This document shows, piece by piece, positions 1-64,000 of a stretch of 64,000 bases of DNA. Within the stretch, counting starts at the first letter, position 1. Each line of letters starts with the position of its first letter. The stretch lies in the NCBI GenBank assembly GCA_029210325.1, contig JARGPU010000001.1, forward strand, positions 258,126 through 322,125. Reading direction: 5' to 3'. A program made the position numbers and the translations under genes. The stretch comes from Alcanivoracaceae bacterium. Its GTDB lineage: Bacteria; Pseudomonadota; Gammaproteobacteria; Pseudomonadales; Alcanivoracaceae. Below the pieces are notes generated by a model. It was not told where the DNA came from, did not search any database, and saw nothing but the letters and a program-made list of their open reading frames with translations.

Positions 1-489
1 ACTGCCACCGGTATCGTCAGGGCTAATCGCTGTACGCGCCTCCAACAGCACCGGGCCAGTGTCCAGACCGGCCTCCATCTGCATGATGCCCACCCCGGTT
101 TCATCATCACCCGCAGCGATGGCACGCTGAATCGGCGCAGCGCCGCGCCAGCGCGGCAGCAAAGATCCGTGCACGTTAATGCAACCGAGCCGTGGCAAGG
201 AAAGTACAGCGCGGGGAATAATCAGCCCGTAGGCCACCACCACCATGACATCCGCGGCCAGGGCGGCGAGCTCATCGCAGATAGCCTGGCCCTTCAAGTT
301 CTCTGGCTGAAGAACCGGGATGCCATGCTCAAGCGCAAGCGCTTTGACCGGGCTGGGCTGCAACGCCCGGCCGCGCCCGGCGGGACGATCTGGCTGGGTC
401 AGCACAGCAATCACCTGGTGGGAAGAAGCAATCAGTGCCGCCAGACTTTCAGCAGCAAATTCCGGCGTACCGGCAAACACAATGCGCAA
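1..489 (-). CDS. fmt: Methionyl-tRNA formyltransferase, C-terminal part cut by window edge
   Basis: Formylates the methionine on initiator tRNA using 10-formyl-tetrahydrofolate; cytoplasmic. The 163 visible residues are the N-terminal formyltransferase (Rossmann) domain. It contains [11 protein letters not shown] at the start, [10 protein letters not shown], the folate-site segment [19 protein letters not shown] and the downstream [10 protein letters not shown], all hallmark Fmt motifs. The only in-frame start near the conserved N-terminus is TTG at 489, preceded by a GACGAGG ribosome site 8 bases upstream; no ATG or GTG fits. It lies 36 bases after def in the same direction, the usual def-fmt pair, so the two are probably co-transcribed. 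The C-terminal tRNA-binding domain lies outside the window. Confidence 0.95.
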
Positions 490-525
490 CGGACAGACCT
501 CGTCAAGGAGCGAGAAAACAGGGGA

Positions 526-1029
526 TCAGGCGTGACGCTGGACCTTTTCCAGCTTTTTCCGGATGCGCTCACGCTTCAACCGGGACACGTGATCAACGAA
601 CAGCTTGCCATCCAGATGATCGATTTCATGCTGCAGACAGACTGCCAGCAAGTCATCCGCCTCCATTTCGAACTGCTCGCCGTGGCGGTCCAAGGCCCGC
701 ACAAGGATGCGATCCGGCCGCACCACCTGCTCGTGGAAGCCGGGCACCGACAGGCAGCCCTCTTCATAGGGCTTGGTATCCGAACCGATCGGTGTGATCT
801 GCGGATTGATAAACACCATGGGCTGATCACCGGCCTCGGAAACATCCAGCACTAACAGTCGCTTATGGACATTCACCTGGGTGGCCGCCAGACCGATACC
901 CGGGGCGGCGTACATGGTTTCAAACATGTCGTCGATCAATTTGCGCAGTCCGTCATCCACCTGCTCGACCGGCTTTGCTACGGTACGCAGGCGGGGATCC
1001 GGAAATTCAAGAATCTCAAGTAATGCCAT
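526..1029 (-). CDS. def: Peptide deformylase
   Basis: Removes the formyl group from the N-terminal methionine of nascent proteins; a cytoplasmic Fe/Zn hydrolase. At 167 residues it has the normal length. All three signature motifs are present: GIGLAATQ (residues 44-51), EGCLSVP (90-96, metal ligand Cys92) and HEIDH (134-138, two His ligands and the catalytic Glu). It precedes fmt on the same strand and is divergent from the LysM gene, with about 160 bases between them that must hold both promoters. The same order (fmt, def, LysM, dprA) is found in Pseudomonas. Confidence 0.97.
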
Positions 1030-1189
1030 AGGTCCGGCCCTGAAGTTGCGACAGCACTCTAAATATGGTTGCTAACGCTATGATCACATTGCTAATATCG
1101 GTTCCAAATACCGCCTGAATCGGGCTTGCTGAGCACTCCCGGGAGAGGCAACTTGGGACCACGCCAATAATGATAAAAGGAATCCGGTA

Positions 1190-2299
1190 ATGATGAAATC
1201 GCTCCTGCGCACCCTGTCCGCCGGACTGCTGGTGACGGTTGCCGGTCTCGGTGCCCTTCAGGCTTCGGCGAATGTCACCCTGAAAAACGGGCACCCGGAA
1301 GTGTACTACGTCAAGCAGGGAGATACTCTTTGGGATATTTCCGGTCAGTTTCTGGAGAGCCCCTGGCAGTGGCCGGAGCTGTGGCACGTCAATGAAGAAA
1401 TTGACAACCCTCACCTGATCTACCCCGGCGACGTGATTCGCATGGTTTACGTCGACGGCCGTCCGCAGTTGCAAGTTGAACGTGGCGGAGCGGCAGGCAA
1501 GGAAACCGTCAAGATGATGACTGACGGTTCGCTGGTAAAGCTGTCACCTCAGGTACGTGAACTGCCACTTGATTCTGCCATCCCGATGATTCCGGTGAGC
1601 AGCATCCAGACCTTTTTGCGTGAAGCTCTTGTAGTCAACAAAGAGGAAGCCTCTCAGGCCCCTTATATCATTGCCGGCTCTGACCGCCGTGTGGTGTACG
1701 CCTCCGGTGACACCGTGTACGCCCGTGACCCGGTTGGCAAGTGGGCGGAGTTGATTCAGTCCTATGGCGTGTTCCGCGTCGGCCACCAGTATGTAGATCC
1801 GCAAACCCGTGAGATTCTCGGTATTGAAGCGCTGAAAATTGGTACCGTACGGACCACAGACCAAAAAGACGATGTCGCCACTTTCCGCGTCATTCTGTCG
1901 CAGGAAGACATCCGCCCACAGGACCGTCTCTTCACCAGCCGTGAAGGTCGCATGCAGTCAACTTTCTATCCTGCAGCGCCGGATACCAAGGTTGAAGCAC
2001 GCATTATTCGCTTCTTCGATCGCCTGCACAGTGTTGCCCGCAACGATGTGGTGGTAGTTAACAAAGGAAGCCGCGACGGCCTTCGTGATGGCCACGTTTT
2101 AGAGGTCAATCAAGCCGGCGAGCGAGTCAAGGATCCTCTCAGCAAAAGCATGGTACAACTGCCGGACGCGAAAGCCGGAACCATGGTTCTTTTCCGAGTA
2201 TTCGAGAAGGTATCCTACGGCTTGATCGTGCAATCTTCTTTGCCAATTCGCATGAATGATACGGCCACCAATCCCGCCGGCAGCCTGCCGGATATGTAA
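1190..2299 (+). CDS. Exported LysM-domain protein
   Basis: Predicted exported or envelope-bound protein with one LysM peptidoglycan-binding domain. An N-terminal signal peptide (positive MMKSLLR, hydrophobic core, cleavage likely after ALQASA, about residue 27) is followed by LysM at about residues 38-87 (VYYVKQGDTLWDI to LIYPGDVIRM). The remaining 280 residues are not a catalytic domain I recognise. Start is ATG at 1190 or the next codon ATG at 1193, with AAAGGAAT upstream. An orthologous LysM protein sits between def and dprA in Pseudomonas. A strong terminator follows, separating it from dprA. The cellular role is not established from sequence. Confidence 0.85.
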   Translation: MMKSLLRTLSAGLLVTVAGLGALQASANVTLKNGHPEVYYVKQGDTLWDISGQFLESPWQWPELWHVNEEIDNPHLIYPGDVIRMVYVDGRPQLQVERGGAAGKETVKMMTDGSLVKLSPQVRELPLDSAIPMIPVSSIQTFLREALVVNKEEASQAPYIIAGSDRRVVYASGDTVYARDPVGKWAELIQSYGVFRVGHQYVDPQTREILGIEALKIGTVRTTDQKDDVATFRVILSQEDIRPQDRLFTSREGRMQSTFYPAAPDTKVEARIIRFFDRLHSVARNDVVVVNKGSRDGLRDGHVLEVNQAGERVKDPLSKSMVQLPDAKAGTMVLFRVFEKVSYGLIVQSSLPIRMNDTATNPAGSLPDM

Positions 2300-2320
2300 G
2301 CAATCGGCTATTTGCTACGC

Positions 2321-2354
2321 AAAAACCCGGTGATAGCCTCACCGGGTTTTTTTA
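2321..2354 (+). terminator. Intrinsic terminator after LysM gene
   Basis: The arms ACCCGGTGA and TCACCGGGT pair around a short loop and are followed by a run of seven T; an A run precedes the hairpin, so it may also work on the other strand. It lies 22 bases past the LysM stop codon and 17 before dprA, so dprA needs its own promoter or read-through. Confidence 0.85.
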
Positions 2355-2370
2355 TGTCCGGATACTTCGC

Positions 2371-3468
2371 ATGGATCGCGACACTTTGGCCCTCAGCGCC
2401 TGCCTCGCCTGCGCCGGCAGCAGCAATGAACTGGCTCGCTGGCTAAACGAACCGGCCGCTAACATCAACGATCTACTCAGCCCGGCGCGACGACGTCGAG
2501 CCCGCATCCGTGAGCAAACCGCGCAACGGCTGGTGAAGCTACTGAAGCGCGGCGAGCCACAGCGGGTCAAGGAGCAGCTGGAACGAGATAACTGGCAGAT
2601 AATAACCGCTGCCTCGCCAGAGTGGCCGGCATTGCTCGTCGATATTGATGCTGGACCGGCGCTACTGTTCGTGCGCGGCGATGCCCAGTTGCTGGGCACA
2701 CCACAACTGGCAATGGTGGGCGCGCGCCATGCCTCCGCGGAAGGGCTCGACAATGCGCGCCGTTTCGCCAGAGTGCTTGCCGGTGCCGGGTTCACCATCA
2801 CCAGTGGGCTTGCCCTTGGCATTGATCGAGCCGCCCATGAAGGCGCGCTACAGGGAGGCACCACGCTTGCCGTACTAGGTCACGGGCCCGGTCCATGCTA
2901 CCCACCGCGTAACCGGCCGCTGGCGGAGCAGATTATCGACGGTGGCGGCGCACTGGTAACTGAGTTTCCGCCGGGACTGTCGCCCCGTAAGGAATTTTTC
3001 CCCCAACGCAACCGACTGATCAGCGGCCTGTCACTGGCCACCATTGTGGTAGAAGCAGCAGAACACTCTGGCTCTCTGATAACAGCGCGACTGGCGTTAC
3101 AACAGGGCAGAGAGGTATTTGCCATTCCCGGCTCGATTCACAATCCATTAACCAAGGGCTGCCACCGATTACTACGTGACGGCGCCAACTGGCTCGAGTC
3201 CCTACATGATGTACGGGCAGTGTTCAGCAGCCTGACCTCGCTGGCGGAAAGTGCCAGTGAATGTTCAAGTGCTAGCCATAGCCGCCATGCCGACCTCCTA
3301 CTAGAGCATTTCATCAGCGGCCCCAACAGCATTGATCAACTGCACCAACGCAGTGGCATTGCCATTCATGATCTGACATCCAGGCTATCAAGCCTGGAGA
3401 TAAGCGGTCATATCCAGCGCGTTGCCGGAGGCTACTGCCGCCGTTACCCGGACAACGAAATTTCCTGA
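2371..3468 (+). CDS. dprA: DNA processing protein DprA (Smf)
   Basis: Binds incoming single-stranded DNA during natural transformation and loads RecA; cytoplasmic. The 365 residues carry the DprA Rossmann core: GARHAS (about 117-122), [16 protein letters not shown] (145-160), the proline-rich GPCYPPRN segment, [11 protein letters not shown] (211-221) and [13 protein letters not shown] (231-243). The last 60 or so residues look like the small winged-helix domain seen in many Smf proteins. The N-terminal 100 residues are the variable SAM-like part. No other competence genes are in view. Start ATG 2371 directly follows the terminator of the LysM gene. Confidence 0.95.
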
Positions 3469-3553
3469 GGCAAGATCAGTCACAGGCACATCTTTACGCT
3501 ACACTTGCGTTCTATTTAGCTCGAAACAAAACCGCTATCACAGGATTGCTGGC

Positions 3554-4102
3554 ATGTGGATGCATCTACATACAGCTGCCCACGCATTGCGTCAGGGTGG
3601 CGTGGTCGCCTATCCCACCGAGGCCGTTTATGGTCTTGGCTGTAATCCGCTAGACCAGCATGCGGTCCATCGATTACTGCAGATCAAGCAACGTCCGGTA
3701 AACAAAGGGCTGATTCTGCTTGGCGCAGATATCGATCAGCTGTTGCCGTTTATCAAGCTGTCGGCGCAGCAAGAACAGCAACTTCGGCAGCACTGGCCGC
3801 TGGCGACCACCTATCTGGTACGCAGTAGCGAGCTGACCCCGGATTGGGTGCGTGGCGATCATGATAAAGTTGCTGTTCGCGTTAGCCAGCACCCGATTGC
3901 CAGCGAACTATGCCGACTGGCTGGAACAGCCCTGATTTCCACCAGCGCCAATCGTGGCGGCCAACCGGCTTGCCGCAATGGTTTTCAGGTGGCTCGACAT
4001 CTGGGCGATGAAGTGGACTTTATTGTCACCGGTCAATGCGACCGGGCAGCGCGCCCGTCTACCATCATTGATCTGGAGAGCGGAGCAATTTTGCGCCAAT
4101 AG
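3554..4102 (+). CDS. tsaC: Threonylcarbamoyl-AMP synthase TsaC (YrdC)
   Basis: Makes threonylcarbamoyl-AMP from threonine, bicarbonate and ATP for the t6A37 modification of ANN-decoding tRNAs. The protein has the TsaC/Sua5 core: [16 protein letters not shown] near the N-terminus, the KQRPVNKGL basic motif, and the C-terminal STSAN and PSTIIDL motifs. The short form (about 182 residues) lacks the Sua5 C-terminal domain. The reading frame is open further upstream, but homologues begin near the [14 protein letters not shown] segment, so I place the start at ATG 3554 (ATG 3560 is also possible); AGGAT lies just upstream. hemF follows within 40 bases, as in Pseudomonas. Confidence 0.93.
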
Positions 4103-4138
4103 AGTTTGATTAAATGCCCGCCTATGAGGCCTGATTAA

Positions 4139-5043
<905 letters not shown>

Positions 5044-5044
<1 letters not shown>

Positions 5045-5844
5045 TGGTGTTCGCGCTGTTCGGCAATCCTGTTCACCATTCGCGCTCTCCGCAGATCCAC
5101 ACGGCATTTGCGGAGCAGCGCGGGCAACCCATGGACTTCCGCCTGATTCTGGCGCCGCTAAACGACTTTGCCGGCAGTGTCCGAGAGTTTTTCAGTACCG
5201 GCGGGGTCGGCGCCAATGTCACTTTGCCCTTCAAGGAACAGGCGTGGCAGCTATGCGACGAGCTCAGTGACCGGGCTCGCCACGCTGGCGCTGTCAATAC
5301 TCTGTGGCAGAAGGACGGTCGGCTATACGGTGACAATACCGATGGTATCGGCATGGTGACGGATATCCGCGACAATCTGCGCTGGCCATTGGGCCATCGG
5401 CGCATCCTGATTCTGGGTGCCGGCGGAGCGGTGCGCGGCGTACTCGGCCCGTTACTTGATGAGCACCCCGCGCATATCCGCATCGCCAATCGCACCGCAG
5501 AGAAAGCCCGAGAGCTTTCACTGATGTTTGCCGGCCACGGCGTACCCATTTTTGGAGGCGGTCTGGACAATCTGTCCGGTCCCTATGACCTGATTATCAA
5601 TGCCATTTCCGCAGGCCTCGGCGGTTCCATGCCAGAGCTCCCTGATGGCCTGATCGGACCCCAAACCCATTGCTACGACATGATCTATGGGGACACCCCA
5701 TTTCTGCGCTGGGCAGTACAGAAAGGAGCAGCAGAAACTGCTGATGGGCTTGGCATGCTAGTGGAGCAGGCCGCGGAGGCGTTCTCGATCTGGCACGGCT
5801 GGCGCCCCCAGACCGAAAGCGTAATTGAGCAAATGCGCAGCTGA
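5044..5844 (+). CDS. aroE: Shikimate dehydrogenase (NADP+)
   Basis: Reduces 3-dehydroshikimate to shikimate in aromatic amino acid synthesis. The substrate domain shows NPVHHSRSP, NVTLPFKE (catalytic Lys64) and NTDGIGM (catalytic Asp100). The nucleotide-binding domain shows ILGAGGAVRGVL (about 123-134). The C-terminal DGLGMLVEQAAEAFSIWHG helix is also typical. Start ATG 5044 overlaps the hemF stop by one base and gives 266 residues, the usual length; longer in-frame starts would run far into hemF. Confidence 0.96.
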
Positions 5845-5866
5845 GGGAATATTGTCTGGGCTGGCT

Positions 5867-6406
5867 TTAGTCGGCCAGATAACGATCCTTCAGCTTCACG
5901 TAGTTACCTGCCACATAGCTTAAGAATTGGCGCTCTTCGTCGGACAGCGGTCGTACCGCCTGTGCCGGCCTGCCGCGGTACAAAAAGCCTGATTGCAGCC
6001 GCTTGCCCGGCGACACCAGAGAGCCCGCCGCCAAAATCACCTCGTCTTCGATTACCGCGCCATCCATAACGATAGCCTGCATGCCAATCATTACCCGGCT
6101 TCCTACGCTGCAGCCATGCAACATGGCCTGATGGGCGACGGTCACGTCATCGCCAATCGACAGAGCGTAACCACCGGGGTTGAAGGTCGAGTCATGGGTG
6201 ATATGTAGTACCGCGTTGTCCTGAATGCTGACCCGGTGACCAATGCGGATCTGATGCATGTCGCCGCGGATCACCGCACATGGCCATACTGAGCAGTCCA
6301 TGCCGAGCACCACATCGCCGATCACCTGGGCAGACTCATCTACCCAAGTCCCCGCTCCAACCTGAGGTCGCTTGTTTTCGAAGGAACGAATCCCCATCTG
6401 ATACAC
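5867..6406 (-). CDS. yrdA: Gamma-carbonic anhydrase family protein (YrdA type)
   Basis: Left-handed beta-helix protein of the gamma-carbonic anhydrase / ferripyochelin-binding family. The 179 residues are built of hexapeptide repeats. Metal-ligand histidines are visible in VLHITHD and in AHQAMLHGCSVG, and an Arg/Asp pair in AVIRGD. The family is a zinc-dependent trimer; carbonic anhydrase activity is proven for only some members, so substrate is uncertain. Start ATG 6406 or, three codons later, the MGIRSF methionine. It converges on aroE and diverges from prlC. Confidence 0.9.
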   Translation of the reverse strand: MYQMGIRSFENKRPQVGAGTWVDESAQVIGDVVLGMDCSVWPCAVIRGDMHQIRIGHRVSIQDNAVLHITHDSTFNPGGYALSIGDDVTVAHQAMLHGCSVGSRVMIGMQAIVMDGAVIEDEVILAAGSLVSPGKRLQSGFLYRGRPAQAVRPLSDEERQFLSYVAGNYVKLKDRYLAD

Positions 6407-6468
6407 TCACCAGTTATTGAATGTCCGGCGTCGACAATGGGCGGCGCCACACTGCCACTGAGGATACC

Positions 6469-8499
6469 ATGTCGAACAACCCGCTGATTGACTACACCGG
6501 CTTGCCGCCATTTTCAGAAATCCGCCCGCAGCATGTCCAGCCCGCAGTCGAGCAACTGATTGCCGCCGGCCGGAAAAAAATCGAGCAGGTATTAGCTCAG
6601 GGCGACTTCAGCTGGAAAGGTCTGGTGGCAGCCCTTGACGAGGAAGACGAACGCCTTGGCAAGGCCTTTGGCCCGGCTGGCCACCTCAACGGGGTGGCGC
6701 AAAATCCGGCCCTGCGCGATGCCTACAACGCTTGTCTTCCGCTGCTTAGCGAGTACGGCACAGAAGTTGGTCAGAACGAAAAGCTCTACGCCGCCTACCA
6801 AGCACTGCATGACAGCGCGGAATACAACACCTTGAACGAAGCGCAGAAGAAGGATCTGGAAAATACATTGCGCGACTTCCGTCTGTCCGGGGTCAGTCTG
6901 CCGCCTGACAAAAAGGCCGAGTATATGGAGGTCGCAAAAAAGCTTTCGGAGCTGACCTCGACATTCTCTGACAATGTACTGGATGCAACCCAGTCTTGGC
7001 GAAAGCACGTTACCGACGAATCGCTGCTCGATGGCCTGCCCGATGTCGCTCGGGCCGGGGCGGCGGATCGCGCCAAGGAAGAAAATTTGAACGGCTGGCT
7101 TCTCACTCTGGACTTCCCCAGTTATTACGCCGTGATGTGCCACTCCACTAATCGCGAACTACGCGAAGAGATGTATCGCGCCCATGTTACCCGCGCCTCT
7201 GATACCGGACCGGACGCAGGCAAGTACGACAACAGTGCGATCATGAATGAGATTATTGAATTGCGTCAGCAGGAAGCCCAGCTGCTGGGCTTTTCCAGCT
7301 ACGCTGAAGCCTCGCTGGAAACCAAGATGGCGCGCAGCACTGAAGAGGTTGTCGGCTTCCTGAACGATCTCGCAGTAAAAGCGAAGCCACAGGCGCAGCA
7401 AGAGCTGGCCGAGTTACGAGCCTTTGCTGCCGAGCAGGGCGCGGGCGATCTGCAACCCTGGGATCTGACCTTCTGGAGTGAGCGACTGCGCGAGGCCCGC
7501 TTCAGCATATCGGAAGAGGAGCTGCGCCCCTGGTTCCCCGCGGAGCGAGTTATCAGCGGCATGTTTGGCATTGTTGAAAAAGTTTTCGGTATTGATATCC
7601 GACAGCGAGATGGCGTCGACAAATGGCATAAAGATGTACGCTTCTATGACATCGTTGATACTGGCGGTGAGGTGATGGCCAGCTTCTACCTCGACATGTA
7701 TGCCCGCACCGGCAAACGTGGCGGAGCCTGGATGGATGACTGCCTTGGCCGTGTTCGCCTCAAGGATGGCAGCCTGCAAAAACCGGTGGCCTACCTGACC
7801 TGCAACTTCGCTCCCCCCGCCGGTGGCAAGCCAGGGCTGCTGACCCATGATGAGGTAGTCACCCTGTTCCATGAGTTCGGCCATGGCCTGCATCATATGC
7901 TGACCGAACAGGAAGTGTCCGGCGTGTCCGGTATCAGTGGCGTAGCATGGGACGCGGTTGAGCTGCCAAGTCAGTTCATGGAGAACTGGTGCTGGACCGA
8001 AGAGGGTGTCGCCATGCTGTCGGCTCACTACGAAACCGGTGAGCCGCTGCCAAAAGACAAACTGGAGAAGCTACTGGCGGCAAAAAATTTCCAAAGCGCC
8101 ATGGCCATGCTCCGTCAGCTAGAATTCTCCATCTTCGATATGCACATCCACTCAGGCCTCGAAGGCAAAACCATTGCCCAGGTGCTAGACGAAGTACGCG
8201 ACGAAGTGGCCGTCATCAAACCGCCGTCTTTCAATCGTTTCCAGAACAGCTTCAGTCATATTTTTGCGGGCGGTTATGCCGCTGGTTATTACAGCTACAA
8301 GTGGGCAGAGGTTCTGTCCGCCGACGCCTGGTCAAAATTTGAGGAAGAGGGCGTATTTAATCCTGAGACCGGGCGCTCTTTCCGGGAGAAAATTCTTGCC
8401 CGTGGCGGCAGCAAGGAACCGATGGAACTATTTATCGATTTCCGTGGCCGCGAGCCCAGCGTTGAGCCGTTACTTCGTCATAGCGGAATTGCGGCGTGA
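6469..8499 (+). CDS. prlC: Oligopeptidase A (M3 metallopeptidase)
   Basis: Zinc oligopeptidase that degrades short peptides, including cleaved signal peptides, in the cytoplasm. The active-site HEFGH lies at residues 468-472 of 676, the same place as in E. coli OpdA/PrlC, in the context LFHEFGHGLHHML. The N-terminal NNPLIDYTGLPPFSEI is typical. ATG 6469 is preceded by a GAGGAT ribosome site; an in-frame ATG 48 bases earlier has none. The stop codon overlaps the GTG start of yheV (GTGA), the usual prlC-yheV coupling. Confidence 0.96.
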   Translation: MSNNPLIDYTGLPPFSEIRPQHVQPAVEQLIAAGRKKIEQVLAQGDFSWKGLVAALDEEDERLGKAFGPAGHLNGVAQNPALRDAYNACLPLLSEYGTEVGQNEKLYAAYQALHDSAEYNTLNEAQKKDLENTLRDFRLSGVSLPPDKKAEYMEVAKKLSELTSTFSDNVLDATQSWRKHVTDESLLDGLPDVARAGAADRAKEENLNGWLLTLDFPSYYAVMCHSTNRELREEMYRAHVTRASDTGPDAGKYDNSAIMNEIIELRQQEAQLLGFSSYAEASLETKMARSTEEVVGFLNDLAVKAKPQAQQELAELRAFAAEQGAGDLQPWDLTFWSERLREARFSISEEELRPWFPAERVISGMFGIVEKVFGIDIRQRDGVDKWHKDVRFYDIVDTGGEVMASFYLDMYARTGKRGGAWMDDCLGRVRLKDGSLQKPVAYLTCNFAPPAGGKPGLLTHDEVVTLFHEFGHGLHHMLTEQEVSGVSGISGVAWDAVELPSQFMENWCWTEEGVAMLSAHYETGEPLPKDKLEKLLAAKNFQSAMAMLRQLEFSIFDMHIHSGLEGKTIAQVLDEVRDEVAVIKPPSFNRFQNSFSHIFAGGYAAGYYSYKWAEVLSADAWSKFEEEGVFNPETGRSFREKILARGGSKEPMELFIDFRGREPSVEPLLRHSGIAA

Positions 8500-8705
8500 T
8501 CAAGCGCCGCTTTATCGCTGGCGCCACCTGTCCACAGTGTGGCGCCATGGACAAGATCGTCCGGGTAGAGCAGGGCGAGAGAATTTATATGGAATGCATC
8601 GCGTGCAACATGGAACGCAATCTTGACGAAGCACCGCCGCGGGATCACCCCACCGACGAGCCGATGCTTGGCCAGCCCGTCACCATCCGTCCGCTGAAGA
8701 AATGA
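8496..8705 (+). CDS. yheV: YheV-family zinc-ribbon protein
   Basis: Small 69-residue protein of the YheV family (DUF2387), predicted to bind a metal through two Cys-x2-Cys pairs, CPQC (residues 12-15) and CIAC (34-37). The molecular role is unknown. The start codon is GTG at 8496, overlapping the prlC stop in a GTGA arrangement, so translation is probably coupled. A 24-base inverted repeat follows the stop codon. Confidence 0.85.
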   Translation: MIKRRFIAGATCPQCGAMDKIVRVEQGERIYMECIACNMERNLDEAPPRDHPTDEPMLGQPVTIRPLKK

Positions 8706-8707
8706 TT

Positions 8708-8731
8708 CAGGAGCGGCTGAAGCCGCTCCTG
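8708..8731. repeat. REP-like inverted repeat between yheV and trmB
   Basis: A near-perfect hairpin with arms CAGGAGCGGCT and AGCCGCTCCTG and a two-base loop, between two converging genes. There is no T run, so it is not a classical intrinsic terminator. The GGAGCGG..GGCTGAAGCC core recurs in hairpins at 11515-11544 and partly at 32905-32975, suggesting a dispersed repeat family. Confidence 0.7.
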
Positions 8732-8737
8732 CCTCAA

Positions 8738-9454
8738 CTACTGCTTCTGATAGAGCAGATCCCAAACACCATGACCAAGACGGGCGCCGCGACGCTCGAA
8801 CTTGGTTTCCGGGCGCCAATCAGGACGCGCAGAAAATCCCTGATCTTCTGCCTGATTATCCCAACCGGTTTCCCCCTGCATGACCGCCAACATATGATCG
8901 GCATAGTCCTGCCAGTCGGTGGCCATATGCAGCACGCCTCCCGATGCCAGCTTGCGCTGCACCAGTTGCACCCAGGCTGACTGCACTATGCGACGCTTGT
9001 GGTGCTTTTTCTTGTGCCACGGATCAGGAAAGTAGAGCTGCACGCGAGCCAAACTGGCATCAGCAATACACTGCTCAAGGATGTCTACTGCATCATCGCA
9101 ATAGCTACGCAGGTTGGTGACGCCAGCCTCTTCAATGGCCATCAACAAAGCACCTACACCAGGGCGGTGCACCTCAATGCCGATAAAATCCTTGTCGGGC
9201 TCTGCCGCCGCCATTTGCACCAACGAGTGCCCCATGCCGTAGCCGATTTCCAATACCCGCGGTGCGTCACGGCCAAACACCAACAGGCCATCAAGCACTC
9301 CGCTTGAACGCTCCAGACCAAAGCGCGGCCACAGTGAGTCGAGCGCCTTCTGCTGACCGGCAGTGAGTCGCCCCTCACGCAGCACAAAGCTGCGTACCTT
9401 GCGCATCACCTTGCCGGTGAGCGGGTCCTGATCCTGTTTAAGAAAATCGAGCAT
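8738..9454 (-). CDS. trmB: tRNA (guanine-N7-)-methyltransferase
   Basis: Methylates G46 in the tRNA variable loop with S-adenosylmethionine. The SAM-binding motif [12 protein letters not shown] and the family signature [16 protein letters not shown] are both present, together with the later MATDWQDYA. From ATG 9454 the protein has 238 residues, close to E. coli TrmB (239). An upstream in-frame ATG at 9484 would add ten residues. Neither start has a strong ribosome site. Confidence 0.95.
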
Positions 9455-9576
9455 GACGGTCAGATCCGATGTCGGGGGGCGCATTGTACGGTAATCAGGG
9501 AGGCGGCGCAGGGCGACGGCGGGTACAATGGCGCGCCTTTGGCCCTATGCGGGCCCATAGACAAGCGGAGAGCCCC

Positions 9577-9837
9577 GTGGAAGGAATGGACGAGATTGAA
9601 GACGACTTCGCCCTGAAGAAGCTGATTGATGCGGTGGAAAATCAGATAGCTGATGGCCACCCAAGGGAAGCCGGACTGGTAGTGATGGATTTATTGGCCC
9701 AGGGAATTGACCGCCAGGCTGCACTAGCTCTGATGGCAGAGACCTTGGCGGAGCATATCGCCATTACCTTCGCCTCCGAGAAGCCTTTTGATGTGAATGC
9801 CTACGCCCGCGCATTGCTGGCGTTGGCCCAAGAATAG
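9577..9837 (+). CDS. Small conserved-looking protein of unknown function
   Basis: I do not recognise this 86-residue protein. It is predicted soluble, largely helical and acidic (DEIEDDFALKKLIDAVENQ; MDLLAQGIDRQAALALMAETLAEHI). I choose GTG 9577 because GGAG lies 6 bases upstream; ATG 9586 is the alternative. It starts close to the divergent trmB gene and ends 4 bases before the start I prefer for the MATE transporter, so the two are likely co-transcribed. Confidence 0.65.
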   Translation: MEGMDEIEDDFALKKLIDAVENQIADGHPREAGLVVMDLLAQGIDRQAALALMAETLAEHIAITFASEKPFDVNAYARALLALAQE

Positions 9838-9841
9838 CCCA

Positions 9842-11188
9842 GTGAAGAAACACCAGGACCTGACTAACGGCGATGTCCGTAGCCACCTGTGGCGACTTGG
9901 CATGCCCATGGCACTGGGCATCATTGCGGTAATGTCCATTGGCCTTGTAGATGCCTGGTTCCTTGGTCAGGTTGGCACCGCTGAACTGGCGGCCATCAGT
10001 TTTTCTTTTCCGGTCACCTTTGCCATTTCCTCAGTGGCCATCGGCCTTGGTGCGGGCACCTCATCGGTTGTCGCCCGCGCCATTGGCACTGGTGATCAGC
10101 ACCGGGTTAAACGTCTGGCCACCGACAGCCTGGCGCTAGCCGTGCTGGTGGTAATTGTGTTGTCGGTACTGGGCTGGATGACCAGCCGACCCCTGTTCAT
10201 CGCCATGGGCGCTGAAGGCGAAGTACTCGATCTGGTCATCGCCTATATGGATATCTGGTACTTCGGTATGCCGTTTCTGGTAGTGCCGATGGTCGCCGGC
10301 AGCCTGTTGCGAGCGACCGGCGACGCCCGTATCCCCAGCCTGACCATGGTGCTCAGTGCAGTGGTCAACATTATCCTTGATCCAATCCTGATCTTTGGTC
10401 TCGGCCCGATACCCGGTATGGGCATGGAAGGCGCGGCATGGGCTACATTGATCGCCAGAGCCTTTTCCATGGCTCTGGCATTGTCGGTGCTGATCTTCCG
10501 CGAGCGCCTGATTGTGCTGGAAAGGGCCGCCTGGGAAGAGATACGTTCTTCCTGGCGTCAGGTCGTGTCAGTGGGCCTGCCGGCCTCTATGGCCAACATG
10601 ATTAACCCTCTGGCACTAGCCATCATTACCGGCGTCCTGGCCCGCTATAACAGCGAGACCGTGGCCGCATTCGGTGTCGCCGGCCGCATCGAGGCGCTGG
10701 CCGCCATTCCAATGCTGGCCCTGTCTGCCTCCATTGGGCCAATCACTGGGCAAAATCACGGCGCCGGATTACCCCATCGTATTCGCACCGCAATGATCGA
10801 CAGCTTCCTGTTCTGCCTGCTTTGGAGCGCCGCCATGGCCCTGCTATTCTGGCTTAGCGGACAGTGGTTTGGTCGCCTTTTCAGCGATGATCCTGTCGTA
10901 ATCGCCGGCATTACCAGCTATTTGCATATCGTGCCGATTACCCTTGGCGGCTACGGCATCGTCATTGTCGCCTCGGCCGCTTATAATGCTTTGGGGCTGG
11001 GCTTTAAGGCCATGGGCTTTTACCTGATTCGGTCGGCCCTGCTGTATGTGCCGCTGGGCTGGCTGGCATCGGTCTGGTTTGAGGTTAGCGGGGTATTTGT
11101 TGCTCTGGCCATTGCCAACCTCCTTTCCGGCGCCCTGATCTACCGTTTGTCGCTTTTCGGGATTGACCGCACTGCGAAAAAGGGGTGA
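9842..11188 (+). CDS. MATE-family multidrug efflux transporter
   Basis: Inner-membrane cation/drug antiporter of the MATE (NorM/DinF) superfamily. The protein, about 448 residues with about 12 predicted transmembrane segments, has the two-fold repeat typical of MATE proteins. The first half begins HLWRLGMPMALGIIAVMSIGL and contains VDAWFLGQVGTAELAAIS; the second half begins near SVGLPASMANMINPLAL. Start GTG 9842 leaves four bases after the preceding gene, while an in-frame ATG at 9797 would overlap it by 41 bases; neither has a clear ribosome site. The exported compound cannot be deduced. Confidence 0.9.
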   Translation: MKKHQDLTNGDVRSHLWRLGMPMALGIIAVMSIGLVDAWFLGQVGTAELAAISFSFPVTFAISSVAIGLGAGTSSVVARAIGTGDQHRVKRLATDSLALAVLVVIVLSVLGWMTSRPLFIAMGAEGEVLDLVIAYMDIWYFGMPFLVVPMVAGSLLRATGDARIPSLTMVLSAVVNIILDPILIFGLGPIPGMGMEGAAWATLIARAFSMALALSVLIFRERLIVLERAAWEEIRSSWRQVVSVGLPASMANMINPLALAIITGVLARYNSETVAAFGVAGRIEALAAIPMLALSASIGPITGQNHGAGLPHRIRTAMIDSFLFCLLWSAAMALLFWLSGQWFGRLFSDDPVVIAGITSYLHIVPITLGGYGIVIVASAAYNALGLGFKAMGFYLIRSALLYVPLGWLASVWFEVSGVFVALAIANLLSGALIYRLSLFGIDRTAKKG

Positions 11189-11272
11189 TATGGAGCTGTC
11201 CTCACGAACCGCTGGAATTCCCGCGGCACCGTCGCGGAGTAGTCAGTGGTTCCCTAGCCGTGGAGAGCCATC

Positions 11273-11503
11273 ATGGGTAACAGCAGACTGGCCGGACCTT
11301 CGACCATTCACTTTGACTCAGACCTGTATCAGGCCATGGTCCTGAAATCGGCTGAAAGCGGCGAATCCCTCTCTGATCTGGTCAATCGCGCGATGCGCAA
11401 TTTGATCGAGGATGAGCAGTTCGCGCTCGACGAAATCGAGCGACGCACAGGCAAAGAGCCGATGGGATTTTTTGAGTTGATGGACGCTCTGGAAGAAATC
11501 TGA
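11273..11503 (+). CDS. Ribbon-helix-helix (CopG/Arc-like) protein
   Basis: A 76-residue protein whose residues 11-46 fit a ribbon-helix-helix DNA-binding fold: a beta strand (STIHFDSDLYQAM) followed by two helices around the turn SGESLSDLVNRAMRNLI. The acidic C-terminal tail resembles antitoxins that fold on a toxin, but no toxin gene is adjacent: the neighbours are the MATE pump and thiG. GGAG precedes the ATG. It may be an orphan antitoxin or a small autoregulator; the target is unknown. Confidence 0.75.
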   Translation: MGNSRLAGPSTIHFDSDLYQAMVLKSAESGESLSDLVNRAMRNLIEDEQFALDEIERRTGKEPMGFFELMDALEEI

Positions 11504-11514
11504 ATTGCAGTGCT

Positions 11515-11544
11515 GGCTTCAGCCACGGAAATGCGGCTGAAGCC
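11515..11544. repeat. Perfect 10-bp inverted repeat, REP-like hairpin
   Basis: Arms GGCTTCAGCC and GGCTGAAGCC with a ten-base loop, between the converging ribbon-helix-helix and thiG genes. No T run follows on either strand. The arm is shared with the 8708-8731 hairpin. Confidence 0.7.
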
Positions 11545-11576
11545 CTATGCGCTTCGACAGGCTTCTCAGCAGCCCA

Positions 11577-12356
11577 TTAGCGGACGATGCCATCCAGCGG
11601 CGAAGATGCGCTGGCGTAGGCCTTTTTCTGCATTCGACCGGCGAGGAATGACTCGCGGCCGGCTTCGATGGCTTTTTTCATCGCACTGGCCATCAGCACC
11701 GGATTGCCCGCATGGGCAACAGCAGTATTCAGCAGCACCCCGTCGCAACCCAACTCCATGGCAATCGCCGCATCGCTGGCGCTACCAACTCCCGCATCGA
11801 CAATAATCGGCACCTTGGCCTCTTCGATAATAAGTCGAATATTGTGCGGGTTAAGAATGCCAAGACCCGAGCCAATCAATGAGCCCAATGGCATTACCGC
11901 AACGCAGCCCATCTGCTCCAGTTCCTTGGCAACAATCGGATCATCACTGGTATACACCATCACCTTGAAGCCGTCCTTGATCAGCTGCTCGGCAGCCTTC
12001 AGGGTATGCACCACATTAGGGTAAAGCGTCTTCTGATCGCCGAGCACTTCCAGCTTGACCAGATCATGGCCGTCCAGCAATTCACGGGCCAGCTTGCAAC
12101 AACGCACTGCCTCATCAGCGGTATAGCAGCCCGCGGTGTTCGGCAAAATGGTGTATTTATCCGGAGAGATAAAATCCAGCAGACTGGGTTCGTCCGCATT
12201 CTGACCAATATTGGTACGACGGATAGCAACCGTCACGATCTCTGCGCCACTGGTCTCAATCGCTGAGCGTGTTTCAGCGAAGTCTTTGTACTTACCGGTA
12301 CCAATCAGCAGTCGCGATTGATATGTCTTGCCGGCAAGATTCAAAACATCCTTCAT
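11577..12356 (-). CDS. thiG: Thiazole synthase
   Basis: Builds the thiazole phosphate of thiamine from deoxyxylulose 5-phosphate, dehydroglycine and ThiS thiocarboxylate. The 259-residue TIM-barrel protein shows LIGTGKY near the N-terminus, [14 protein letters not shown], the Schiff-base lysine in [10 protein letters not shown], the phosphate loop [12 protein letters not shown] and [17 protein letters not shown]. It follows thiS by 54 bases on the same strand. I see no TPP riboswitch directly ahead of this pair; they lie at the end of a longer operon. Confidence 0.97.
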
Positions 12357-12410
12357 GGTATAGCCTTCAATTCATCAAGTGGGGTTTGTCCGATGCAAGA
12401 TGGCGGAAGC

Positions 12411-12605
12411 TTAACCACCACCGATGGCGTGTACAATTTCAACCGTATCCTGATCATGTAGCTGATAGGTTGCATGCTCGCTTTTTGGCACGATGTTCTG
12501 ATTCACTTCCACCGCCAACCGACCATGTAAATCGAGTTGATCAAGCAGCTCGCGGATCGTGCCAGCGTCCAACCGATGGGGCTTTCCGTTCAGGGTAATT
12601 TGCAT
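12411..12605 (-). CDS. thiS: Sulfur carrier protein ThiS
   Basis: Ubiquitin-like sulfur carrier whose C-terminal glycine is thiocarboxylated to give sulfur to ThiG. The 64 residues begin MQITLNGKPHRLD and end in HAIGGG; carriers usually end in GG, so there is one extra glycine. ATG 12605 is preceded by an in-frame GTG that I consider less likely. It is 15 bases from the DUF423 stop and directly upstream of thiG. Confidence 0.92.
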   Translation of the reverse strand: MQITLNGKPHRLDAGTIRELLDQLDLHGRLAVEVNQNIVPKSEHATYQLHDQDTVEIVHAIGGG

Positions 12606-12620
12606 CACACAGCATTCCGC

Positions 12621-12989
12621 TCAGGCGTTCCGGTATACAGCCCAAGCCAGCATCAACCAGCCGACAATCATGGCAGTGCCGCCTATGGGTGTAATGGCAC
12701 CGAGCCATCGCTGACCGGTTAGCACCAGCAGATAAAGGCTTCCACTAAATATCAACATACCGGCAAATAAGGTCCAGCCGGCAGCGATAAAACCACTGCC
12801 AGAGAACTCCCGGGCCAGCACGCCAATCAACAACAATGCCAGCGCATGATGAAAATGATACAGACTGGCCGTCGCCCAGGTTTCCAGCATGGCCGCATCG
12901 ACCCGAGCCTTCAAGCCATGGGCGCCAAACGCTCCCATGATTACTGCCAGCGCTGCATTCAAAGCGCCGACAATAAGCAGCAGTTTCAT
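12621..12989 (-). CDS. DUF423 family small membrane protein
   Basis: Inner-membrane protein of the DUF423 (YgdD-like) family with four predicted transmembrane helices in about 122 residues. The family signature GAFGAHGLKAR (about 20-30) and YHFHHALALL are visible. Function is unknown. The start ATG 12989 overlaps the stop of the upstream MAPEG gene (ATGA), so the pair is translationally coupled; longer in-frame starts lie inside that gene. Confidence 0.88.
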   Translation of the reverse strand: MKLLLIVGALNAALAVIMGAFGAHGLKARVDAAMLETWATASLYHFHHALALLLIGVLAREFSGSGFIAAGWTLFAGMLIFSGSLYLLVLTGQRWLGAITPIGGTAMIVGWLMLAWAVYRNA

Positions 12990-13369
12990 GCCGACACCAC
13001 AAACAGAGCAACGATAATAGCCATACCAGCGGACCACGCCAGGGTGCGCAGTAGCGCTTTGTCAGTGATGTACAGGATACCGAAAATCGCGCGACTAACA
13101 ATAAAACCGATTGCCAGACCATCAATCGTACCTTGAGCGGCGCTACCGATTTGCTGGGCAACCACTACCGCGGCAAAGAAAGCAGGATTAACCTCAAAGC
13201 TGTTCAGCTGCGCCCAATGAGCACGCTTGCGAGACCCGGTCAGCTTTTCCAGAAACTCCCGTGGATTGTGATTTTGCCTGGGGCCAAAATCACCATGAAA
13301 CTTGGCAAAGAAGGTAAACGCATAGGGCAAAAATATAGCAACCAGCACGCACCAATAAGCAATAGTCAT
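12986..13369 (-). CDS. MAPEG-family membrane protein
   Basis: A 127-residue integral membrane protein with four predicted helices resembling the MAPEG family (membrane-associated eicosanoid/glutathione metabolism; many members are glutathione transferases). Supporting segments are FTFFAKF, NPREFLEKLTGSRKRAHWAQLNSFE and NPAFFAAVVVAQQIG, where the polar NSFE..PAF pattern is the usual MAPEG motif. The start overlaps the stop of the upstream double DSBA-like gene (ATGA) and its stop overlaps the DUF423 start, so three genes are tightly coupled. Bacterial substrates of this subgroup are not known. Confidence 0.85.
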   Translation of the reverse strand: MTIAYWCVLVAIFLPYAFTFFAKFHGDFGPRQNHNPREFLEKLTGSRKRAHWAQLNSFEVNPAFFAAVVVAQQIGSAAQGTIDGLAIGFIVSRAIFGILYITDKALLRTLAWSAGMAIIVALFVVSA

Positions 13370-14664
13370 GTTTTTATCTCCTCAAGAATTAGTTTTTCAA
13401 CTACCGGGAGGCGATCCTGCCCCCACACGGTAACACCATGAAAACGGAATGTGGGCACACCCCAACTACCCGACGCAACCATATCGTCACGATTGCGGGT
13501 GGCCTGCTCAATCCAATCGTCGTCCTTCAAAGCAGCCTGAGCATCGGACCACTTTAGCCCGGCAGCCAGAACCACCTTTTTCAAGCCCGCATCACTGGCG
13601 ACATCTATACCCTTGCCCCAGATTGCCAGCGACGCCTCACCAATAAAGCGAGCTAGCTTTTTCTCACGCTCTGCCAATGGCCAGATCGCCATGCAGCGCT
13701 CAACACCTGATCCAACCGGATCGCAGATTTTACCGAAAGGCACGCCGGCACGAGCTGCTTCCCGAGCGGCATCACGGACGATGTACATCCGTTTGGCTTT
13801 CGGCACCGTCAGACCACGCATCACCATCGGCAGCACAGGACGAATTTTCAGCGCTAATTGGTAATGCTTGCTGAGCTTTAATACTCGGTCCAGAGCCAGC
13901 CAGGAATAGGGGCTACGGAAAGAAAAGAAAAACTCCAAGGGCTCGCCCTGGGTGCTTTTTGGTGGGCGCGTCAGGCGCAGATTACGCCACTCCAACGCGC
14001 TCACAGGCAACGATTCTCCACGCTCGCGGGCAAGCCTTTCACGCAGATGATCAAGGCGGTCTGGCCCCCAATACCAACTACCGGCGTAATTCAATGTGCC
14101 GGTAAGGTAGTGCCCTTCCTTAAGAAATCCATCCCGGCGAGCTTCCAATTCCTTGCGTGCTTGTTTCTCCGCCATCACATCAGTGCGGGTACCCAGCACA
14201 TGAATTGCATCAATATCGCCGTTCCATAAATGACGACATAGCGTTTGAGCCAGCGATAGATAACCGGGATCATTTTCATGGGCCAGAAGAATCCGGCTTG
14301 CGGCAAACGCATCGCTGTGAGAAGGCACCTGGGTGGTGGAAAAATTCAGATTATGCAGCTGGGCGGCCAGCGCCGCGTCACGAATGCTGTACTGCCGGTA
14401 AAGCTCTGGCTCGGGATACATTTCTGCAGGCAGCTGCAGCATGGTCCTTGGCCGGATACGTAATCCGGTTTCCCGGACAAGCAGGGAAAGCTGCTGGGCA
14501 AGCAGCCAGCTGTACGGATCATCGACGCGGAAATAGAACACTGCCTCACGAGGCTGGCGGCGCAAATCGCGAAGCAAGGCAGTAACCCGTTCGCGAAAAT
14601 GCTCCAGCCGCTGGCTGGTTAGCAGCTGGGTAGCATAGGGCATTAGTGCACTTTTCAGGCTCAA
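13366..14664 (-). CDS. Fusion of two DSBA-like (HCCA isomerase / kappa-GST) domains
   Basis: A 432-residue protein made of two thioredoxin-like domains of the 2-hydroxychromene-2-carboxylate isomerase type. The first (about residues 40-220) begins AVFYFRVDDPYSWLLAQQL; the second (about 243-430) begins EFFFSFRSPYSWLALDRVL and ends GSWGVPTFRFHGVTVWGQDRLP, a very typical C-terminus. Single-domain relatives bind glutathione. No CxxC is seen at the usual place, arguing against a disulfide oxidase. The start is TTG 14664: GGAG lies 7 bases upstream, while the next ATG (14643) has no ribosome site. It overlaps the MAPEG start. Confidence 0.85.
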   Translation of the reverse strand: MSLKSALMPYATQLLTSQRLEHFRERVTALLRDLRRQPREAVFYFRVDDPYSWLLAQQLSLLVRETGLRIRPRTMLQLPAEMYPEPELYRQYSIRDAALAAQLHNLNFSTTQVPSHSDAFAASRILLAHENDPGYLSLAQTLCRHLWNGDIDAIHVLGTRTDVMAEKQARKELEARRDGFLKEGHYLTGTLNYAGSWYWGPDRLDHLRERLARERGESLPVSALEWRNLRLTRPPKSTQGEPLEFFFSFRSPYSWLALDRVLKLSKHYQLALKIRPVLPMVMRGLTVPKAKRMYIVRDAAREAARAGVPFGKICDPVGSGVERCMAIWPLAEREKKLARFIGEASLAIWGKGIDVASDAGLKKVVLAAGLKWSDAQAALKDDDWIEQATRNRDDMVASGSWGVPTFRFHGVTVWGQDRLPVVEKLILEEIKT

Positions 14665-14702
14665 TCCATTTCTCCTGCCACGGCCGGTTAAGTGCCTAGA
14701 CG

Positions 14703-16553
14703 TTATTCAATGCCAAGCTGCTTCAGATCCCGGATCGCACCGCGATCGGCGCTGGTGGTCATGGCCGCATAGGCCTTCAGGGCAGTGGAAACTCGGCGTG
14801 GACGCATTTCTTTCGGCTTCCAGGCAAACTTGCCGCGTGCTTCCATTTTGCTGCGACGCTGAGCCAACTCTTCATCCGACACCTGAACAGAGATGGCACG
14901 TCCGGGAATGTCGATATGAATGCTGTCGCCTTCCTCAACCAGAGCAATCGCACCGCCTTCTGCTGCCTCCGGAGACGCATGTCCTATGGACAGGCCGCTA
15001 GTACCGCCAGAAAAACGACCATCCGTTAACAACGCGCAGACTTTACCCAGGCCCTTTGATTTCAGATAGCTGGTCGGGTAAAGCATTTCCTGCATGCCGG
15101 GGCCACCTTTCGGGCCTTCGTAGCGAATTACCACAACATCACCAGCGACAACCTGATCAGCCAAAATGGCTTTAACCGCGGATTCCTGGGATTCAAAAAT
15201 TCTGGCGCGACCTTTGAAGACGAGAATCGAGTCATCAACGCCGGCTGTTTTTACAATGCAGCCTCGCTCGGCGATGTTGCCGTACAACACCGCCAAACCA
15301 CCGTCCTGACTGTAAGCGTGCTGTTTCGAACGGATACAGCCATTCTCACGATCCATATCCAAAGAGGGCCAGCGAGTGCTCTGCGAAAAAGCAGTCTGGG
15401 TAGGAATACCTGCAGGCCCGGCACTGTAAAACTTATGCACCTCTTCATCCTTGCTACGCATGATGTCCCACTGCTCAAGCGCAGCGGCCATAGTGGGCGA
15501 GTGAACCGTAGGATTATCACTATGCAACAGTCCAGCGCGATCCAGCTCGCCAAGAATGGCCATCACACCGCCGGCACGATGGACGTCTTCCATATGATAC
15601 TTCTGGGTTGCCGGCGCCACCTTCGACAGGCACGGAACTCGACGCGACATACGATCAATATCAGCCATGGTGAAGTCCACTTCACCTTCCTGGGCGGCCG
15701 CCAACAAATGCAATACCGTGTTGGTGGAGCCACCCATGGCAATATCCAGCGCAATGGCATTTTCAAAAGCATGCGCGTTGGCAATGTTTCTCGGCAGCAC
15801 GGATTCATCATTCTGTTCGTAGTAGCGCTTACACAGCTCTACGGCAATACGACCGGCCTTGAGGAAAAGTTGCTCTCGATCAGAGTGGGTCGCCAGCGTC
15901 GATCCGTTGCCAGGCAGGGAAAGACCCAGCGCTTCGGTCAGGCAGTTCATTGAATTGGCAGTAAACATTCCCGAGCAGGAACCGCAGGTCGGGCAAGCAC
16001 TACGCTCATACTCAGCAACGGTGGCGTCATCAACGCTGTCGTCAGCGGCAACTACCATGGCGTCAACCAGATCCAGTTTATGCTCAGACAAAGAAGTTTT
16101 ACCGGCCTCCATGGGGCCACCAGAAACAAAAACTACGGGAATATTCAGGCGCATTGCCGCCATCAACATGCCGGGGGTGATCTTGTCGCAGTTTGAAATA
16201 CAGACAATGGCATCGGCACAATGGGCGTTCACCATATACTCAACGCTGTCCGCAATGATGTCGCGGCTAGGTAATGAATACAGCATGCCGTCATGGCCCA
16301 TGGCGATGCCATCGTCCACAGCGATGGTGTTGAACTCTTTCGCCACACCACCCGCTTTTTCAACTTCCCGTGCTACCAGCTGACCCATATCTTTCAAATG
16401 CACATGGCCAGGCACGAACTGGGTAAATGAATTGGAGATGGCAATAATTGGTTTGCCGAAGTCACCATCTTTCATGCCAGTGGCACGCCAAAGGGCACGG
16501 GCGCCAGCCATGTTACGACCATGGGTGGAAGTTTTCGAACGGTAGTCAGGCAT
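14703..16553 (-). CDS. ilvD: Dihydroxy-acid dehydratase
   Basis: Iron-sulfur dehydratase in valine, leucine and isoleucine synthesis. The 616 residues are full length. Cluster cysteines are seen in [10 protein letters not shown] (Cys122) and [11 protein letters not shown], with the C-terminal signature [20 protein letters not shown]. It follows argA on the same strand by eight bases, so the two probably form an operon. Confidence 0.98.
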
Positions 16554-16561
16554 AACAGACC

Positions 16562-17878
16562 TCAGAGGGGTTTTCTGAATACTTTGGAATTGCGCTGGTA
16601 GTTATATAGCAACTTCTTTTCACCTGGCAGGTCATCAACACTACCTGGCTTAAAGCCCAGCTCCTGGAACCAATGGGCTGTCTGGGTAGTAAGAACAAAT
16701 AGTTCACGAATGCCCTGCTGTATGGCGCGCTTCTCAATGTGCTCAAGCATTTTCCGACCACGCTTGCTATTGCGATAATCAGAATGCACAGCCACACAAG
16801 CCAGCTCACCAGCCTTACCATCATCAAAGGGATACAGGGCGGCACAACCAATCACCATGCCGTCGCGCTCGATGATAGTGAATCGCTTGATTTCATTCTC
16901 CAGTAACTCGCGGGAACGACGCACAAGAGTACCGTCGGTTTCCAGCGGCTCAATCAGCTCAATAATCCCACCGACATCCTCGATATAGGCGCCGCGGACA
17001 TTTTCATACATTTCCAGAGTCACCAGGGTGCCGCAGCCGTCACGGGTGAAAAGCTCTCGCAGCAGGGCGCCATCATCGCGGAAGTTAATCAGATGGGCGC
17101 GGGCGACGCCGTTGCTGGCCGCGTGGCAGGCAGCAGTTAACTGACGCTCGGTATTGTCATGTTTGATCACATCCCGGGCGAGTAGCTGGCCTGCCTCCTG
17201 GGGCGACATTTCACGCAGCAGGGCGCCCTGTTCATCGGTGACACCTGCGGTGTCGCCCATGAAAATTATTTTTTCCGCCTTCAGTGAAATCGCTGCCGTG
17301 GAGGCTACTTCTTCCGAATTCAAATTGAACAGTTCACCGGTAGGCGAGCAGCCAATCGGTGACAATAGTACAATATTGCCGCCATCGAGCTGCTTCTGGA
17401 TGGCTTCAACCTGTACCCGCCGCACCTCGCCGGTGTGCTGATAGTCAAAACCACCACGCACGCCAACAGGCTTGGCAATTACGAAGTTGCCACAGACCAC
17501 CTGAATACTGGCGTTATGCATTGGCGAGTTAGCCAAACCCATGGAGAACAGGCCTTCGATACGTAGACGGATAGCACCGACCGCGTCGAGAACTGCCTCC
17601 AGCGAGGCGCTGTCGGTAATACGGGTGTGATGTTCGAAACGGGTTGCCACGCCCCGGGCAGCAAGTCGCGCCGATATCTGCGGCCGGGCACCATGTACCA
17701 GCACCAACCGGATGCCCAGTGAATTAAGCAGCGCCAGATCGTGAACGATATGGTGAAAATCAGGCTGCTCGATCGCCTCTCCAGAAATCATGACCACGAA
17801 GGTACGACCCCGGTGCGCGTTGATATACGGCGAGGAGTTGCGAAACCAGCTTGTGTAATCCCGGTTCTGATCAGTCAT
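16562..17878 (-). CDS. argA: Amino-acid N-acetyltransferase (N-acetylglutamate synthase)
   Basis: First step of arginine synthesis: acetylates glutamate with acetyl-CoA. The 438 residues comprise an N-terminal amino-acid-kinase-like domain (about 1-290, e.g. [23 protein letters not shown]) that normally senses arginine, and a C-terminal GNAT acetyltransferase domain (about 295-430, with [21 protein letters not shown] as the acetyl-CoA loop). The length matches the E. coli enzyme. Upstream of ilvD in one leftward unit. Confidence 0.97.
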
Positions 17879-18091
17879 GGTCTGTCTGGGCTAAATAGGA
17901 GCTCGGAGTATAGCAAGGGCCAGCCAATTCCGCGCCTCCAACGGGAGTGCAAAAGCAGGCACGGCAAAGCAGCCAGAGCGGCCACGGGTAGATCAGATCA
18001 GAGGTTTTACAGAGTGTTGCGGATGCTAATTGGGGAGGTGCTAGGTACGGATGTGAGTTACAGATACTACAGGGGGACAGGAGAAGCTGAA

Positions 18092-18120
18092 TTTCCTGCG
18101 CGGCAAGGCCGCGCAGGAAA
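18092..18120. repeat. Perfect 13-bp inverted repeat after cold-shock gene
   Basis: Arms TTTCCTGCGCGGC and GCCGCGCAGGAAA with a three-base loop, 11 bases beyond the cold-shock stop codon on the leftward strand. It is probably the 3' hairpin of that transcript, although only a weak T stretch follows. The remaining 200 bases up to argA hold no other structure I can support. Confidence 0.7.
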
Positions 18121-18131
18121 AAGGGCACAGC

Positions 18132-18338
18132 TTAGGCAGCAGTAACGTTCTCTGCCTGCGGGCCTTTCTGACCTTGGGTCACGGTAAACTTCACTGCTTG
18201 GCCTTCAGCCAGGGTCTTGAAACCGCTGCCTTGAATAGCGCTGAAGTGAACGAATACGTCCGGGCCAGACTCTTGCTGGATAAAACCAAAGCCTTTAGCT
18301 TCGTTGAACCATTTTACGGTGCCGGTAGTAGTAGACAT
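18132..18338 (-). CDS. Cold-shock domain protein (CspA family)
   Basis: Single-domain nucleic-acid chaperone of 68 residues binding single-stranded RNA and DNA. RNP1 (KGFGFI, residues 15-20) and RNP2 (VFVHF, 28-32) are intact, along with [11 protein letters not shown] at the start. AAGGAA lies just ahead of the ATG. About 240 bases separate it from the next gene; long structured leaders are usual for cold-induced members, but I cannot say from sequence whether this one is cold-induced. Confidence 0.97.
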
Positions 18339-18578
18339 TGCAATTTCCTTCTTGGAACTAGGTTGAGCCTCTTCAAATCAGCGGTAATCCAATGATTTTC
18401 GGGCGATTGTTTGCGCGGGAGGGTTAGCCAGGTATGTGTACAAGACGGGAACTGCGATGTAGCGGCCGACATGTTGAGCATATTTGGACTGGTTTTCTCG
18501 TGCGAAGACCAGTGTACGCGGATTGGTAGAGGTGTCAATCTGAATAAGTGCCGCGGAAACACAATAAACGGCCGCCGG

Positions 18579-19058
18579 TCACAGCCAGCGCCGCACCTTG
18601 GCTCGGTAAGCCGAGAACTCATCACCAAACAGACTCGCCAGCACACGCTCCTCCGGCACTATCTGGAAGCGGCTGATATAGCTAACAAACAGCACCGGCC
18701 CGAGTGCCGCAAAGGCGGAGCCCAGCATTACCGCCCAGCCAATAAGCACCAGTAGAAATCCCAGATACATGGGATTGCGGGTTATCCGATAGATCCCAGA
18801 GCAGACCAGCGACGAGGTCTTTTCAGGCTTGAGCGGGTTCACCGTGGTGCGCGCCCGGCGAAAAGACACAACCCCAGCAAGGCTTACCCCGGCGCCCATC
18901 AGCACCAGAACCACAGCAACAACCAGACGCATGGACCCACTCAACCCAGCCAGGCTATGGGGGGCTAAAGCCCACATTGCCAACCCGATCAGCCCACCTA
19001 CCAATGGCGGCGGGATTCGTAGCTCAAGAAATTTCACGACTGTCCATCCTGATGACAT
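18579..19058 (-). CDS. ICMT/PEMT-like integral membrane methyltransferase
   Basis: A membrane protein of about 159 residues with four or five predicted helices, resembling the isoprenylcysteine carboxyl methyltransferase / phospholipid methyltransferase superfamily. The key C-terminal pattern SGIYRITRNPMYLGFLL followed by FQIVPEERVLASLFGDEFSAYRAKVRRWL matches the SAM-binding RNPxY and E-E motifs. The start is uncertain: ATG 19058 overlaps ychJ by 25 bases; an in-frame TTG lies at 19091. The substrate is unknown. Confidence 0.85.
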   Translation of the reverse strand: MSSGWTVVKFLELRIPPPLVGGLIGLAMWALAPHSLAGLSGSMRLVVAVVLVLMGAGVSLAGVVSFRRARTTVNPLKPEKTSSLVCSGIYRITRNPMYLGFLLVLIGWAVMLGSAFAALGPVLFVSYISRFQIVPEERVLASLFGDEFSAYRAKVRRWL

Positions 19059-19486
19059 TTTTTTAATTTGCGGCCACTGCCACAGGGGCAAGGGTCGTTC
19101 CGGCCAGGACTGAGATTGTGATGGGTAACGTCGCCGCTATGGTACATCCAGAGGCCATTTTCCCGGACAAATCGAGACACCTCTTCCAGCTGGCCCCATT
19201 TTTCAGCGCCCTGCCAGGTGGCGCAAAAATGCACCATTCCCTGATCACCCCGCGAGTCTCTTGCCAGAACCTGCAGCCGGCGCCAGCGCGTATCAATATC
19301 CGGGTCCAGCGAAGCAGGGCGGGTGTCGGGGTGCCAACTATCACGCACATAGTCGAGCCGCTGCTGCGCATAGGCCACGAAACGCGAACGCATCAAAGCT
19401 TCTGGTGTTGGGGCGGGTTTGCCCGCCAGATACGGGGAGCAACACTGGCTCGCTGCCAGCCCCGATCCGCACAGACAGTCAGTCAT
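19034..19486 (-). CDS. ychJ: YchJ family SEC-C motif protein
   Basis: A 150-residue UPF0225 protein with SEC-C zinc-binding motifs at both ends: CLCGSGLAASQCC at the N-terminus and CPCGSGRKLKKCH at the C-terminus, with an NTF2-like middle (RSRFVAYAQQRLDYVRDSW). Its role is unknown. ATG 19486 overlaps the stop of the upstream GerW-like gene (ATGA), which decides the start over an ATG 15 bases earlier. Confidence 0.9.
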   Translation of the reverse strand: MTDCLCGSGLAASQCCSPYLAGKPAPTPEALMRSRFVAYAQQRLDYVRDSWHPDTRPASLDPDIDTRWRRLQVLARDSRGDQGMVHFCATWQGAEKWGQLEEVSRFVRENGLWMYHSGDVTHHNLSPGRNDPCPCGSGRKLKKCHQDGQS

Positions 19487-19803
19487 GTTGTCAGGGGGCA
19501 AAATACCGGCCCATCTGCCGTGCTGCGCAAGTAACCCAGCGGCTCGATAGTGACGTTAACCGACGCATCCGCCTTACCGCCACCGCCGCCTTTAGCCATA
19601 TTGGTAATGCCCCCGGTCAGGCCGGCATTGCCGCCACCGGACCCATCCGCCCCAGCGGCAAGCACAACCATCACTCTGGCAACCGGGATGATCTGCTCAC
19701 CATTGAACTCAATCGGATCGCCATACAGGGCTTTGGCTCCGCCGATCGACTGCAGCGTGGTAGCAAGCTTTTTACTAATAGCATCGGTAATAAGGTCTTT
19801 CAT
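19483..19803 (-). CDS. GerW/YtfJ family protein
   Basis: A 106-residue protein resembling the GerW (spore protein YtfJ) family: N-terminal helix, then GDPIEFNGEQIIPVARVMVVLAAG, a glycine-rich stretch (GSGGGNAGLTGGI, GGGGGKADAS), and a closing VNVTIEPLGYL. Bacillus GerW acts in spores, but family members occur in many non-sporulating bacteria with unknown roles. It is coupled to ychJ by ATGA overlap. No signal peptide is seen. Confidence 0.8.
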   Translation of the reverse strand: MKDLITDAISKKLATTLQSIGGAKALYGDPIEFNGEQIIPVARVMVVLAAGADGSGGGNAGLTGGITNMAKGGGGGKADASVNVTIEPLGYLRSTADGPVFCPLTT

Positions 19804-19856
19804 GGTGGCCTCTTTTTATTATTGGCATTAAGAGCCAGTGTACTGGCAAGCCATTA

Positions 19857-20840
19857 TCAGGCCCGCGGGAAGCTCCGGACAATCCATTGGACAAGTCGTG
19901 GCTCGAGCCAGTAGACCGGATTACCCACCGTCCCGGCAACAAACCCGACATGGCCGCCATGACTGGTCACCTCAAGCTCAATGGCGCTACTCAGCTGCTG
20001 CGAAGTGGGCAACACGGCCTTAGTCATAAACGGATCATCCGCCGCCTGAATCATCAGGGTCGGCACTTTGATGCCACCTAGCTTAGGCAGGGTGCTGCAC
20101 TGACAGTAATAATCGTCAGCATCGCGAAACCCGTATAGCGGAGCAATAACTCGGTTGTCGTAGTCAACAAAATTGCGAATACCATCGAGCGGGCCAATAT
20201 CTTCAAAGCGCTTGGCATAGTCAGGAAAGTACTCCCGCAGATGGGCCCGGCGGGCATCAAAATCTTCGCACAGCTGGCCAAGTAGATGCTTGCGGTAAAT
20301 GCGCGAAAGACCCTGATCAAGTCGACGCGCACAGACGCCAAGATCGAGCGGCACGCAGACCGTTGCGGCGGCAACAATCAGCGGCGAAGCCCGCTGCTCC
20401 ACCAGATAGTTAAGCAACCTCGAGCCACCGAGAGAATAGCCGATAACGATCAGCTCACCGGCCTGATGCTGCTCGCGCAGATATTCCAGAGCCGCATGAA
20501 TATCATCGGTCTCACCAGCGTAACTGCACTCCGGTCGATCATTCAGGCGGCCACCATTACCACGGGCGTTCACCACTACACTGGCAATGCCAATTTTATC
20601 CAGCTCATGTTGCAGGCCACGGGCATAAGGCGAATCACTGCAGCCGGTAATGCCATGCAGTAACACAACGATGCAGCCATTATCCGGCAGGGCGGCGCCC
20701 CAGTGCAGCCAGAGATGATCGCCATCGGGCAACGGCATTTTCTCTTCTCTCCGTGCCACCGGGGGAAGCTTGCGGCGCAGTGTTGGCCAGAGCGTCTGGA
20801 TATGGGGGTTGGCCAGTAAAAGAGCAGGCTTAAAGGTCAT
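19857..20840 (-). CDS. yheT: YheT-type alpha/beta hydrolase
   Basis: A 327-residue hydrolase of the YheT/ABHD1-3 family. The oxyanion segment LLHGITGCSDSPYARGL, nucleophile elbow GYSLGGS (Ser136), the acid in IQAADDPFM and the late His in TSHGGHVGF are all present. The N-terminal ANPHIQTLWPTL is a family hallmark. Bacterial members hydrolyse esters in vitro; the physiological substrate is unsettled. Its start overlaps the rsmD stop (ATGA). Confidence 0.9.
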   Translation of the reverse strand: MTFKPALLLANPHIQTLWPTLRRKLPPVARREEKMPLPDGDHLWLHWGAALPDNGCIVVLLHGITGCSDSPYARGLQHELDKIGIASVVVNARGNGGRLNDRPECSYAGETDDIHAALEYLREQHQAGELIVIGYSLGGSRLLNYLVEQRASPLIVAAATVCVPLDLGVCARRLDQGLSRIYRKHLLGQLCEDFDARRAHLREYFPDYAKRFEDIGPLDGIRNFVDYDNRVIAPLYGFRDADDYYCQCSTLPKLGGIKVPTLMIQAADDPFMTKAVLPTSQQLSSAIELEVTSHGGHVGFVAGTVGNPVYWLEPRLVQWIVRSFPRA

Positions 20841-21394
20841 TGTGTGCGATACAGCCTTGCAACGGCATCACCCATTGTTTTTTCTTTCTCCAGCACCCAC
20901 GGCACGTCAGGAGCGTCATCCTGGCGGCGCGATTCAACATAGACCCAGGCATTTTCCGCCAACAATTTGTGCTGCATTAACAAATCACAAGCCGGTTGCT
21001 GTGCGCCGATATCATACGGAGGGTCGACAAATACCACATCGAATGGCCCCGTCGCCCGCGGCAGCCATTTCAGCCCGTCCGCCAGCTGGACAAACACCCG
21101 CCCGGCGAAAAGCGGCTTAAGTTGTTTAGACAGATCGGCCGCTCGTTCGGCTTTTTTTTCCACCAAAACCGCATGGGTTGCACCACGCGACAATGCTTCT
21201 GCGCCCAGCGCTCCACTACCGGCAAACAGATCAAGTACGCGCTTGTCGCGTAGCTCGAACTGCAACCAGTTGAACAGGGTTTCACGCATGCGGTCGCCGG
21301 TTGGCCGTAGATCGCCATTCTGGTCGGTGAACATCAAGCGGCGGCCTCGATGCTCGCCGCCAATAATACGAACCGTGCTTTTCCTTGTGCTCAT
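20837..21394 (-). CDS. rsmD: 16S rRNA (guanine966-N2)-methyltransferase
   Basis: Methylates G966 of 16S rRNA. The 185-residue protein shows IIGGEHRGRRL at the N-terminus, SAM motif LDLFAGSGALGAEALSRGA (54-72) and catalytic DPPY (124-127). It follows the M16 lipoprotein gene by four bases and overlaps yheT. rsmD is often next to ftsY in gammaproteobacteria; here ftsY is separated from it by two divergent M16 peptidase genes. Confidence 0.95.
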   Translation of the reverse strand: MSTRKSTVRIIGGEHRGRRLMFTDQNGDLRPTGDRMRETLFNWLQFELRDKRVLDLFAGSGALGAEALSRGATHAVLVEKKAERAADLSKQLKPLFAGRVFVQLADGLKWLPRATGPFDVVFVDPPYDIGAQQPACDLLMQHKLLAENAWVYVESRRQDDAPDVPWVLEKEKTMGDAVARLYRTQ

Positions 21395-21398
21395 CTCT

Positions 21399-22916
21399 TT
21401 ACTGCTCAGGGGCTTCGGTGGTCACCGCAACCGGGGCAACCGGTGTCATTGACGGCGCCGCACGGCCGATGGAAATAATCGTCAGGGCGTCCGGGTTCAG
21501 ATTTTTACTGAACGCTTTGCGGATCGATTCCGCGGTCACCTTGCGAGCCTGCTGGTCAAACCACTGCAGATAATCGAGCGGCATATCGTAGAACGCCATC
21601 GATGCCAGCTGCGCGACGATGTCATCGTTCTCTGCCACACCCAATGGCATGGAGCCGGTAGTGCTGTCTATTGCTGCTTGCACCTGCTCCTCTGTCGGCC
21701 CCTCGGCAATAAAGTCTTTCAGCAGCTTCAGGGTCAGCTGCAATGCCTCGTCGGCATTTTCCGTAGCTGTTTGCAGGGTAATCTCGAACGGCCCGGCAAA
21801 TGCCATCGGTGAAATCCCGCTGCTGATGCCATAAACAAAACCGCGCTGCTGCCGCACCTCTTCCATCAGGATAGAGGCGAAGCCGCCGCCGCCAAGAATC
21901 TGGTTGCCGACATACAACGGTACCCAGTCCGGGTGGCCGCGCCAGATGCTTTGCTGGGCAATACTGATGTGCGTCTGGCTGGCATCGAAATCGATATGTT
22001 CGATATGCTCGTCACGGGCCTGTACCACCCGCTCAAGCTTCGGCGCGCGCTCACCCTGTGGCAGGGCGGCGGTGATGCGCGCAGACAATGCCCGCGCCTG
22101 GGCTTCATCCAGATCACCAACAATCGCAATCACGGCGTTTTGAGCACTGTAGTAGCGCCGATGGAATGCCTGAAGATCTTCGCGACCAATCAGCGGCAGA
22201 CTCTGCTCGGTCCCGCTGGAAGGCTCGGCATACGGATGGCCTGCAAATAGCACCGCATCAAGCCGCTTCGACAACTGCGGCCCCGGCACCTGCTTCTGCC
22301 GGGCTAGTCCGATCAGATATTGCTTTCGAGTACGCTCCAGTGCGTCGGTGGGAAATGTCGGCTGGCCAATCACTCGCAGAAACAGATCCATGGCCGGATC
22401 AAAGAACTCCGCCGCGGTTAGCGCGCGCATTTCAATAATGCCCATATCGCGATAGCTGCTGCTGCCAAACGAAACGCCAAGATCCTCGAAGCCTTTGGCA
22501 ATATCATCGACGCTTAACCCTTGCGCGCCTTCACCGATCAGACTGGAAGTCAGCGATGCCGTACCAGACTTGTCACCATCACGGGCGCTGCCGGCATCAA
22601 AGGTCAGACGAATATCAATCATCGGCAGAGTAGGCGAGGGCACAAACAGCACCCGGGTGCCTTCGTCGGTACGCCACTCACGAATATCCAGCGCCACCTC
22701 AGCAGGGGCGGATTTCTCCACCTGCTCCAAGGTCGTCGGAAAGCTCTGGCAGCCGGCCAAAAGCTGCAAAGCGGCGGCGAGCAACAAAGGCGCGGCCTGC
22801 CATGGCCGGGTGCACCAAGCGATTATCACGGAGCAACTGCGCCCGGCCATGGCAGGCCGCGCCGTCTGTACAGAATGCACTCGGTTATTCAACTCAGTCC
22901 GGAATTCGATCCTCAT
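21399..22916 (-). CDS. M16 peptidase-like lipoprotein (non-catalytic partner)
   Basis: Second member of a pitrilysin-family pair. It lacks the HxxEH zinc site expected early in the protein (the region reads SGTASLTSSLIGEGAQG), so it is probably the non-catalytic subunit of a heterodimer with the upstream gene. It has the later R/Y features of the family (LGGGGFASILMEEVRQQRGFVYGI). A lipoprotein signal ending LLAGC (lipid-carrying Cys56) predicts membrane attachment. ATG 22916 overlaps the upstream stop (ATGA), but this leaves an unusually long N-terminal segment: a 75-base inverted repeat (22789-22863) encodes residues 18-43 just before the hydrophobic core. In-frame GTG at residue 30 is an alternative start. 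Confidence 0.85.
   Translation of the reverse strand: MRIEFRTELNNRVHSVQTARPAMAGRSCSVIIAWCTRPWQAAPLLLAAALQLLAGCQSFPTTLEQVEKSAPAEVALDIREWRTDEGTRVLFVPSPTLPMIDIRLTFDAGSARDGDKSGTASLTSSLIGEGAQGLSVDDIAKGFEDLGVSFGSSSYRDMGIIEMRALTAAEFFDPAMDLFLRVIGQPTFPTDALERTRKQYLIGLARQKQVPGPQLSKRLDAVLFAGHPYAEPSSGTEQSLPLIGREDLQAFHRRYYSAQNAVIAIVGDLDEAQARALSARITAALPQGERAPKLERVVQARDEHIEHIDFDASQTHISIAQQSIWRGHPDWVPLYVGNQILGGGGFASILMEEVRQQRGFVYGISSGISPMAFAGPFEITLQTATENADEALQLTLKLLKDFIAEGPTEEQVQAAIDSTTGSMPLGVAENDDIVAQLASMAFYDMPLDYLQWFDQQARKVTAESIRKAFSKNLNPDALTIISIGRAAPSMTPVAPVAVTTEAPEQ
22789..22863. repeat. 75-bp palindromic element inside M16 lipoprotein gene
   Basis: Two 26-base arms (22789-22814 and 22838-22863, complementary at 25 of 26 positions, core GGCCATGGCAGG) flank a 23-base loop. 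The element is exactly 25 codons long and open in the gene's frame, so it adds residues without a frameshift. Its form resembles a REP/BIME or small palindromic insertion unit. Confidence 0.85.
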
Positions 22917-24232
22917 TTCGCCTCCTCCGGCAACACATGCGCCACCGCAAGACGCTCATTGACCAACCACTGGGCCGCCGCCCGCTGCACATCCTCCGGC
23001 GTCACCTTGCTGAGCCGCTCGATAAACTGATCCGACAGACGCCAATCAACCTCGAGAGTCACCAACTGGCCCAACTCCATGGCCTGACCAAACAGCGAAT
23101 CGCGACCGTATACTTGACTGCTCAACACACCAGCGCGTACCCGGCGCATCTCTTCTTCACTGGGCGGATTCTGGCGCAACCGATCAAGCTGCTGCTGCAC
23201 CGCGCTTTCCAGCTTTGTTAGGGTGACGCCGTCCTTGGGCGTTGCCGTCACCGTGAACAGACCATCGGCCCGGCTGATGCCGCCATATCCAGCACCCGCT
23301 CCAGCGGCAAGCTCACTACCACGCACCAGATTGGTTTCCAGTCGCGCGCTCATGCCACCATCGAATACCGCCGAAAGCATGGTCAAGGCGTAGAAATCGT
23401 CCGGATGGGTCGCCAACGTCGGCACGTTCCAGCTCATATAGAGGGACGGCACTTGAACCGGCAGACGCAACGTTAGTCGGCGCTCACCAGCTGGAGAGGC
23501 CAGTCTCGGCAAGGGGCGATCTGGAGCCTTGGCCCGATCGGGAATGCGCCCGTAGAATTTTTCCACCAACGGCCGAACCTGATCGAGGGTGACATTGCCG
23601 GCAATAATCAGGGTGGCATTGGATGGCGTGTAATAACGCTGATACCAGTCACGAGCATGGTTGACGGTGAGCTGATTGAGCTCCGTTGGCCAGCCAATGA
23701 TCGGGCTGGAATAGCCGCTGCCCGGCCGGGTAATGGCGGCGAATTTCTCCCACGCCAGTGCGCCCGGGTTGTCGTCGGTGCGTTGCCGGCGCTCCTCCAG
23801 CACCACCTTCAACTCGCGGGCAAACTCCTCATCATCAATCACCAGATTGGCCATCCGGTCGGCCTCGATTTCCAGCATCAACGGCAACCGCGACACCTCG
23901 AACTTCTGGAAATAGGCGGTGTAGTCATAGGAGGTAAAAGCATTGTCGGAGCCGCCGAAGCGACGCACCAGCCTGGAGAAATCACCCGCCGTGAAGTTCT
24001 CCGTGCCCTTGAACATCATATGCTCCAGCACATGGGCGATACCGGTCTGCCCCGGTGCCTCGTCGTAACTACCGGCCTTGTACCAGACCATCTGCACCGC
24101 CACCGGGGCCCGGTGATCCTCGCGAACCAGCACCCTGAGGCCATTATCGAGTGTGAAGTCATGGGTTACCGGGGCAATGGCGGCCATAGCCGTGCCGGTG
24201 ACAACAAAAAGCAGCACTGTCAAAAAACGCAT
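22913..24232 (-). CDS. M16 family zinc metallopeptidase (catalytic partner)
   Basis: Exported pitrilysin-family protease of 439 residues. A signal peptide (MRFLTVLLFVVTGTAMAA) is followed by the inverted zinc motif HVLEH (67-71) in the context TGIAHVLEHMMFKGTENF. The two M16 half-domains cover the rest. It is divergent from ftsY and translationally coupled to the non-catalytic partner gene, the standard two-gene arrangement for such periplasmic proteases. The native substrate is not known. Confidence 0.93.
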   Translation of the reverse strand: MRFLTVLLFVVTGTAMAAIAPVTHDFTLDNGLRVLVREDHRAPVAVQMVWYKAGSYDEAPGQTGIAHVLEHMMFKGTENFTAGDFSRLVRRFGGSDNAFTSYDYTAYFQKFEVSRLPLMLEIEADRMANLVIDDEEFARELKVVLEERRQRTDDNPGALAWEKFAAITRPGSGYSSPIIGWPTELNQLTVNHARDWYQRYYTPSNATLIIAGNVTLDQVRPLVEKFYGRIPDRAKAPDRPLPRLASPAGERRLTLRLPVQVPSLYMSWNVPTLATHPDDFYALTMLSAVFDGGMSARLETNLVRGSELAAGAGAGYGGISRADGLFTVTATPKDGVTLTKLESAVQQQLDRLRQNPPSEEEMRRVRAGVLSSQVYGRDSLFGQAMELGQLVTLEVDWRLSDQFIERLSKVTPEDVQRAAAQWLVNERLAVAHVLPEEAK

Positions 24233-24353
24233 GGTTGTTTCCTCAAAAGCGCCGCTCAGGGCGCCGAAATACCATGGAGATGGTAGGATAGCGAACTTTC
24301 AAATTTGCCCTGCGCCCCGCCAATGGGACGCGAAACCGGAAATGTGACCGATC

Positions 24354-25322
24354 ATGACAGACGAAGTTTCCCGCGACGAGTCCGCGGCTCAGAAAGAGTC
24401 ATTCTGGAAGCGGATGAAGGAAGGCCTGAGCAAGACCAACAAGGTGCTGGGCCAGGGCCTGGCTGACCTGCTGGTGGGCCGCAAGGAAATCGATGACGAG
24501 CTGTTCGAGGACATTGAAACCCAGCTACTGAGCGCTGACATCGGCGTTGAGGCCACCGATGTGATCGTTCAGGCGCTAACCGACAAGGTCGGTCGTGAGG
24601 AGCTGATGCATGCCGATGCCCTGTACGACGCCCTGAAAGATGAGCTGCGCAAACTGCTAGTGCCAGTGGACAAACCACTGGTAATCGATCGCAGCAAGAA
24701 GCCCTATGTAATCTTGATGGTCGGCGTCAACGGCGTCGGCAAGACCACCACCATCGGCAAGTTAGCGCGCCGCTTCCAGAGCGACGGGCTGTCAGTGATG
24801 CTGGCCGCCGGCGACACCTTCCGAGCGGCGGCGGTAGAACAGTTGCAGGTATGGGGTGAGCGCAATCATATCCCGGTGATCGCCCAGCAAAGCGGCGCCG
24901 ATTCCGCTTCGGTAATCTTTGACGGGGTACAGGCCGCCACCGCACGGGGCGTTGATGTGCTAATCGCGGATACCGCTGGCCGCCTGCACACCAAGTCCAA
25001 CCTAATGGAAGAACTGTCCAAGGTGGTGCGGGTAATGAAAAAGCTGATCCCGGATGCGCCCCATGAAGTGCTTCTGGTACTGGACGCCGGCACCGGTCAA
25101 AACGCCATCAATCAGGCAAAGGAATTTCGTAATGCGGTGGGCGTCACAGGCCTGGCCCTCACCAAGCTCGACGGCACCGCAAAAGGCGGGGTACTGTTTG
25201 CCTTGGCAAAAACCACCGGCCTGCCGATCCGCTTTATCGGTGTCGGCGAGAAGCTGGAAGACCTGCGGCCGTTTGAGGCTGAGGAATTTGTTCAAGCCCT
25301 GTTCGAGGACGTCACCGGGTGA
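24354..25322 (+). CDS. ftsY: Signal recognition particle receptor FtsY
   Basis: SRP receptor GTPase that docks ribosome-nascent chain complexes at the inner membrane. The 322 residues have a short N-terminal segment, the helical N domain and the G domain: GVNGVGKTTTIGKLA (about 124-138), AGDTFRAAA, DTAGRLHT, TKLDGTAKGG. Compared with E. coli FtsY (497) the acidic A domain is almost absent. Its stop overlaps the GTG start of ftsE (GTGA). Confidence 0.97.
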   Translation: MTDEVSRDESAAQKESFWKRMKEGLSKTNKVLGQGLADLLVGRKEIDDELFEDIETQLLSADIGVEATDVIVQALTDKVGREELMHADALYDALKDELRKLLVPVDKPLVIDRSKKPYVILMVGVNGVGKTTTIGKLARRFQSDGLSVMLAAGDTFRAAAVEQLQVWGERNHIPVIAQQSGADSASVIFDGVQAATARGVDVLIADTAGRLHTKSNLMEELSKVVRVMKKLIPDAPHEVLLVLDAGTGQNAINQAKEFRNAVGVTGLALTKLDGTAKGGVLFALAKTTGLPIRFIGVGEKLEDLRPFEAEEFVQALFEDVTG

Positions 25323-25999
25323 TTCATTTCGACAACGTCAGTAAACGCTACGCCAACGGTAAGGAGGCGCTTAGCAATGTATCGTTCCGTCTGCCGCCCG
25401 GTGAGCTGACGTTCCTGACCGGCCACTCCGGTGCCGGCAAGTCCACCCTGCTGAAACTGCTGATGATGATCGAGCGGCCGAGCAGCGGTGACATTATGGT
25501 CGATAGTGAAAATCTCAATCACCTTGGCACCCGTGACATTCCCTGGCTACGCCGCAAGATTGGCATGGTCCACCAGAGCCATCATCTGCTGTTTGATCGC
25601 ACGGTTTATGACAACGTGGCGCTGCCACTGATTATCGCCGGTTACAAGCCCGGTGATATCGGCAAGCGGGTGCGCGCTGCACTGGACAAGGTTGGCTTGC
25701 TGGACAAAGAGCGCCTTAATCCGATTACCCTGTCCGGTGGTGAACAACAGCGGGTCGGCATTGCCCGCGCCGTGGTTAATAAACCGCCATTGCTACTCGC
25801 CGACGAGCCCACCGGCAACCTTGATCCGCAACTGTCCGCCGAGATCATGGACCTGTTCGAAGAATTCGCCAGCGTCGGCGTATCGGTAATAGTTGCCACC
25901 CACGACTTGTCGCTGATTGCCCGCTACAACCACCGTCTTCTGACGCTGCGCGAAGGCGAGCTGATCACCGACCGCGAGGAGGATGGCGATGGCGCGTAA
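25319..25999 (+). CDS. ftsE: Cell-division ABC transporter ATPase FtsE
   Basis: ATPase partner of FtsX, which activates periplasmic cell-wall amidases at the septum. The 226 residues show Walker [10 protein letters not shown] (about 38-46), Q-loop MVHQSHHLL, signature [14 protein letters not shown] and Walker [17 protein letters not shown] start overlapping the ftsY stop; it overlaps ftsX at its 3' end. Confidence 0.97.
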
Positions 26000-26999
26000 T
26001 GCCACTCCAATGCGGCCGAAGACCCAGAAGCCCGCTAAACGTGCGGCAAGTGCTCGCCTGGCTAACACCACCTTGCGGGATCGCTTTGACGCCTGGCGCT
26101 TGCATCACCGGGATTCCGCCATCGACGCACTAAAGCGCATGCGCCAGAGTCTGGTAAGCACCGTGATGACTGTGCTGGTGATTGCCATCGCTCTGGCACT
26201 GCCCGCCGGTTTATCCGTGCTATTGGAAAATGCGCGATCGCTGACCCAAAACTGGGACGGCAACGTGCACCTCTCTGTGTTCCTCAGTAATGATGTCAGT
26301 GAAGCCAGCCAACGACGCATCGCCGAAGAGTGGCAGCAGCGCGATGACATTGATCGAGTTGAGGTGGTCACCCGCGAGCAGGCGTTGGCCGAATACAAGG
26401 AGCTATCCGGATTTGGAGAGGTGCTCGACGCACTGCCGGACAACCCGCTGCCGCCACTGATTATCGTCTACCCGAGCAGCAGTGATGCCGAGCAGCTAAC
26501 TCAACTGAAAGTGTCACTGGGCGATCAGCCCAATGTGGATCAAGCGGTACTGGATATCGAGTGGGTGCGCCGCCTGCATGCCATGCTTGCCGTCGGCGAG
26601 CGGGTAGTATCCGCCCTGATGCTGGCACTGGCGCTGGCCGTCGTTCTGGTGGTGGTAAATACCATCCGCCTTGCCATCGAAAACCGGCGCGAAGAAATTG
26701 TGGTAGTGAAAATTGTCGGCGGCACTGACGGTTTCGTTCGCCGCCCGTTTCTTTACACCGGCTTCTGGTTCGGCCTGTTCGGCGGCCTTGCGGCAGTAAT
26801 GCTCGTGCAGTCCACTTTGCTCTGGCTATCCGGGCCGGTGAACCGATTAAGCGCCCTGTATAGCAGTGAGTTCAATCTTAGCGGACTGGGCTGGGAAACC
26901 CTGCTGACCCTGCCGGTGTTTGCCGGCGTACTAGGGTTGATGGGGGCCTGGCTGGCAGTGTCACGGCATTTGAAGGATATTGAGCCACAGGCATTTTGA
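25989..26999 (+). CDS. ftsX: Cell-division protein FtsX
   Basis: Inner-membrane subunit of the FtsEX complex with four predicted transmembrane helices and a periplasmic loop (about residues 75-190). An N-terminal basic stretch precedes RQSLVSTVMTVLVIAIALALPAG; the C-terminal half has VVVNTIRLAIENRREEI typical of FtsX. I prefer ATG 25989 because GAGGAGG ends 6 bases before it; ATG 25983 directly abuts that site. rpoH, which normally follows ftsX in gammaproteobacteria, is not here; an accessory island follows. Confidence 0.95.
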   Translation: MARNATPMRPKTQKPAKRAASARLANTTLRDRFDAWRLHHRDSAIDALKRMRQSLVSTVMTVLVIAIALALPAGLSVLLENARSLTQNWDGNVHLSVFLSNDVSEASQRRIAEEWQQRDDIDRVEVVTREQALAEYKELSGFGEVLDALPDNPLPPLIIVYPSSSDAEQLTQLKVSLGDQPNVDQAVLDIEWVRRLHAMLAVGERVVSALMLALALAVVLVVVNTIRLAIENRREEIVVVKIVGGTDGFVRRPFLYTGFWFGLFGGLAAVMLVQSTLLWLSGPVNRLSALYSSEFNLSGLGWETLLTLPVFAGVLGLMGAWLAVSRHLKDIEPQAF

Positions 27000-27025
27000 T
27001 TAGCCATGAAAGTGGGGTTTGGGAC

Positions 27026-27346
27026 ATGCAGGAAGCCATCAAAAGACTGAGGCAGTTTCGCGATGCGCGAGATTGGAAGCAGTTTCATAATCCGAAGGAT
27101 CTCGCCTTAGCACTCAGCATTGAGGCATCCGAACTTCTTGAGATTTTTCTTTGGAAAAGCGCGGAAGATGCCGATCCGGGAAGAGTTAAGGAAGAGCTTG
27201 CTGACGTGCTAGCTTACGCTCTCCTACTGGCAGATGCCTACGAATTGGACCCGACAGAAATAGTCCTAAAAAAGATTGAGATCAATGAGAAGAAGTACCC
27301 AATTAGCAAATCCAGAGGCACTGCCAAAAAGTATACTGAGCTATGA
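27026..27346 (+). CDS. MazG-like nucleotide pyrophosphohydrolase
   Basis: Small all-helical NTP pyrophosphohydrolase of 106 residues. The Mg-binding acidic residues are present: Glu33 and Glu36 in LSIEASELLEIFLW and the ExxD pair Glu57/Asp60 in KEELADVLAYALLLAD. The C-terminal NEKKYPISKSRGTAKKY is typical of the short MazG-like group. Start ATG 27026 follows a GGG-rich stretch; a TTG overlapping the ftsX stop would add ten residues. Its stop overlaps the start of the large GIY-YIG/DUF2075/S24 gene (ATGA), so the two are translationally coupled and likely act together. Base composition is more A+T rich than the ftsX side. Likely role: hydrolysing or sensing a nucleotide as part of a defence module (inference). 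Confidence 0.88.
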   Translation: MQEAIKRLRQFRDARDWKQFHNPKDLALALSIEASELLEIFLWKSAEDADPGRVKEELADVLAYALLLADAYELDPTEIVLKKIEINEKKYPISKSRGTAKKYTEL

Positions 27347-29538
27347 GCCACGAACATTTAGTGGAGATCAATCAGTACATCTTTTCCCGAGAGCGTCTTA
27401 ATGATCTTCGACAGAACGCTTATGCCAGTGGTTGCTGGCCTCTAGTCTATTTGCTTAGCGACCAAAATGAGGGAAAAGCTTACGTTGGAGAAACTGCGGA
27501 TGCTCTTTCCCGATTGGGGACCCATCTAAACGATGATGCCAAGAGGTTGCTTACATCAGTTCACCTAATCACCAGTGAGCGCTTTAATAAATCTGCCACG
27601 CTGGATATAGAGTCAGCGCTGATAAAGTATATGGCGGCAGATGGGAAGTTTTCTCTTCTCAATGGAAATTTGGGCCTTTCTGACCACAACTACTATCAGA
27701 GGGAAGATCTCTACTCGGAGATTTTCAAAGCCATATGGGACCGGCTTCGCAGAAAAGGTATTGCGAAACATTCCATAGAATCCATTAGCAACTCAGATCT
27801 TTTCAAATACTCACCATACAAATCGCTCTCTGCCGATCAACGGCAGGGGCTTATTGGCATTATGTATGCATTGCTAGATGATAACGTAAAAAATCTTCTC
27901 GTTCAGGGTGGGGCAGGCACAGGAAAGTCCGTTTTGGCAATTTTTCTTTTTAAGCTCATGCACACCGATGATAAGGAAATCAGTTTCGCCGACTTCTCCG
28001 CAGAAGAAGATGAAGTCAGGGATCTTATAAAGCAGCTGAAAGAAAAGTTCCCGTCTCCAAGAATGTCACTTGTTGTGCCAATGACGTCCTTTAGAAACAC
28101 CCTAAAAAAGGCCTTCCGCAACATTGACGGATTAAGTGCCGACATGGTGATAGGACCTTCAGAGCTATCGGAGCGATCTTACGATATCGTTTTGGCTGAT
28201 GAAGCTCATCGTCTAAGAAGACGGGTAAACCTTGGCGCCTATTATGGCGCTTTTGACAAAACCTGTGCAAAGCTAGACTTTGATAAACATAGTTGTAGCG
28301 AGGTAGATTGGGTATGCAAGCAAGCTCGCAAATCCGTTTTCTTCTACGACCAAAGTCAATCCATCAAGCCATCAGATGCAGACGTGGCGGTTTTTGACAG
28401 CCTGAGAAGCGAGTCCTCCACAAAGACTCAAACCCTAGTATCCCAGTTCCGAGTTCAGGGCGGGAACTCCTATGTAAAATTTATCCACGCCATACTTCAC
28501 AATAAGACCAAGGAAAAAGTACTTTACACCTCAAAAAGTTATGAGTTCCTTCTTTTTGACTCAATCACGGAAATGGCAGAGTTTGTAAAAAACAAGAACG
28601 AAAGTGTAGGGCTTTCGCGGCTTGTCGCTGGTTACTCCTGGCCATGGATATCGAAAAATGATCCGAGCAAGTTCGACATCGACATTGATGGGGCTTTATT
28701 TCGCTGGAACAGCACAAACACAGACTGGATCAATAGGAAAGGCGCGGAGAACGAAGTCGGCTGTATTCACACCACTCAAGGATATGATCTCAACTATACA
28801 GGCGTAATCTTTGGCAATGAAATTAGGTTTGACAGGAATACAAAAGAAATTTTTATTGACGCAGAAAAATATTTCGACCGCCTCGGCAAGCAAAGCATCG
28901 AATCACCGGAACAATTAAGGAAGTATATTCTTAATATTTACAAGACCATCATGCTTCGAGGCATAAAGGGAACTTTCGTTTATGCTTGTGATAAGGATTT
29001 GCGAGACTATCTGAGAAATCACATACCAAGCTATAAAAGGCCCGGAGCAGACAGTCTGGAGCCGCAACCAATCCTTGTGCCATACCACAACGCAGTGCCC
29101 TATTATGATCTGAAGGCAGCAGCAGGGGACTTTAGCTCTCTTCAGAAGGTGGAGCAGTTTCAATGGATTGCTGTACCGAATGATGTGGAAGCCAGTAAAT
29201 CGCTGTTTGCATGTCAGGTTATAGGAGAGTCCATGAACCGGATTATTCCTAACGGTGCCATTTGCCTGTTCCGCATCGAACGAGGGGGTAGCCGCAATGG
29301 AAAGATTGTTCTTGTTGAACACAGCGACCTGATCGATCCTGACAGTGGCTCGCAATACACGGTAAAGGAGTATGCAAGCAACAAAGCAAGTGACGAGCTC
29401 GGCTGGCATCACCAAACTATACTCCTCAGGCCACGATCTTATGATGATAGCTTTCAAACGATAAGGCTTTCAGAGGATCAATCATCTCATTATCGAGTCA
29501 TTGCAGAGTTTGTTCGTGTGTTGGACCCATATGAGTAA
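27343..29538 (+). CDS. GIY-YIG nuclease - DUF2075 helicase - S24 peptidase fusion protein
   Basis: A 731-residue three-part protein. Residues 33-110 resemble a GIY-YIG nuclease: VYLLSD (35-40), AYVGET (46-51), Arg57, catalytic-type Glu90 in LDIESALIKYM, and LLNGN (105-109). Residues 160-560 are a DUF2075 (Schlafen-group-3-like) superfamily 1 helicase: Walker A GGAGTGKS (189-196), Walker B LADEAHR (284-290), FFYDQSQS (333-340), SQFR (367-370), HTTQGYDLNYTGVIFG (476-491), MLRGIKGTFVYACD (537-550). Residues 605-725 resemble a LexA/UmuD-like S24 peptidase: GESM with Ser630 and TVKEY with Lys675, with an Ala594-Gly595 candidate self-cleavage site. No transmembrane segment. Coupled to the MazG-like gene. 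Probably an anti-phage or DNA-damage effector (inference); the combination is one I cannot place in a named system. Confidence 0.85.
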   Translation: MSHEHLVEINQYIFSRERLNDLRQNAYASGCWPLVYLLSDQNEGKAYVGETADALSRLGTHLNDDAKRLLTSVHLITSERFNKSATLDIESALIKYMAADGKFSLLNGNLGLSDHNYYQREDLYSEIFKAIWDRLRRKGIAKHSIESISNSDLFKYSPYKSLSADQRQGLIGIMYALLDDNVKNLLVQGGAGTGKSVLAIFLFKLMHTDDKEISFADFSAEEDEVRDLIKQLKEKFPSPRMSLVVPMTSFRNTLKKAFRNIDGLSADMVIGPSELSERSYDIVLADEAHRLRRRVNLGAYYGAFDKTCAKLDFDKHSCSEVDWVCKQARKSVFFYDQSQSIKPSDADVAVFDSLRSESSTKTQTLVSQFRVQGGNSYVKFIHAILHNKTKEKVLYTSKSYEFLLFDSITEMAEFVKNKNESVGLSRLVAGYSWPWISKNDPSKFDIDIDGALFRWNSTNTDWINRKGAENEVGCIHTTQGYDLNYTGVIFGNEIRFDRNTKEIFIDAEKYFDRLGKQSIESPEQLRKYILNIYKTIMLRGIKGTFVYACDKDLRDYLRNHIPSYKRPGADSLEPQPILVPYHNAVPYYDLKAAAGDFSSLQKVEQFQWIAVPNDVEASKSLFACQVIGESMNRIIPNGAICLFRIERGGSRNGKIVLVEHSDLIDPDSGSQYTVKEYASNKASDELGWHHQTILLRPRSYDDSFQTIRLSEDQSSHYRVIAEFVRVLDPYE

Positions 29539-29563
29539 TTGGCAAGCTTGAAATCATCCAGTA

Positions 29564-29848
29564 TCAGGCCGCCAGCTCCACTTTAACCGTACGCCCTATC
29601 CGGGCCTCCAGCATGATCAACATCTCTAGACTGAATTTGTCCCATTTGCCACGCACCAGATCGGAGACACGAGACTGGGCGATTCCAAGCCGTTTGGCTG
29701 CCTCTGTCTGAGTCAGACGTTCCGTTTCGATATATAAGCGAAGGTCATTCATCAAGTTAGCTCGCATCTGCAGCACCGCAGCTTCGGCTGGCTCAAAGCC
29801 CAAATCGAGGAAAATGTTATCGCTTGCCTTTTTGCTTTGCTTTTTCAC
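29564..29848 (-). CDS. HigA-like XRE antitoxin
   Basis: A 94-residue protein with an XRE-type helix-turn-helix: LTQTEAAKRLGIAQSRVSDLVRGKW (about 45-69). It matches HigA-type antitoxins paired with Gp49/HigB-like toxins. The start is GTG 29848, within the last 32 bases of the toxin gene, so translation follows the toxin. It is expected to neutralise the toxin and repress the shared promoter at about 30170-30198. Converges on the GIY-YIG/helicase gene with only 25 bases between them. Confidence 0.88.
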   Translation of the reverse strand: MKKQSKKASDNIFLDLGFEPAEAAVLQMRANLMNDLRLYIETERLTQTEAAKRLGIAQSRVSDLVRGKWDKFSLEMLIMLEARIGRTVKVELAA

Positions 29849-30161
29849 GCGCTTCTACCTCTTTGTATCGCTCCCGAGCCAGTGCAATATCAGGCTGGCG
29901 GGTTTTCTGTGTTTTCTTCTCGAACGCATGCAATACGTAAATGGCGGCCCTGAACGTTGCCACATAGATAACGCGCCATTCTCCCTGTCGATGGATTCGG
30001 ATCTCCGAGACACCAGTACCTATGCCTTTCATCGGCTTCCAATCCGAGGGCGCAAGACCCATCTGAACCGCACTTAGCTGAAACCCGGCGTCGCGCCGAG
30101 CATCATCCGGAAAGCATCTCAAGTCATCCTGACTCGTGCCAACGAACTCCAAGTCTTTCAT
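29817..30161 (-). CDS. HigB/Gp49-like RelE-superfamily toxin
   Basis: A 114-residue toxin-like protein of the phage Gp49 / HigB group, which cleave mRNA on the ribosome. Supporting features are FVGTSQDDLRCFPDDARRDAG near the start, WKPMKGIGTGVSEIRI, the core EWRVIYVATF, and IYVLHAFEKKTQKTRQPDI followed by a basic tail. The toxin-first order, with an XRE antitoxin downstream, is characteristic of higBA. A strong promoter places the likely transcription start within a few bases of the ATG, suggesting a leaderless or nearly leaderless message. Confidence 0.88.
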   Translation of the reverse strand: MKDLEFVGTSQDDLRCFPDDARRDAGFQLSAVQMGLAPSDWKPMKGIGTGVSEIRIHRQGEWRVIYVATFRAAIYVLHAFEKKTQKTRQPDIALARERYKEVEAREKAKQKGKR

Positions 30162-30169
30162 GTGGCACC

Positions 30170-30198
30170 AATATATAAGTTTAATGATAATTTATCAA
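30170..30198 (-). promoter_or_regulatory. higBA promoter with overlapping palindromic operator
   Basis: On the leftward strand a -35 box TTGATA (30193-30198) and a -10 box TATATT (30170-30175) are separated by exactly 17 bases. The spacer overlaps a 13-base palindrome TGATAA-T-TTATCA (30185-30197), a natural operator for the HigA repressor. The -10 box ends only 8 bases before the toxin ATG. Confidence 0.75.
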
Positions 30199-30298
30199 TG
30201 TTCTTTGATATAGGCTGTTATGGCCGGACGATGGGATGATTACTTATTGAAGGGATTAGATCGGTCAGCTGGAGAGGAGATTCATGTAAGCGTCGACG

Positions 30299-30979
30299 TC
30301 AAAGTAACCAAGCCAGCCCACCGCGCACCGCTTCCCGGGCATTCTCGGTAATCACATCGCCGTGGGCCACAATCACTTTCTCGAACGGCCACTCAAACAA
30401 CTGCTCAATACTCTGACGCGCCCTGCGCCGATTCAGATACACCATGCGTAGCAGCGGGTGCCAACCCACTTTGCCGAGGAGGCCGCCGGCGCGAAGGTAC
30501 CAGCGGGTCGGGGCGTGCTCGCAGTGACTGAAATTCTCCACCAGGTCGCAACTGATCAGGGTCTTGCTGGCAGGATGGTAGAACAGGGTTTCATGCAGCA
30601 TGGAACCTTCCACGGTGAGCGGCAATAACTGCCCCCGCCAGGCCGGGTGGGGAACATCTGACAGCACCGCATCAAACTTCAAGTCCTTACGCTTGCGCTG
30701 CAGTTTTTCCGGGCCATGAAGCTGCGCTTCCGGGAAGGCCGCACAGGTATCAGCGGCATACATATGATGGAACAGGTTTGGGCAGATGATATGGCGCACC
30801 GGGCCTATGGCTTCGATCTCCTGACGCAATGCTTCCGAAACCGGCACCGGGGAGTGCAGAACCAGCTCTCCAGAAGACAGCCGGATAACCGTCATCCTTG
30901 TGCCAAGATGCAGGCCGATAAAGCGGTGCGGGATCGTGGTGACCCAAAGATCGGCAGCAACAGGATGCAACTCAGCCAT
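30299..30979 (-). CDS. DUF4336 (metallo-beta-lactamase-like) protein
   Basis: A 226-residue protein resembling the DUF4336 family, distant relatives of the metallo-beta-lactamase fold. Typical segments are TVIRLSSGELVLHSPVPV, HIICPNLFHHMYA, LFYHPASKTLISCDLVENF and the late VIVAHGDVITE. The classic HxHxDH metal motif is absent, as in this family, so activity is unknown. Last gene of a leftward unit starting at the acyl-CoA dehydrogenase; 14 bases from the preceding gene. Confidence 0.8.
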   Translation of the reverse strand: MAELHPVAADLWVTTIPHRFIGLHLGTRMTVIRLSSGELVLHSPVPVSEALRQEIEAIGPVRHIICPNLFHHMYAADTCAAFPEAQLHGPEKLQRKRKDLKFDAVLSDVPHPAWRGQLLPLTVEGSMLHETLFYHPASKTLISCDLVENFSHCEHAPTRWYLRAGGLLGKVGWHPLLRMVYLNRRRARQSIEQLFEWPFEKVIVAHGDVITENAREAVRGGLAWLL

Positions 30980-30993
30980 TAAATTTTCTCCGG

Positions 30994-31578
30994 TTATGAA
31001 AGCGCTTTTTCTATCATCGGTAGCCGATCCTGACCGAAGAACATCTCGCCATCTATATATACCGTCGGCGCACCAAAAGCGCCGCGCGCTACTGCTTCTT
31101 CAGTACCAGCTTTCAGCTTCTCTTTCACCGCTTCGTCACTGCATTGCGCCAGCAGAGCCTGCGCGTCGAAACCAGCTTTCTGTAACACACTGGCTACCAC
31201 CTCCGGTTGGCCCATGTTCTGCTCTTCAACCCAGATCGCGGTAAAAACCGTATTCAGATAATCGTCAAAGCGAGGGTCATCTTGAAGTGCAACGGCGCCG
31301 CGCATCAGCGTCATGGTGTTGATCGGGAAGAACGGATTGAATTTCATTGGCACTCCATAGCTTTTCGCATAGCGCTGGAAGTCGATCAACATGTAGCGTC
31401 CCTTAGCCGGGTTCATGGCTGGCGACTGATTGCCGGTGGCCTTGAACACCGCGCCAAGCAACATTGGCCGCCACACCAGTTTGGCATTGTGCTTTGCTGC
31501 CAACCCCGGCAGCTGAGTCCAGGCGAGGTAGGTGGCCGGACTGCCAAAATCGAAGAAGCATTCAATCTGCTTGCTCAT
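30994..31578 (-). CDS. 2-hydroxychromene-2-carboxylate isomerase / DSBA-like protein
   Basis: A 194-residue thioredoxin-like protein of the HCCA isomerase / kappa-GST group: ECFFDFGSPATYLAWTQLP at the start, the helical insert PMKFNPFFPINTMTLMRGA, and the closing GAFGAPTVYIDGEMFFGQDRLPMIEKAL. The serine in FDFGSP replaces a CxxC cysteine, favouring glutathione-dependent isomerase chemistry over disulfide exchange. It lies 16 bases after the chromate-type transporter gene. The substrate is unknown; the operon suggests aromatic or acyl compound catabolism (inference). Confidence 0.88.
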   Translation of the reverse strand: MSKQIECFFDFGSPATYLAWTQLPGLAAKHNAKLVWRPMLLGAVFKATGNQSPAMNPAKGRYMLIDFQRYAKSYGVPMKFNPFFPINTMTLMRGAVALQDDPRFDDYLNTVFTAIWVEEQNMGQPEVVASVLQKAGFDAQALLAQCSDEAVKEKLKAGTEEAVARGAFGAPTVYIDGEMFFGQDRLPMIEKALS

Positions 31579-31594
31579 AGGAAACTTACCTCAT

Positions 31595-32902
31595 CTATCC
31601 CGGAAAAAGATCTAACCCCGCACCCACAGCCACGGTAATTATTAACACCCGGCCAATACCCCAGTTAAGCTTGAGCAACGCCAATAAAGCGCCGGCAAAC
31701 AAGCTCAATGAAGCAAGATCGATTGATGCTGGCATTGGCAAGCTCAAACCAACACCTGCGAACTCTATCAAACGGTGTTCAGCAAATAACACATGGCTAG
31801 CGAACCACAATGCCAGACTGGCAATCACGCCAACTACAGCAGCCGTAATGCCACGCAGCGCTCCGGCAATCGCCATATTATGGCGTAGGCGCTCGATGTG
31901 CGGTGCGCCGGCAAAAACAAAAACAAAACACGGTACAAATGCTGCCCAGGTCGTCACTAACGAGCCTAGCACAGCAGCCACCGGCGGCGAGAACGGCGCC
32001 GCATCGCGAAATGCCGCCATAAAGCCGACAAACTGCACTACCTGAATCAGCGGCCCCGGCGTGCTTTCCGCCATGCCAAGCCCGTCGAGCATTTCATCGG
32101 GAAGAAGCCACTGGTAGACATCAACCGCCTGCTGAGCAATGTAGGCCAATACCGAATAGGCGCCACCAAAAGTGACCACGGCGACCTTGCTGAAGAACAA
32201 CGCCTCTGTGACCAGAACATGGTCACCGCCCAGTGTTGGCAGCATCAAAATCAGCGGCAACAACCAGATAACGAAGCCGATCAGCAGTACACGCGCGGTA
32301 CCAGTCATACTGACCGGCTGCGGGCGCCAGCTGTCGGCGGGCAGCAGGGAATCACCAAGCCAGGCCGGGCGCTGCTTCGCCCATAAATAGCCGGCGAACG
32401 CTGCAGCGGAAATAATTAATGGAAACGGCACATCAAAAATTGCTATCGAAATAAAGGAAACTGCGCCGGTAGCAGCCAGTGGTCTTGTCATCAGCGCTTT
32501 GCTGGCTATCTTCTTGACGGCAAGCAGCACCAACGCCAAGACCGCCGCCTTCAAGCCAAAAAATAGCGCTGCTACCAGTGAAACATCGAGCAAGTAGGCA
32601 TACAAAAACGACAGCGCAAGAATGGCAAAAAACCCGGGCAGAATAAACAGAATGCCGGCGATCAAGCCGCCGCGCACACCGTGCATCAACCAACCAAGAT
32701 AAGTAGCCAGCTGCTGTGCTTCGGGGCCGGGCAGCAGCATGCAGAAGTTAAGCGCATGCATAAAGCGCGGTTCATCGACCCAACGCTTTTCTTCAACAAC
32801 AATACGGTGCATCACCGCAATCTGTGCAGCAGGACCACCAAAGGAGAGCAGGGCGACACGCACCCAGACAACAATAGCTTGCTGTAGCGTTGGACTATTC
32901 AT
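31595..32902 (-). CDS. chrA: Chromate ion transporter (CHR) family protein
   Basis: Polytopic inner-membrane protein of about 435 residues with two homologous CHR halves. The first has ALLSFGGPAAQIAVMHRIVVEEKRWV and LPGPEAQQLATYLGW; the second has FSKVAVVTFGGAYSVLAYIAQQAVD and GMAESTPGPLIQVVQFVGFMAA. Long-chain ChrA members expel chromate, although many homologues have other or unknown anions. I choose ATG 32902 (MNSPTLQQA); a longer frame would run through a REP-like repeat. Part of the acd-gntR leftward unit. Confidence 0.9.
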   Translation of the reverse strand: MNSPTLQQAIVVWVRVALLSFGGPAAQIAVMHRIVVEEKRWVDEPRFMHALNFCMLLPGPEAQQLATYLGWLMHGVRGGLIAGILFILPGFFAILALSFLYAYLLDVSLVAALFFGLKAAVLALVLLAVKKIASKALMTRPLAATGAVSFISIAIFDVPFPLIISAAAFAGYLWAKQRPAWLGDSLLPADSWRPQPVSMTGTARVLLIGFVIWLLPLILMLPTLGGDHVLVTEALFFSKVAVVTFGGAYSVLAYIAQQAVDVYQWLLPDEMLDGLGMAESTPGPLIQVVQFVGFMAAFRDAAPFSPPVAAVLGSLVTTWAAFVPCFVFVFAGAPHIERLRHNMAIAGALRGITAAVVGVIASLALWFASHVLFAEHRLIEFAGVGLSLPMPASIDLASLSLFAGALLALLKLNWGIGRVLIITVAVGAGLDLFPG

Positions 32903-32904
32903 TG

Positions 32905-32975
32905 TATAGGAGCGGCATTGGCCGCAAAGCTCCATGCAAACGCCAGATTAATCACGGCTGAACCCGCTCCTACAG
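32905..32975. repeat. REP-like inverted pair between gntR and chrA
   Basis: TATAGGAGCGG (32906-32916) and the inverted copy CCGCTCCTACA (32964-32974) flank a spacer that includes CGGCTGAAC. The TGTAGGAGCGG..TTCAGCCGTG pattern is that of REP sequences known from pseudomonads. It overlaps the last codons of the GntR gene. Confidence 0.6.
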
Positions 32976-33635
32976 ATGCTTGGCGACGATTTCTCCGGCG
33001 GCTCGAATATGTTCTCGCATCCACCATTCAGCCCTTTCACCGTCATGTTCGCGAATGGATTTGACAATCATATGATGCTGTTCGTGTGAGCGACGAAAAT
33101 CCTCCGGCCGATACCAGTGAAAAGCACCATGATTAACAATTGGCAAGGTCATGGCATCACGGGCGATCTTTTTCAACAGAACACTTTCCGAGAACTTCAG
33201 CAAGGCAACATGGAAGCTTCTATTTAGCTCTCGCCACTGGGCATACTCATTAGCTGCGTAATCGCCATTGGCAAGCAGTTCATCGCCATGCTGAAGGATT
33301 GCATCAAGGCGCTGCAGCTGCTGTTCGGTCAGGCCTTGCTCTGCCAGTAGACGGCAGCCCAAGCCTTCCATGGCGGCACGAACACGAAATGAGATAACGA
33401 TATCCCGGGCAGTAAACTGTCTTACCCGGTAGCCCCGGTTAGCAGCGTAATCCAGCAGGCCGTCTTCCGCTAACGAACGCAAGGCTTCACGAATCGGCGT
33501 ACGAGAAACATGCAGCTCTTCTGCGAGCGCAATTTCCTGCATTCGCGTGCCTGGGGCAAACTCACCCGCCAGAATGCGCTCCCGCAGTGTATCAGCAACA
33601 GATTGACTGCGAGTGCGGGAGTCCTGATCCGACAA
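32970..33635 (-). CDS. GntR-family regulator (FCD domain)
   Basis: A 221-residue transcription regulator: winged helix near the N-terminus (LRERILAGEFAPGTRMQEIALAEELHVSRTPIREALRSL) and a helical FCD-type ligand domain with metal-binding-type histidines (NRSFHVALLKF; EQHHMIVKSI). The start must be TTG 33635: the frame is closed by a stop three codons upstream and no ATG or GTG fits. It lies two bases after the acyl-CoA dehydrogenase stop. It probably controls this operon through the palindrome at 34838-34848. The effector is unknown. Confidence 0.88.
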   Translation of the reverse strand: MSDQDSRTRSQSVADTLRERILAGEFAPGTRMQEIALAEELHVSRTPIREALRSLAEDGLLDYAANRGYRVRQFTARDIVISFRVRAAMEGLGCRLLAEQGLTEQQLQRLDAILQHGDELLANGDYAANEYAQWRELNRSFHVALLKFSESVLLKKIARDAMTLPIVNHGAFHWYRPEDFRRSHEQHHMIVKSIREHDGERAEWWMREHIRAAGEIVAKHL

Positions 33636-33637
33636 CT

Positions 33638-34792
33638 TTATTTACCTAGTACCGAACGAGCGATAATTTCCTTCATGATCTCGCTGGTACCACCATAGAT
33701 GCGCTGAATACGTGCATCAACGTAGTCACGGGAGATCTGGTATTCCTGCATATAGCCATAACCACCAAACAACTGCAGACACTCATCAGCCACTTTGCCC
33801 TGTAGCTCTGTGGTGGTCAGCTTGGCAATCGAAGCATTCACTGCGGTGAGTTTGCCTTCGTCATATTCGTTAGTGCATTGAGTGGTAAAAGCACGGTTAA
33901 CAGCAATCTGCGCTTGCAGCTCAGCCAGCTTGAAACGCGTATTCTGAAATTGTGCTACCGACACACCAAATGCCTTGCGCTCCTTAACATACTCTACGGT
34001 GCGCTCCAGCATGCCTTCACACGCAGCCACGGCGCCCAGCGCAAGAATCAATCGCTCCCGCGGCAACTCATTCATCAGGTTGGCAAAGCCGCGACCTTCG
34101 CCACCGAGAATCTGGTCGGCGCCAACACGGACATTCTCGAAGAACAGTTCCGATGTATCGGCACAGTGATGGCCCATCTTCTCCAGATTGCGGCCGCGGG
34201 CAAAGCCCGGCAGAGCAGTATCCACGGTGAACAGAGTAATACCCTTGGCGCCAGCGGCAGGATCCGTTTTGCAGGCCAGTACGATAACGTCGGAATGCTG
34301 GCCATTGGTAATAAAGGTTTTCTGACCATTGATAATGTAATCAGAACCATCTTTTTCGGCGCGTGTTTTCATGCCCTGCAAATCAGAGCCGGCGCCCGGT
34401 TCAGTCATACCAATGGCGCCAACCACTTCGCCAGTGACCATGCCCGGCAACCAACGCTGCTTCTGCTCTTCCGTACCCAGGTGCAGGATGTATGGCGCGA
34501 CAATATCCGAGTGCACCGACAGGTTTGAAGCCAGACCACTGAAGCCGAAACGCGAAGCCTCTTCTACCACGATGGCAGAGAGACGGAAGCTGGCACCAAA
34601 ACCGCCGTACTCTTCTGGTACGTCAACGCACAGGAAGCCATTCTCACCAAGCTTGGTCCACACTTCGCGCGGCAGGATTTCCTCTTTCTCCCACTGGGCG
34701 TAGTGAGGAGCGATTTCCTTTTCAAAAAATTTGCGCACATTGTCGCGGAACAGATCAATTTCTGCCTGGTCGAGTTGTACTGCCTGTGTCAT
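33638..34792 (-). CDS. Acyl-CoA dehydrogenase
   Basis: FAD enzyme oxidising an acyl-CoA to the 2,3-enoyl-CoA and passing electrons to ETF. At 384 residues it has the family length. Signatures include EEYGGFGA, AIGMTEPGAGSDLQGMKT, FITNGQHSDVIV and the C-terminal QLFGGYGYMQEYQISRDYVDARIQRIYGGTSEIMKEIIAR with the catalytic-type glutamate. Start ATG 34792 has GGAGAA upstream; the longer frame lacks homology. Chain-length preference cannot be read reliably, though it resembles short- or long-chain ACADs of fatty acid catabolism. Confidence 0.95.
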   Translation of the reverse strand: MTQAVQLDQAEIDLFRDNVRKFFEKEIAPHYAQWEKEEILPREVWTKLGENGFLCVDVPEEYGGFGASFRLSAIVVEEASRFGFSGLASNLSVHSDIVAPYILHLGTEEQKQRWLPGMVTGEVVGAIGMTEPGAGSDLQGMKTRAEKDGSDYIINGQKTFITNGQHSDVIVLACKTDPAAGAKGITLFTVDTALPGFARGRNLEKMGHHCADTSELFFENVRVGADQILGGEGRGFANLMNELPRERLILALGAVAACEGMLERTVEYVKERKAFGVSVAQFQNTRFKLAELQAQIAVNRAFTTQCTNEYDEGKLTAVNASIAKLTTTELQGKVADECLQLFGGYGYMQEYQISRDYVDARIQRIYGGTSEIMKEIIARSVLGK

Positions 34793-34837
34793 CGGATTCT
34801 CCGCTGGATCGGCCGCCGGGGTTGGCGAGGTGGCGCT

Positions 34838-34848
34838 ATTGTATACAT
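34838..34848. promoter_or_regulatory. Candidate GntR operator ahead of acyl-CoA dehydrogenase
   Basis: ATTGTATACAT contains a perfect TGTATACA palindrome, the type of site bound by FCD-class GntR regulators, 46 bases upstream of the dehydrogenase start whose operon encodes such a regulator. Confidence 0.5.
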
Positions 34849-34922
34849 CTTTTTCAATCGTGGAGGACCGGCGGGTCACGCTATTGCCAGTGATTGGTAG
34901 ATTTGGCCAACGAGCCAACAAG

Positions 34923-34962
34923 AAAAAGCCGGAGCTGATCTCCAGACAGAGTCAGCTCCGGC
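34923..34962 (-). terminator. Intrinsic terminator of the osmC transcript
   Basis: Arms GCCGGAGCTGA (34928-34938) and TCAGCTCCGGC (34952-34962) pair perfectly; on the leftward strand the hairpin is followed by CTTTTTCT. It ends the unit VOC-hydrolase-lipase-osmC before the acyl-CoA dehydrogenase operon. Confidence 0.85.
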
Positions 34963-35015
34963 GTCTTGTCGGTAAAGCCGTCATACGCGCCTCCCTGAGG
35001 AACACGCGTTGCGGA

Positions 35016-35468
35016 TCAGTCGAGCACAGGCTCGATGGTCACCGGGGTCTTCAATGAGTTGGCTACAAAACAATGCTTGTGGGCGCTTTCGTGAAAACGC
35101 TTCAGGGTTGCCTCGTCCACTTCCTCTTCAAACACCACTCTCGGATGCAGTACGATGCTAGTGATTGCCATAAGCCCGTCTGCATTTTTGTCGACCTCAC
35201 CTTCGGGACGGTCGATATAACTTAACACCGTCTTTTTCGACTTCGCCGCGATGGCCAGAAAGGTCAGCATGTGACAGCTGGACGTTGCCGCAACCACCGC
35301 CTCATCCGGATTGACCCGCTGGGCACTGCCGCCATGAGTCGGCGATGCGGATGCCTGCACTACCTCACCACCCGGGAAGGTCCACTCGTGATCCCGGTTG
35401 TAATGCTCATAATCAAACTCAACCCCGCGCTGCAGATGCCAGCTGACGGTGGGCTGGAACTTACTCAT
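35016..35468 (-). CDS. OsmC/Ohr-family peroxide reductase
   Basis: A 150-residue OsmC-family protein; these reduce organic hydroperoxides with a pair of cysteines. Both conserved cysteines are present in their usual contexts, SSCHMLTFL and HKHCFVANS. Start ATG 35468 follows AAGGAGTGGACC, which favours it over longer in-frame starts. It comes after the lipase gene on the same strand and is followed by a terminator. Confidence 0.9.
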   Translation of the reverse strand: MSKFQPTVSWHLQRGVEFDYEHYNRDHEWTFPGGEVVQASASPTHGGSAQRVNPDEAVVAATSSCHMLTFLAIAAKSKKTVLSYIDRPEGEVDKNADGLMAITSIVLHPRVVFEEEVDEATLKRFHESAHKHCFVANSLKTPVTIEPVLD

Positions 35469-35539
35469 GGTCCACTCCTTCATTATCGGTCCGCGAATAC
35501 CATGATCGGATTTTCCGCAGATGGCAACCTTGTCACAGG

Positions 35540-36409
35540 TCAACCTTGCGCGGTTAATCGGGATTTTGGCTCTGCCAGACAGCGCTCGATATGGGCCAGC
35601 ACGGCAGGGCTATAAAGCAATGAGCAGTGACCCAAATACGGCACATGAATGTTCTTCGCGTTGCCCCCCAGCATGGCGCTGGAGGAGGGCACGATAAAGT
35701 TGTCAAAGTTGGAGTAGATCGAATAGAACTGGGCACCACCCGGGGTGGCTTCAAGAGCATTCAACTGATTGAGGAAATCACTGTGGTGTCGCATCTGGAA
35801 AGCGGCGCCCATAGGCGGAAACAGCGAGGCAATACGGGTGCCCACATGGGGTGAGCCCAGAGTAATAACCCGATCCAGTTTGCCGGCCAAGTCCAGATGA
35901 TGCAGGGCATAACGGGTTAACGGCCCACCCATGCTGTGGCAGACAAGATGGGCTTTTTCAGCACCGGTGGCAGCCAGAATGCGATTGACGTGGTCAGCAA
36001 CCTGCTGAGACAGCTTGCGAGCATCAATAGTCGGCGGGGTATAGCTGACCGCATAAACATTAGCCCAGCCGCGAGCCTTGAGGCGCCACTGCAGGGTCAG
36101 AAAGTTAGCTGCATTACCGCCATAACCATGCACCAGAATAATCGGGGTTTCACCCTGTACCCGAGCCCGCACCGGCGAAGCATCATGGACCAGGCGCAAC
36201 GGATAGCTGACCACCAGCAGACTGATTGCCATCCATTCCCAGAACATTCCCCACAGACCAGGGAACAGCAACACCTCACGCGCTTCTTCCGGCATCAACG
36301 TGTCGGCGAAATTGCGACGGTCGTAATACCAGGCGGTGTACATCAACAGGGTCTGTACGGCGGTAATCGCCAGTATGGTTCCCAGCAGCAGCTTAAGCAG
36401 ATATAACAT
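35540..36409 (-). CDS. Membrane-anchored lipase/esterase (alpha/beta hydrolase)
   Basis: A 289-residue lipase-like protein. One or two N-terminal hydrophobic segments (LLKLLLGTILAITAVQTLLM; MAISLLVVSYPLRL) predict inner-membrane anchoring. The hydrolase domain has the oxyanion VHGYGGNAANF, nucleophile elbow CHSMGG, GSPHVGTRIA and the catalytic-type His in YLGHCSLLYSP. It resembles triacylglycerol lipases. Lies between the other hydrolase gene and osmC. Confidence 0.88.
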   Translation of the reverse strand: MLYLLKLLLGTILAITAVQTLLMYTAWYYDRRNFADTLMPEEAREVLLFPGLWGMFWEWMAISLLVVSYPLRLVHDASPVRARVQGETPIILVHGYGGNAANFLTLQWRLKARGWANVYAVSYTPPTIDARKLSQQVADHVNRILAATGAEKAHLVCHSMGGPLTRYALHHLDLAGKLDRVITLGSPHVGTRIASLFPPMGAAFQMRHHSDFLNQLNALEATPGGAQFYSIYSNFDNFIVPSSSAMLGGNAKNIHVPYLGHCSLLYSPAVLAHIERCLAEPKSRLTAQG

Positions 36410-36497
36410 TGCAGGCCTCCCCCGAAATAGCAGCCGCAGAAACTAGGCCCATTCTGGCCGTCAGTCAAAGCCCGCCCGCCGGCCCTGAGCAATTTGG

Positions 36498-37667
36498 TCA
36501 GGCGAGGCTCTGCTTTCGCAGCCATTCGGCGCAGTGGCCGACCGCCTCGGCCAGCTTATCGTTCTGGCCAAAGTAGTAGTGGTTAGCGCCTTTGACTTCC
36601 TTGAGTTGCTTATTGTAGTGCCTGAAGGCATTAAACAGTCGGTGGGTGTGGCTCGGTGTACAGGCATCATCAGCAGTATTGCCAATCACCAGTGCCGGCA
36701 CAGTAATACGTGGCGCCGCCGTCAGGCCGTTAGCATTGGAATGGTCGAAGCTCCACTGACTCATCCAGCCACGCAAGGTGTTGAATCGGGCCAGCGCCAC
36801 CGGGCCGTTGTTGACCACCTGTGGCTCACCCAGGTAACACCAGCCCGGCTTGCGTTCATTGGCATCAATGGCTGGATCGAGCCAGCGCACGTCACACATG
36901 GTCCGATGCACAATAAAAGCAAACTCTTCCTGATGCCGGCCCGCTTGGCGAAGCTCCGCCAGCTTGTTCTGCACCCAGCCGGTAATCTTGCGATTACGGG
37001 CAATCTGCGCGGCACGAAAGCGCTCGATGAAGGCCTCGCTGTATGCCGGCTGGTTGGGGCAGGCCGGATCATAGATATCCAGCTCCCTATCCCGCACTTC
37101 CGGATTGCTTTCATCCACTACTGACGGGTCCATCCACTCGGTCAAGGTAACTGCCCGGGAAACATGGGCGGCCAACAACATGATGCCGTCCGCCGGGATC
37201 AGCTTGCGTGAGGTCAGATCGTAGGGGTCACCGGCGGGTGTGTGGGTGACCTGCGGATCCTCTGCTTCTGCCTGATAAAACATGGACAGAGAGCCACCAC
37301 CAGACCAGCCCGCCAAAATCACTTTTGTGTAGCCAAGACGCTCTTTCGCATCACGAATACAGGCACCGAGATCGGCAGCTACTTTTTCCATGATTAAAGG
37401 AGCATCCGCCCCACGATAACGGCTATTGCAATAGATCACGTGGAAGCCGGCCTTGGCCAATGCGGAGACCATGGGCAGATAGGCGCCACCGCCAACCGGG
37501 TGCATAAACACGATCACCGATTTAGAGGGGTGATCTTTTGGTTTTAGCAGATGGGCTTCCAGGGCTACCAGATCCATGGGCCCGGCATAGGTGTCCTTGA
37601 ATTCCGACTTCTCGGCAAAGGCCACCATATAAGGTATGCGGTCGTACTCGAATTTTGTCTGGCTCAT
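36498..37667 (-). CDS. Alpha/beta hydrolase of unknown substrate
   Basis: A 389-residue hydrolase. Residues around FMHPVGGGAYLPMV, nucleophile elbow AGWSGGGSLS, PALVIGNTADDACTPSH (acid) and VKGANHYYFG (His) form a plausible triad. The N-terminal FEYDRIPYMVAFAEK and the long middle insert (about 150-270) are specific to a group I cannot name. Start ATG 37667 after GGAAGAC. Twenty-four bases from the VOC gene, so the two are likely co-transcribed. Confidence 0.8.
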   Translation of the reverse strand: MSQTKFEYDRIPYMVAFAEKSEFKDTYAGPMDLVALEAHLLKPKDHPSKSVIVFMHPVGGGAYLPMVSALAKAGFHVIYCNSRYRGADAPLIMEKVAADLGACIRDAKERLGYTKVILAGWSGGGSLSMFYQAEAEDPQVTHTPAGDPYDLTSRKLIPADGIMLLAAHVSRAVTLTEWMDPSVVDESNPEVRDRELDIYDPACPNQPAYSEAFIERFRAAQIARNRKITGWVQNKLAELRQAGRHQEEFAFIVHRTMCDVRWLDPAIDANERKPGWCYLGEPQVVNNGPVALARFNTLRGWMSQWSFDHSNANGLTAAPRITVPALVIGNTADDACTPSHTHRLFNAFRHYNKQLKEVKGANHYYFGQNDKLAEAVGHCAEWLRKQSLA

Positions 37668-37691
37668 GTTGTCTTCCGGCGCGGTTTGCAA

Positions 37692-38348
37692 TCAGGCTTT
37701 GCTGTGGGTTGGGGCGTCTGCCTTCACTTTGGAGAAATCCGCCTTGCTGGTATCAAGGCCGCGCATATCCAGCGCGTCACCGAATCTTGCTTGTTTGCGT
37801 GCCCGGGTTTTCTCCGTCCAGGCCTTCATCACGTCATCCACCTGTGCCTTATCCGCCGCAACAATAGCGTCGTATTGTTTGTCCTTTATGGTGATCTCCA
37901 CCTGAATGCCGTTCGGGTCATACATATAAATAGAGTGGATAAACTGGTGATCAATTGGCCCGAAGCAAGGCCGACCGGACTTGTTGATACGCCGCCGCCA
38001 GGCTTTCAGCTCTTCCTCGGTATCCACTTCAAAAGCCAGATGGACATCGAAGCCATGCTTCGGCCGGAACATCATTTCGTCGGCATCGTCCGGGGCATCA
38101 AAAAAAGCAATAAAGTTGCCATCACCCATCTGGAAGAACAGGTGCATATAGTCCACCTTGCGCCCGGAGCCCGGCTCCTCATCGAACACCATGGCCATAG
38201 TCAGTGGCAGACCAAGCACCTCTTCATAGAACCAGCGCGTCTGCGCCGCATCGCGGCAGCGGAAGGCCATATGGTGAATATGCTTGAGTGGCTTGAGAGC
38301 CGTTGTCTGGTGATTCTGACTGGCACTAGAGTGAGGAGTATCGGTCAT
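37692..38348 (-). CDS. VOC-superfamily (glyoxalase/extradiol dioxygenase-like) protein
   Basis: A 218-residue vicinal-oxygen-chelate protein with one clear VOC domain (about 22-160): KHIHHMAFRCRDAAQTRWFYEEVLGL begins it, HGFDVHLAFEV gives a second metal-type histidine and IYMYDPNGIQVEITI the closing strand with its Glu. It could be a dioxygenase, isomerase or resistance-type protein. First gene of a leftward group ending with osmC, divergent from HMG-CoA lyase. Confidence 0.85.
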   Translation of the reverse strand: MTDTPHSSASQNHQTTALKPLKHIHHMAFRCRDAAQTRWFYEEVLGLPLTMAMVFDEEPGSGRKVDYMHLFFQMGDGNFIAFFDAPDDADEMMFRPKHGFDVHLAFEVDTEEELKAWRRRINKSGRPCFGPIDHQFIHSIYMYDPNGIQVEITIKDKQYDAIVAADKAQVDDVMKAWTEKTRARKQARFGDALDMRGLDTSKADFSKVKADAPTHSKA

Positions 38349-38362
38349 GGCAGCTATTCCAC

Positions 38363-38436
38363 ATTGCATACAATTTGTGGGATTCTAGCCATTGGCGCCG
38401 GGTTCAACAAGGATTTATGGAGCAATTGCATACAGT
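38363..38436. promoter_or_regulatory. Repeated ATTGCATACA sites between VOC and HMG-CoA lyase genes
   Basis: ATTGCATACAAT (38363-38374) and ATTGCATACAGT (38425-38436) are near-identical direct repeats 62 bases apart in the divergent promoter region. They differ by one core base from ATTGTATACAT at 34838, so they may bind the same GntR regulator. Confidence 0.5.
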
Positions 38437-38520
38437 TTGCCCCGTAGATGCATCACTACCGGATGAGTGGCACACTTTCCATCCGCCGATATATCGCCAG
38501 CCAGCAAAAGACCCCAAAGC

Positions 38521-39444
38521 ATGAAAGAAAAAATCATCATCAATGAAGTCGGCTTGCGCGATGGCCTGCAGAATCAGCCCCAGCATGTTGCCACCGAAGA
38601 CAAGGTGCGCATGGCCGAGTTGCTAGTGGATGCCGGCGTACGTTGGCTTGAGCCAGTCAGCTTTGTCAGCCCAAAAGCGGTACCGCAAATGGCCGACGCG
38701 GCGGAGCTAACGCGCCGGCTGCCCCAGGGCGATGACCTGCACTACACCGCACTGGTACCTAACCTGCGCGGTTACCAGCTGGCCCGTGACAACGGATACC
38801 GCACGGTGGCGCTGGTCCTGTCGACTACCGACAGCTTCAACCAGCGCAACCTGAACATGACACTGGCTCAAGCCATCAATAGCTGCCGGTCCATTATCGA
38901 GGCCGCGCGGACGGACGGCATCGCCACACGCACCTATATTTCCGGCGCCTTCAGCTGCCCCTATGACGGCACCACTCCGGTGGATGTGACGCTGAGTTTG
39001 AGCCAGCAGATGATTGACGCTGGCAGTGAAGAGATAGCCATTGCCGACACCATCGGCGCCGGCAATCCACAGCAAATGAAAGACATCATGGCACCGCTAA
39101 TCCAGCAATATGGCGCCGAGCGCTTTTTCGTTCACTTGCATGACACCCGCGGGCTGGCCACGGCCATGGCTTGGGCAGCCTGTGACCTTGGGGTGCGAAA
39201 ATTCGATGCCTCCGTCGGCGGACTGGGCGGCTGCCCGTTTGCCCCGGGAGCCACCGGCAATGTGGCCAGCGAAGATCTGGTCTACTTGTTTGAGGCGGCT
39301 GGCCTGGATACAGGTATCGATATTCAGGCACTGCGTCAGGTAATCGAGCTGGCCGCCCGGGCCACGGGGCGCGAACTGGGCGGCAGGATTATTCACTGGA
39401 TCAAATCCCAGGAAGCGCGGGGGCGCCCTTGCGATCTGGTTTAG
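38521..39444 (+). CDS. mvaB: Hydroxymethylglutaryl-CoA lyase
   Basis: Splits HMG-CoA to acetoacetate and acetyl-CoA, the last step of leucine and some branched acid breakdown. The 307 residues form the DRE-TIM barrel: NEVGLRDGLQNQ at the start (catalytic Arg/Asp), the metal histidines in HLHDTRGLA and the signature GGLGGCPFAPGATGNVA with its active-site cysteine. Start ATG 38521; the longer frame is unsupported. No other leucine-pathway genes (methylcrotonyl-CoA carboxylase) are in view. Confidence 0.93.
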   Translation: MKEKIIINEVGLRDGLQNQPQHVATEDKVRMAELLVDAGVRWLEPVSFVSPKAVPQMADAAELTRRLPQGDDLHYTALVPNLRGYQLARDNGYRTVALVLSTTDSFNQRNLNMTLAQAINSCRSIIEAARTDGIATRTYISGAFSCPYDGTTPVDVTLSLSQQMIDAGSEEIAIADTIGAGNPQQMKDIMAPLIQQYGAERFFVHLHDTRGLATAMAWAACDLGVRKFDASVGGLGGCPFAPGATGNVASEDLVYLFEAAGLDTGIDIQALRQVIELAARATGRELGGRIIHWIKSQEARGRPCDLV

Positions 39445-39512
39445 CCAACTACTCGAAATGAAACGCCGCTAGATCCGTACTCCGTAGAGACTGATCTAGC
39501 CGGATTTCTTCC

Positions 39513-40454
39513 TCAGGCATTCCCCTGCAACCCGTGGAAAAAGATGAAGTAGGCCACCAGCCCAAGAATCACCCACTTCAGTACGTAGTACAGAGTGCGG
39601 TTGGTCTTTTTCAGATTCTTGGTCTGAATGCGGACCAGGTAGATATAGCTGAATAGCTTGTTCAGAACGCCCAGTTTCTCACTGTCATCATTCTGCGAAG
39701 CAGACGCAGCCACGGCTATTTTCTTGAAGAACCGGTTAACTACTGCAGCGAATTTCCACTTGAACGGTCGCTCCACGTCGCAGAACAGGATAATCCGGTT
39801 CTCGTCGGTACGGTTGTGGGCGGAGTGAATAAAGGTTTCGTCGAACACCACACCTTCGCCATCGCGCCAGGAGTAGTTCTCGCCATCGACATTAATAAAG
39901 CACTCATCGTTATTCGGCGTGATCAGGCCAAGATGGTAGCGCAGAGACCCACCAAAGGGGTCACGATGGGCCGTCAAACGACCGCCCGGTGGCAACATGG
40001 CAAACATGGCGGCGTTGAGGCTCGGAATCCTGTTAACCAGCTCAACTGTTTTCGGGCATAGCTGCTCAGCGGAAGGCAGCATGTCGCCATACCATTTCAA
40101 ATAGAAGCGCTTCCAGCCGGATTTGAAAAACGAGTGAAAGGCGAGGTCGGTATGACCATTGGCAGCGCGGATACGGCCCTCGTCAAACAACCCAGCGGCC
40201 TCGTCACGGATAGTTTCCCAGTTATCCTGTAACAGCTTCAAATCAGGAAAATGCTCAAGGGAGATATACGGCGTATTAGGTACCGCCGAGGTGGCATAGG
40301 CAAAGCAGTTATACGGCGCCATGATGGTTGAGTGATCCAGCAACTGGCGAGAAAACTTGTGCCGCACCTTGCCGCGAAAATGAACATAGGTGCCGGTGGC
40401 AACAAATACATACAACACCAGAAACTTGGGTGCCAACAAGGCCATCAGATCCAT
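39513..40454 (-). CDS. LpxO-like lipid A hydroxylase (aspartyl/asparaginyl beta-hydroxylase family)
   Basis: Fe(II)/2-oxoglutarate dioxygenase of about 313 residues. The iron ligands are seen in AHRDPFGGSLRYHLGL (HxD) and FDETFIHSAHN (His). An N-terminal and a C-terminal hydrophobic segment predict membrane association, as in LpxO, which 2-hydroxylates lipid A acyl chains. TIMAPYNCFAY resembles LpxO proteins. ATG 40454 chosen; ATG 40445 also possible. Converges on mvaB with a weak inverted repeat between them. Confidence 0.88.
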   Translation of the reverse strand: MDLMALLAPKFLVLYVFVATGTYVHFRGKVRHKFSRQLLDHSTIMAPYNCFAYATSAVPNTPYISLEHFPDLKLLQDNWETIRDEAAGLFDEGRIRAANGHTDLAFHSFFKSGWKRFYLKWYGDMLPSAEQLCPKTVELVNRIPSLNAAMFAMLPPGGRLTAHRDPFGGSLRYHLGLITPNNDECFINVDGENYSWRDGEGVVFDETFIHSAHNRTDENRIILFCDVERPFKWKFAAVVNRFFKKIAVAASASQNDDSEKLGVLNKLFSYIYLVRIQTKNLKKTNRTLYYVLKWVILGLVAYFIFFHGLQGNA

Positions 40455-40566
40455 TATCTCTATCCCGTCGTCAATCCGGTCTACTGACCATAGCAATATC
40501 TCAAGGCGATGATTTTACGGTAGATAGCAGTGTGGTGCAGCCTTTTCCGGCCCGTTCATCGGTAGG

Positions 40567-41004
40567 TCAGCGCTGTTTTTCGAGTGTCCGGATACGCTGT
40601 TTAACTAGTGATAGCTCCTTGCTGAGTGACTTACGGAATGAGGAAGCCAGCGCTTGATTGCCTACATCTCGCTGCAACCCGTCGCGGCGTATTTCCAACC
40701 TGCGAAGAGTCATGCGTTGACCAAAGGTAAGCCCCGGGGAGGATTTTGCAGAGCGCTGCTTTACCGCCGGGGCATCGGCAATCCGCGCCATGGCATCGAC
40801 CCGACGCTGCAGCTCGACACCTCCATCATCACTACCGATAACACCAATCTCCGGTAGCTCTAGCGGCTCGCTGTGCGAATCGCAGGGTCGGTTGGCAAAC
40901 AGAGGGACTCCGTCCATACCCTGACATCGGTAAAGAGTTTCAGCGCCCAGTGGGGCAAATGATGACAGAACAAGAAATACAGCAATGATGGGATATCGAG
41001 TCAT
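40567..41004 (-). CDS. Exported DUF4124-like protein
   Basis: A 145-residue exported protein: signal peptide (MTRYPIIAVFLVLSSFAPLGA) followed by a DUF4124-type segment, ETLYRCQGMDGVPLFANRPC, and a basic C-terminal part with heptad-like character (RMTLRRLEIRRDGLQ; ELSLVKQRIRTLEKQ). The function is unknown. Confidence 0.75.
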   Translation of the reverse strand: MTRYPIIAVFLVLSSFAPLGAETLYRCQGMDGVPLFANRPCDSHSEPLELPEIGVIGSDDGGVELQRRVDAMARIADAPAVKQRSAKSSPGLTFGQRMTLRRLEIRRDGLQRDVGNQALASSFRKSLSKELSLVKQRIRTLEKQR

Positions 41005-41105
41005 GACCAGTCCCTCTGGATAGAGGCGATCATGCTCCGCAAAAATGGGCGATAGCGCGATGTCCGGGCACGTCAGTTGCTGTCAGCGTGGGCTGGACCA
41101 GCCTG

Positions 41106-41492
41106 TCAGTTTTCGGCCCCGGCGTCTGACGGCATCACCAGTCGGCACCAGCTGACACCAATAATAATGCCAATCAACGCGCCACCACCATTAGCCGCCA
41201 GATCCAACCATTCCATGGAGCGGGTGGCGGTTAGATAACCCTGAGCGAGCTCCGCCAGGCCGCCACTCAAGGTGGCGATCAGCCACAGCAGCCACGGTGG
41301 TGACTGGCGCCAGCCCAGCGCGAGCAACAACGCCACGGTGAGGTAACCAAGAAAGTGGCCAATCTTGTCGTTAATCCAGGGCATATCAAATTGGCGTAGT
41401 TCATCTGCCGGCCACAAACTACCAATCCAGATCAGTGCGATAGCCAGCACCGCCAATAGCCGCCAGAGGGTTCTCCAATGTGTTCTCGTCAT
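41106..41492 (-). CDS. VanZ-like family membrane protein
   Basis: A 128-residue protein with four predicted transmembrane helices and VanZ-like features: SLWPADELRQFDMPWINDKIGHFLGYLTVALL and the later GGLAELAQGYLTATRSMEWLDLAANGGGALIG. Role unknown in Gram-negatives. Its start shares one base with the stop of the MFS-acyltransferase fusion gene (TGATG). Confidence 0.85.
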   Translation of the reverse strand: MTRTHWRTLWRLLAVLAIALIWIGSLWPADELRQFDMPWINDKIGHFLGYLTVALLLALGWRQSPPWLLWLIATLSGGLAELAQGYLTATRSMEWLDLAANGGGALIGIIIGVSWCRLVMPSDAGAEN

Positions 41493-43366
41493 CAGGCGGC
41501 ATCCCCGCGCAAAGCCTGAACCCGCTGACGCAGATCGGCGGCGCTGACGTGGTCGGCCGGCACCGGCGCGCCAACGACCAAGGACACCCGCGACCAGAAT
41601 CGTCGCGGCGGCTTGCTCAACGCCTTACCATCCTTGTGACTGAATACGCTGCCCCACAGACCCTGCAATGCCATCGGGATCACCGGTACCGGGTTACTGG
41701 CGATGATTTTCTCAATGCCATTTTTAAACTCATCAATCTCTCCATCGCTGGTCAATTTACCCTCAGGAAAGATACAGACGACTTCTCCGGCATCAAGTTC
41801 CTCTTTCACCCGTTCAAACGCGCGGGTGTAGATCTCCGGATTCCGGGTTTTCGAATCAATCGGAATGGTCTTGCCGGTGCGGAAGATATAGTTCAGAACC
41901 GGCAAATCGTAAATCGGCTTGAACATAACAAAGCGCACCGGGCGGCGGATGGCGCCGGCCAGCAGTAGGGCATCGACATAGCTGACATGGTTGCAAACCA
42001 GCACACAGGGGCCGTCATCGGGGATCTGCTCCAGGCCTTGCAACTTGACCCGGTACAACGTGCGGGTCAGAAGCCAGATAATCAGGCGAATAACGAACTC
42101 CGGCACCAGTGTGTAGATAAAGCAGGCGACCAACACATTGGCCAACGCCAGGATCAGGAAGAACTGTGGAATGGTCACATTGAGCACGCCAACCAGCACG
42201 ATGGCAGTGGCAGCAGATAGCACCATCAGCAAAGCATTAAGAATATTGTTGGCGGCAATAATTCGCGACAGGTGCTGGGGGTTGGAACGGGACTGGACAA
42301 TGGCAAACAGCGGCACGATATAGAAGCCACCAAACACACCGATACCAAGCAGATCGATCATTACCCGTATGCCGGCCGGCTCCGCTAGCAAGGCGGCGAT
42401 ATCTACCTGATCCATGCCAGCCATGCCCTGATAGGAGAAGAACAGATCGATACCAAACAGGGACAAACCGATTGAACCGATCGGCACCAGTCCCAGCTCA
42501 ACCCGGCGACCAGAGAATTTTTCACACAGGAATGAGCCAACACCGATACCAATGGAAAAGGTCGCCAGGAGCAGGGCATATAGCCCCTCAGTCCCATTCA
42601 GGTAATCATCAACATAGACCTTCAGCTGGGTGGTATAGGCCGCGCCGAGAAACCAGAACCAGGAAATGCCCAGTACGCTCATCCACACCGAACGCACTTC
42701 CTTTGCAGAACGCAGGATATCCAGAGTTTCGGAAAACAGGTTCCAGTTCATTTTCAGGGAGGGGTCCGCCGGCGGCGCCGAAGGAATTTGCCGGGCAGCA
42801 AAATAGCCGAGCACCGCAAGGGCGATGACTGCTAGCGGCGCCAGCCACTCCGGGGTGCCCTCCATTTTCAGGATAACCCCGGAAATCGAGCCAAGCAGAA
42901 TGGCCAGGAAGGTGCCCATTTCCACCAGCGCATTACCGGATACCAGCTCCTCCTGTTTCAGGTGCTGGGGAATGATCGAATACTTGATCGGACCGAAGAA
43001 TGTGGACTGCAACCCCATACAGAACAGCACCGCGAGCAGAAAGTACACCGCATCGAAGAAGAAGCCGGCAGCACCAACACCCATGATCAGGATCTCGACA
43101 AACTTGATCCGTCGCACCAGCATGGATTTTTCATACTTATCGGCAATTTGGCCGGCCAGCGCCGAGAACAAAAAAAACGGTACGATAAACAGCGCAAGAC
43201 CAACATTATTTAGCGTATTGACGCTGGTACCGGCCACCACTCCTGAGGCAATCAGAAGAATCAGTGCCTGGCGGAAAACATTGTCATTGAAGGCCCCGAG
43301 AAACTGGGTAGCAAAGAAGGGGCCAAAACGACGGGAGGCCAGCAATTGGGACAGGCTTCGTTTCAT
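41492..43366 (-). CDS. MFS transporter - PlsC acyltransferase fusion (LplT-Aas-like)
   Basis: A 624-residue inner-membrane fusion. Residues 1-400 are a 12-helix MFS domain (FFATQFLGAFNDNVFRQALILL at the start, as in lysophospholipid transporter LplT); residues 420-610 are a PlsC-type acyltransferase with NHVSYVDALLLAG (HX4D) and FPEGKLTSDG. The combination suggests uptake and reacylation of lysophospholipids. The acyl-ACP synthetase domain of the larger three-part fusion is absent. Likely start is ATG 43366. Confidence 0.9.
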   Translation of the reverse strand: MKRSLSQLLASRRFGPFFATQFLGAFNDNVFRQALILLIASGVVAGTSVNTLNNVGLALFIVPFFLFSALAGQIADKYEKSMLVRRIKFVEILIMGVGAAGFFFDAVYFLLAVLFCMGLQSTFFGPIKYSIIPQHLKQEELVSGNALVEMGTFLAILLGSISGVILKMEGTPEWLAPLAVIALAVLGYFAARQIPSAPPADPSLKMNWNLFSETLDILRSAKEVRSVWMSVLGISWFWFLGAAYTTQLKVYVDDYLNGTEGLYALLLATFSIGIGVGSFLCEKFSGRRVELGLVPIGSIGLSLFGIDLFFSYQGMAGMDQVDIAALLAEPAGIRVMIDLLGIGVFGGFYIVPLFAIVQSRSNPQHLSRIIAANNILNALLMVLSAATAIVLVGVLNVTIPQFFLILALANVLVACFIYTLVPEFVIRLIIWLLTRTLYRVKLQGLEQIPDDGPCVLVCNHVSYVDALLLAGAIRRPVRFVMFKPIYDLPVLNYIFRTGKTIPIDSKTRNPEIYTRAFERVKEELDAGEVVCIFPEGKLTSDGEIDEFKNGIEKIIASNPVPVIPMALQGLWGSVFSHKDGKALSKPPRRFWSRVSLVVGAPVPADHVSAADLRQRVQALRGDAA

Positions 43367-43481
43367 AACGGGATCCTCAAGCGGCTAGCCAGCCAGCGAA
43401 ATAATAGCTAACGAGAGACTCTACCAGAGCTTTTTCACAAACACTGCTGACCACATCGAGTTTGCCGGTAACGGGCAAAAG

Positions 43482-44084
43482 TCAGTTGCGCGGCCGCAGG
43501 ACCCTGGCCGGGTTACCGGCCACCAGCATGCCGGCAGGGACATCCCGGGTAACCACCGAGCCCATGCCGATCACTGCGCCATCGCCTATGGTCACACCAT
43601 CAACAATACCAACATTGGCGCCAACCCAGACATCGCAACCAATGCGAATGCCCGAGGACGAGACCGCCTGCTCGCGGATCAGCCGATCCACAGCCATACC
43701 ATGGTTGAAGGCATAAAGAGTGCAGCGTGCGGCGATACGGGTGTGATCACCGATGTCGATACCAGCACGGCCACCGTCGAGAGTGACGCCGTGGTTAATG
43801 CTGACATGGTCGCCGATCCGGATTGGCCCATGGAGAAAGCAGTCAGCCGCAATTTGGCTGCCATTGCCAACGATGATGTCACGGCCCGGCTCGGCAAACA
43901 GTTTTGCCTCCGGGGCGACAAAACAGCCTGCGCCAAAACGAACCGTCTCCATGGCCATCAAGCTCTGCTGCAGTTGCTGCTGCCAGGCTTCGGCCCACTC
44001 ACGCTGGGCCGGTTTCAGGGAGTGGTAAAGCCACGGCATATAGCTGAGGCGCTGCTTGTGTTGCTGGCGATATTGGTCGGTCAT
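43482..44084 (-). CDS. Sugar O-acetyltransferase (hexapeptide repeat)
   Basis: A 200-residue trimeric left-handed beta-helix acetyltransferase of the maltose/galactoside acetyltransferase group. Typical elements are SINHGVTLDGG, YAFNHGM with the catalytic histidine, IRIGCDVWVGANVGIVDGVTIGDGAVIGMGSVVTRDVP and VAGNPARVLRP. The acceptor is unknown. Confidence 0.9.
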   Translation of the reverse strand: MTDQYRQQHKQRLSYMPWLYHSLKPAQREWAEAWQQQLQQSLMAMETVRFGAGCFVAPEAKLFAEPGRDIIVGNGSQIAADCFLHGPIRIGDHVSINHGVTLDGGRAGIDIGDHTRIAARCTLYAFNHGMAVDRLIREQAVSSSGIRIGCDVWVGANVGIVDGVTIGDGAVIGMGSVVTRDVPAGMLVAGNPARVLRPRN

Positions 44085-44164
44085 CTCGGGCCGTGCGGTT
44101 TCATGCGGGAGGCGGATACCTTAGCATCCCTGTCACATTCACATAAAAAGAAACAGGAGGTCAT

Positions 44165-44884
44165 ATGACCCGGCTCGCTCTACTTCCCTTTTTCGCCCTA
44201 GTTGCCCTTTTAACCGGCTGCGCAACCGGCGGCGACAATCCCTGGTACGGCGCCAGCAAACAAATGGCAAAAGAATTTGGCCTTAGCGAATCCGCTCAGG
44301 CATCCGATGCTCTCAAGCAGGTTCTCAAGCTTAGTAGCCAGCGCGCCGGCACTACCCTATCTGCCACTGACGGCTACCGTAACAGCGGCTACCCGTTGAC
44401 CTTACCGGCATCCCTGAAGCCGGTGGCCGATACTCTTCGCAAGGTCGGTATGGGTGGCTATCTGGATAAGGTAGACGCCGCCATGAACCGCGGGGCTGAA
44501 CAGGCCGCAGCAGAAGCCTTGCCCGTATTTCAGCAGGCCATCACCAATATGACCATTCAGGATGCGGTGGATGTAGCTACCGGAGGGGAAACCGCAGCGA
44601 CTGATTATTTTCGCGGCCAGACCGAAGCTCAGCTGCGCCAGCGCTTCCAGCCCATCATCCGCAGCAACCTGGAAAAAACCGGCTTCTATAGCCAATACAA
44701 ATCAATGCTGGACACCTACAACGCATTGCCGCTGACCAGCAAGCCAAATTTGGATATCGAGTCAGAAGTGATGAATCAGAGCCTGAACGCCCTGTTTGGC
44801 CGCATGGCTGCGGAAGAAAAGATGATTCGTCAGGCGCCACTGTCCCGTGGTTCCGCCATGATCAACGCCGTACTGGGCATGTAG
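44165..44884 (+). CDS. DUF4197 lipoprotein
   Basis: A 239-residue lipoprotein: signal ending LLTGC (Cys19), then a mainly helical DUF4197-type domain (DALKQVLKLSSQRA, LTLPASLKPVADTLRKVGMGGYLDKVDAAMNRGAEQAAAEALPVF and TNMTIQDAVDVATGGETAATDYFRGQT). The function is unknown. AGGAGG precedes the ATG. A 12-base hairpin follows the stop. Confidence 0.88.
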   Translation: MTRLALLPFFALVALLTGCATGGDNPWYGASKQMAKEFGLSESAQASDALKQVLKLSSQRAGTTLSATDGYRNSGYPLTLPASLKPVADTLRKVGMGGYLDKVDAAMNRGAEQAAAEALPVFQQAITNMTIQDAVDVATGGETAATDYFRGQTEAQLRQRFQPIIRSNLEKTGFYSQYKSMLDTYNALPLTSKPNLDIESEVMNQSLNALFGRMAAEEKMIRQAPLSRGSAMINAVLGM

Positions 44885-44903
44885 CGCTAGTCTTCCGACC
44901 AGA

Positions 44904-44931
44904 CCTATGCAGCGGCAAACCGCTGCATAGG
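44904..44931. terminator. Hairpin between converging DUF4197 and membrane-protein genes
   Basis: Perfect 12-base arms CCTATGCAGCGG and CCGCTGCATAGG with a four-base loop, 20 bases after the DUF4197 stop codon. No T run follows, so termination is presumed rather than evident. Confidence 0.6.
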
Positions 44932-44949
44932 CTTAGTCCGGGCGAAACC

Positions 44950-45351
44950 TCAAGCGGCTGCCTTTTGCCGGGCGCGCATGAAATACCACAGGAACACCAA
45001 GGCGCAAGCACCATCCCAGATGCCGTAGCCGGAATAGAACAACGCCACCATCAGATCCTGCTCATACAGGGCCGGCAGAGATTCTTTGTTGTGGATAATC
45101 CAGTGCACCCAGCGCAGATCAAACAACAACTTCTCAATGGCAAACACCAGTAACAACCACGGCACCTTGTCCCACACCGGTGCCACGGCAATATAGGCCA
45201 GACCCCACAGGGCAATAATTACCACCCCGGACCAACTGAAAAATAGTGGATCCTGGGCGGCCAGCAGATCACCGTCTAACATCGGCGTCAGAAAACCCAG
45301 CAAGGTCAAATTGACCAAGCCAATCAAAATAATCACGTTTCGTTCAGTCAT
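44950..45351 (-). CDS. Hypothetical four-helix membrane protein
   Basis: I do not recognise this 133-residue protein. Four hydrophobic segments are predicted (VIILIGLVNLTLLGFL; VVIIALWGLAYIAVA; WLLLVFAIEKLLFDL; GIWDGACALVFLWYFM) with a conserved-looking RWVHWIIHNKES loop. Its start overlaps the tag stop (ATGA), so it is co-translated with tag. Confidence 0.7.
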   Translation of the reverse strand: MTERNVIILIGLVNLTLLGFLTPMLDGDLLAAQDPLFFSWSGVVIIALWGLAYIAVAPVWDKVPWLLLVFAIEKLLFDLRWVHWIIHNKESLPALYEQDLMVALFYSGYGIWDGACALVFLWYFMRARQKAAA

Positions 45352-45908
45352 GACAGCTCCGCATGTCGTTCACAGGTCAGCAGGTGGTCATTCACCATAC
45401 CGATGGCCTGCATCATCGCATAAACAATGGTCGGCCCGACAAAGCGAAATCCACGCTTCTTTAAGTCCTTGCTAATCACCACTGCCATCGGGGTCTGTGC
45501 CGGCACGTCCTTCATACTGGCAAACCGGTTGACCACTGGCCTGCCGCCAATAAAGCCCCAGATATAGCGATCGAAACTGCCGAACTCCTTTTGTACCGCC
45601 AGAAATGCCCGGGCATTAGTGACGGTCGAGTCCACCTTGAGGCGATTACGCACGATCCCCGGGTTACGTAACAGCTTCTCGATACGAGCCGGGGTAAAGC
45701 GCGCCACTTTGGCCGCATCAAACCCGGCGAAAGCTTCCCGGTAGTTGTCGCGCTTTTTCAGAATAGTGATCCAGCTAAGCCCGGCCTGCGCGCCCTCCAG
45801 AGTGAGAAACTCAAACAGGGTGTGCTCATCATGCACCGGCACACCCCACTCATGGTCGTGATAATGCTGGTAAAGCGGGTCTTCACCGCACCAGGGACAA
45901 CGGGCCAT
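45348..45908 (-). CDS. tag: DNA-3-methyladenine glycosylase I
   Basis: Excises 3-methyladenine from DNA. The 186 residues show [21 protein letters not shown] (zinc-site Cys and His), [20 protein letters not shown] with the catalytic-type Glu, [19 protein letters not shown] and the C-terminal C..H ligands (CERH). It is divergent from glyQ, as in Pseudomonas. Confidence 0.96.
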
Positions 45909-46033
45909 ACAGAACTCCCAGAAAGCATTTCACGAAGAATGCGCCGCAACCGCGGTTGGCACAATGCAGCAAAACCCTGCTATCCCCGCTATACTCCGCG
46001 ACTGATTTTTCAGCCGTTTCCGGGACACCTCGC

Positions 46034-47011
46034 ATGTCGGACACACCGAAGACTGATAGCAGCACTTTCCAGGGCCTGATTCTGGCCCTGCAGCAATACT
46101 GGGCCGAACAGGGCTGCGTCATTATCCAGCCCCTTGATATGGAAGTGGGCGCCGGCACCTTCCACCCGGCGACGTTTCTGCGCGCCATCGGCCCGGAAAT
46201 CTGGAACAGCGCCTATGTGCAGCCATCGCGCCGCCCCACTGATGGTCGCTATGGGGAAAACCCGAACCGTCTGCAGCACTACTATCAGTTTCAAGTGGTA
46301 CTGAAGCCGTCCCCGGACAACATTCAGGACCTGTACCTCGGCTCCCTGCGCCGCCTTGGCATCGACACCAGCGTGCACGACATCCGCTTCGTCGAGGACA
46401 ACTGGGAATCGCCAACCCTGGGCGCCTGGGGTCTGGGCTGGGAGGTCTGGTTGAACGGCATGGAAGTCACCCAGTTCACCTACTTCCAACAGGTGGGCGG
46501 AATCAACTGCTATCCGGTCACCGGCGAGATCACCTACGGTCTGGAGCGGATTGCCATGTACCTGCAGGGCGTTGATTCAGTTTATGACCTGATATGGTCA
46601 GACGGCCCGTTCGGCAAGGTCACCTATGGCGACGTGTTCCACCAAAACGAAGTTGAAATGTCGACCTTTAATTTCGAACATGCCAACACAGCCATGCTGT
46701 TTGGCCATTTCGACGACTTCGAGCGCGAGAGCAAGGCACTGATTGCCGCCGGCTTGCCGCTGCCAGCCTATGAATACGTGCTTAAGGCCTCGCACACCTT
46801 CAATTTGCTCGACGCCCGCAAAGCGATCTCGGTAACCGAGCGTCAGCGCTTTATTCTGCGGGTACGTGAACTGGCCCGCGCCGTGGCGGACGCCTATCTG
46901 GCAAGCCGTCGTGCGGCTGGCTTCCCTCTGGCAGAGGCATCCATACGCGAAGAAGTTATTGCCGAGCTGGCCAAGCAAGATGCCAAGCAAAATAAGAAAG
47001 GAGCCAAGTGA
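46034..47011 (+). CDS. glyQ: Glycyl-tRNA synthetase alpha subunit
   Basis: Catalytic subunit of the heterotetrameric glycyl-tRNA synthetase. Class II features are [46 protein letters not shown] and [22 protein letters not shown] 46034 gives 325 residues; longer in-frame starts lie over the tag promoter region. Its stop shares one base with the glyS ATG. Confidence 0.97.
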
Positions 47012-49083
47012 TGCAACACGCAGATCTGTTGATTGAGCTTGGTACCGAAGAGCTGCCACCGAAGGCCCTGAAAGCACTGTCTGAAGCTTTCGCCATTGAA
47101 ACGCTGAAGCAAATTGATGACGCTGGCCTTGAGCATGGCGCCATGAAGGTTTTTGCAGCGCCACGTCGTCTGGCATTTCGCATTGAGCAGGTTGCCGTGG
47201 GCCAGGCAGATCGCGATATCGAACGCCGCGGTCCAGCAGTAAAGGCCGCCTTTGATGAGGAAGGCCACCCAAGTAAAGCAGCACTGGGCTTTGCCCAGTC
47301 CGTCGGCCTGACCATGGATCAGTTAGAAACCGTGGAGACCGACAAGGGCGCCTGGCTGGTGGCAAAAGTACGCGAAGCAGGTAAGCCGCTAGCCGAACTG
47401 CTTCCCGCCATGCTGGAGCAGTCACTGCAGCGCCTGCCGATTCCCAAGCGCATGCGCTGGGGTAACCGCAAGGTACAGTTTGTCCGCCCTAGCCAATGGT
47501 TAGTGGCACTGCTGGGCGAACAGGTACTGGATATCGCTTTACTCGATCAGAACGCCGGTCGTGAAACCCGCGGCCATCGTTTCCATGCACCCGCCTCTAT
47601 TAGCCTGGGCTCCCCAGCCGAGTATGAAGCTCGTCTGGAGAAAGATGGCTTTGTGATCGCTGACTTCGACCGTCGCCGGGAAATGATTCGCAAGCACGCC
47701 GTCGCTGCCGGTGAAAAAGAAGGTGGGGTAACTTATATTGATGCCGACCTGCTTGATGAGGTCACTGCACTGGTGGAGTGGCCGGTGGCCATGGTCGGCC
47801 ATTTCGAAGAAGAGTTCCTGCGCGTACCACAGGAAGCCCTGATTACCACCATGGAATCGAACCAGAAGTATTTTCCGGTGCTGGACGGCCAGGGCAAACT
47901 AAAGAATGCCTTCGTATTTATCAGCAACCTGAACTCGAAAGAACCTCAGGTTGTGATTTCCGGCAATGAAAAAGTAGTTCGCCCACGGCTATCCGATGCG
48001 GCCTTCTTTTACGATCTCGATCGTAAGAAAACACTGGCGCAGCACGCCGAGCCACTGGAGAAAGTGGTATTCCAGCAGCAGCTCGGCAGTGTTGCGGACA
48101 AGTGCCGCCGTATTTCTTCCGTCGCAGGCCAAATAGCCAACCACGTTGGCGGCAACCAGAAGCTCGCGGAGCAGGCCGGCTTATTGTGCAAGGCTGACCT
48201 TGCCTCCGCCATGGTCTACGAGTTCGACACCATGCAGGGCGTGATGGGCTATTACCTGGCCAAACAGGAAGGCCTCGACAACGAAGTTTCCGAAGCCATG
48301 CACGAACAGTACCTGCCTCGCTTCTCTGGCGATGTGTTACCACAAACGAAAACTGGCATGGCGGTGGCGATTGCCGACAAGCTAGACACTCTGGTGGGTA
48401 TTTTCGGTATTGGCCAGAAGCCAACGGGAGACAAGGATCCCTACGCACTGCGTCGTGCCACGCTGGGAATTCTGCGGATCATCATCGGCAGCAAGCTTGA
48501 CCTTGATATCAAGTCGCTGATTAACGACTCAGTAAACGCATACCCTGCCGACGGCGCTATATCTTCCTATAAAGGCAACTTACGACTGGATGTGCTTGAG
48601 TTTGTTCAGGGTCGTTACCGTGCCATGTACCAGGAGCAGGGCATCGACACACCGGTAATCCTGTCCGTGTTGGCGGTTAATCCGACCAAACCACTAGATG
48701 TGGAGCAACGCATTCAGGCAGTGGCCGCATTTCGTGCTCGCCCGGAGGCGGCGGCTCTGGCTGCGGCGAACAAACGGGTTGGTAATATTCTCAGCAAGCT
48801 CAGCGGCCCCGCGCCAGAAACTATCCATCAGGGTTTACTGCAGCAAGATGAAGAGAAAGTCTTGTTCGCTGCCTTGCAGAAGGCTATCACCGATAGCGCC
48901 AATGTCAGCGACTATGCGGCGGTACTGGCAAGTCTCGCGGCACTGCGCCAACCGGTTGATGCGTTCTTCGACAAAGTCATGGTCATGGCTGATGACGCGG
49001 CATTACGTGACAATAGGCTGGCCATGCTGGCCCAGTTACGTGGCTTGTTTCTCAAGGTAGCCGATATTTCCGAATTGGGGTGA
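47011..49083 (+). CDS. glyS: Glycyl-tRNA synthetase beta subunit
   Basis: tRNA-binding beta subunit, 690 residues, usual length. It begins [20 protein letters not shown] and includes WGNRKVQFVRPSQW, the HD-like region and LRRATLGILRI. ATG 47011 has AAGGAG 8 bases upstream and overlaps the glyQ stop; GTG 47008 is less likely. Confidence 0.97.
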   Translation: MQHADLLIELGTEELPPKALKALSEAFAIETLKQIDDAGLEHGAMKVFAAPRRLAFRIEQVAVGQADRDIERRGPAVKAAFDEEGHPSKAALGFAQSVGLTMDQLETVETDKGAWLVAKVREAGKPLAELLPAMLEQSLQRLPIPKRMRWGNRKVQFVRPSQWLVALLGEQVLDIALLDQNAGRETRGHRFHAPASISLGSPAEYEARLEKDGFVIADFDRRREMIRKHAVAAGEKEGGVTYIDADLLDEVTALVEWPVAMVGHFEEEFLRVPQEALITTMESNQKYFPVLDGQGKLKNAFVFISNLNSKEPQVVISGNEKVVRPRLSDAAFFYDLDRKKTLAQHAEPLEKVVFQQQLGSVADKCRRISSVAGQIANHVGGNQKLAEQAGLLCKADLASAMVYEFDTMQGVMGYYLAKQEGLDNEVSEAMHEQYLPRFSGDVLPQTKTGMAVAIADKLDTLVGIFGIGQKPTGDKDPYALRRATLGILRIIIGSKLDLDIKSLINDSVNAYPADGAISSYKGNLRLDVLEFVQGRYRAMYQEQGIDTPVILSVLAVNPTKPLDVEQRIQAVAAFRARPEAAALAAANKRVGNILSKLSGPAPETIHQGLLQQDEEKVLFAALQKAITDSANVSDYAAVLASLAALRQPVDAFFDKVMVMADDAALRDNRLAMLAQLRGLFLKVADISELG

Positions 49084-49151
49084 TCTTCAAGCCCCCAGCG
49101 CTCTTTCCCGGTAATCCCTGTAAGGGAAGGGCGCTGCAAACGGGGACAGCA

Positions 49152-49934
49152 ATGGATCAAAAATACCAGGAAATTACATCGCCGGGCAGAAAAGTCAGTG
49201 CCCGGATTGCTATCCGCAGTATTGCCTTTTTTCTGCTGTATAACCTGATGGGTATCGTTCACAGCATGGTGTGTTTGCTAGTGGCGCCGTTTCAGACTTT
49301 TGAGCAGCGTTACCGCTTCGTCAATCTCTGGACTTACGGCACCATGTGGCTGCTACGTCATCTGAGCGGGGTCAGTATCGAGGTTCACGGAGCGGAAAAT
49401 ATTCCCAAGAATCAGGCCGTAGTGATCATGGCCAATCATCAAAGCCAGTGGGAAACTTTTTACCTGCAAATACTCAGCTCACCACAGGCGACCATTCTGA
49501 AGAAAGAGCTGTTGTGGGTGCCTTTTTTTGGTTGGGCGCTGGCACTTCTCAAACCTATTGCCATCGACCGCAAGAAAGCCTCTCAAGCGCTGAAAACCAT
49601 ATTGAGAGTGGGCAAGCAACGTCTGGACAGCGGCATTAGCGTAGTTATCTATCCAGAAGGTACTCGGCAGCAGCCGGGGAGCCTTGGGCGCTTTAATGGC
49701 GGTGGCGCATCACTGGCGGTGTCTGCGCAAGCCCCGATTGTTCCAGTGGTACATAATTCGGGCGACTGCTGGCCGGCGCGTTCTCTATGGCGATTTCCAG
49801 GAACCATCACAGTAGTGATCGGAGCCCCCATTTCGGTAACTGACAAGACCGTAGCTCAAGTCAAACAGGAATACGTCGACTGGATCAGCGCCAACTATCC
49901 AGGGGAGTTAAGAATCAATAAGGCGGGGCAGTAA
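49152..49934 (+). CDS. plsC: 1-acyl-sn-glycerol-3-phosphate acyltransferase
   Basis: Inner-membrane acyltransferase making phosphatidic acid, 260 residues. The N-terminal hydrophobic region is followed by the catalytic block NHQSQWETF, in which the usual HX4D acid is Glu (HX4E), as in some other LPAATs, and by YPEGTRQQPG (EGTR). It follows glyS by 68 bases and ends in a strong terminator shared with gyrB. A plsC-like gene here also matches Pseudomonas. Confidence 0.92.
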   Translation: MDQKYQEITSPGRKVSARIAIRSIAFFLLYNLMGIVHSMVCLLVAPFQTFEQRYRFVNLWTYGTMWLLRHLSGVSIEVHGAENIPKNQAVVIMANHQSQWETFYLQILSSPQATILKKELLWVPFFGWALALLKPIAIDRKKASQALKTILRVGKQRLDSGISVVIYPEGTRQQPGSLGRFNGGGASLAVSAQAPIVPVVHNSGDCWPARSLWRFPGTITVVIGAPISVTDKTVAQVKQEYVDWISANYPGELRINKAGQ

Positions 49935-49966
49935 AAAGCCGGCATAAGCCGGCTTTTTACTGCCCC
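49925..49966. terminator. Bidirectional terminator between plsC and gyrB
   Basis: Perfect 19-base arms (49925-49943 and 49948-49966) around a four-base loop, with A5 and T5 runs in the stem, so it can terminate both converging genes. The arm starts within the last codons of plsC and the hairpin ends eight bases before gyrB's last codon. Confidence 0.9.
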
Positions 49967-49973
49967 AATCTGA

Positions 49974-52412
<2,439 letters not shown>

Positions 52413-52449
52413 TCAAATGGCTCCAGATCTTTTACTTGCCTGGAGTCTC

Positions 52450-53538
52450 TTATCCCTTCTGCACCTTTTTCAGGGCGCCGTGTTCCACGTGGAACACTGT
52501 GTAATCAGTCTCATTCCCCAAGGGTGCCAAAGCAGGGTCCAGAGAGGTCACAATCACCTGCCTGCTAACCCTGATAACCGCACCCATCACCCTGTCCGCA
52601 TTATCCCGGTCCAACTCTGATGTCAGGTCATCAACCAGCATCAGGCAATCCCGCCCGGCCAATTCACGAATCAACCGAACCTGAGCCATCACTAATGCAT
52701 AGGCCACTATCTTCTGTTGGCCCCGGCTAAAGACCTCCCGAACGGGCCCTTCATCTGCGCTCAATAGCAGATCCGCCCGATGGGCCCCTTTGCCGGTAAA
52801 GCCACGACGGACATCCTGCTCCACCGACGCGGCCAGCACCTGAGCAATATCATCGCCAGATGACCAGCCTGAATTCAGGCTTAGGCCAACCGAAGGCACA
52901 GAACAAGAGAACGCCGCCAACTCGTCCTCAAACAGGGCTGTGAGCTGGGGCAGATGGCTTCTGCGCATGGTGTCGATTCTAACAGAACTCTCTGCAACCT
53001 GCCGGTCCCAAACCGCCAGTTCCCGCAGCTTCAACCCGGGTTGCTTAAGAAGACGATTACGCTGCTCGACCGCACTACGCAGTCTACGCCAGTCACCGAT
53101 GAAATCCTGTTCCACGTGGAACATTGCCCAATCAAGATAGCGACGCCGGGACGAAGAACCTCCCTCTACCAGCTCTACAGTACCGGGGTGAAGGGCCTGA
53201 ACTGGGAATAACCTTGCGATGTCGCTAAGCCCTGAAACCCGCTCACCATCCAGCCTGGCATCCATCAATGACTGGCGATCCCTTTGAATACCGATACGAC
53301 GGCTTCCCTGATCCGTGCCGACTTCCGCGAAAAGCGTGCAGTCGCTAGTATCAGCCATAATCAGACTAGCCATTCTTGATGTACGGAAGCTGCGGCCCGC
53401 ACCGAGAAGATAAATTGCTTCAAGAAGACTTGTCTTACCGGATCCGTTCTCCCCGGTTACCACACTGACAGCACTGTCCGGCACGAACACCTGATCGCGA
53501 TAATTACGGAAATGGCGAAGATGGAAACGTTGCAGCAT
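52450..53538 (-). CDS. recF: DNA replication and repair protein RecF
   Basis: SMC-like ATPase that helps load RecA at gaps. The 362 residues include Walker A TGENGSGKTSLLEAIYLLG, the signature FSRGQQKIVAYALVMAQ and Walker B CLMLVDDLTSELD. ATG 53538 chosen over an adjoining TTG. A seven-base-stem hairpin (53572-53595) lies between dnaN and recF. Confidence 0.97.
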   Translation of the reverse strand: MLQRFHLRHFRNYRDQVFVPDSAVSVVTGENGSGKTSLLEAIYLLGAGRSFRTSRMASLIMADTSDCTLFAEVGTDQGSRRIGIQRDRQSLMDARLDGERVSGLSDIARLFPVQALHPGTVELVEGGSSSRRRYLDWAMFHVEQDFIGDWRRLRSAVEQRNRLLKQPGLKLRELAVWDRQVAESSVRIDTMRRSHLPQLTALFEDELAAFSCSVPSVGLSLNSGWSSGDDIAQVLAASVEQDVRRGFTGKGAHRADLLLSADEGPVREVFSRGQQKIVAYALVMAQVRLIRELAGRDCLMLVDDLTSELDRDNADRVMGAVIRVSRQVIVTSLDPALAPLGNETDYTVFHVEHGALKKVQKG

Positions 53539-53602
53539 CAAGGGGAGGGGAGTTGTTGGCTGTATCTAGATGGGCGGACCTTTGCTGATCCGCCCGGCCG
53601 GA

Positions 53603-54703
53603 TCACAGACGCATCGGCATAACGACATAAGTCGCCTGGCGAGCAGCCGGGTCAGCTACCAGCGCTGAGCTATTGCTGTCTCCGAGCTGCAACTCAACCG
53701 CATCGCCGTGCATGGCGTTCAAAACTTCGAGTAAATAGCTGACGTTGAACCCGATCTCCAGTGCAGCCCCGGTGTAGTCAACAGAAACCTCTTCCTCCGC
53801 TTCCTCCTGCTCCGGGTTGTTTGCCTGGATACGCAAGCTACCCTCAGCTAACTGTACGCGGATGCCGCGATACTTTTCATTAGATAGAATCGCCACTCGG
53901 CTAAGCGCCTGTTTCAAGGTTTCCCGATCCGCGTTAACCAGACGGTCGCATTTCTTCGGAATCACCCGGTCATACTCCGGGAACTTGCCATCCACCAACT
54001 TAGAGGTAAAGGTGATATCACCGGCAACAACTCGAACATGGTTCTTACCAACAATAACTTCCACCTCACCGCCGGCATCACCCAGCAAACGGGATAGCTC
54101 CATAACCCCTTTGCGCGGCAAAATAACCTGAGCCTGATCCTTGATGGCTTCCAACTCCGCATCACACATAGCCAGACGATGGCCATCAGTAGCCACAGTA
54201 CGCAAACGCCCTGGACGCAACTCAAACAACATACCGTTGAGATAGTAACGAACATCCTGTTGGGCCATGGAGAACGCGGTACGATCGATCAACTGGCGCA
54301 AGGCACCTGGAGCAATAGCAAACACCGAACCCTCAGTCTTCTCCTCCAGATTGGGGAATTCGCTTGCTGGCAGGGTAGCCAGAGTAAAGCGGCTACGCCC
54401 GGACCTTATTAGTAAGCGCTCACCATCAATCTCGAAGCGAATATCAGCCTCCGCAGGCAGGCTCTTGCAGATATCCACTAACTTACGTGCCGGTACTGTG
54501 GTTTCGCCTTCGCGGATCTCGCCACCAATTACCAGATGGGCAACCAGCTCCAATTCCAGATCAGTGCCAGTCATCGACAACCGGTCACCAGAGACCTCGA
54601 GCAGGACATTCGACAAAACTGGCAGGGTCTGCCTGCGTTCAACCACCGAGGCTACCTGCTGCAGCGGCTTGAGCAACTGTTCACGATTGATGCTGAATTT
54701 CAT
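53603..54703 (-). CDS. dnaN: DNA polymerase III sliding clamp (beta subunit)
   Basis: Processivity clamp of 366 residues made of three similar domains. Signature pieces are MKFSINREQLLKPLQQVASVVERRQTLPVLSNVLLE at the N-terminus and YVVMPMRL at the C-terminus. It follows dnaA by 56 bases. Confidence 0.99.
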   Translation of the reverse strand: MKFSINREQLLKPLQQVASVVERRQTLPVLSNVLLEVSGDRLSMTGTDLELELVAHLVIGGEIREGETTVPARKLVDICKSLPAEADIRFEIDGERLLIRSGRSRFTLATLPASEFPNLEEKTEGSVFAIAPGALRQLIDRTAFSMAQQDVRYYLNGMLFELRPGRLRTVATDGHRLAMCDAELEAIKDQAQVILPRKGVMELSRLLGDAGGEVEVIVGKNHVRVVAGDITFTSKLVDGKFPEYDRVIPKKCDRLVNADRETLKQALSRVAILSNEKYRGIRVQLAEGSLRIQANNPEQEEAEEEVSVDYTGAALEIGFNVSYLLEVLNAMHGDAVELQLGDSNSSALVADPAARQATYVVMPMRL

Positions 54704-54759
54704 GATCCCTTCCCGACTCCGGTTTTTGTTGGTCTGACCTGACTTGTTACCACTAGGCC

Positions 54760-56151
54760 TCAGGATGTCAGTGTGCGCAACAGATTCTGATAGTCACGCT
54801 CCACATCCGCATCTGATTCCCTCAATTTGCCGATATTCTTGCAGCCATGCATGATTGTGGTGTGATCCCGACCACCAAAAGCATCGGCAATCTCTGGGTA
54901 GCTATGGCTGGTCAACTCCTTGGCTAAAGCCATGGCAACCTGACGTGGGCGGCTAATCGACCGGCTACGTCTTGCCGACAACATGTCATTAAGCTTGATG
55001 TTGTAGTACTCCGCCACTACCCGCTGGATATTATCAATACTTATCTGTCTGGCATGGCTTGCCAGAAGGTCCTTCAAGGCATCCCTTACCAGATTGATAT
55101 CCACCACAGCGCCACTTAGCCGGACATGGGCAATAACCCTTTTTAGCGCTCCCTCCAACTCACGAACATTGGAACGAATCCGCTGGGCAATAAAAAAAGC
55201 CGCCTCACTAGGTAAATCGATCTTCGCCTCTTCCGCCTTCTTTTTCAGAATCGCCACTCTGGTTTCCAGCTCAGGCGGCTCCAACGGCTGGGACAACCCC
55301 CAACCAAACCGGGACTTAAGACGATCTTCCAAACCGACAATTTCTTTCGGATATTTGTCGCAGGTCATAATCACCTGCTGACCATTCTCAATCAAAGAGT
55401 TAAAGGTGTGAAAAAACTCCTCCTGAGACTGCTCTTTTCCGGCAAAAAACTGGATGTCATCAATCAGTAAAGCATCAAGGGAGCGGTAAAAACGCTTGAA
55501 CTGGTCGATGGTCTTGTTACGCAGAGCGCTGACCATATCCTGAACAAACCGCTCGCTATGAAGGTACACCACTCTTGCCCCTGGCTTACGCTGCAGAATG
55601 GCATTACCAACAGCATGCATAAGGTGTGTCTTACCCAAACCAACGCCACCATAAAATAGCAACGGGTTATAGCCTTGAGTGCCAGGGTTCTCGGCTGCTT
55701 GCTGAGCCGCAGCAAATGCCATGCGATTTGACTTACCTTCAACGAAGGTATCGAAGTTATAACTGGTAATCAGATTGGACCGATGCTGATGGGCGGGTGC
55801 TTCTGTTGGTACAGACGGGGCAGACACCTGCACCGGCACCGCTACTGTGGGCTCCCTGGTGGCCTGCTGAGGCCTGCCAAGTACGACCTCAGTAACCGTG
55901 CGCGATGAACCCACTTCAAGCTCAATACTGGGCGTCCCGTCGCTGCCCAGATCACCCATCAATTCCCTGATTAACTCAAGATACTTATCTCGCACCCAAT
56001 CGACTACGAACCGATTCGGAGCGAACAGGGTCAGGCTGCGGCCATCCGACCCCGCAACAACTTGTAGCGGGCGAATCCACATATTGAATTGCTGGGATGG
56101 CAGCTCGTCCTCAAGACGCGACAAACAGCGATGCCAGAGTTCTTCAGACAC
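54760..56151 (-). CDS. dnaA: Chromosomal replication initiator DnaA
   Basis: Origin-binding AAA+ initiator of 463 residues. Domain I (1-80) begins [22 protein letters not shown]; a short linker precedes AAA+ domain [25 protein letters not shown] (Walker A) and [14 protein letters not shown] (Walker B). Domain IV carries [18 protein letters not shown] and the DNA-binding [13 protein letters not shown] signature. The start is GTG 56151. The origin-like region lies directly upstream. Confidence 0.99.
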
Positions 56152-56243
56152 GTCTCAAAGCCTTACGGGGAAATCGAATGAAGAAAGCATTCTATACTCT
56201 GTTCAGACCCCCCGGCCAGCAAACAGAACAGGCTATTTCCCCC

Positions 56244-56264
56244 TGTGGATAAGATTGTGAATAA
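56244..56264 (-). promoter_or_regulatory. Paired DnaA boxes near dnaA
   Basis: TGTGGATAA (56244-56252) is a perfect reverse-strand DnaA box; TGTGAATAA (56256-56264) is a one-mismatch box beside it. They sit about 95 bases upstream of dnaA, suitable for autoregulation and origin binding. Confidence 0.75.
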
Positions 56265-56423
56265 AGCCGCCTGAGCACTGGGCAAGAGCGGGGGAGAAAA
56301 CACCCCTGCGGGGAACATAGTGATTTCGTCCCCAGTTCCACGGCTCTTATCAGACCTTTTTACCTCCTTCATCCGCAGGGTTCGTTTACGAATAAGATAT
56401 TGATTTACATGAATAAATAACGG

Positions 56424-56432
56424 TTATCCACA
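56424..56432 (+). promoter_or_regulatory. Consensus DnaA box TTATCCACA
   Basis: A perfect DnaA box adjoining the A+T-rich block of the origin region. Confidence 0.85.
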
Positions 56433-56526
56433 GATATTGGCCTGCCTTATAACTAATAAAAACAAATAAAGAATTTAAATATCTTTTAATAATTAAAGGC
56501 TCAGGAAAACACCTGAAAACCTTGCA

Positions 56527-56555
56527 TTGACAATCCCCTGGGGTCTGCCTAGAAT
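56527..56555 (+). promoter_or_regulatory. rpmH promoter
   Basis: A perfect -35 TTGACA (56527-56532) and -10 TAGAAT (56550-56555) with a 17-base spacer, 39 bases ahead of the rpmH ATG; expected to drive rpmH-rnpA-yidC. Confidence 0.85.
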
Positions 56556-56593
56556 TGCCGCCCTTCGCACTACCCGAATCTGTGAGACTGACG

Positions 56594-56728
56594 ATGAAAC
56601 GTACTTTTCAACCCAGCAATATTCGCCGCAAGCGTACCCATGGCTTTCGTGCTCGCATGGCAACCGCCAATGGTCGTGCTGTGCTGAATCGTCGTCGTGC
56701 CAAAGGTCGCAAGCGCCTTGCCGTCTGA
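56594..56728 (+). CDS. rpmH: 50S ribosomal protein L34
   Basis: A 44-residue basic ribosomal protein with the full family signature: [20 protein letters not shown] at the N-terminus and a closing [12 protein letters not shown]. It is co-oriented with rnpA, 73 bases downstream. Confidence 0.99.
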
Positions 56729-56743
56729 CCTGATTTGCTTCCG

Positions 56744-56761
56744 CCGCCCCTGACGGGGCGG
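56744..56761 (+). terminator. Small GC hairpin between rpmH and rnpA
   Basis: Arms CCGCCCC and GGGGCGG with loop TGAC, no T run. It may lower rnpA expression relative to rpmH by partial termination or set an mRNA end. Confidence 0.45.
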
Positions 56762-56801
56762 TAGATATACTCGCAACACCAGCCCGCCGGCAGCATTTGC
56801 C

Positions 56802-57173
56802 ATGAATTCTCCCGGTTCCAGGCAGTTCCCTCGCAGTCACCGATTGCTCAGTCCGTCTGAATTCAAGCCCCTTTTTGATAATCCGCAATGGCGTGCTAGC
56901 AGCCAGCATTTTCTTTTACTGGTTTCAAAAAATGACCTCGCCGCTGCGCGGCTCGGCATCGTAATCGGCAAACGCCGGGTTAAACGGGCCGTGGATCGTA
57001 ATCTGCTGCGCCGTTTGATGCGGGAATCATTCCGCCATCTGGGGCCTGAACTAGCTGGTTTGGACATCGTCATACTGGTCCGTGCAAACATAGACCATCC
57101 CGAAAAAGAAGCCTTCGCGGCCCAACTGGGTAAAGTCTGGAGCAAGCTGCTTGCCAAGCGTGCTGCGGACTGA
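56802..57173 (+). CDS. rnpA: Ribonuclease P protein component
   Basis: Protein subunit of RNase P, 123 residues, which aids tRNA 5' processing. The RNR motif lies in RRVKRAVDRNLLRRLMRESFR, following RLGIVIGKR. yidC begins 42 bases after its stop; the yidD gene that commonly lies here is absent. Confidence 0.96.
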   Translation: MNSPGSRQFPRSHRLLSPSEFKPLFDNPQWRASSQHFLLLVSKNDLAAARLGIVIGKRRVKRAVDRNLLRRLMRESFRHLGPELAGLDIVILVRANIDHPEKEAFAAQLGKVWSKLLAKRAAD

Positions 57174-57215
57174 GAAACTGCCCGCCGCTTTTCTCGCCGA
57201 TATGTTGAACCCGCT

Positions 57216-58946
57216 ATGGAAATCAAGCGCGCCCTTGTTTTGACCGCAATCGCCGTGGTCGCCTATATGATGATCCTCGCCTGGCAGCGTGATTATGGTC
57301 ACGCCTCCACGGTGGCTAATACTCCGACGACTGAACAGGTCTCTTCGCTGCCTGAGCTTCCAGCAGCGAGCCTGGAGGCGGTTCCAGAGGCCTCTGACAT
57401 CCCCGTGGCCACAGCAGCTGACATGGGCATGACGCCGGCACAGATTGCACCTACGGCGCCGGCAGAGGACGACAGACTGATACGCATCAGTACGGACGTT
57501 TTCCAGTTGGAGATCGACCGGCTGGGTGGTGATATCGTCCGCGTGGCATTACCTGAATATCCCCTCCATGCCGAAACACCGGATCAGCCCTTCCTGCTGA
57601 TGCAGCGTGACAGCACGCATAAATACGTAGCACAGAGTGGTTTGATCGGACCGAACGGCACTGACACCTCTGAGGGCAGGCCAGTATGGCAAGCCAGCCA
57701 GTCGAGCTATCGTCTGGACGAGCGTGATAACGAACTCAACGTGGACCTGACCCTGCAGCAGGCCGGCGGTGTGACATTGGTAAAACGCTATACCCTTGAG
57801 CGGGGAAGCTATCTGGTGCGCCTATCCCACATCGTTCGCAATAGTGGCGATGCGACTTGGCAGGGCGCGTTGTATGGCCAGATTCGTCGTGATGGCGGTG
57901 GCGACCCCAGCGGCTCCAAGGCCGGCTTTGTACCAATGCCTACCTATCTGGGCGCTGCTTACTGGTCCAGTGACAAGCCTTACAACAAACTACCGTTCAA
58001 AGACATCAAAGAAGAGTCTTTGAAAATAGCTGAGGATGCTGGCTGGATTGCCATGCTCCAGCACTACTTCCTCAGCGCCTGGGTACCGGACCGGCTGCAG
58101 AAACACACTTACAGTGCTACTTGGCTTTCGGCAACTGACGAGTACTTGTTGCGCTTCGTATCACCTGTGGTGAGCGTCGCCCCGGGCACAGAACAGGTAC
58201 TATATTCAGAGTTTTACGCCGGACCGAAACAACAGGATGTACTGGAAAGTATCAGCCCCGGTTTGAATATGACGGTGGATTACGGCTGGCTATGGTTTAT
58301 CTCCCAGCCCATCTTTGCTGTGCTGATCTTCCTGCAAAGCGGCCAGATCACTCTGTTTGGCAATAGCTTTGATCTGGGCGCCGGGGTAGGCAACTGGGGC
58401 GTCGCAATTATTCTGTTGACCATGCTGCTTAAAGGGTTGTTCTTTAAGCTGTCCGCATCCAGCTATCGTTCCATGGCGAAAATGCGAAAAGCGGCTCCGG
58501 AGATGACCCGCATCCGTGAGCAGTACAAAAATGATCGCCAGAAGCAGCAGATGGAAACCATGAAGCTGTTTCAGGAGCAGAAGATCAACCCGCTGGGTGG
58601 CTGTTTGCCAGTACTAGTACAGATGCCAGTTTTTATCTCGCTGTATTATGTGCTTCTCGAGTCGGTGGAACTTCGCCAGGCTACCTTCCTGTATTTGAAT
58701 GATCTGTCGATCATGGACCCCTGGTTTATTCTGCCGTTGTTGATGGGCGCGTCGATGTGGTTCCAGATGCGTCTGAACCCGGCACCGGCGGACCCGACTC
58801 AGGCCCAGGTGATGAAATGGATGCCGGTGATCTTCACTGTCTTCATGCTGTGGATGCCTTCTGGTCTGGTACTGTACTGGTTGACCAATAACCTGCTGTC
58901 CATCGCTCAGCAGTGGTTTATTACTCGAAAAATCGAAAACGAATAA
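57216..58946 (+). CDS. yidC: Membrane protein insertase YidC
   Basis: Inserts and folds inner-membrane proteins, alone or with SecYEG. The 576 residues show an N-terminal transmembrane helix, a large periplasmic domain (about 30-350) and five C-terminal helices, with LTMLLKGLFFKLSASSYRSMAKMR, GGCLPVLVQMPVFISLYYVL and MPSGLVLYWLTNNLLSIAQQ. A short G/C hairpin (58955-58981) lies before mnmE. Confidence 0.98.
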   Translation: MEIKRALVLTAIAVVAYMMILAWQRDYGHASTVANTPTTEQVSSLPELPAASLEAVPEASDIPVATAADMGMTPAQIAPTAPAEDDRLIRISTDVFQLEIDRLGGDIVRVALPEYPLHAETPDQPFLLMQRDSTHKYVAQSGLIGPNGTDTSEGRPVWQASQSSYRLDERDNELNVDLTLQQAGGVTLVKRYTLERGSYLVRLSHIVRNSGDATWQGALYGQIRRDGGGDPSGSKAGFVPMPTYLGAAYWSSDKPYNKLPFKDIKEESLKIAEDAGWIAMLQHYFLSAWVPDRLQKHTYSATWLSATDEYLLRFVSPVVSVAPGTEQVLYSEFYAGPKQQDVLESISPGLNMTVDYGWLWFISQPIFAVLIFLQSGQITLFGNSFDLGAGVGNWGVAIILLTMLLKGLFFKLSASSYRSMAKMRKAAPEMTRIREQYKNDRQKQQMETMKLFQEQKINPLGGCLPVLVQMPVFISLYYVLLESVELRQATFLYLNDLSIMDPWFILPLLMGASMWFQMRLNPAPADPTQAQVMKWMPVIFTVFMLWMPSGLVLYWLTNNLLSIAQQWFITRKIENE

Positions 58947-58954
58947 AATGTGTC

Positions 58955-58981
58955 TTCCCTCCCCCTGAAGGGGGGAGGGAA
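58955..58981 (+). repeat. C/G-rich hairpin between yidC and mnmE
   Basis: Perfect 11-base arms TTCCCTCCCCC and GGGGGAGGGAA with a five-base loop, 8 bases past the yidC stop. No T run, so it is more likely an mRNA-stabilising or attenuating hairpin. Confidence 0.6.
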
Positions 58982-58992
58982 ACCATTAACTC

Positions 58993-60366
58993 ATGACTGA
59001 CTCTCAGGACACCATTGTTGCTGTCGCCACTGCCCCGGGAAAGGGAGGCATAGGCATTGTTCGTCTGTCCGGTGCCAAAGCGTCAACAGTTGCTGCCAAG
59101 CTTCTCCCTACCAGCGCTAATCTGCTGCCCCGCCATGCCCATTTTTCTGCCTTTGTAGATCCCCATGGGGAGAAGATTGATGAAGGCATCGTATTGTTTT
59201 TTCCGGGACCGAACTCCTTTACCGGTGAAGATGTAGTTGAGTTTCAGGGACATGGTGGCCCGGTTATTCTTGATCAGGTTGTACGTCATTGTATTGCCCA
59301 TGGAGCCCGACAGGCCCGCGCCGGAGAGTTTTCCATGCGTGCGTACCTGAATGACAGAATTGATTTAACTCAGGCGGAAGCTATCGCTGATCTGATTGAT
59401 GCAGGTAGTGAAGCCGCAGCGAAAGCGGCGATAAATTCTTTACAGGGTGACTTCTCTAAAGAAGTAAACCGACTAATTGCCGCCTTGATTCAACTACGCA
59501 TGTATGTCGAGGCAGCTATTGATTTCCCGGAAGAGGAAATTGACTTCCTCAGTGATGGCAAGGTGAGTGCTGATCTTAAAAGCCTTGTTGCGACCACTGA
59601 GCAGGTCCTTGTTACCGCAAGACACGGTCGGCTGCTAAGAGAAGGGATGACAGTGGTGATTGCCGGCCGCCCAAATGCTGGCAAGTCATCATTGCTAAAT
59701 GCTTTGGCTGGCCACGACGCAGCTATCGTTACTGATATTGCCGGCACTACCCGCGATGTACTACGAGAGACCATTCAGATTGATGGACTGCCGATCAATA
59801 TTATCGATACGGCCGGATTACGGGAATCACCGGATGTGGTCGAGCGAGAAGGTATTCGTCGTGCATGGGCGGAAATCGAAAGAGCAGATATCTTACTGGT
59901 GCTTGCTGATGTGAACCAGACCGGTCCTGTTATTACCTCTCTGGCTAATGTACTCCCTGATGACGATCAGCGCTTATCCCGCCTTGCCATGCCCACGCTT
60001 CTGATACTGAATAAAACCGATCTTCTAACGGCAAATAGTTTGCCAGAGACGGAGATGGAGACTATCGCCATTTCTGCAAAGAGCGGTTTTGGCCTTGATG
60101 AGCTCAGGGAAAACCTGAAGAGAAGAGTGGGTTATCAAGCCACAAGTGAAAGCAGATTTTCCGCCCGACGACGGCACCTTACTGCGCTTGAGTCAGCGCT
60201 TGATTCGCTACGTCGCGGTGCTAGTCAGCTTATCGAACATCAGGCTGGAGAGTTACTTGCGGAAGATCTTCGCGCTGCCCAACAGGCTATGGAGGAAATA
60301 ACCGGGGCCTTTAGTGCTGATGATCTTCTTGGGAGAATATTTTCCAGCTTTTGCATCGGAAAATAA
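58993..60366 (+). CDS. mnmE: tRNA modification GTPase MnmE
   Basis: With MnmG it adds the cmnm5 group to U34 of certain tRNAs. The 457 residues have the N-terminal folate-binding domain ([13 protein letters not shown]), the G domain ([35 protein letters not shown]) and the invariant C-terminal FCIGK. mnmG does not follow in this window; a leftward cluster converges instead, with an imperfect hairpin in the gap (about 60378-60416). Confidence 0.98.
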
Positions 60367-60432
60367 AAGTTTAAAAAGCCCGACGCTGCGTGGGGGGAGG
60401 GGAGTGCAGCGCCGGGAAAGTCAAACATAGAC

Positions 60433-61461
60433 TCAGCGCTTAGCCAGTTCCCTGCTATCGCTACATTCCGCCCGAGCCGAATCCATTCGGCAGCGAACAT
60501 TGCGTAGCAGGGACATCATATCCTTGCTGTATACACCTTGATCGGTTAATTCAATGCGGGCATCGCGCATCATCTCGTCGTAGCGAAGCCGGTCATCATC
60601 CGATATCTCGATCCACCATTTCTCATCCACTTCGTTTTGTGCAGTCTCGATAACCCGCATAGCTTGCTCAAAAACAGTATTGGAAAAGTACTTCCGAGAC
60701 CAGGCGGCAAAGTCTGGAGTGAACTTATTCTCTCGAGCAATAACTTGCATGGTTAGCTGCCCAAGAGTGTAGTCAATAATTCCGCCGTCCGGTTGCATCC
60801 CTTTATAGAGCTCTAGTGCGCTATAGGCCAGTACAGGAGCGAAGCAAATATCAACACTGTTATTGTTGAAACGTCCGGCAAAGTTGGTGATATCGGACAT
60901 TACCGGTGACATACCAACTCGGGATGCCATTTTACCCTGGGCCTCATCGTAAGACATAACAGCAATAGATTTTCCTGCCAGCGCGTTGACATTGTTGATG
61001 GCCTGATCCTTAACAAAAAGATAAGCAGCTCCCATGGGGCCGACTCCAAGAACTTCGAAAGCTCCTTGCTTTAGCTGAGCGGTGATCTTTTCTTTGCCAC
61101 TGGCGATAACCTGAATGACCGTACGCAGTGCCTCGTAATCGGGCACTGCGCCGATAGAGTCGAGACTACCGGTAAAGTTATTAAATTGCCGGCCACGAAT
61201 GCCGGTAAGCACTGCAGCGTCACATTGAGACGCTTTTAGGTCCTCTGCTGCAATGCTCTCGTCGGTATACACCTTCAGGTCAATTTCGTACCCCTGGGCT
61301 GAAGCGGCGGTAGCGTAATCGCGCATGATGTTGTATTGGTCGCCAGCGGTGCCAATAATGTCAAAAACGCAAATAGTACGCTGCACAGTATTAGCCTGTA
61401 GGCCGGCGGATATCGGCAACAATAGTGCTGCCGCTACAGGGAAAAGTTTTCGTAATAGCAT
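60433..61461 (-). CDS. AdeT-like periplasmic solute-binding protein
   Basis: A 342-residue exported protein: signal peptide (LLRKLFPVAAALLLPISAGLQA) and a periplasmic-binding fold similar to the AdeT1/2 or TRAP DctP groups (ICVFDIIGTAGDQYNIMRDY; YTDESIAAEDLKASQCDAAVLTG; YLFVKDQAINNVNALAGKSIAV; GQLTMQVIARENKF). The ligand is unknown; AdeT was first linked to drug efflux in Acinetobacter, but a solute-binding role is more plausible. No permease is visible in the window. It lies downstream of a lipoprotein gene and an Ig-like-domain gene on the same strand. Confidence 0.8.
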   Translation of the reverse strand: MLLRKLFPVAAALLLPISAGLQANTVQRTICVFDIIGTAGDQYNIMRDYATAASAQGYEIDLKVYTDESIAAEDLKASQCDAAVLTGIRGRQFNNFTGSLDSIGAVPDYEALRTVIQVIASGKEKITAQLKQGAFEVLGVGPMGAAYLFVKDQAINNVNALAGKSIAVMSYDEAQGKMASRVGMSPVMSDITNFAGRFNNNSVDICFAPVLAYSALELYKGMQPDGGIIDYTLGQLTMQVIARENKFTPDFAAWSRKYFSNTVFEQAMRVIETAQNEVDEKWWIEISDDDRLRYDEMMRDARIELTDQGVYSKDMMSLLRNVRCRMDSARAECSDSRELAKR

Positions 61462-61499
61462 TGAAGCTCTCCTTACGTGAGAAAAATATTCGCGCTCTT

Positions 61500-62513
61500 T
61501 TAGAGCAATCCGTCTATATCGAGCACGGGCGAGTTCTTTGGTGCGTCATCCCAGAAAGTACCCAATGATCTGAATGGTGTGCGCTTTCCGGTAGCGTCCG
61601 CCCACATGCGGTGAGACACACCTAAAATCAGTTCGCCGGCAATAGCATCCAGCAAGGCGTACTCTTCGTTAAGATTTTCGTTGTTAGCAGAAAACTCTCG
61701 AATGCCGGTTCTAAGCCGGGATTGATTGTCAACGCTATAAGCGGATATGACATATAATGCACTTGCTAAACGTATACCGCTTTGGAATCCGATCTGAGTT
61801 GAGTTTTCCAACTCTTGCCACGCATCAGCACCTTGTGGAGCAAGCATGGGCAGAATATTCCATAGAGCAGCACGGGTAGCCTGCGGTACACCCCACCATT
61901 TTTTGTTATCCAGACAGGACGCACCACGTTCCACCTTGGCGGCAACATCTCTGGGAACAGCAACGGCAGTTTCCGCCGTGGAGTCGTTGAGTAGAGATTG
62001 GACACCGGCGATCAGCCCGACCATCCAGACCAGCTCATCAAAATCACTACGCAGGCGCGGACAGCTTCCCTCAGCGGGCTCCCCATAGACTGACACAGTT
62101 CGCCGATAGGCTTCATAAAGACGCCTTGCAGCCTGCTCGGCGTGAGCCTTTTGCTCAGAGCGTGCGTCTTGCGCTTCGGTTACGTCGCCACGCTTCATGG
62201 CACGCATATAACGTAACTCGGCGTCGAGAGCTTTTGACTCCGAGCATGTGGCGGCGGAAACGAATACCAATGGAGCGAGCTTGTCGGGCTTTGATCCTAC
62301 TTGACTAAATGACATCAGCAGGGGCGTCAGTGACTCACCGGTGGCGCAAGCCATGCCGACATCCCGGTAAGTCATCAAGTGGGGAACCAGTTCATTCTTG
62401 CCATAGCTAACTAAAACGTCGCCGGTACCTTTGTAGACCACCGTGCAGCCGGATATGAAGGTAGTGGCCAGCACAATCAGGCTGCCCCGTCTGATACGTC
62501 TAGAAAACTTCAT
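61500..62513 (-). CDS. Lipoprotein, possibly TRAP-associated TatT-type
   Basis: A 337-residue lipoprotein (signal ending FISGC, Cys23), mainly helical. GDVGMACATGESLTPLLMSF and RYMRAMKRGDVTEAQDARSEQKAH suggest similarity to TatT-type (TRAP T-component) helical proteins, from memory only. TatT proteins form trimers with DctP-like binding proteins, which would fit the AdeT-like neighbour. Spacing of 38 bases to that gene supports one transcript. Confidence 0.55.
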   Translation of the reverse strand: MKFSRRIRRGSLIVLATTFISGCTVVYKGTGDVLVSYGKNELVPHLMTYRDVGMACATGESLTPLLMSFSQVGSKPDKLAPLVFVSAATCSESKALDAELRYMRAMKRGDVTEAQDARSEQKAHAEQAARRLYEAYRRTVSVYGEPAEGSCPRLRSDFDELVWMVGLIAGVQSLLNDSTAETAVAVPRDVAAKVERGASCLDNKKWWGVPQATRAALWNILPMLAPQGADAWQELENSTQIGFQSGIRLASALYVISAYSVDNQSRLRTGIREFSANNENLNEEYALLDAIAGELILGVSHRMWADATGKRTPFRSLGTFWDDAPKNSPVLDIDGLL

Positions 62514-62549
62514 TATTGTTCCCCTTCATTAACAATAGTGGTGGTGAGA

Positions 62550-64000
62550 TCAGCGTTTCACCGAGCCGGATAGTACATTCAGGATTACTTCGCCCATGGG
62601 TAGCGTTAGCTCAACGTCAGCATTAAGTACGCCAGCAGCGGACAAGTTCACCAGAACGACAATCGGAGTTTCAGTAGCCAGCGCGATACTCATTCGCCCA
62701 TCATCGATAAACTCAACATCCCCACGAACATCGGTGGTAAAGCCATAACTGCGCTGGTTGTGAGCAAGGGTTATCGGTGCGCCAAGAACTCGAGCAACAG
62801 CATTAAGGCGTGGCCCATCGATATAGCCATTCAGAGTTGCCAGAAAGCGGGGGCCGTCAACACCCTCTACAATCCATCCTTCACCAAACCCTGATTCACC
62901 CGGATCGCAGCGACGAATTGGCGCAGATTCTGCCGGTGATGGTGCTGCGGCACCCGTCCGAGCATCGCATTGATAACGAAGGCGCATAATCAATTCACCA
63001 CTATCCGTCGGATCTGCGGTAGTAAGTGGCTCAAGTGTCGTTCTCGCGTAGGCGAGGAAGTTGCTGGTGAGTAAGGCCGTTGGGTGCAGATAGACGAGAA
63101 TACCGCCATTACTGGCGACCTCTGGTGGCAGCGGGGAGCGCGCAACAGCGGCTGCTTCGCCAGCATCGAGAAATCCGACGACTTCAGCACCCAGCGTCCC
63201 GGTGGCATATATATAGGAATCCTCCGGGCAGCTATCACCGATAGGACAGCCGATATTTGCCTCGGCCACTTGGCCGCCCACATCGGTTACCGTGATTCGG
63301 GCGCTATTCTTGAGGTACTCAGGATCATCGACCGCATTTTCTTCGCCGGGATCACGGCGACTGTTACTGTTAACGTCCGCGGTAGGAAGGTTGGATAGCT
63401 TTGTTAGTACAGAAGAGCTAGCAGGTACGCCGCGGAAAAAGATCTCCAGGTCCTGACCGCCTCCATTCAAGGCAGGTGTGTTGGCCAAGGAAGTAGACAG
63501 AACTCTGGTCTTCAGAGGCAAGCCCGTGGCGGAGCAGATGGCAGCCGCTGGATTACAGGTCGAGGACGCAGGGTTACCGTTAGAGCGTAATGTGTAGCGA
63601 TATAGTGATCCGTCGCTCCATGGCTGATCTGGAGTAAACACGATTTCCCGCTCGCGAACCTCAAGACGACCATCGACGGCAGCAATGCTTGTTTCAGCTG
63701 CGTCTACCTCTTCAACCAAAAAAGTGCTACCGGCAACAATACTTGTCGGGTCCATAACCTGGGAGAAGCTCACTTGAATGCTGCGATCCGCCGGCATCAA
63801 AGCCAATGGAAGGCGGTCATCGGTGGTCTGACCGCCATTGCAACGACCGGCATTGTTGTTGGCAAGATCACGTGCCACGGTGACGCAAGGGAAGCCGGGA
63901 TATGCTTGTAGTGCTACCGGTGAGGCGGGTTGATTTGCAGCGTAGAACGGCATGCTAAACGATAACGTTTGCTGCGGCAGCGAATTGCCGTTTAGGTCCG
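62550..64000 (-). CDS. Large exported protein with Ig-like domain, N-terminus outside window
   Basis: The frame is open to the window end, so the start lies beyond it; 483 or more residues are visible. About 40 residues after the first in-window methionine is a bacterial Ig-like (SbsA/Big_5-type) domain: ADRSIQVSFSQVMDPTSI, DGRLEVREREIVFTPDQPWSDGSLYRYTL. Several cysteine pairs (CNPAAAIC, CPIGDSC) suggest disulfides and an extracytoplasmic location. The rest is beta-rich and I cannot assign it. It leads the leftward cluster with the lipoprotein and the AdeT-like protein. Confidence 0.7.
   Translation of the reverse strand, partial: DLNGNSLPQQTLSFSMPFYAANQPASPVALQAYPGFPCVTVARDLANNNAGRCNGGQTTDDRLPLALMPADRSIQVSFSQVMDPTSIVAGSTFLVEEVDAAETSIAAVDGRLEVREREIVFTPDQPWSDGSLYRYTLRSNGNPASSTCNPAAAICSATGLPLKTRVLSTSLANTPALNGGGQDLEIFFRGVPASSSVLTKLSNLPTADVNSNSRRDPGEENAVDDPEYLKNSARITVTDVGGQVAEANIGCPIGDSCPEDSYIYATGTLGAEVVGFLDAGEAAAVARSPLPPEVASNGGILVYLHPTALLTSNFLAYARTTLEPLTTADPTDSGELIMRLRYQCDARTGAAAPSPAESAPIRRCDPGESGFGEGWIVEGVDGPRFLATLNGYIDGPRLNAVARVLGAPITLAHNQRSYGFTTDVRGDVEFIDDGRMSIALATETPIVVLVNLSAAGVLNADVELTLPMGEVILNVLSGSVKR

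Follow-up and report, generated by a model that had tools for sequence, protein, structure and literature searches.

The window (the whole 64,000-nucleotide stretch analysed here) contains two overlapping genes, one for a MazG-like nucleotide pyrophosphohydrolase and one for a 731-residue effector that joins a GIY-YIG nuclease, a Schlafen group 3 (SLFN-g3) helicase and a LexA-type S24 module. We propose, tentatively and with somewhat less than even confidence, that the pair is a candidate defence operon with a built-in, damage-triggered self-cleavage switch of the OFF type. Judged by its sequence and a structural model, the S24 tail is a portable module with the LexA C-terminal fold and is predicted to be self-cleaving. 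By sequence, the same module is carried by unrelated restriction and defence enzymes, a feature missed by the first-pass annotation of this DNA, and this suggests a damage-triggered switch shared across several unrelated phage-defence enzymes.

Both genes lie on the plus strand, where the first-pass annotation had placed them, and overlap in an ATGA. The mazG-like gene (27026..27346) encodes 106 aa between an ATG at 27026 and a stop at 27346; the ORF list gives an upstream TTG (26996), and the ATG is preferred as it agrees with the start of relatives (domain scans of both ORFs began at codon 2). Its product is DCTPP1-like, scoring above the curated cut-off of PF12643 (MazG-like, Pfam; 68.5 bits versus 27, E 6e-19) and matching 4qgp (5e-24) and dCTP pyrophosphatase 1 (4e-20) in a phmmer search of the PDB. 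The acidic metal site noticed earlier, ExxE...ExxD, is invariant in the 15 aligned copies out of 26 intact ones. The effector gene (27343..29538) runs from an ATG at 27343 to a stop at 29538 (731 codons), and Pfam assigns three parts to its product. The GIY-YIG domain (residues 34-94; 27442..27624, plus strand) includes R57 and E90, with N107 just beyond; this Arg/Glu/Asn set, which we take to be the catalytic residues, is invariant in alignment A3 (15 of the 19 GIY-YIG loci), and the Pfam score on the one sequence is borderline (22.6 bits at a cut-off of 22.6, E 1.3e-4). The SLFN-g3 helicase domain (residues 184-550; 27892..28992, plus strand) matches PF09848 (DUF2075) with 215 bits versus a cut-off of 24 (E 1.8e-63), while the eukaryotic-type Schlafen core AlbA_2 is absent among the 13 Pfam families at E <=1. 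All three domains first read from the letters reach their cut-offs with intact motifs, the GIY-YIG only just, and the GIY-YIG and S24 parts, on whose detection that reading depended, are both recognized by Pfam.

The gene pair recurs well beyond the window. Close GIY-YIG loci have mazG upstream in 19/19 cases, the window included, and 16 of them show the 4-base overlap; one mazG is split into two frames, and one locus has a small ORF between the genes. In 11 loci (10 of which form alignment A4), the place of GIY-YIG is taken by a PD-(D/E)XK-like domain; an intact mazG lies beside eight of them, a remnant beside one and none beside two. At L055 and L190, mazG lies on the opposite side of the effector gene. 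The pair recurs in Gammaproteobacteria and Bacteroidota, mostly with the same 4-base overlap, which for practical purposes rules out a chance pairing. Among 14 SLFN-g3 genes in 274 genomes, each covered with a flank of only 0.7-1.5 kb, mazG stands beside 5/5 of the GIY or PD types (one being a 34-residue remnant) and 0/9 of the others, none of which carries S24. These five genes were all known from the earlier search and include the window's own, so that the comparison without the window is 4/4 versus 0/9. S24 is absent from five Bacteroidota loci (L004-L008), from L057 and from 6/6 more distant GIY-YIG helicases, and mazG is absent from two PD loci and four of those six helicases; each part is therefore dispensable somewhere.

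The S24 module occupies residues 576-731 (29068..29535, plus strand) and matches Pfam Peptidase_S24 with E 5.9e-6 (26.4 bits, cut-off 23.3). Sequence and conservation point to a predicted self-cleavage bond at Ala594-Gly595 (29122..29127) and to predicted catalytic residues Ser630 in GESM (29230..29232) and Lys675 in YTVK (29365..29367), all on the plus strand. The LexA-like A-G bond, GxSM serine and [ST][VI]K lysine are intact in 31/31 effector-borne modules, a count that includes the window's own gene and is not independent of the search, since 12 of the 31 built profile A2, which found many of the others. Left out of the 31 are two fragments without the cleavage region in their ORF (L028 and L019, the L019 match also containing a stop), L190, whose S24 is in a different frame from its helicase, and duplicates of genes already counted (L018 repeats the gene of L060, which counts as a fragment). 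The bond and the Ser-Lys pair are also invariant across the 43 rows of alignment A7, 38 of which are S24 domains from viral contigs (38 of 53 listed, L091 apart). The full-length effector model is poor (pLDDT 57), and an AlphaFold2 model of the S24 module only was used instead (pLDDT 79, with model residues 18-29, beside the site, below 50). The best 17 VIA-align rows for this model are LexA and lambda repressor (Z 12.1-13.9), among them two RecA-bound structures, 8gmu_A of lambda repressor (Z 13.9, with an rmsd of 2.4 over 121 residues) and 8gms_A of LexA (Z 13.0, with an rmsd of 2.5 over 119 residues); UmuD gives Z 10.4-10.8, and Foldseek matches 3k2z at 9e-6. Profile A2 finds only weak LexA matches among PDB sequences (best 0.15). 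The module thus resembles the S24 family of LexA, UmuD and lambda CI in its fold, Ala-Gly bond and Ser-Lys pair, but it comes without a DNA-binding domain, its cargo is a nuclease-helicase, and its response to RecA is a prediction.

Unrelated enzymes bear the same module. It is C-terminal on the type I restriction subunit HsdR at L058 (Pfam and PADLOC), with L059 and L091 alike by eye, and it also occurs on Druantia DruE (L078; PADLOC 1e-117) and on an HNH_4 protein (L056); the placement is C-terminal in 30/31 modules. At L079, it lies inside an HSDR_N nuclease, taking up 181 residues where the homologue L189 has eight. The module is sparse, being present in 5/398 and 18/293 genomes. Viral contigs scanned with profiles A1 and A4 yielded no relative, and the scan with A2 gave 57 loci; among the ORFs of these that pass 1e-4 with the S24 profile, the sole large protein is the hsdR-like fusion L091, the remainder (117-259 aa) being phage-repressor-like by eye. 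The L027 S24 module as query found one plasmid record and no phage record. Our broader reading, held a shade more tentatively than that of the operon, is that the LexA-type self-cleaving domain may be a general, portable control of immunity, in which RecA-triggered autoproteolysis would couple the damage response to unrelated defence nucleases, giving SOS control at the protein level without transcription. The nucleases so coupled, as far as sequence can tell, would be MazG-linked nuclease-helicases, HsdR, DruE and HNH enzymes.

The proposed working begins with MazG, which, by analogy with its family, would starve or clean the nucleotide pool by hydrolysing a (d)NTP, the probable substrate being dCTP or a modified dCTP. 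The Schlafen-type helicase would then load on DNA, either foreign or being replicated, and the GIY-YIG nuclease would cut it, activities suggested by the domains and motifs described above. The LexA-type tail would sense the RecA-ssDNA filament and cut the effector at Ala594-Gly595 via Ser630/Lys675; here the site, the catalytic pair and the fold are in evidence, and the cutting and the RecA response are predicted from them. Cleavage would leave a nuclease-helicase ending in -LKAAA, which resembles the -VAA that host LexA would be left with on cleavage and the -YALAA of the host ssrA tag, so that ClpXP may remove it. In the host, LexA carries GRVAAG and the ssrA tag finishes in ALAA; the effector's -AAA end is similar, not identical, to known degrons. 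In LexA and LexA-like proteins, C-degrons for ClpXP lie buried next to the sites of autocleavage (PMC5742171). The tail would then act as an OFF switch, triggered by damage, that protects the host chromosome during SOS, a kind of restriction alleviation built into the protein, and the same module would serve HsdR, DruE and HNH enzymes. EcoKI-type restriction alleviation by ClpXP likewise turns down a defence nuclease when host DNA is at risk, but the study concerned (PMC4231737) could not identify the degron of EcoKI, whereas here the LexA-type module would supply one.

The same conserved site and dyad could serve the opposite purpose. The S24 tail may hold the nuclease-helicase inactive until RecA filaments formed during infection trigger its cleavage and release an active effector, an abortive defence that we regard as unlikely. 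UmuD, whose cleavage activates UmuD', offers a parallel, and the C-terminal fusions are explained equally well by an ON switch, since cleavage in 30/31 modules would free the whole effector. Hachiman is activated by DNA damage (PMC12278908) and AbpAB, another nuclease-helicase system, by mitomycin C (PMC10732053), as reported; but AbpAB activation needed neither RecA nor LexA. Cleavage at L079 would split the nuclease domain itself in two, and the freed end of the effector would resemble a degron. An OFF switch, exposing a ClpXP-type degron, is more likely than an ON switch.

The operon might also have little to do with phages, being instead an SOS-controlled module for nucleotide sanitation and DNA repair that is mobile by happenstance. 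MazG/DCTPP1 enzymes clean dNTP pools, and by eye many loci sit amid apparent housekeeping genes. The expectation that the pair would recur in defence islands held for the recurrence; the defence setting is mixed, as only some loci adjoin defence or toxin-antitoxin genes (the latter picked by eye, without a control). PADLOC at 1e-8 counts 128 families for 106 test ORFs versus 43 for 108 control ORFs (18 loci and control windows on the same contigs), an enrichment that is suggestive only, because many PADLOC models overlap; the count includes such models and names few members. Control ORFs also have strong matches, to DpdF (1e-255) and RtcR (6e-113), which are taken for housekeeping relatives. 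Against a repair module stand the sparse, accessory distribution, the island shared with a toxin-antitoxin pair, the occurrence of the module on DruE and on HsdR, whose module-bearing genes sit by eye in hsdMS operons, and the neighbours of individual loci, namely HamA of Hachiman at L077 and DUF4007 with a PAPS-reductase-like gene at L004. We consider this reading improbable. Slightly more improbable still is an S24 part that does not cleave in the cell and acts in dimerization or docking, its site retained for folding: LexA-type domains do dimerize and relatives without S24 exist (L004-L008), but the catalytic pair and Ala-Gly in 31/31 modules on five kinds of partner go beyond what dimerization needs.

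Should the proposed damage switch prove real, restriction and other defence enzymes would be equipped with an SOS sensor of their own. A simple protein switch, directly testable, would then bear on the old question of how a cell with damaged DNA protects its chromosome against the nucleases it makes itself. The MazG and nuclease-helicase operon would join the candidate defence systems and tie enzymes of the nucleotide pool to effectors that cut DNA, and the module would be a sequence tag for finding more defence effectors.

The first-pass annotation could not place the architecture in a named system, and PADLOC-DB 2.0.0 agrees: no system has a full-length match to both genes, mazG matches 0 families, and the effector has partial matches only, to Nhi (2.8e-10) and AbiO (3.5e-9) on the helicase and to the candidate singleton PDC-S14 (3.4e-8) on the GIY-YIG part. 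Nhi (PDLC02372), presumably nuclease-helicase immunity in full, aligns with the helicase part at residues 162-420 (37 bits), but this covers only model positions 183-375 of 470, leaves GIY-YIG unmatched and involves neither MazG nor S24. Another candidate singleton, PDC-S41, fits the Schlafen group 3 helicase of L077 (14443-16416, 2.8e-284), but that protein is without S24. Hachiman (HamAB) and AbpAB also bring a nuclease and a helicase together and respond to damage-like states (PMC12278908 and PMC10732053), but they belong to other families; HamA is a separate neighbour at L077, and neither HamA nor HamB matches mazG or the effector in Pfam and PADLOC. DefensePredictor lists MazG among predicted, unvalidated defence domains, but its main text is without the words GIY-YIG, S24, Schlafen and LexA (PMC13092281). 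Searches of an incomplete full-text library, from which most subscription papers are missing, brought up no description of this pair of genes or of defence effectors that bear S24.

In the window, the pair belongs to a 3.3-kb accessory island (27009..30305, no strand assigned), which is flanked by ftsX and by the conserved gene that follows. In a same-genus genome (G369), an empty site of 26 bp stands in its place: by blastn, window positions 24483-27008 (92.3%) and 30306-31762 (88.7%) match neighbouring stretches there with only these 26 bp between them. The empty site thus defines mazG, the effector and a toxin-antitoxin pair as one island beside ftsX. The pair consists of an HTH_37 antitoxin (29564..29848, minus strand; PF13744, 3.2e-18) and a Gp49-like (DUF891) RelE/ParE-type toxin (29817..30161, minus strand; PF05973, 1.9e-25), and the A+T-rich setting described earlier is real (GC 46.1% versus 55.6% in the remaining window). 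The end regions of the island have no repeats of 9 to 14 bases in common, whether direct or inverted, and the window has no tRNA gene and so no tRNA site for the island. LexA-box control of the operon was rejected, as boxes in the window are not above chance (17 matches versus 19.7 expected, <=1 mismatch). Judging from its sequence context, the gene pair looks mobile. A fixed neighbourhood with ftsX, which would have spoken for a housekeeping role, was rejected: ftsX was detected in 9/10 relatives searched and 0/9 have an island match beside it by blastn, a search that a strongly diverged copy could escape. A protein search of the same relatives finds strong matches in G385 and G390 only, on contigs other than those of their ftsX, and a weak, partial match in G369, also on another contig.

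The window carries mazG (27026-27346) followed by an effector gene of 731 codons (27343-29538), and the two ORFs overlap by ATGA, as the first-pass annotation had read them. The domains that it had named are all recovered by Pfam: MazG-like in the mazG product (E 6e-19) and, in the effector, the Schlafen-g3/DUF2075 helicase (E 1.8e-63), Peptidase_S24 (E 5.9e-6) and GIY-YIG (E 1.3e-4, right at the family cut-off). The solved structures nearest to the mazG product are pyrophosphatase 4qgp and dCTP pyrophosphatase 1. The same annotation could place the architecture in no named system, and this holds: PADLOC models match the effector only partially and mazG not at all, and in NCBIfam mazG has no match and the effector none above the cut-off. 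The full-text literature, with few subscription papers in reach, yielded no account of an operon of mazG and a nuclease-Schlafen helicase, nor of LexA-type modules on defence enzymes. The constituent parts are of kinds already known, and to see in the S24 module a categorically new control principle would be a bold reading.

The pair, present in one copy in the host genome, lies in an accessory island together with a Gp49/HTH_37 toxin-antitoxin pair. In a same-genus genome (ftsX 97% identical) both flanks align as adjoining stretches only 26 bp apart, in place of the 27009-30305 interval of the window; this difference could reflect gain in the window lineage or loss in the other genome. The A+T-rich character noted earlier is borne out by the GC content of the island (46.1% vs 55.6%). 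Repeats were looked for at the island ends, and none mark them. By blastn, which could miss a much diverged copy, no island match lies beside ftsX in any of the nine relatives with a detected ftsX, so the pair is not a fixed neighbour of that gene.

The two-gene pair recurs. In the genome-contig loci mazG is upstream in 8/8 (three from Gammaproteobacteria, which have S24, and five from Bacteroidota, which lack it), and when the genome search is added it is upstream in all 19 close GIY-YIG loci, window included. The gap between the genes is -4 in 16 of the 19 and -1 in L071; in L007 a 136-aa ORF separates them. In 11 loci the place of GIY-YIG on this helicase is taken by a domain labelled PD-(D/E)XK-like from its motif (L054 has no Pfam nuclease match). 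Ten of these loci were aligned, and D80 and E98-x-K100 are invariant in them; every one of the 11 except L057 has S24. Intact mazG accompanies eight of the 11, downstream of the effector in L055; L057 retains a 34-residue remnant and L073 and L075 have none. Six more distant GIY-YIG helicases, taken from plasmid and phage records, all lack S24; two of them, L192 of Lactiplantibacillus plantarum and L194 from a gut contig, have mazG next to them, and the other four do not. Several variants depart from the intact arrangement: mazG lies in two frames in L063 (3630-3948), the L057 remnant (5753-5908) adjoins the S24-less effector, and in L190, a Halomonas plasmid with mazG downstream, S24 and helicase are in different frames (7122-9613). 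They may be decayed copies or may reflect errors in sequencing.

Searching 274 genomes with PF09848 gave 14 genes (two G015 pieces counted as one). Within the 0.7-1.5 kb of flank covered beyond each gene, mazG was found beside 5/5 GIY/PD types (one a remnant) and 0/9 others, which by hand gives 1 in 2002 in Fisher's exact test, 0.005 with intact mazG only (4/5) and 1 in 715 without the window (4/4). Because all five GIY/PD genes had already been found in the earlier search, this tests specificity and is not a discovery.

The S24 module also occurs on other enzymes, found by profile search (A1) as proteins sharing the S24 part alone. Domain scans place it at the C-terminus of an HsdR (L058; L059 and L091 are similar by eye), near the N-terminus of an EcoEI-type HsdR (L079, 6101-8875) and in an HNH_4 protein (L056). 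It is likewise carried by a 1981-aa Druantia DruE (L078; DruE3 1e-117), and a fragment lies at a contig end (L060, 13926-14441). A cyanobacterial plasmid homologue, L189, whose gene is shortened beside an IS630 transposase, is 75% identical across L079 residues 235-563 and lacks the module. Between ...TEV and RGRADYVL it has 8 residues vs 181 in L079, S24 module included, which indicates insertion within the HSDR_N nuclease domain of L079. In the tree, effector modules stand apart from five phage repressors at a branch that scores 88/94 and is not starred. A single starred group unites the copies on HsdR and DruE with those on fragments. Resolution is weak for the GIY and PD branches, and the claim is therefore limited to spread of the module among partners, with no count of transfers.

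The module looks able to cut itself, judging from sequence and model. All 31 of 31 modules have the Ala-Gly bond, the serine of the GxSM motif and the lysine of [ST][VI]K. When the window, L001-L003, L091 and 38 S24 domains of viral contigs are aligned, nine columns are invariant; they include A19-G20, S55 and K100, which correspond to Ala594-Gly595, Ser630 and Lys675 in the window. A model built for residues 576-731 (pLDDT 79, pTM 0.76; pLDDT below 50 at model residues 18-29, adjoining the predicted cleavage site) aligns best with LexA and lambda repressor, which fill the top 17 rows (Z 12.1-13.9); four of these rows are RecA complexes, and the best is 8gmu_A (Z 13.9, rmsd 2.4 over 121 residues). 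UmuD reaches Z 10.4-10.8 and signal peptidases up to 7.5; a sequence profile alone gives weak PDB matches (0.15). The genes, their motifs, the pairing, the module and its fold are established by these data; enzyme activities, self-cutting, a RecA response and the direction of the switch are inferred.

Cleavage is favoured as an OFF switch that would remove the active effector. The predicted cut would leave -LKAAA as the new end, close to both the -RVAA that a cut would leave on host LexA and the host ssrA tag, -ALAA, and this argues for OFF together with reports (PMC5742171) of ClpXP degrons buried at that cleavage place in LexA-like proteins. The predicted cut in L079, which would fall within the nuclease domain, points the same way. 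Activation by cleavage is a possible alternative, for which UmuD is a precedent. Hachiman (PMC12278908) and AbpAB (PMC10732053), which are reported to act upon damage-like states, also speak for activation.

The operon is likely a defence system, since the module is common to restriction and Druantia enzymes, a toxin-antitoxin pair shares the island, HamA (Pfam 6e-51, adjoining a helicase) neighbours L077, and toxin-antitoxin or defence genes neighbour L055 (AbiEi and TIR), L062 (YhaV/PrlF), L066 (TacA1/GNAT) and L063 (ParE-like). The reading is weakened by flanks that are housekeeping, by eye, at many loci and by a crude neighbour comparison in which control windows also match PADLOC strongly. 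In a recent list (PMC13092281), MazG is among predicted, unvalidated defence domains.

L077 is a dense defence island (7469-16416): PD-type effector and mazG, then HamA, a DEAD helicase, what by eye resembles a NUDIX gene, and a Schlafen-g3 helicase that fits PDC-S41. The DEAD helicase is probably HamB of Hachiman, and probably the HamB match in the PADLOC list, which leaves the member unnamed. Near mazG and the GIY-YIG helicase, L192 (309-5704), L007 (4977-8316), L008 (9165-12489) and L194 (3396-6509) have a NUDIX-type gene and a PLD-ResIII-DUF3427 helicase, possibly a larger recurring system; the latter helicases of Bacillota and Bacteroidota are 40% identical, that of L194 being more distant (31%). 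In L002, L067 and L068 the pair adjoins probable glyQ-glyS (by eye), a possible insertion hotspot. A umuDC-like operon (by eye; L074, 5586-7299), directly 5' of mazG and a PD-type effector, brings a second LexA-type gene to that site. In L004 (7458-12635) the pair is directly followed by a set resembling a Dnd-type neighbourhood: DUF4007, a large gene that by eye looks like an ATPase, and a PAPS-reductase-like gene.
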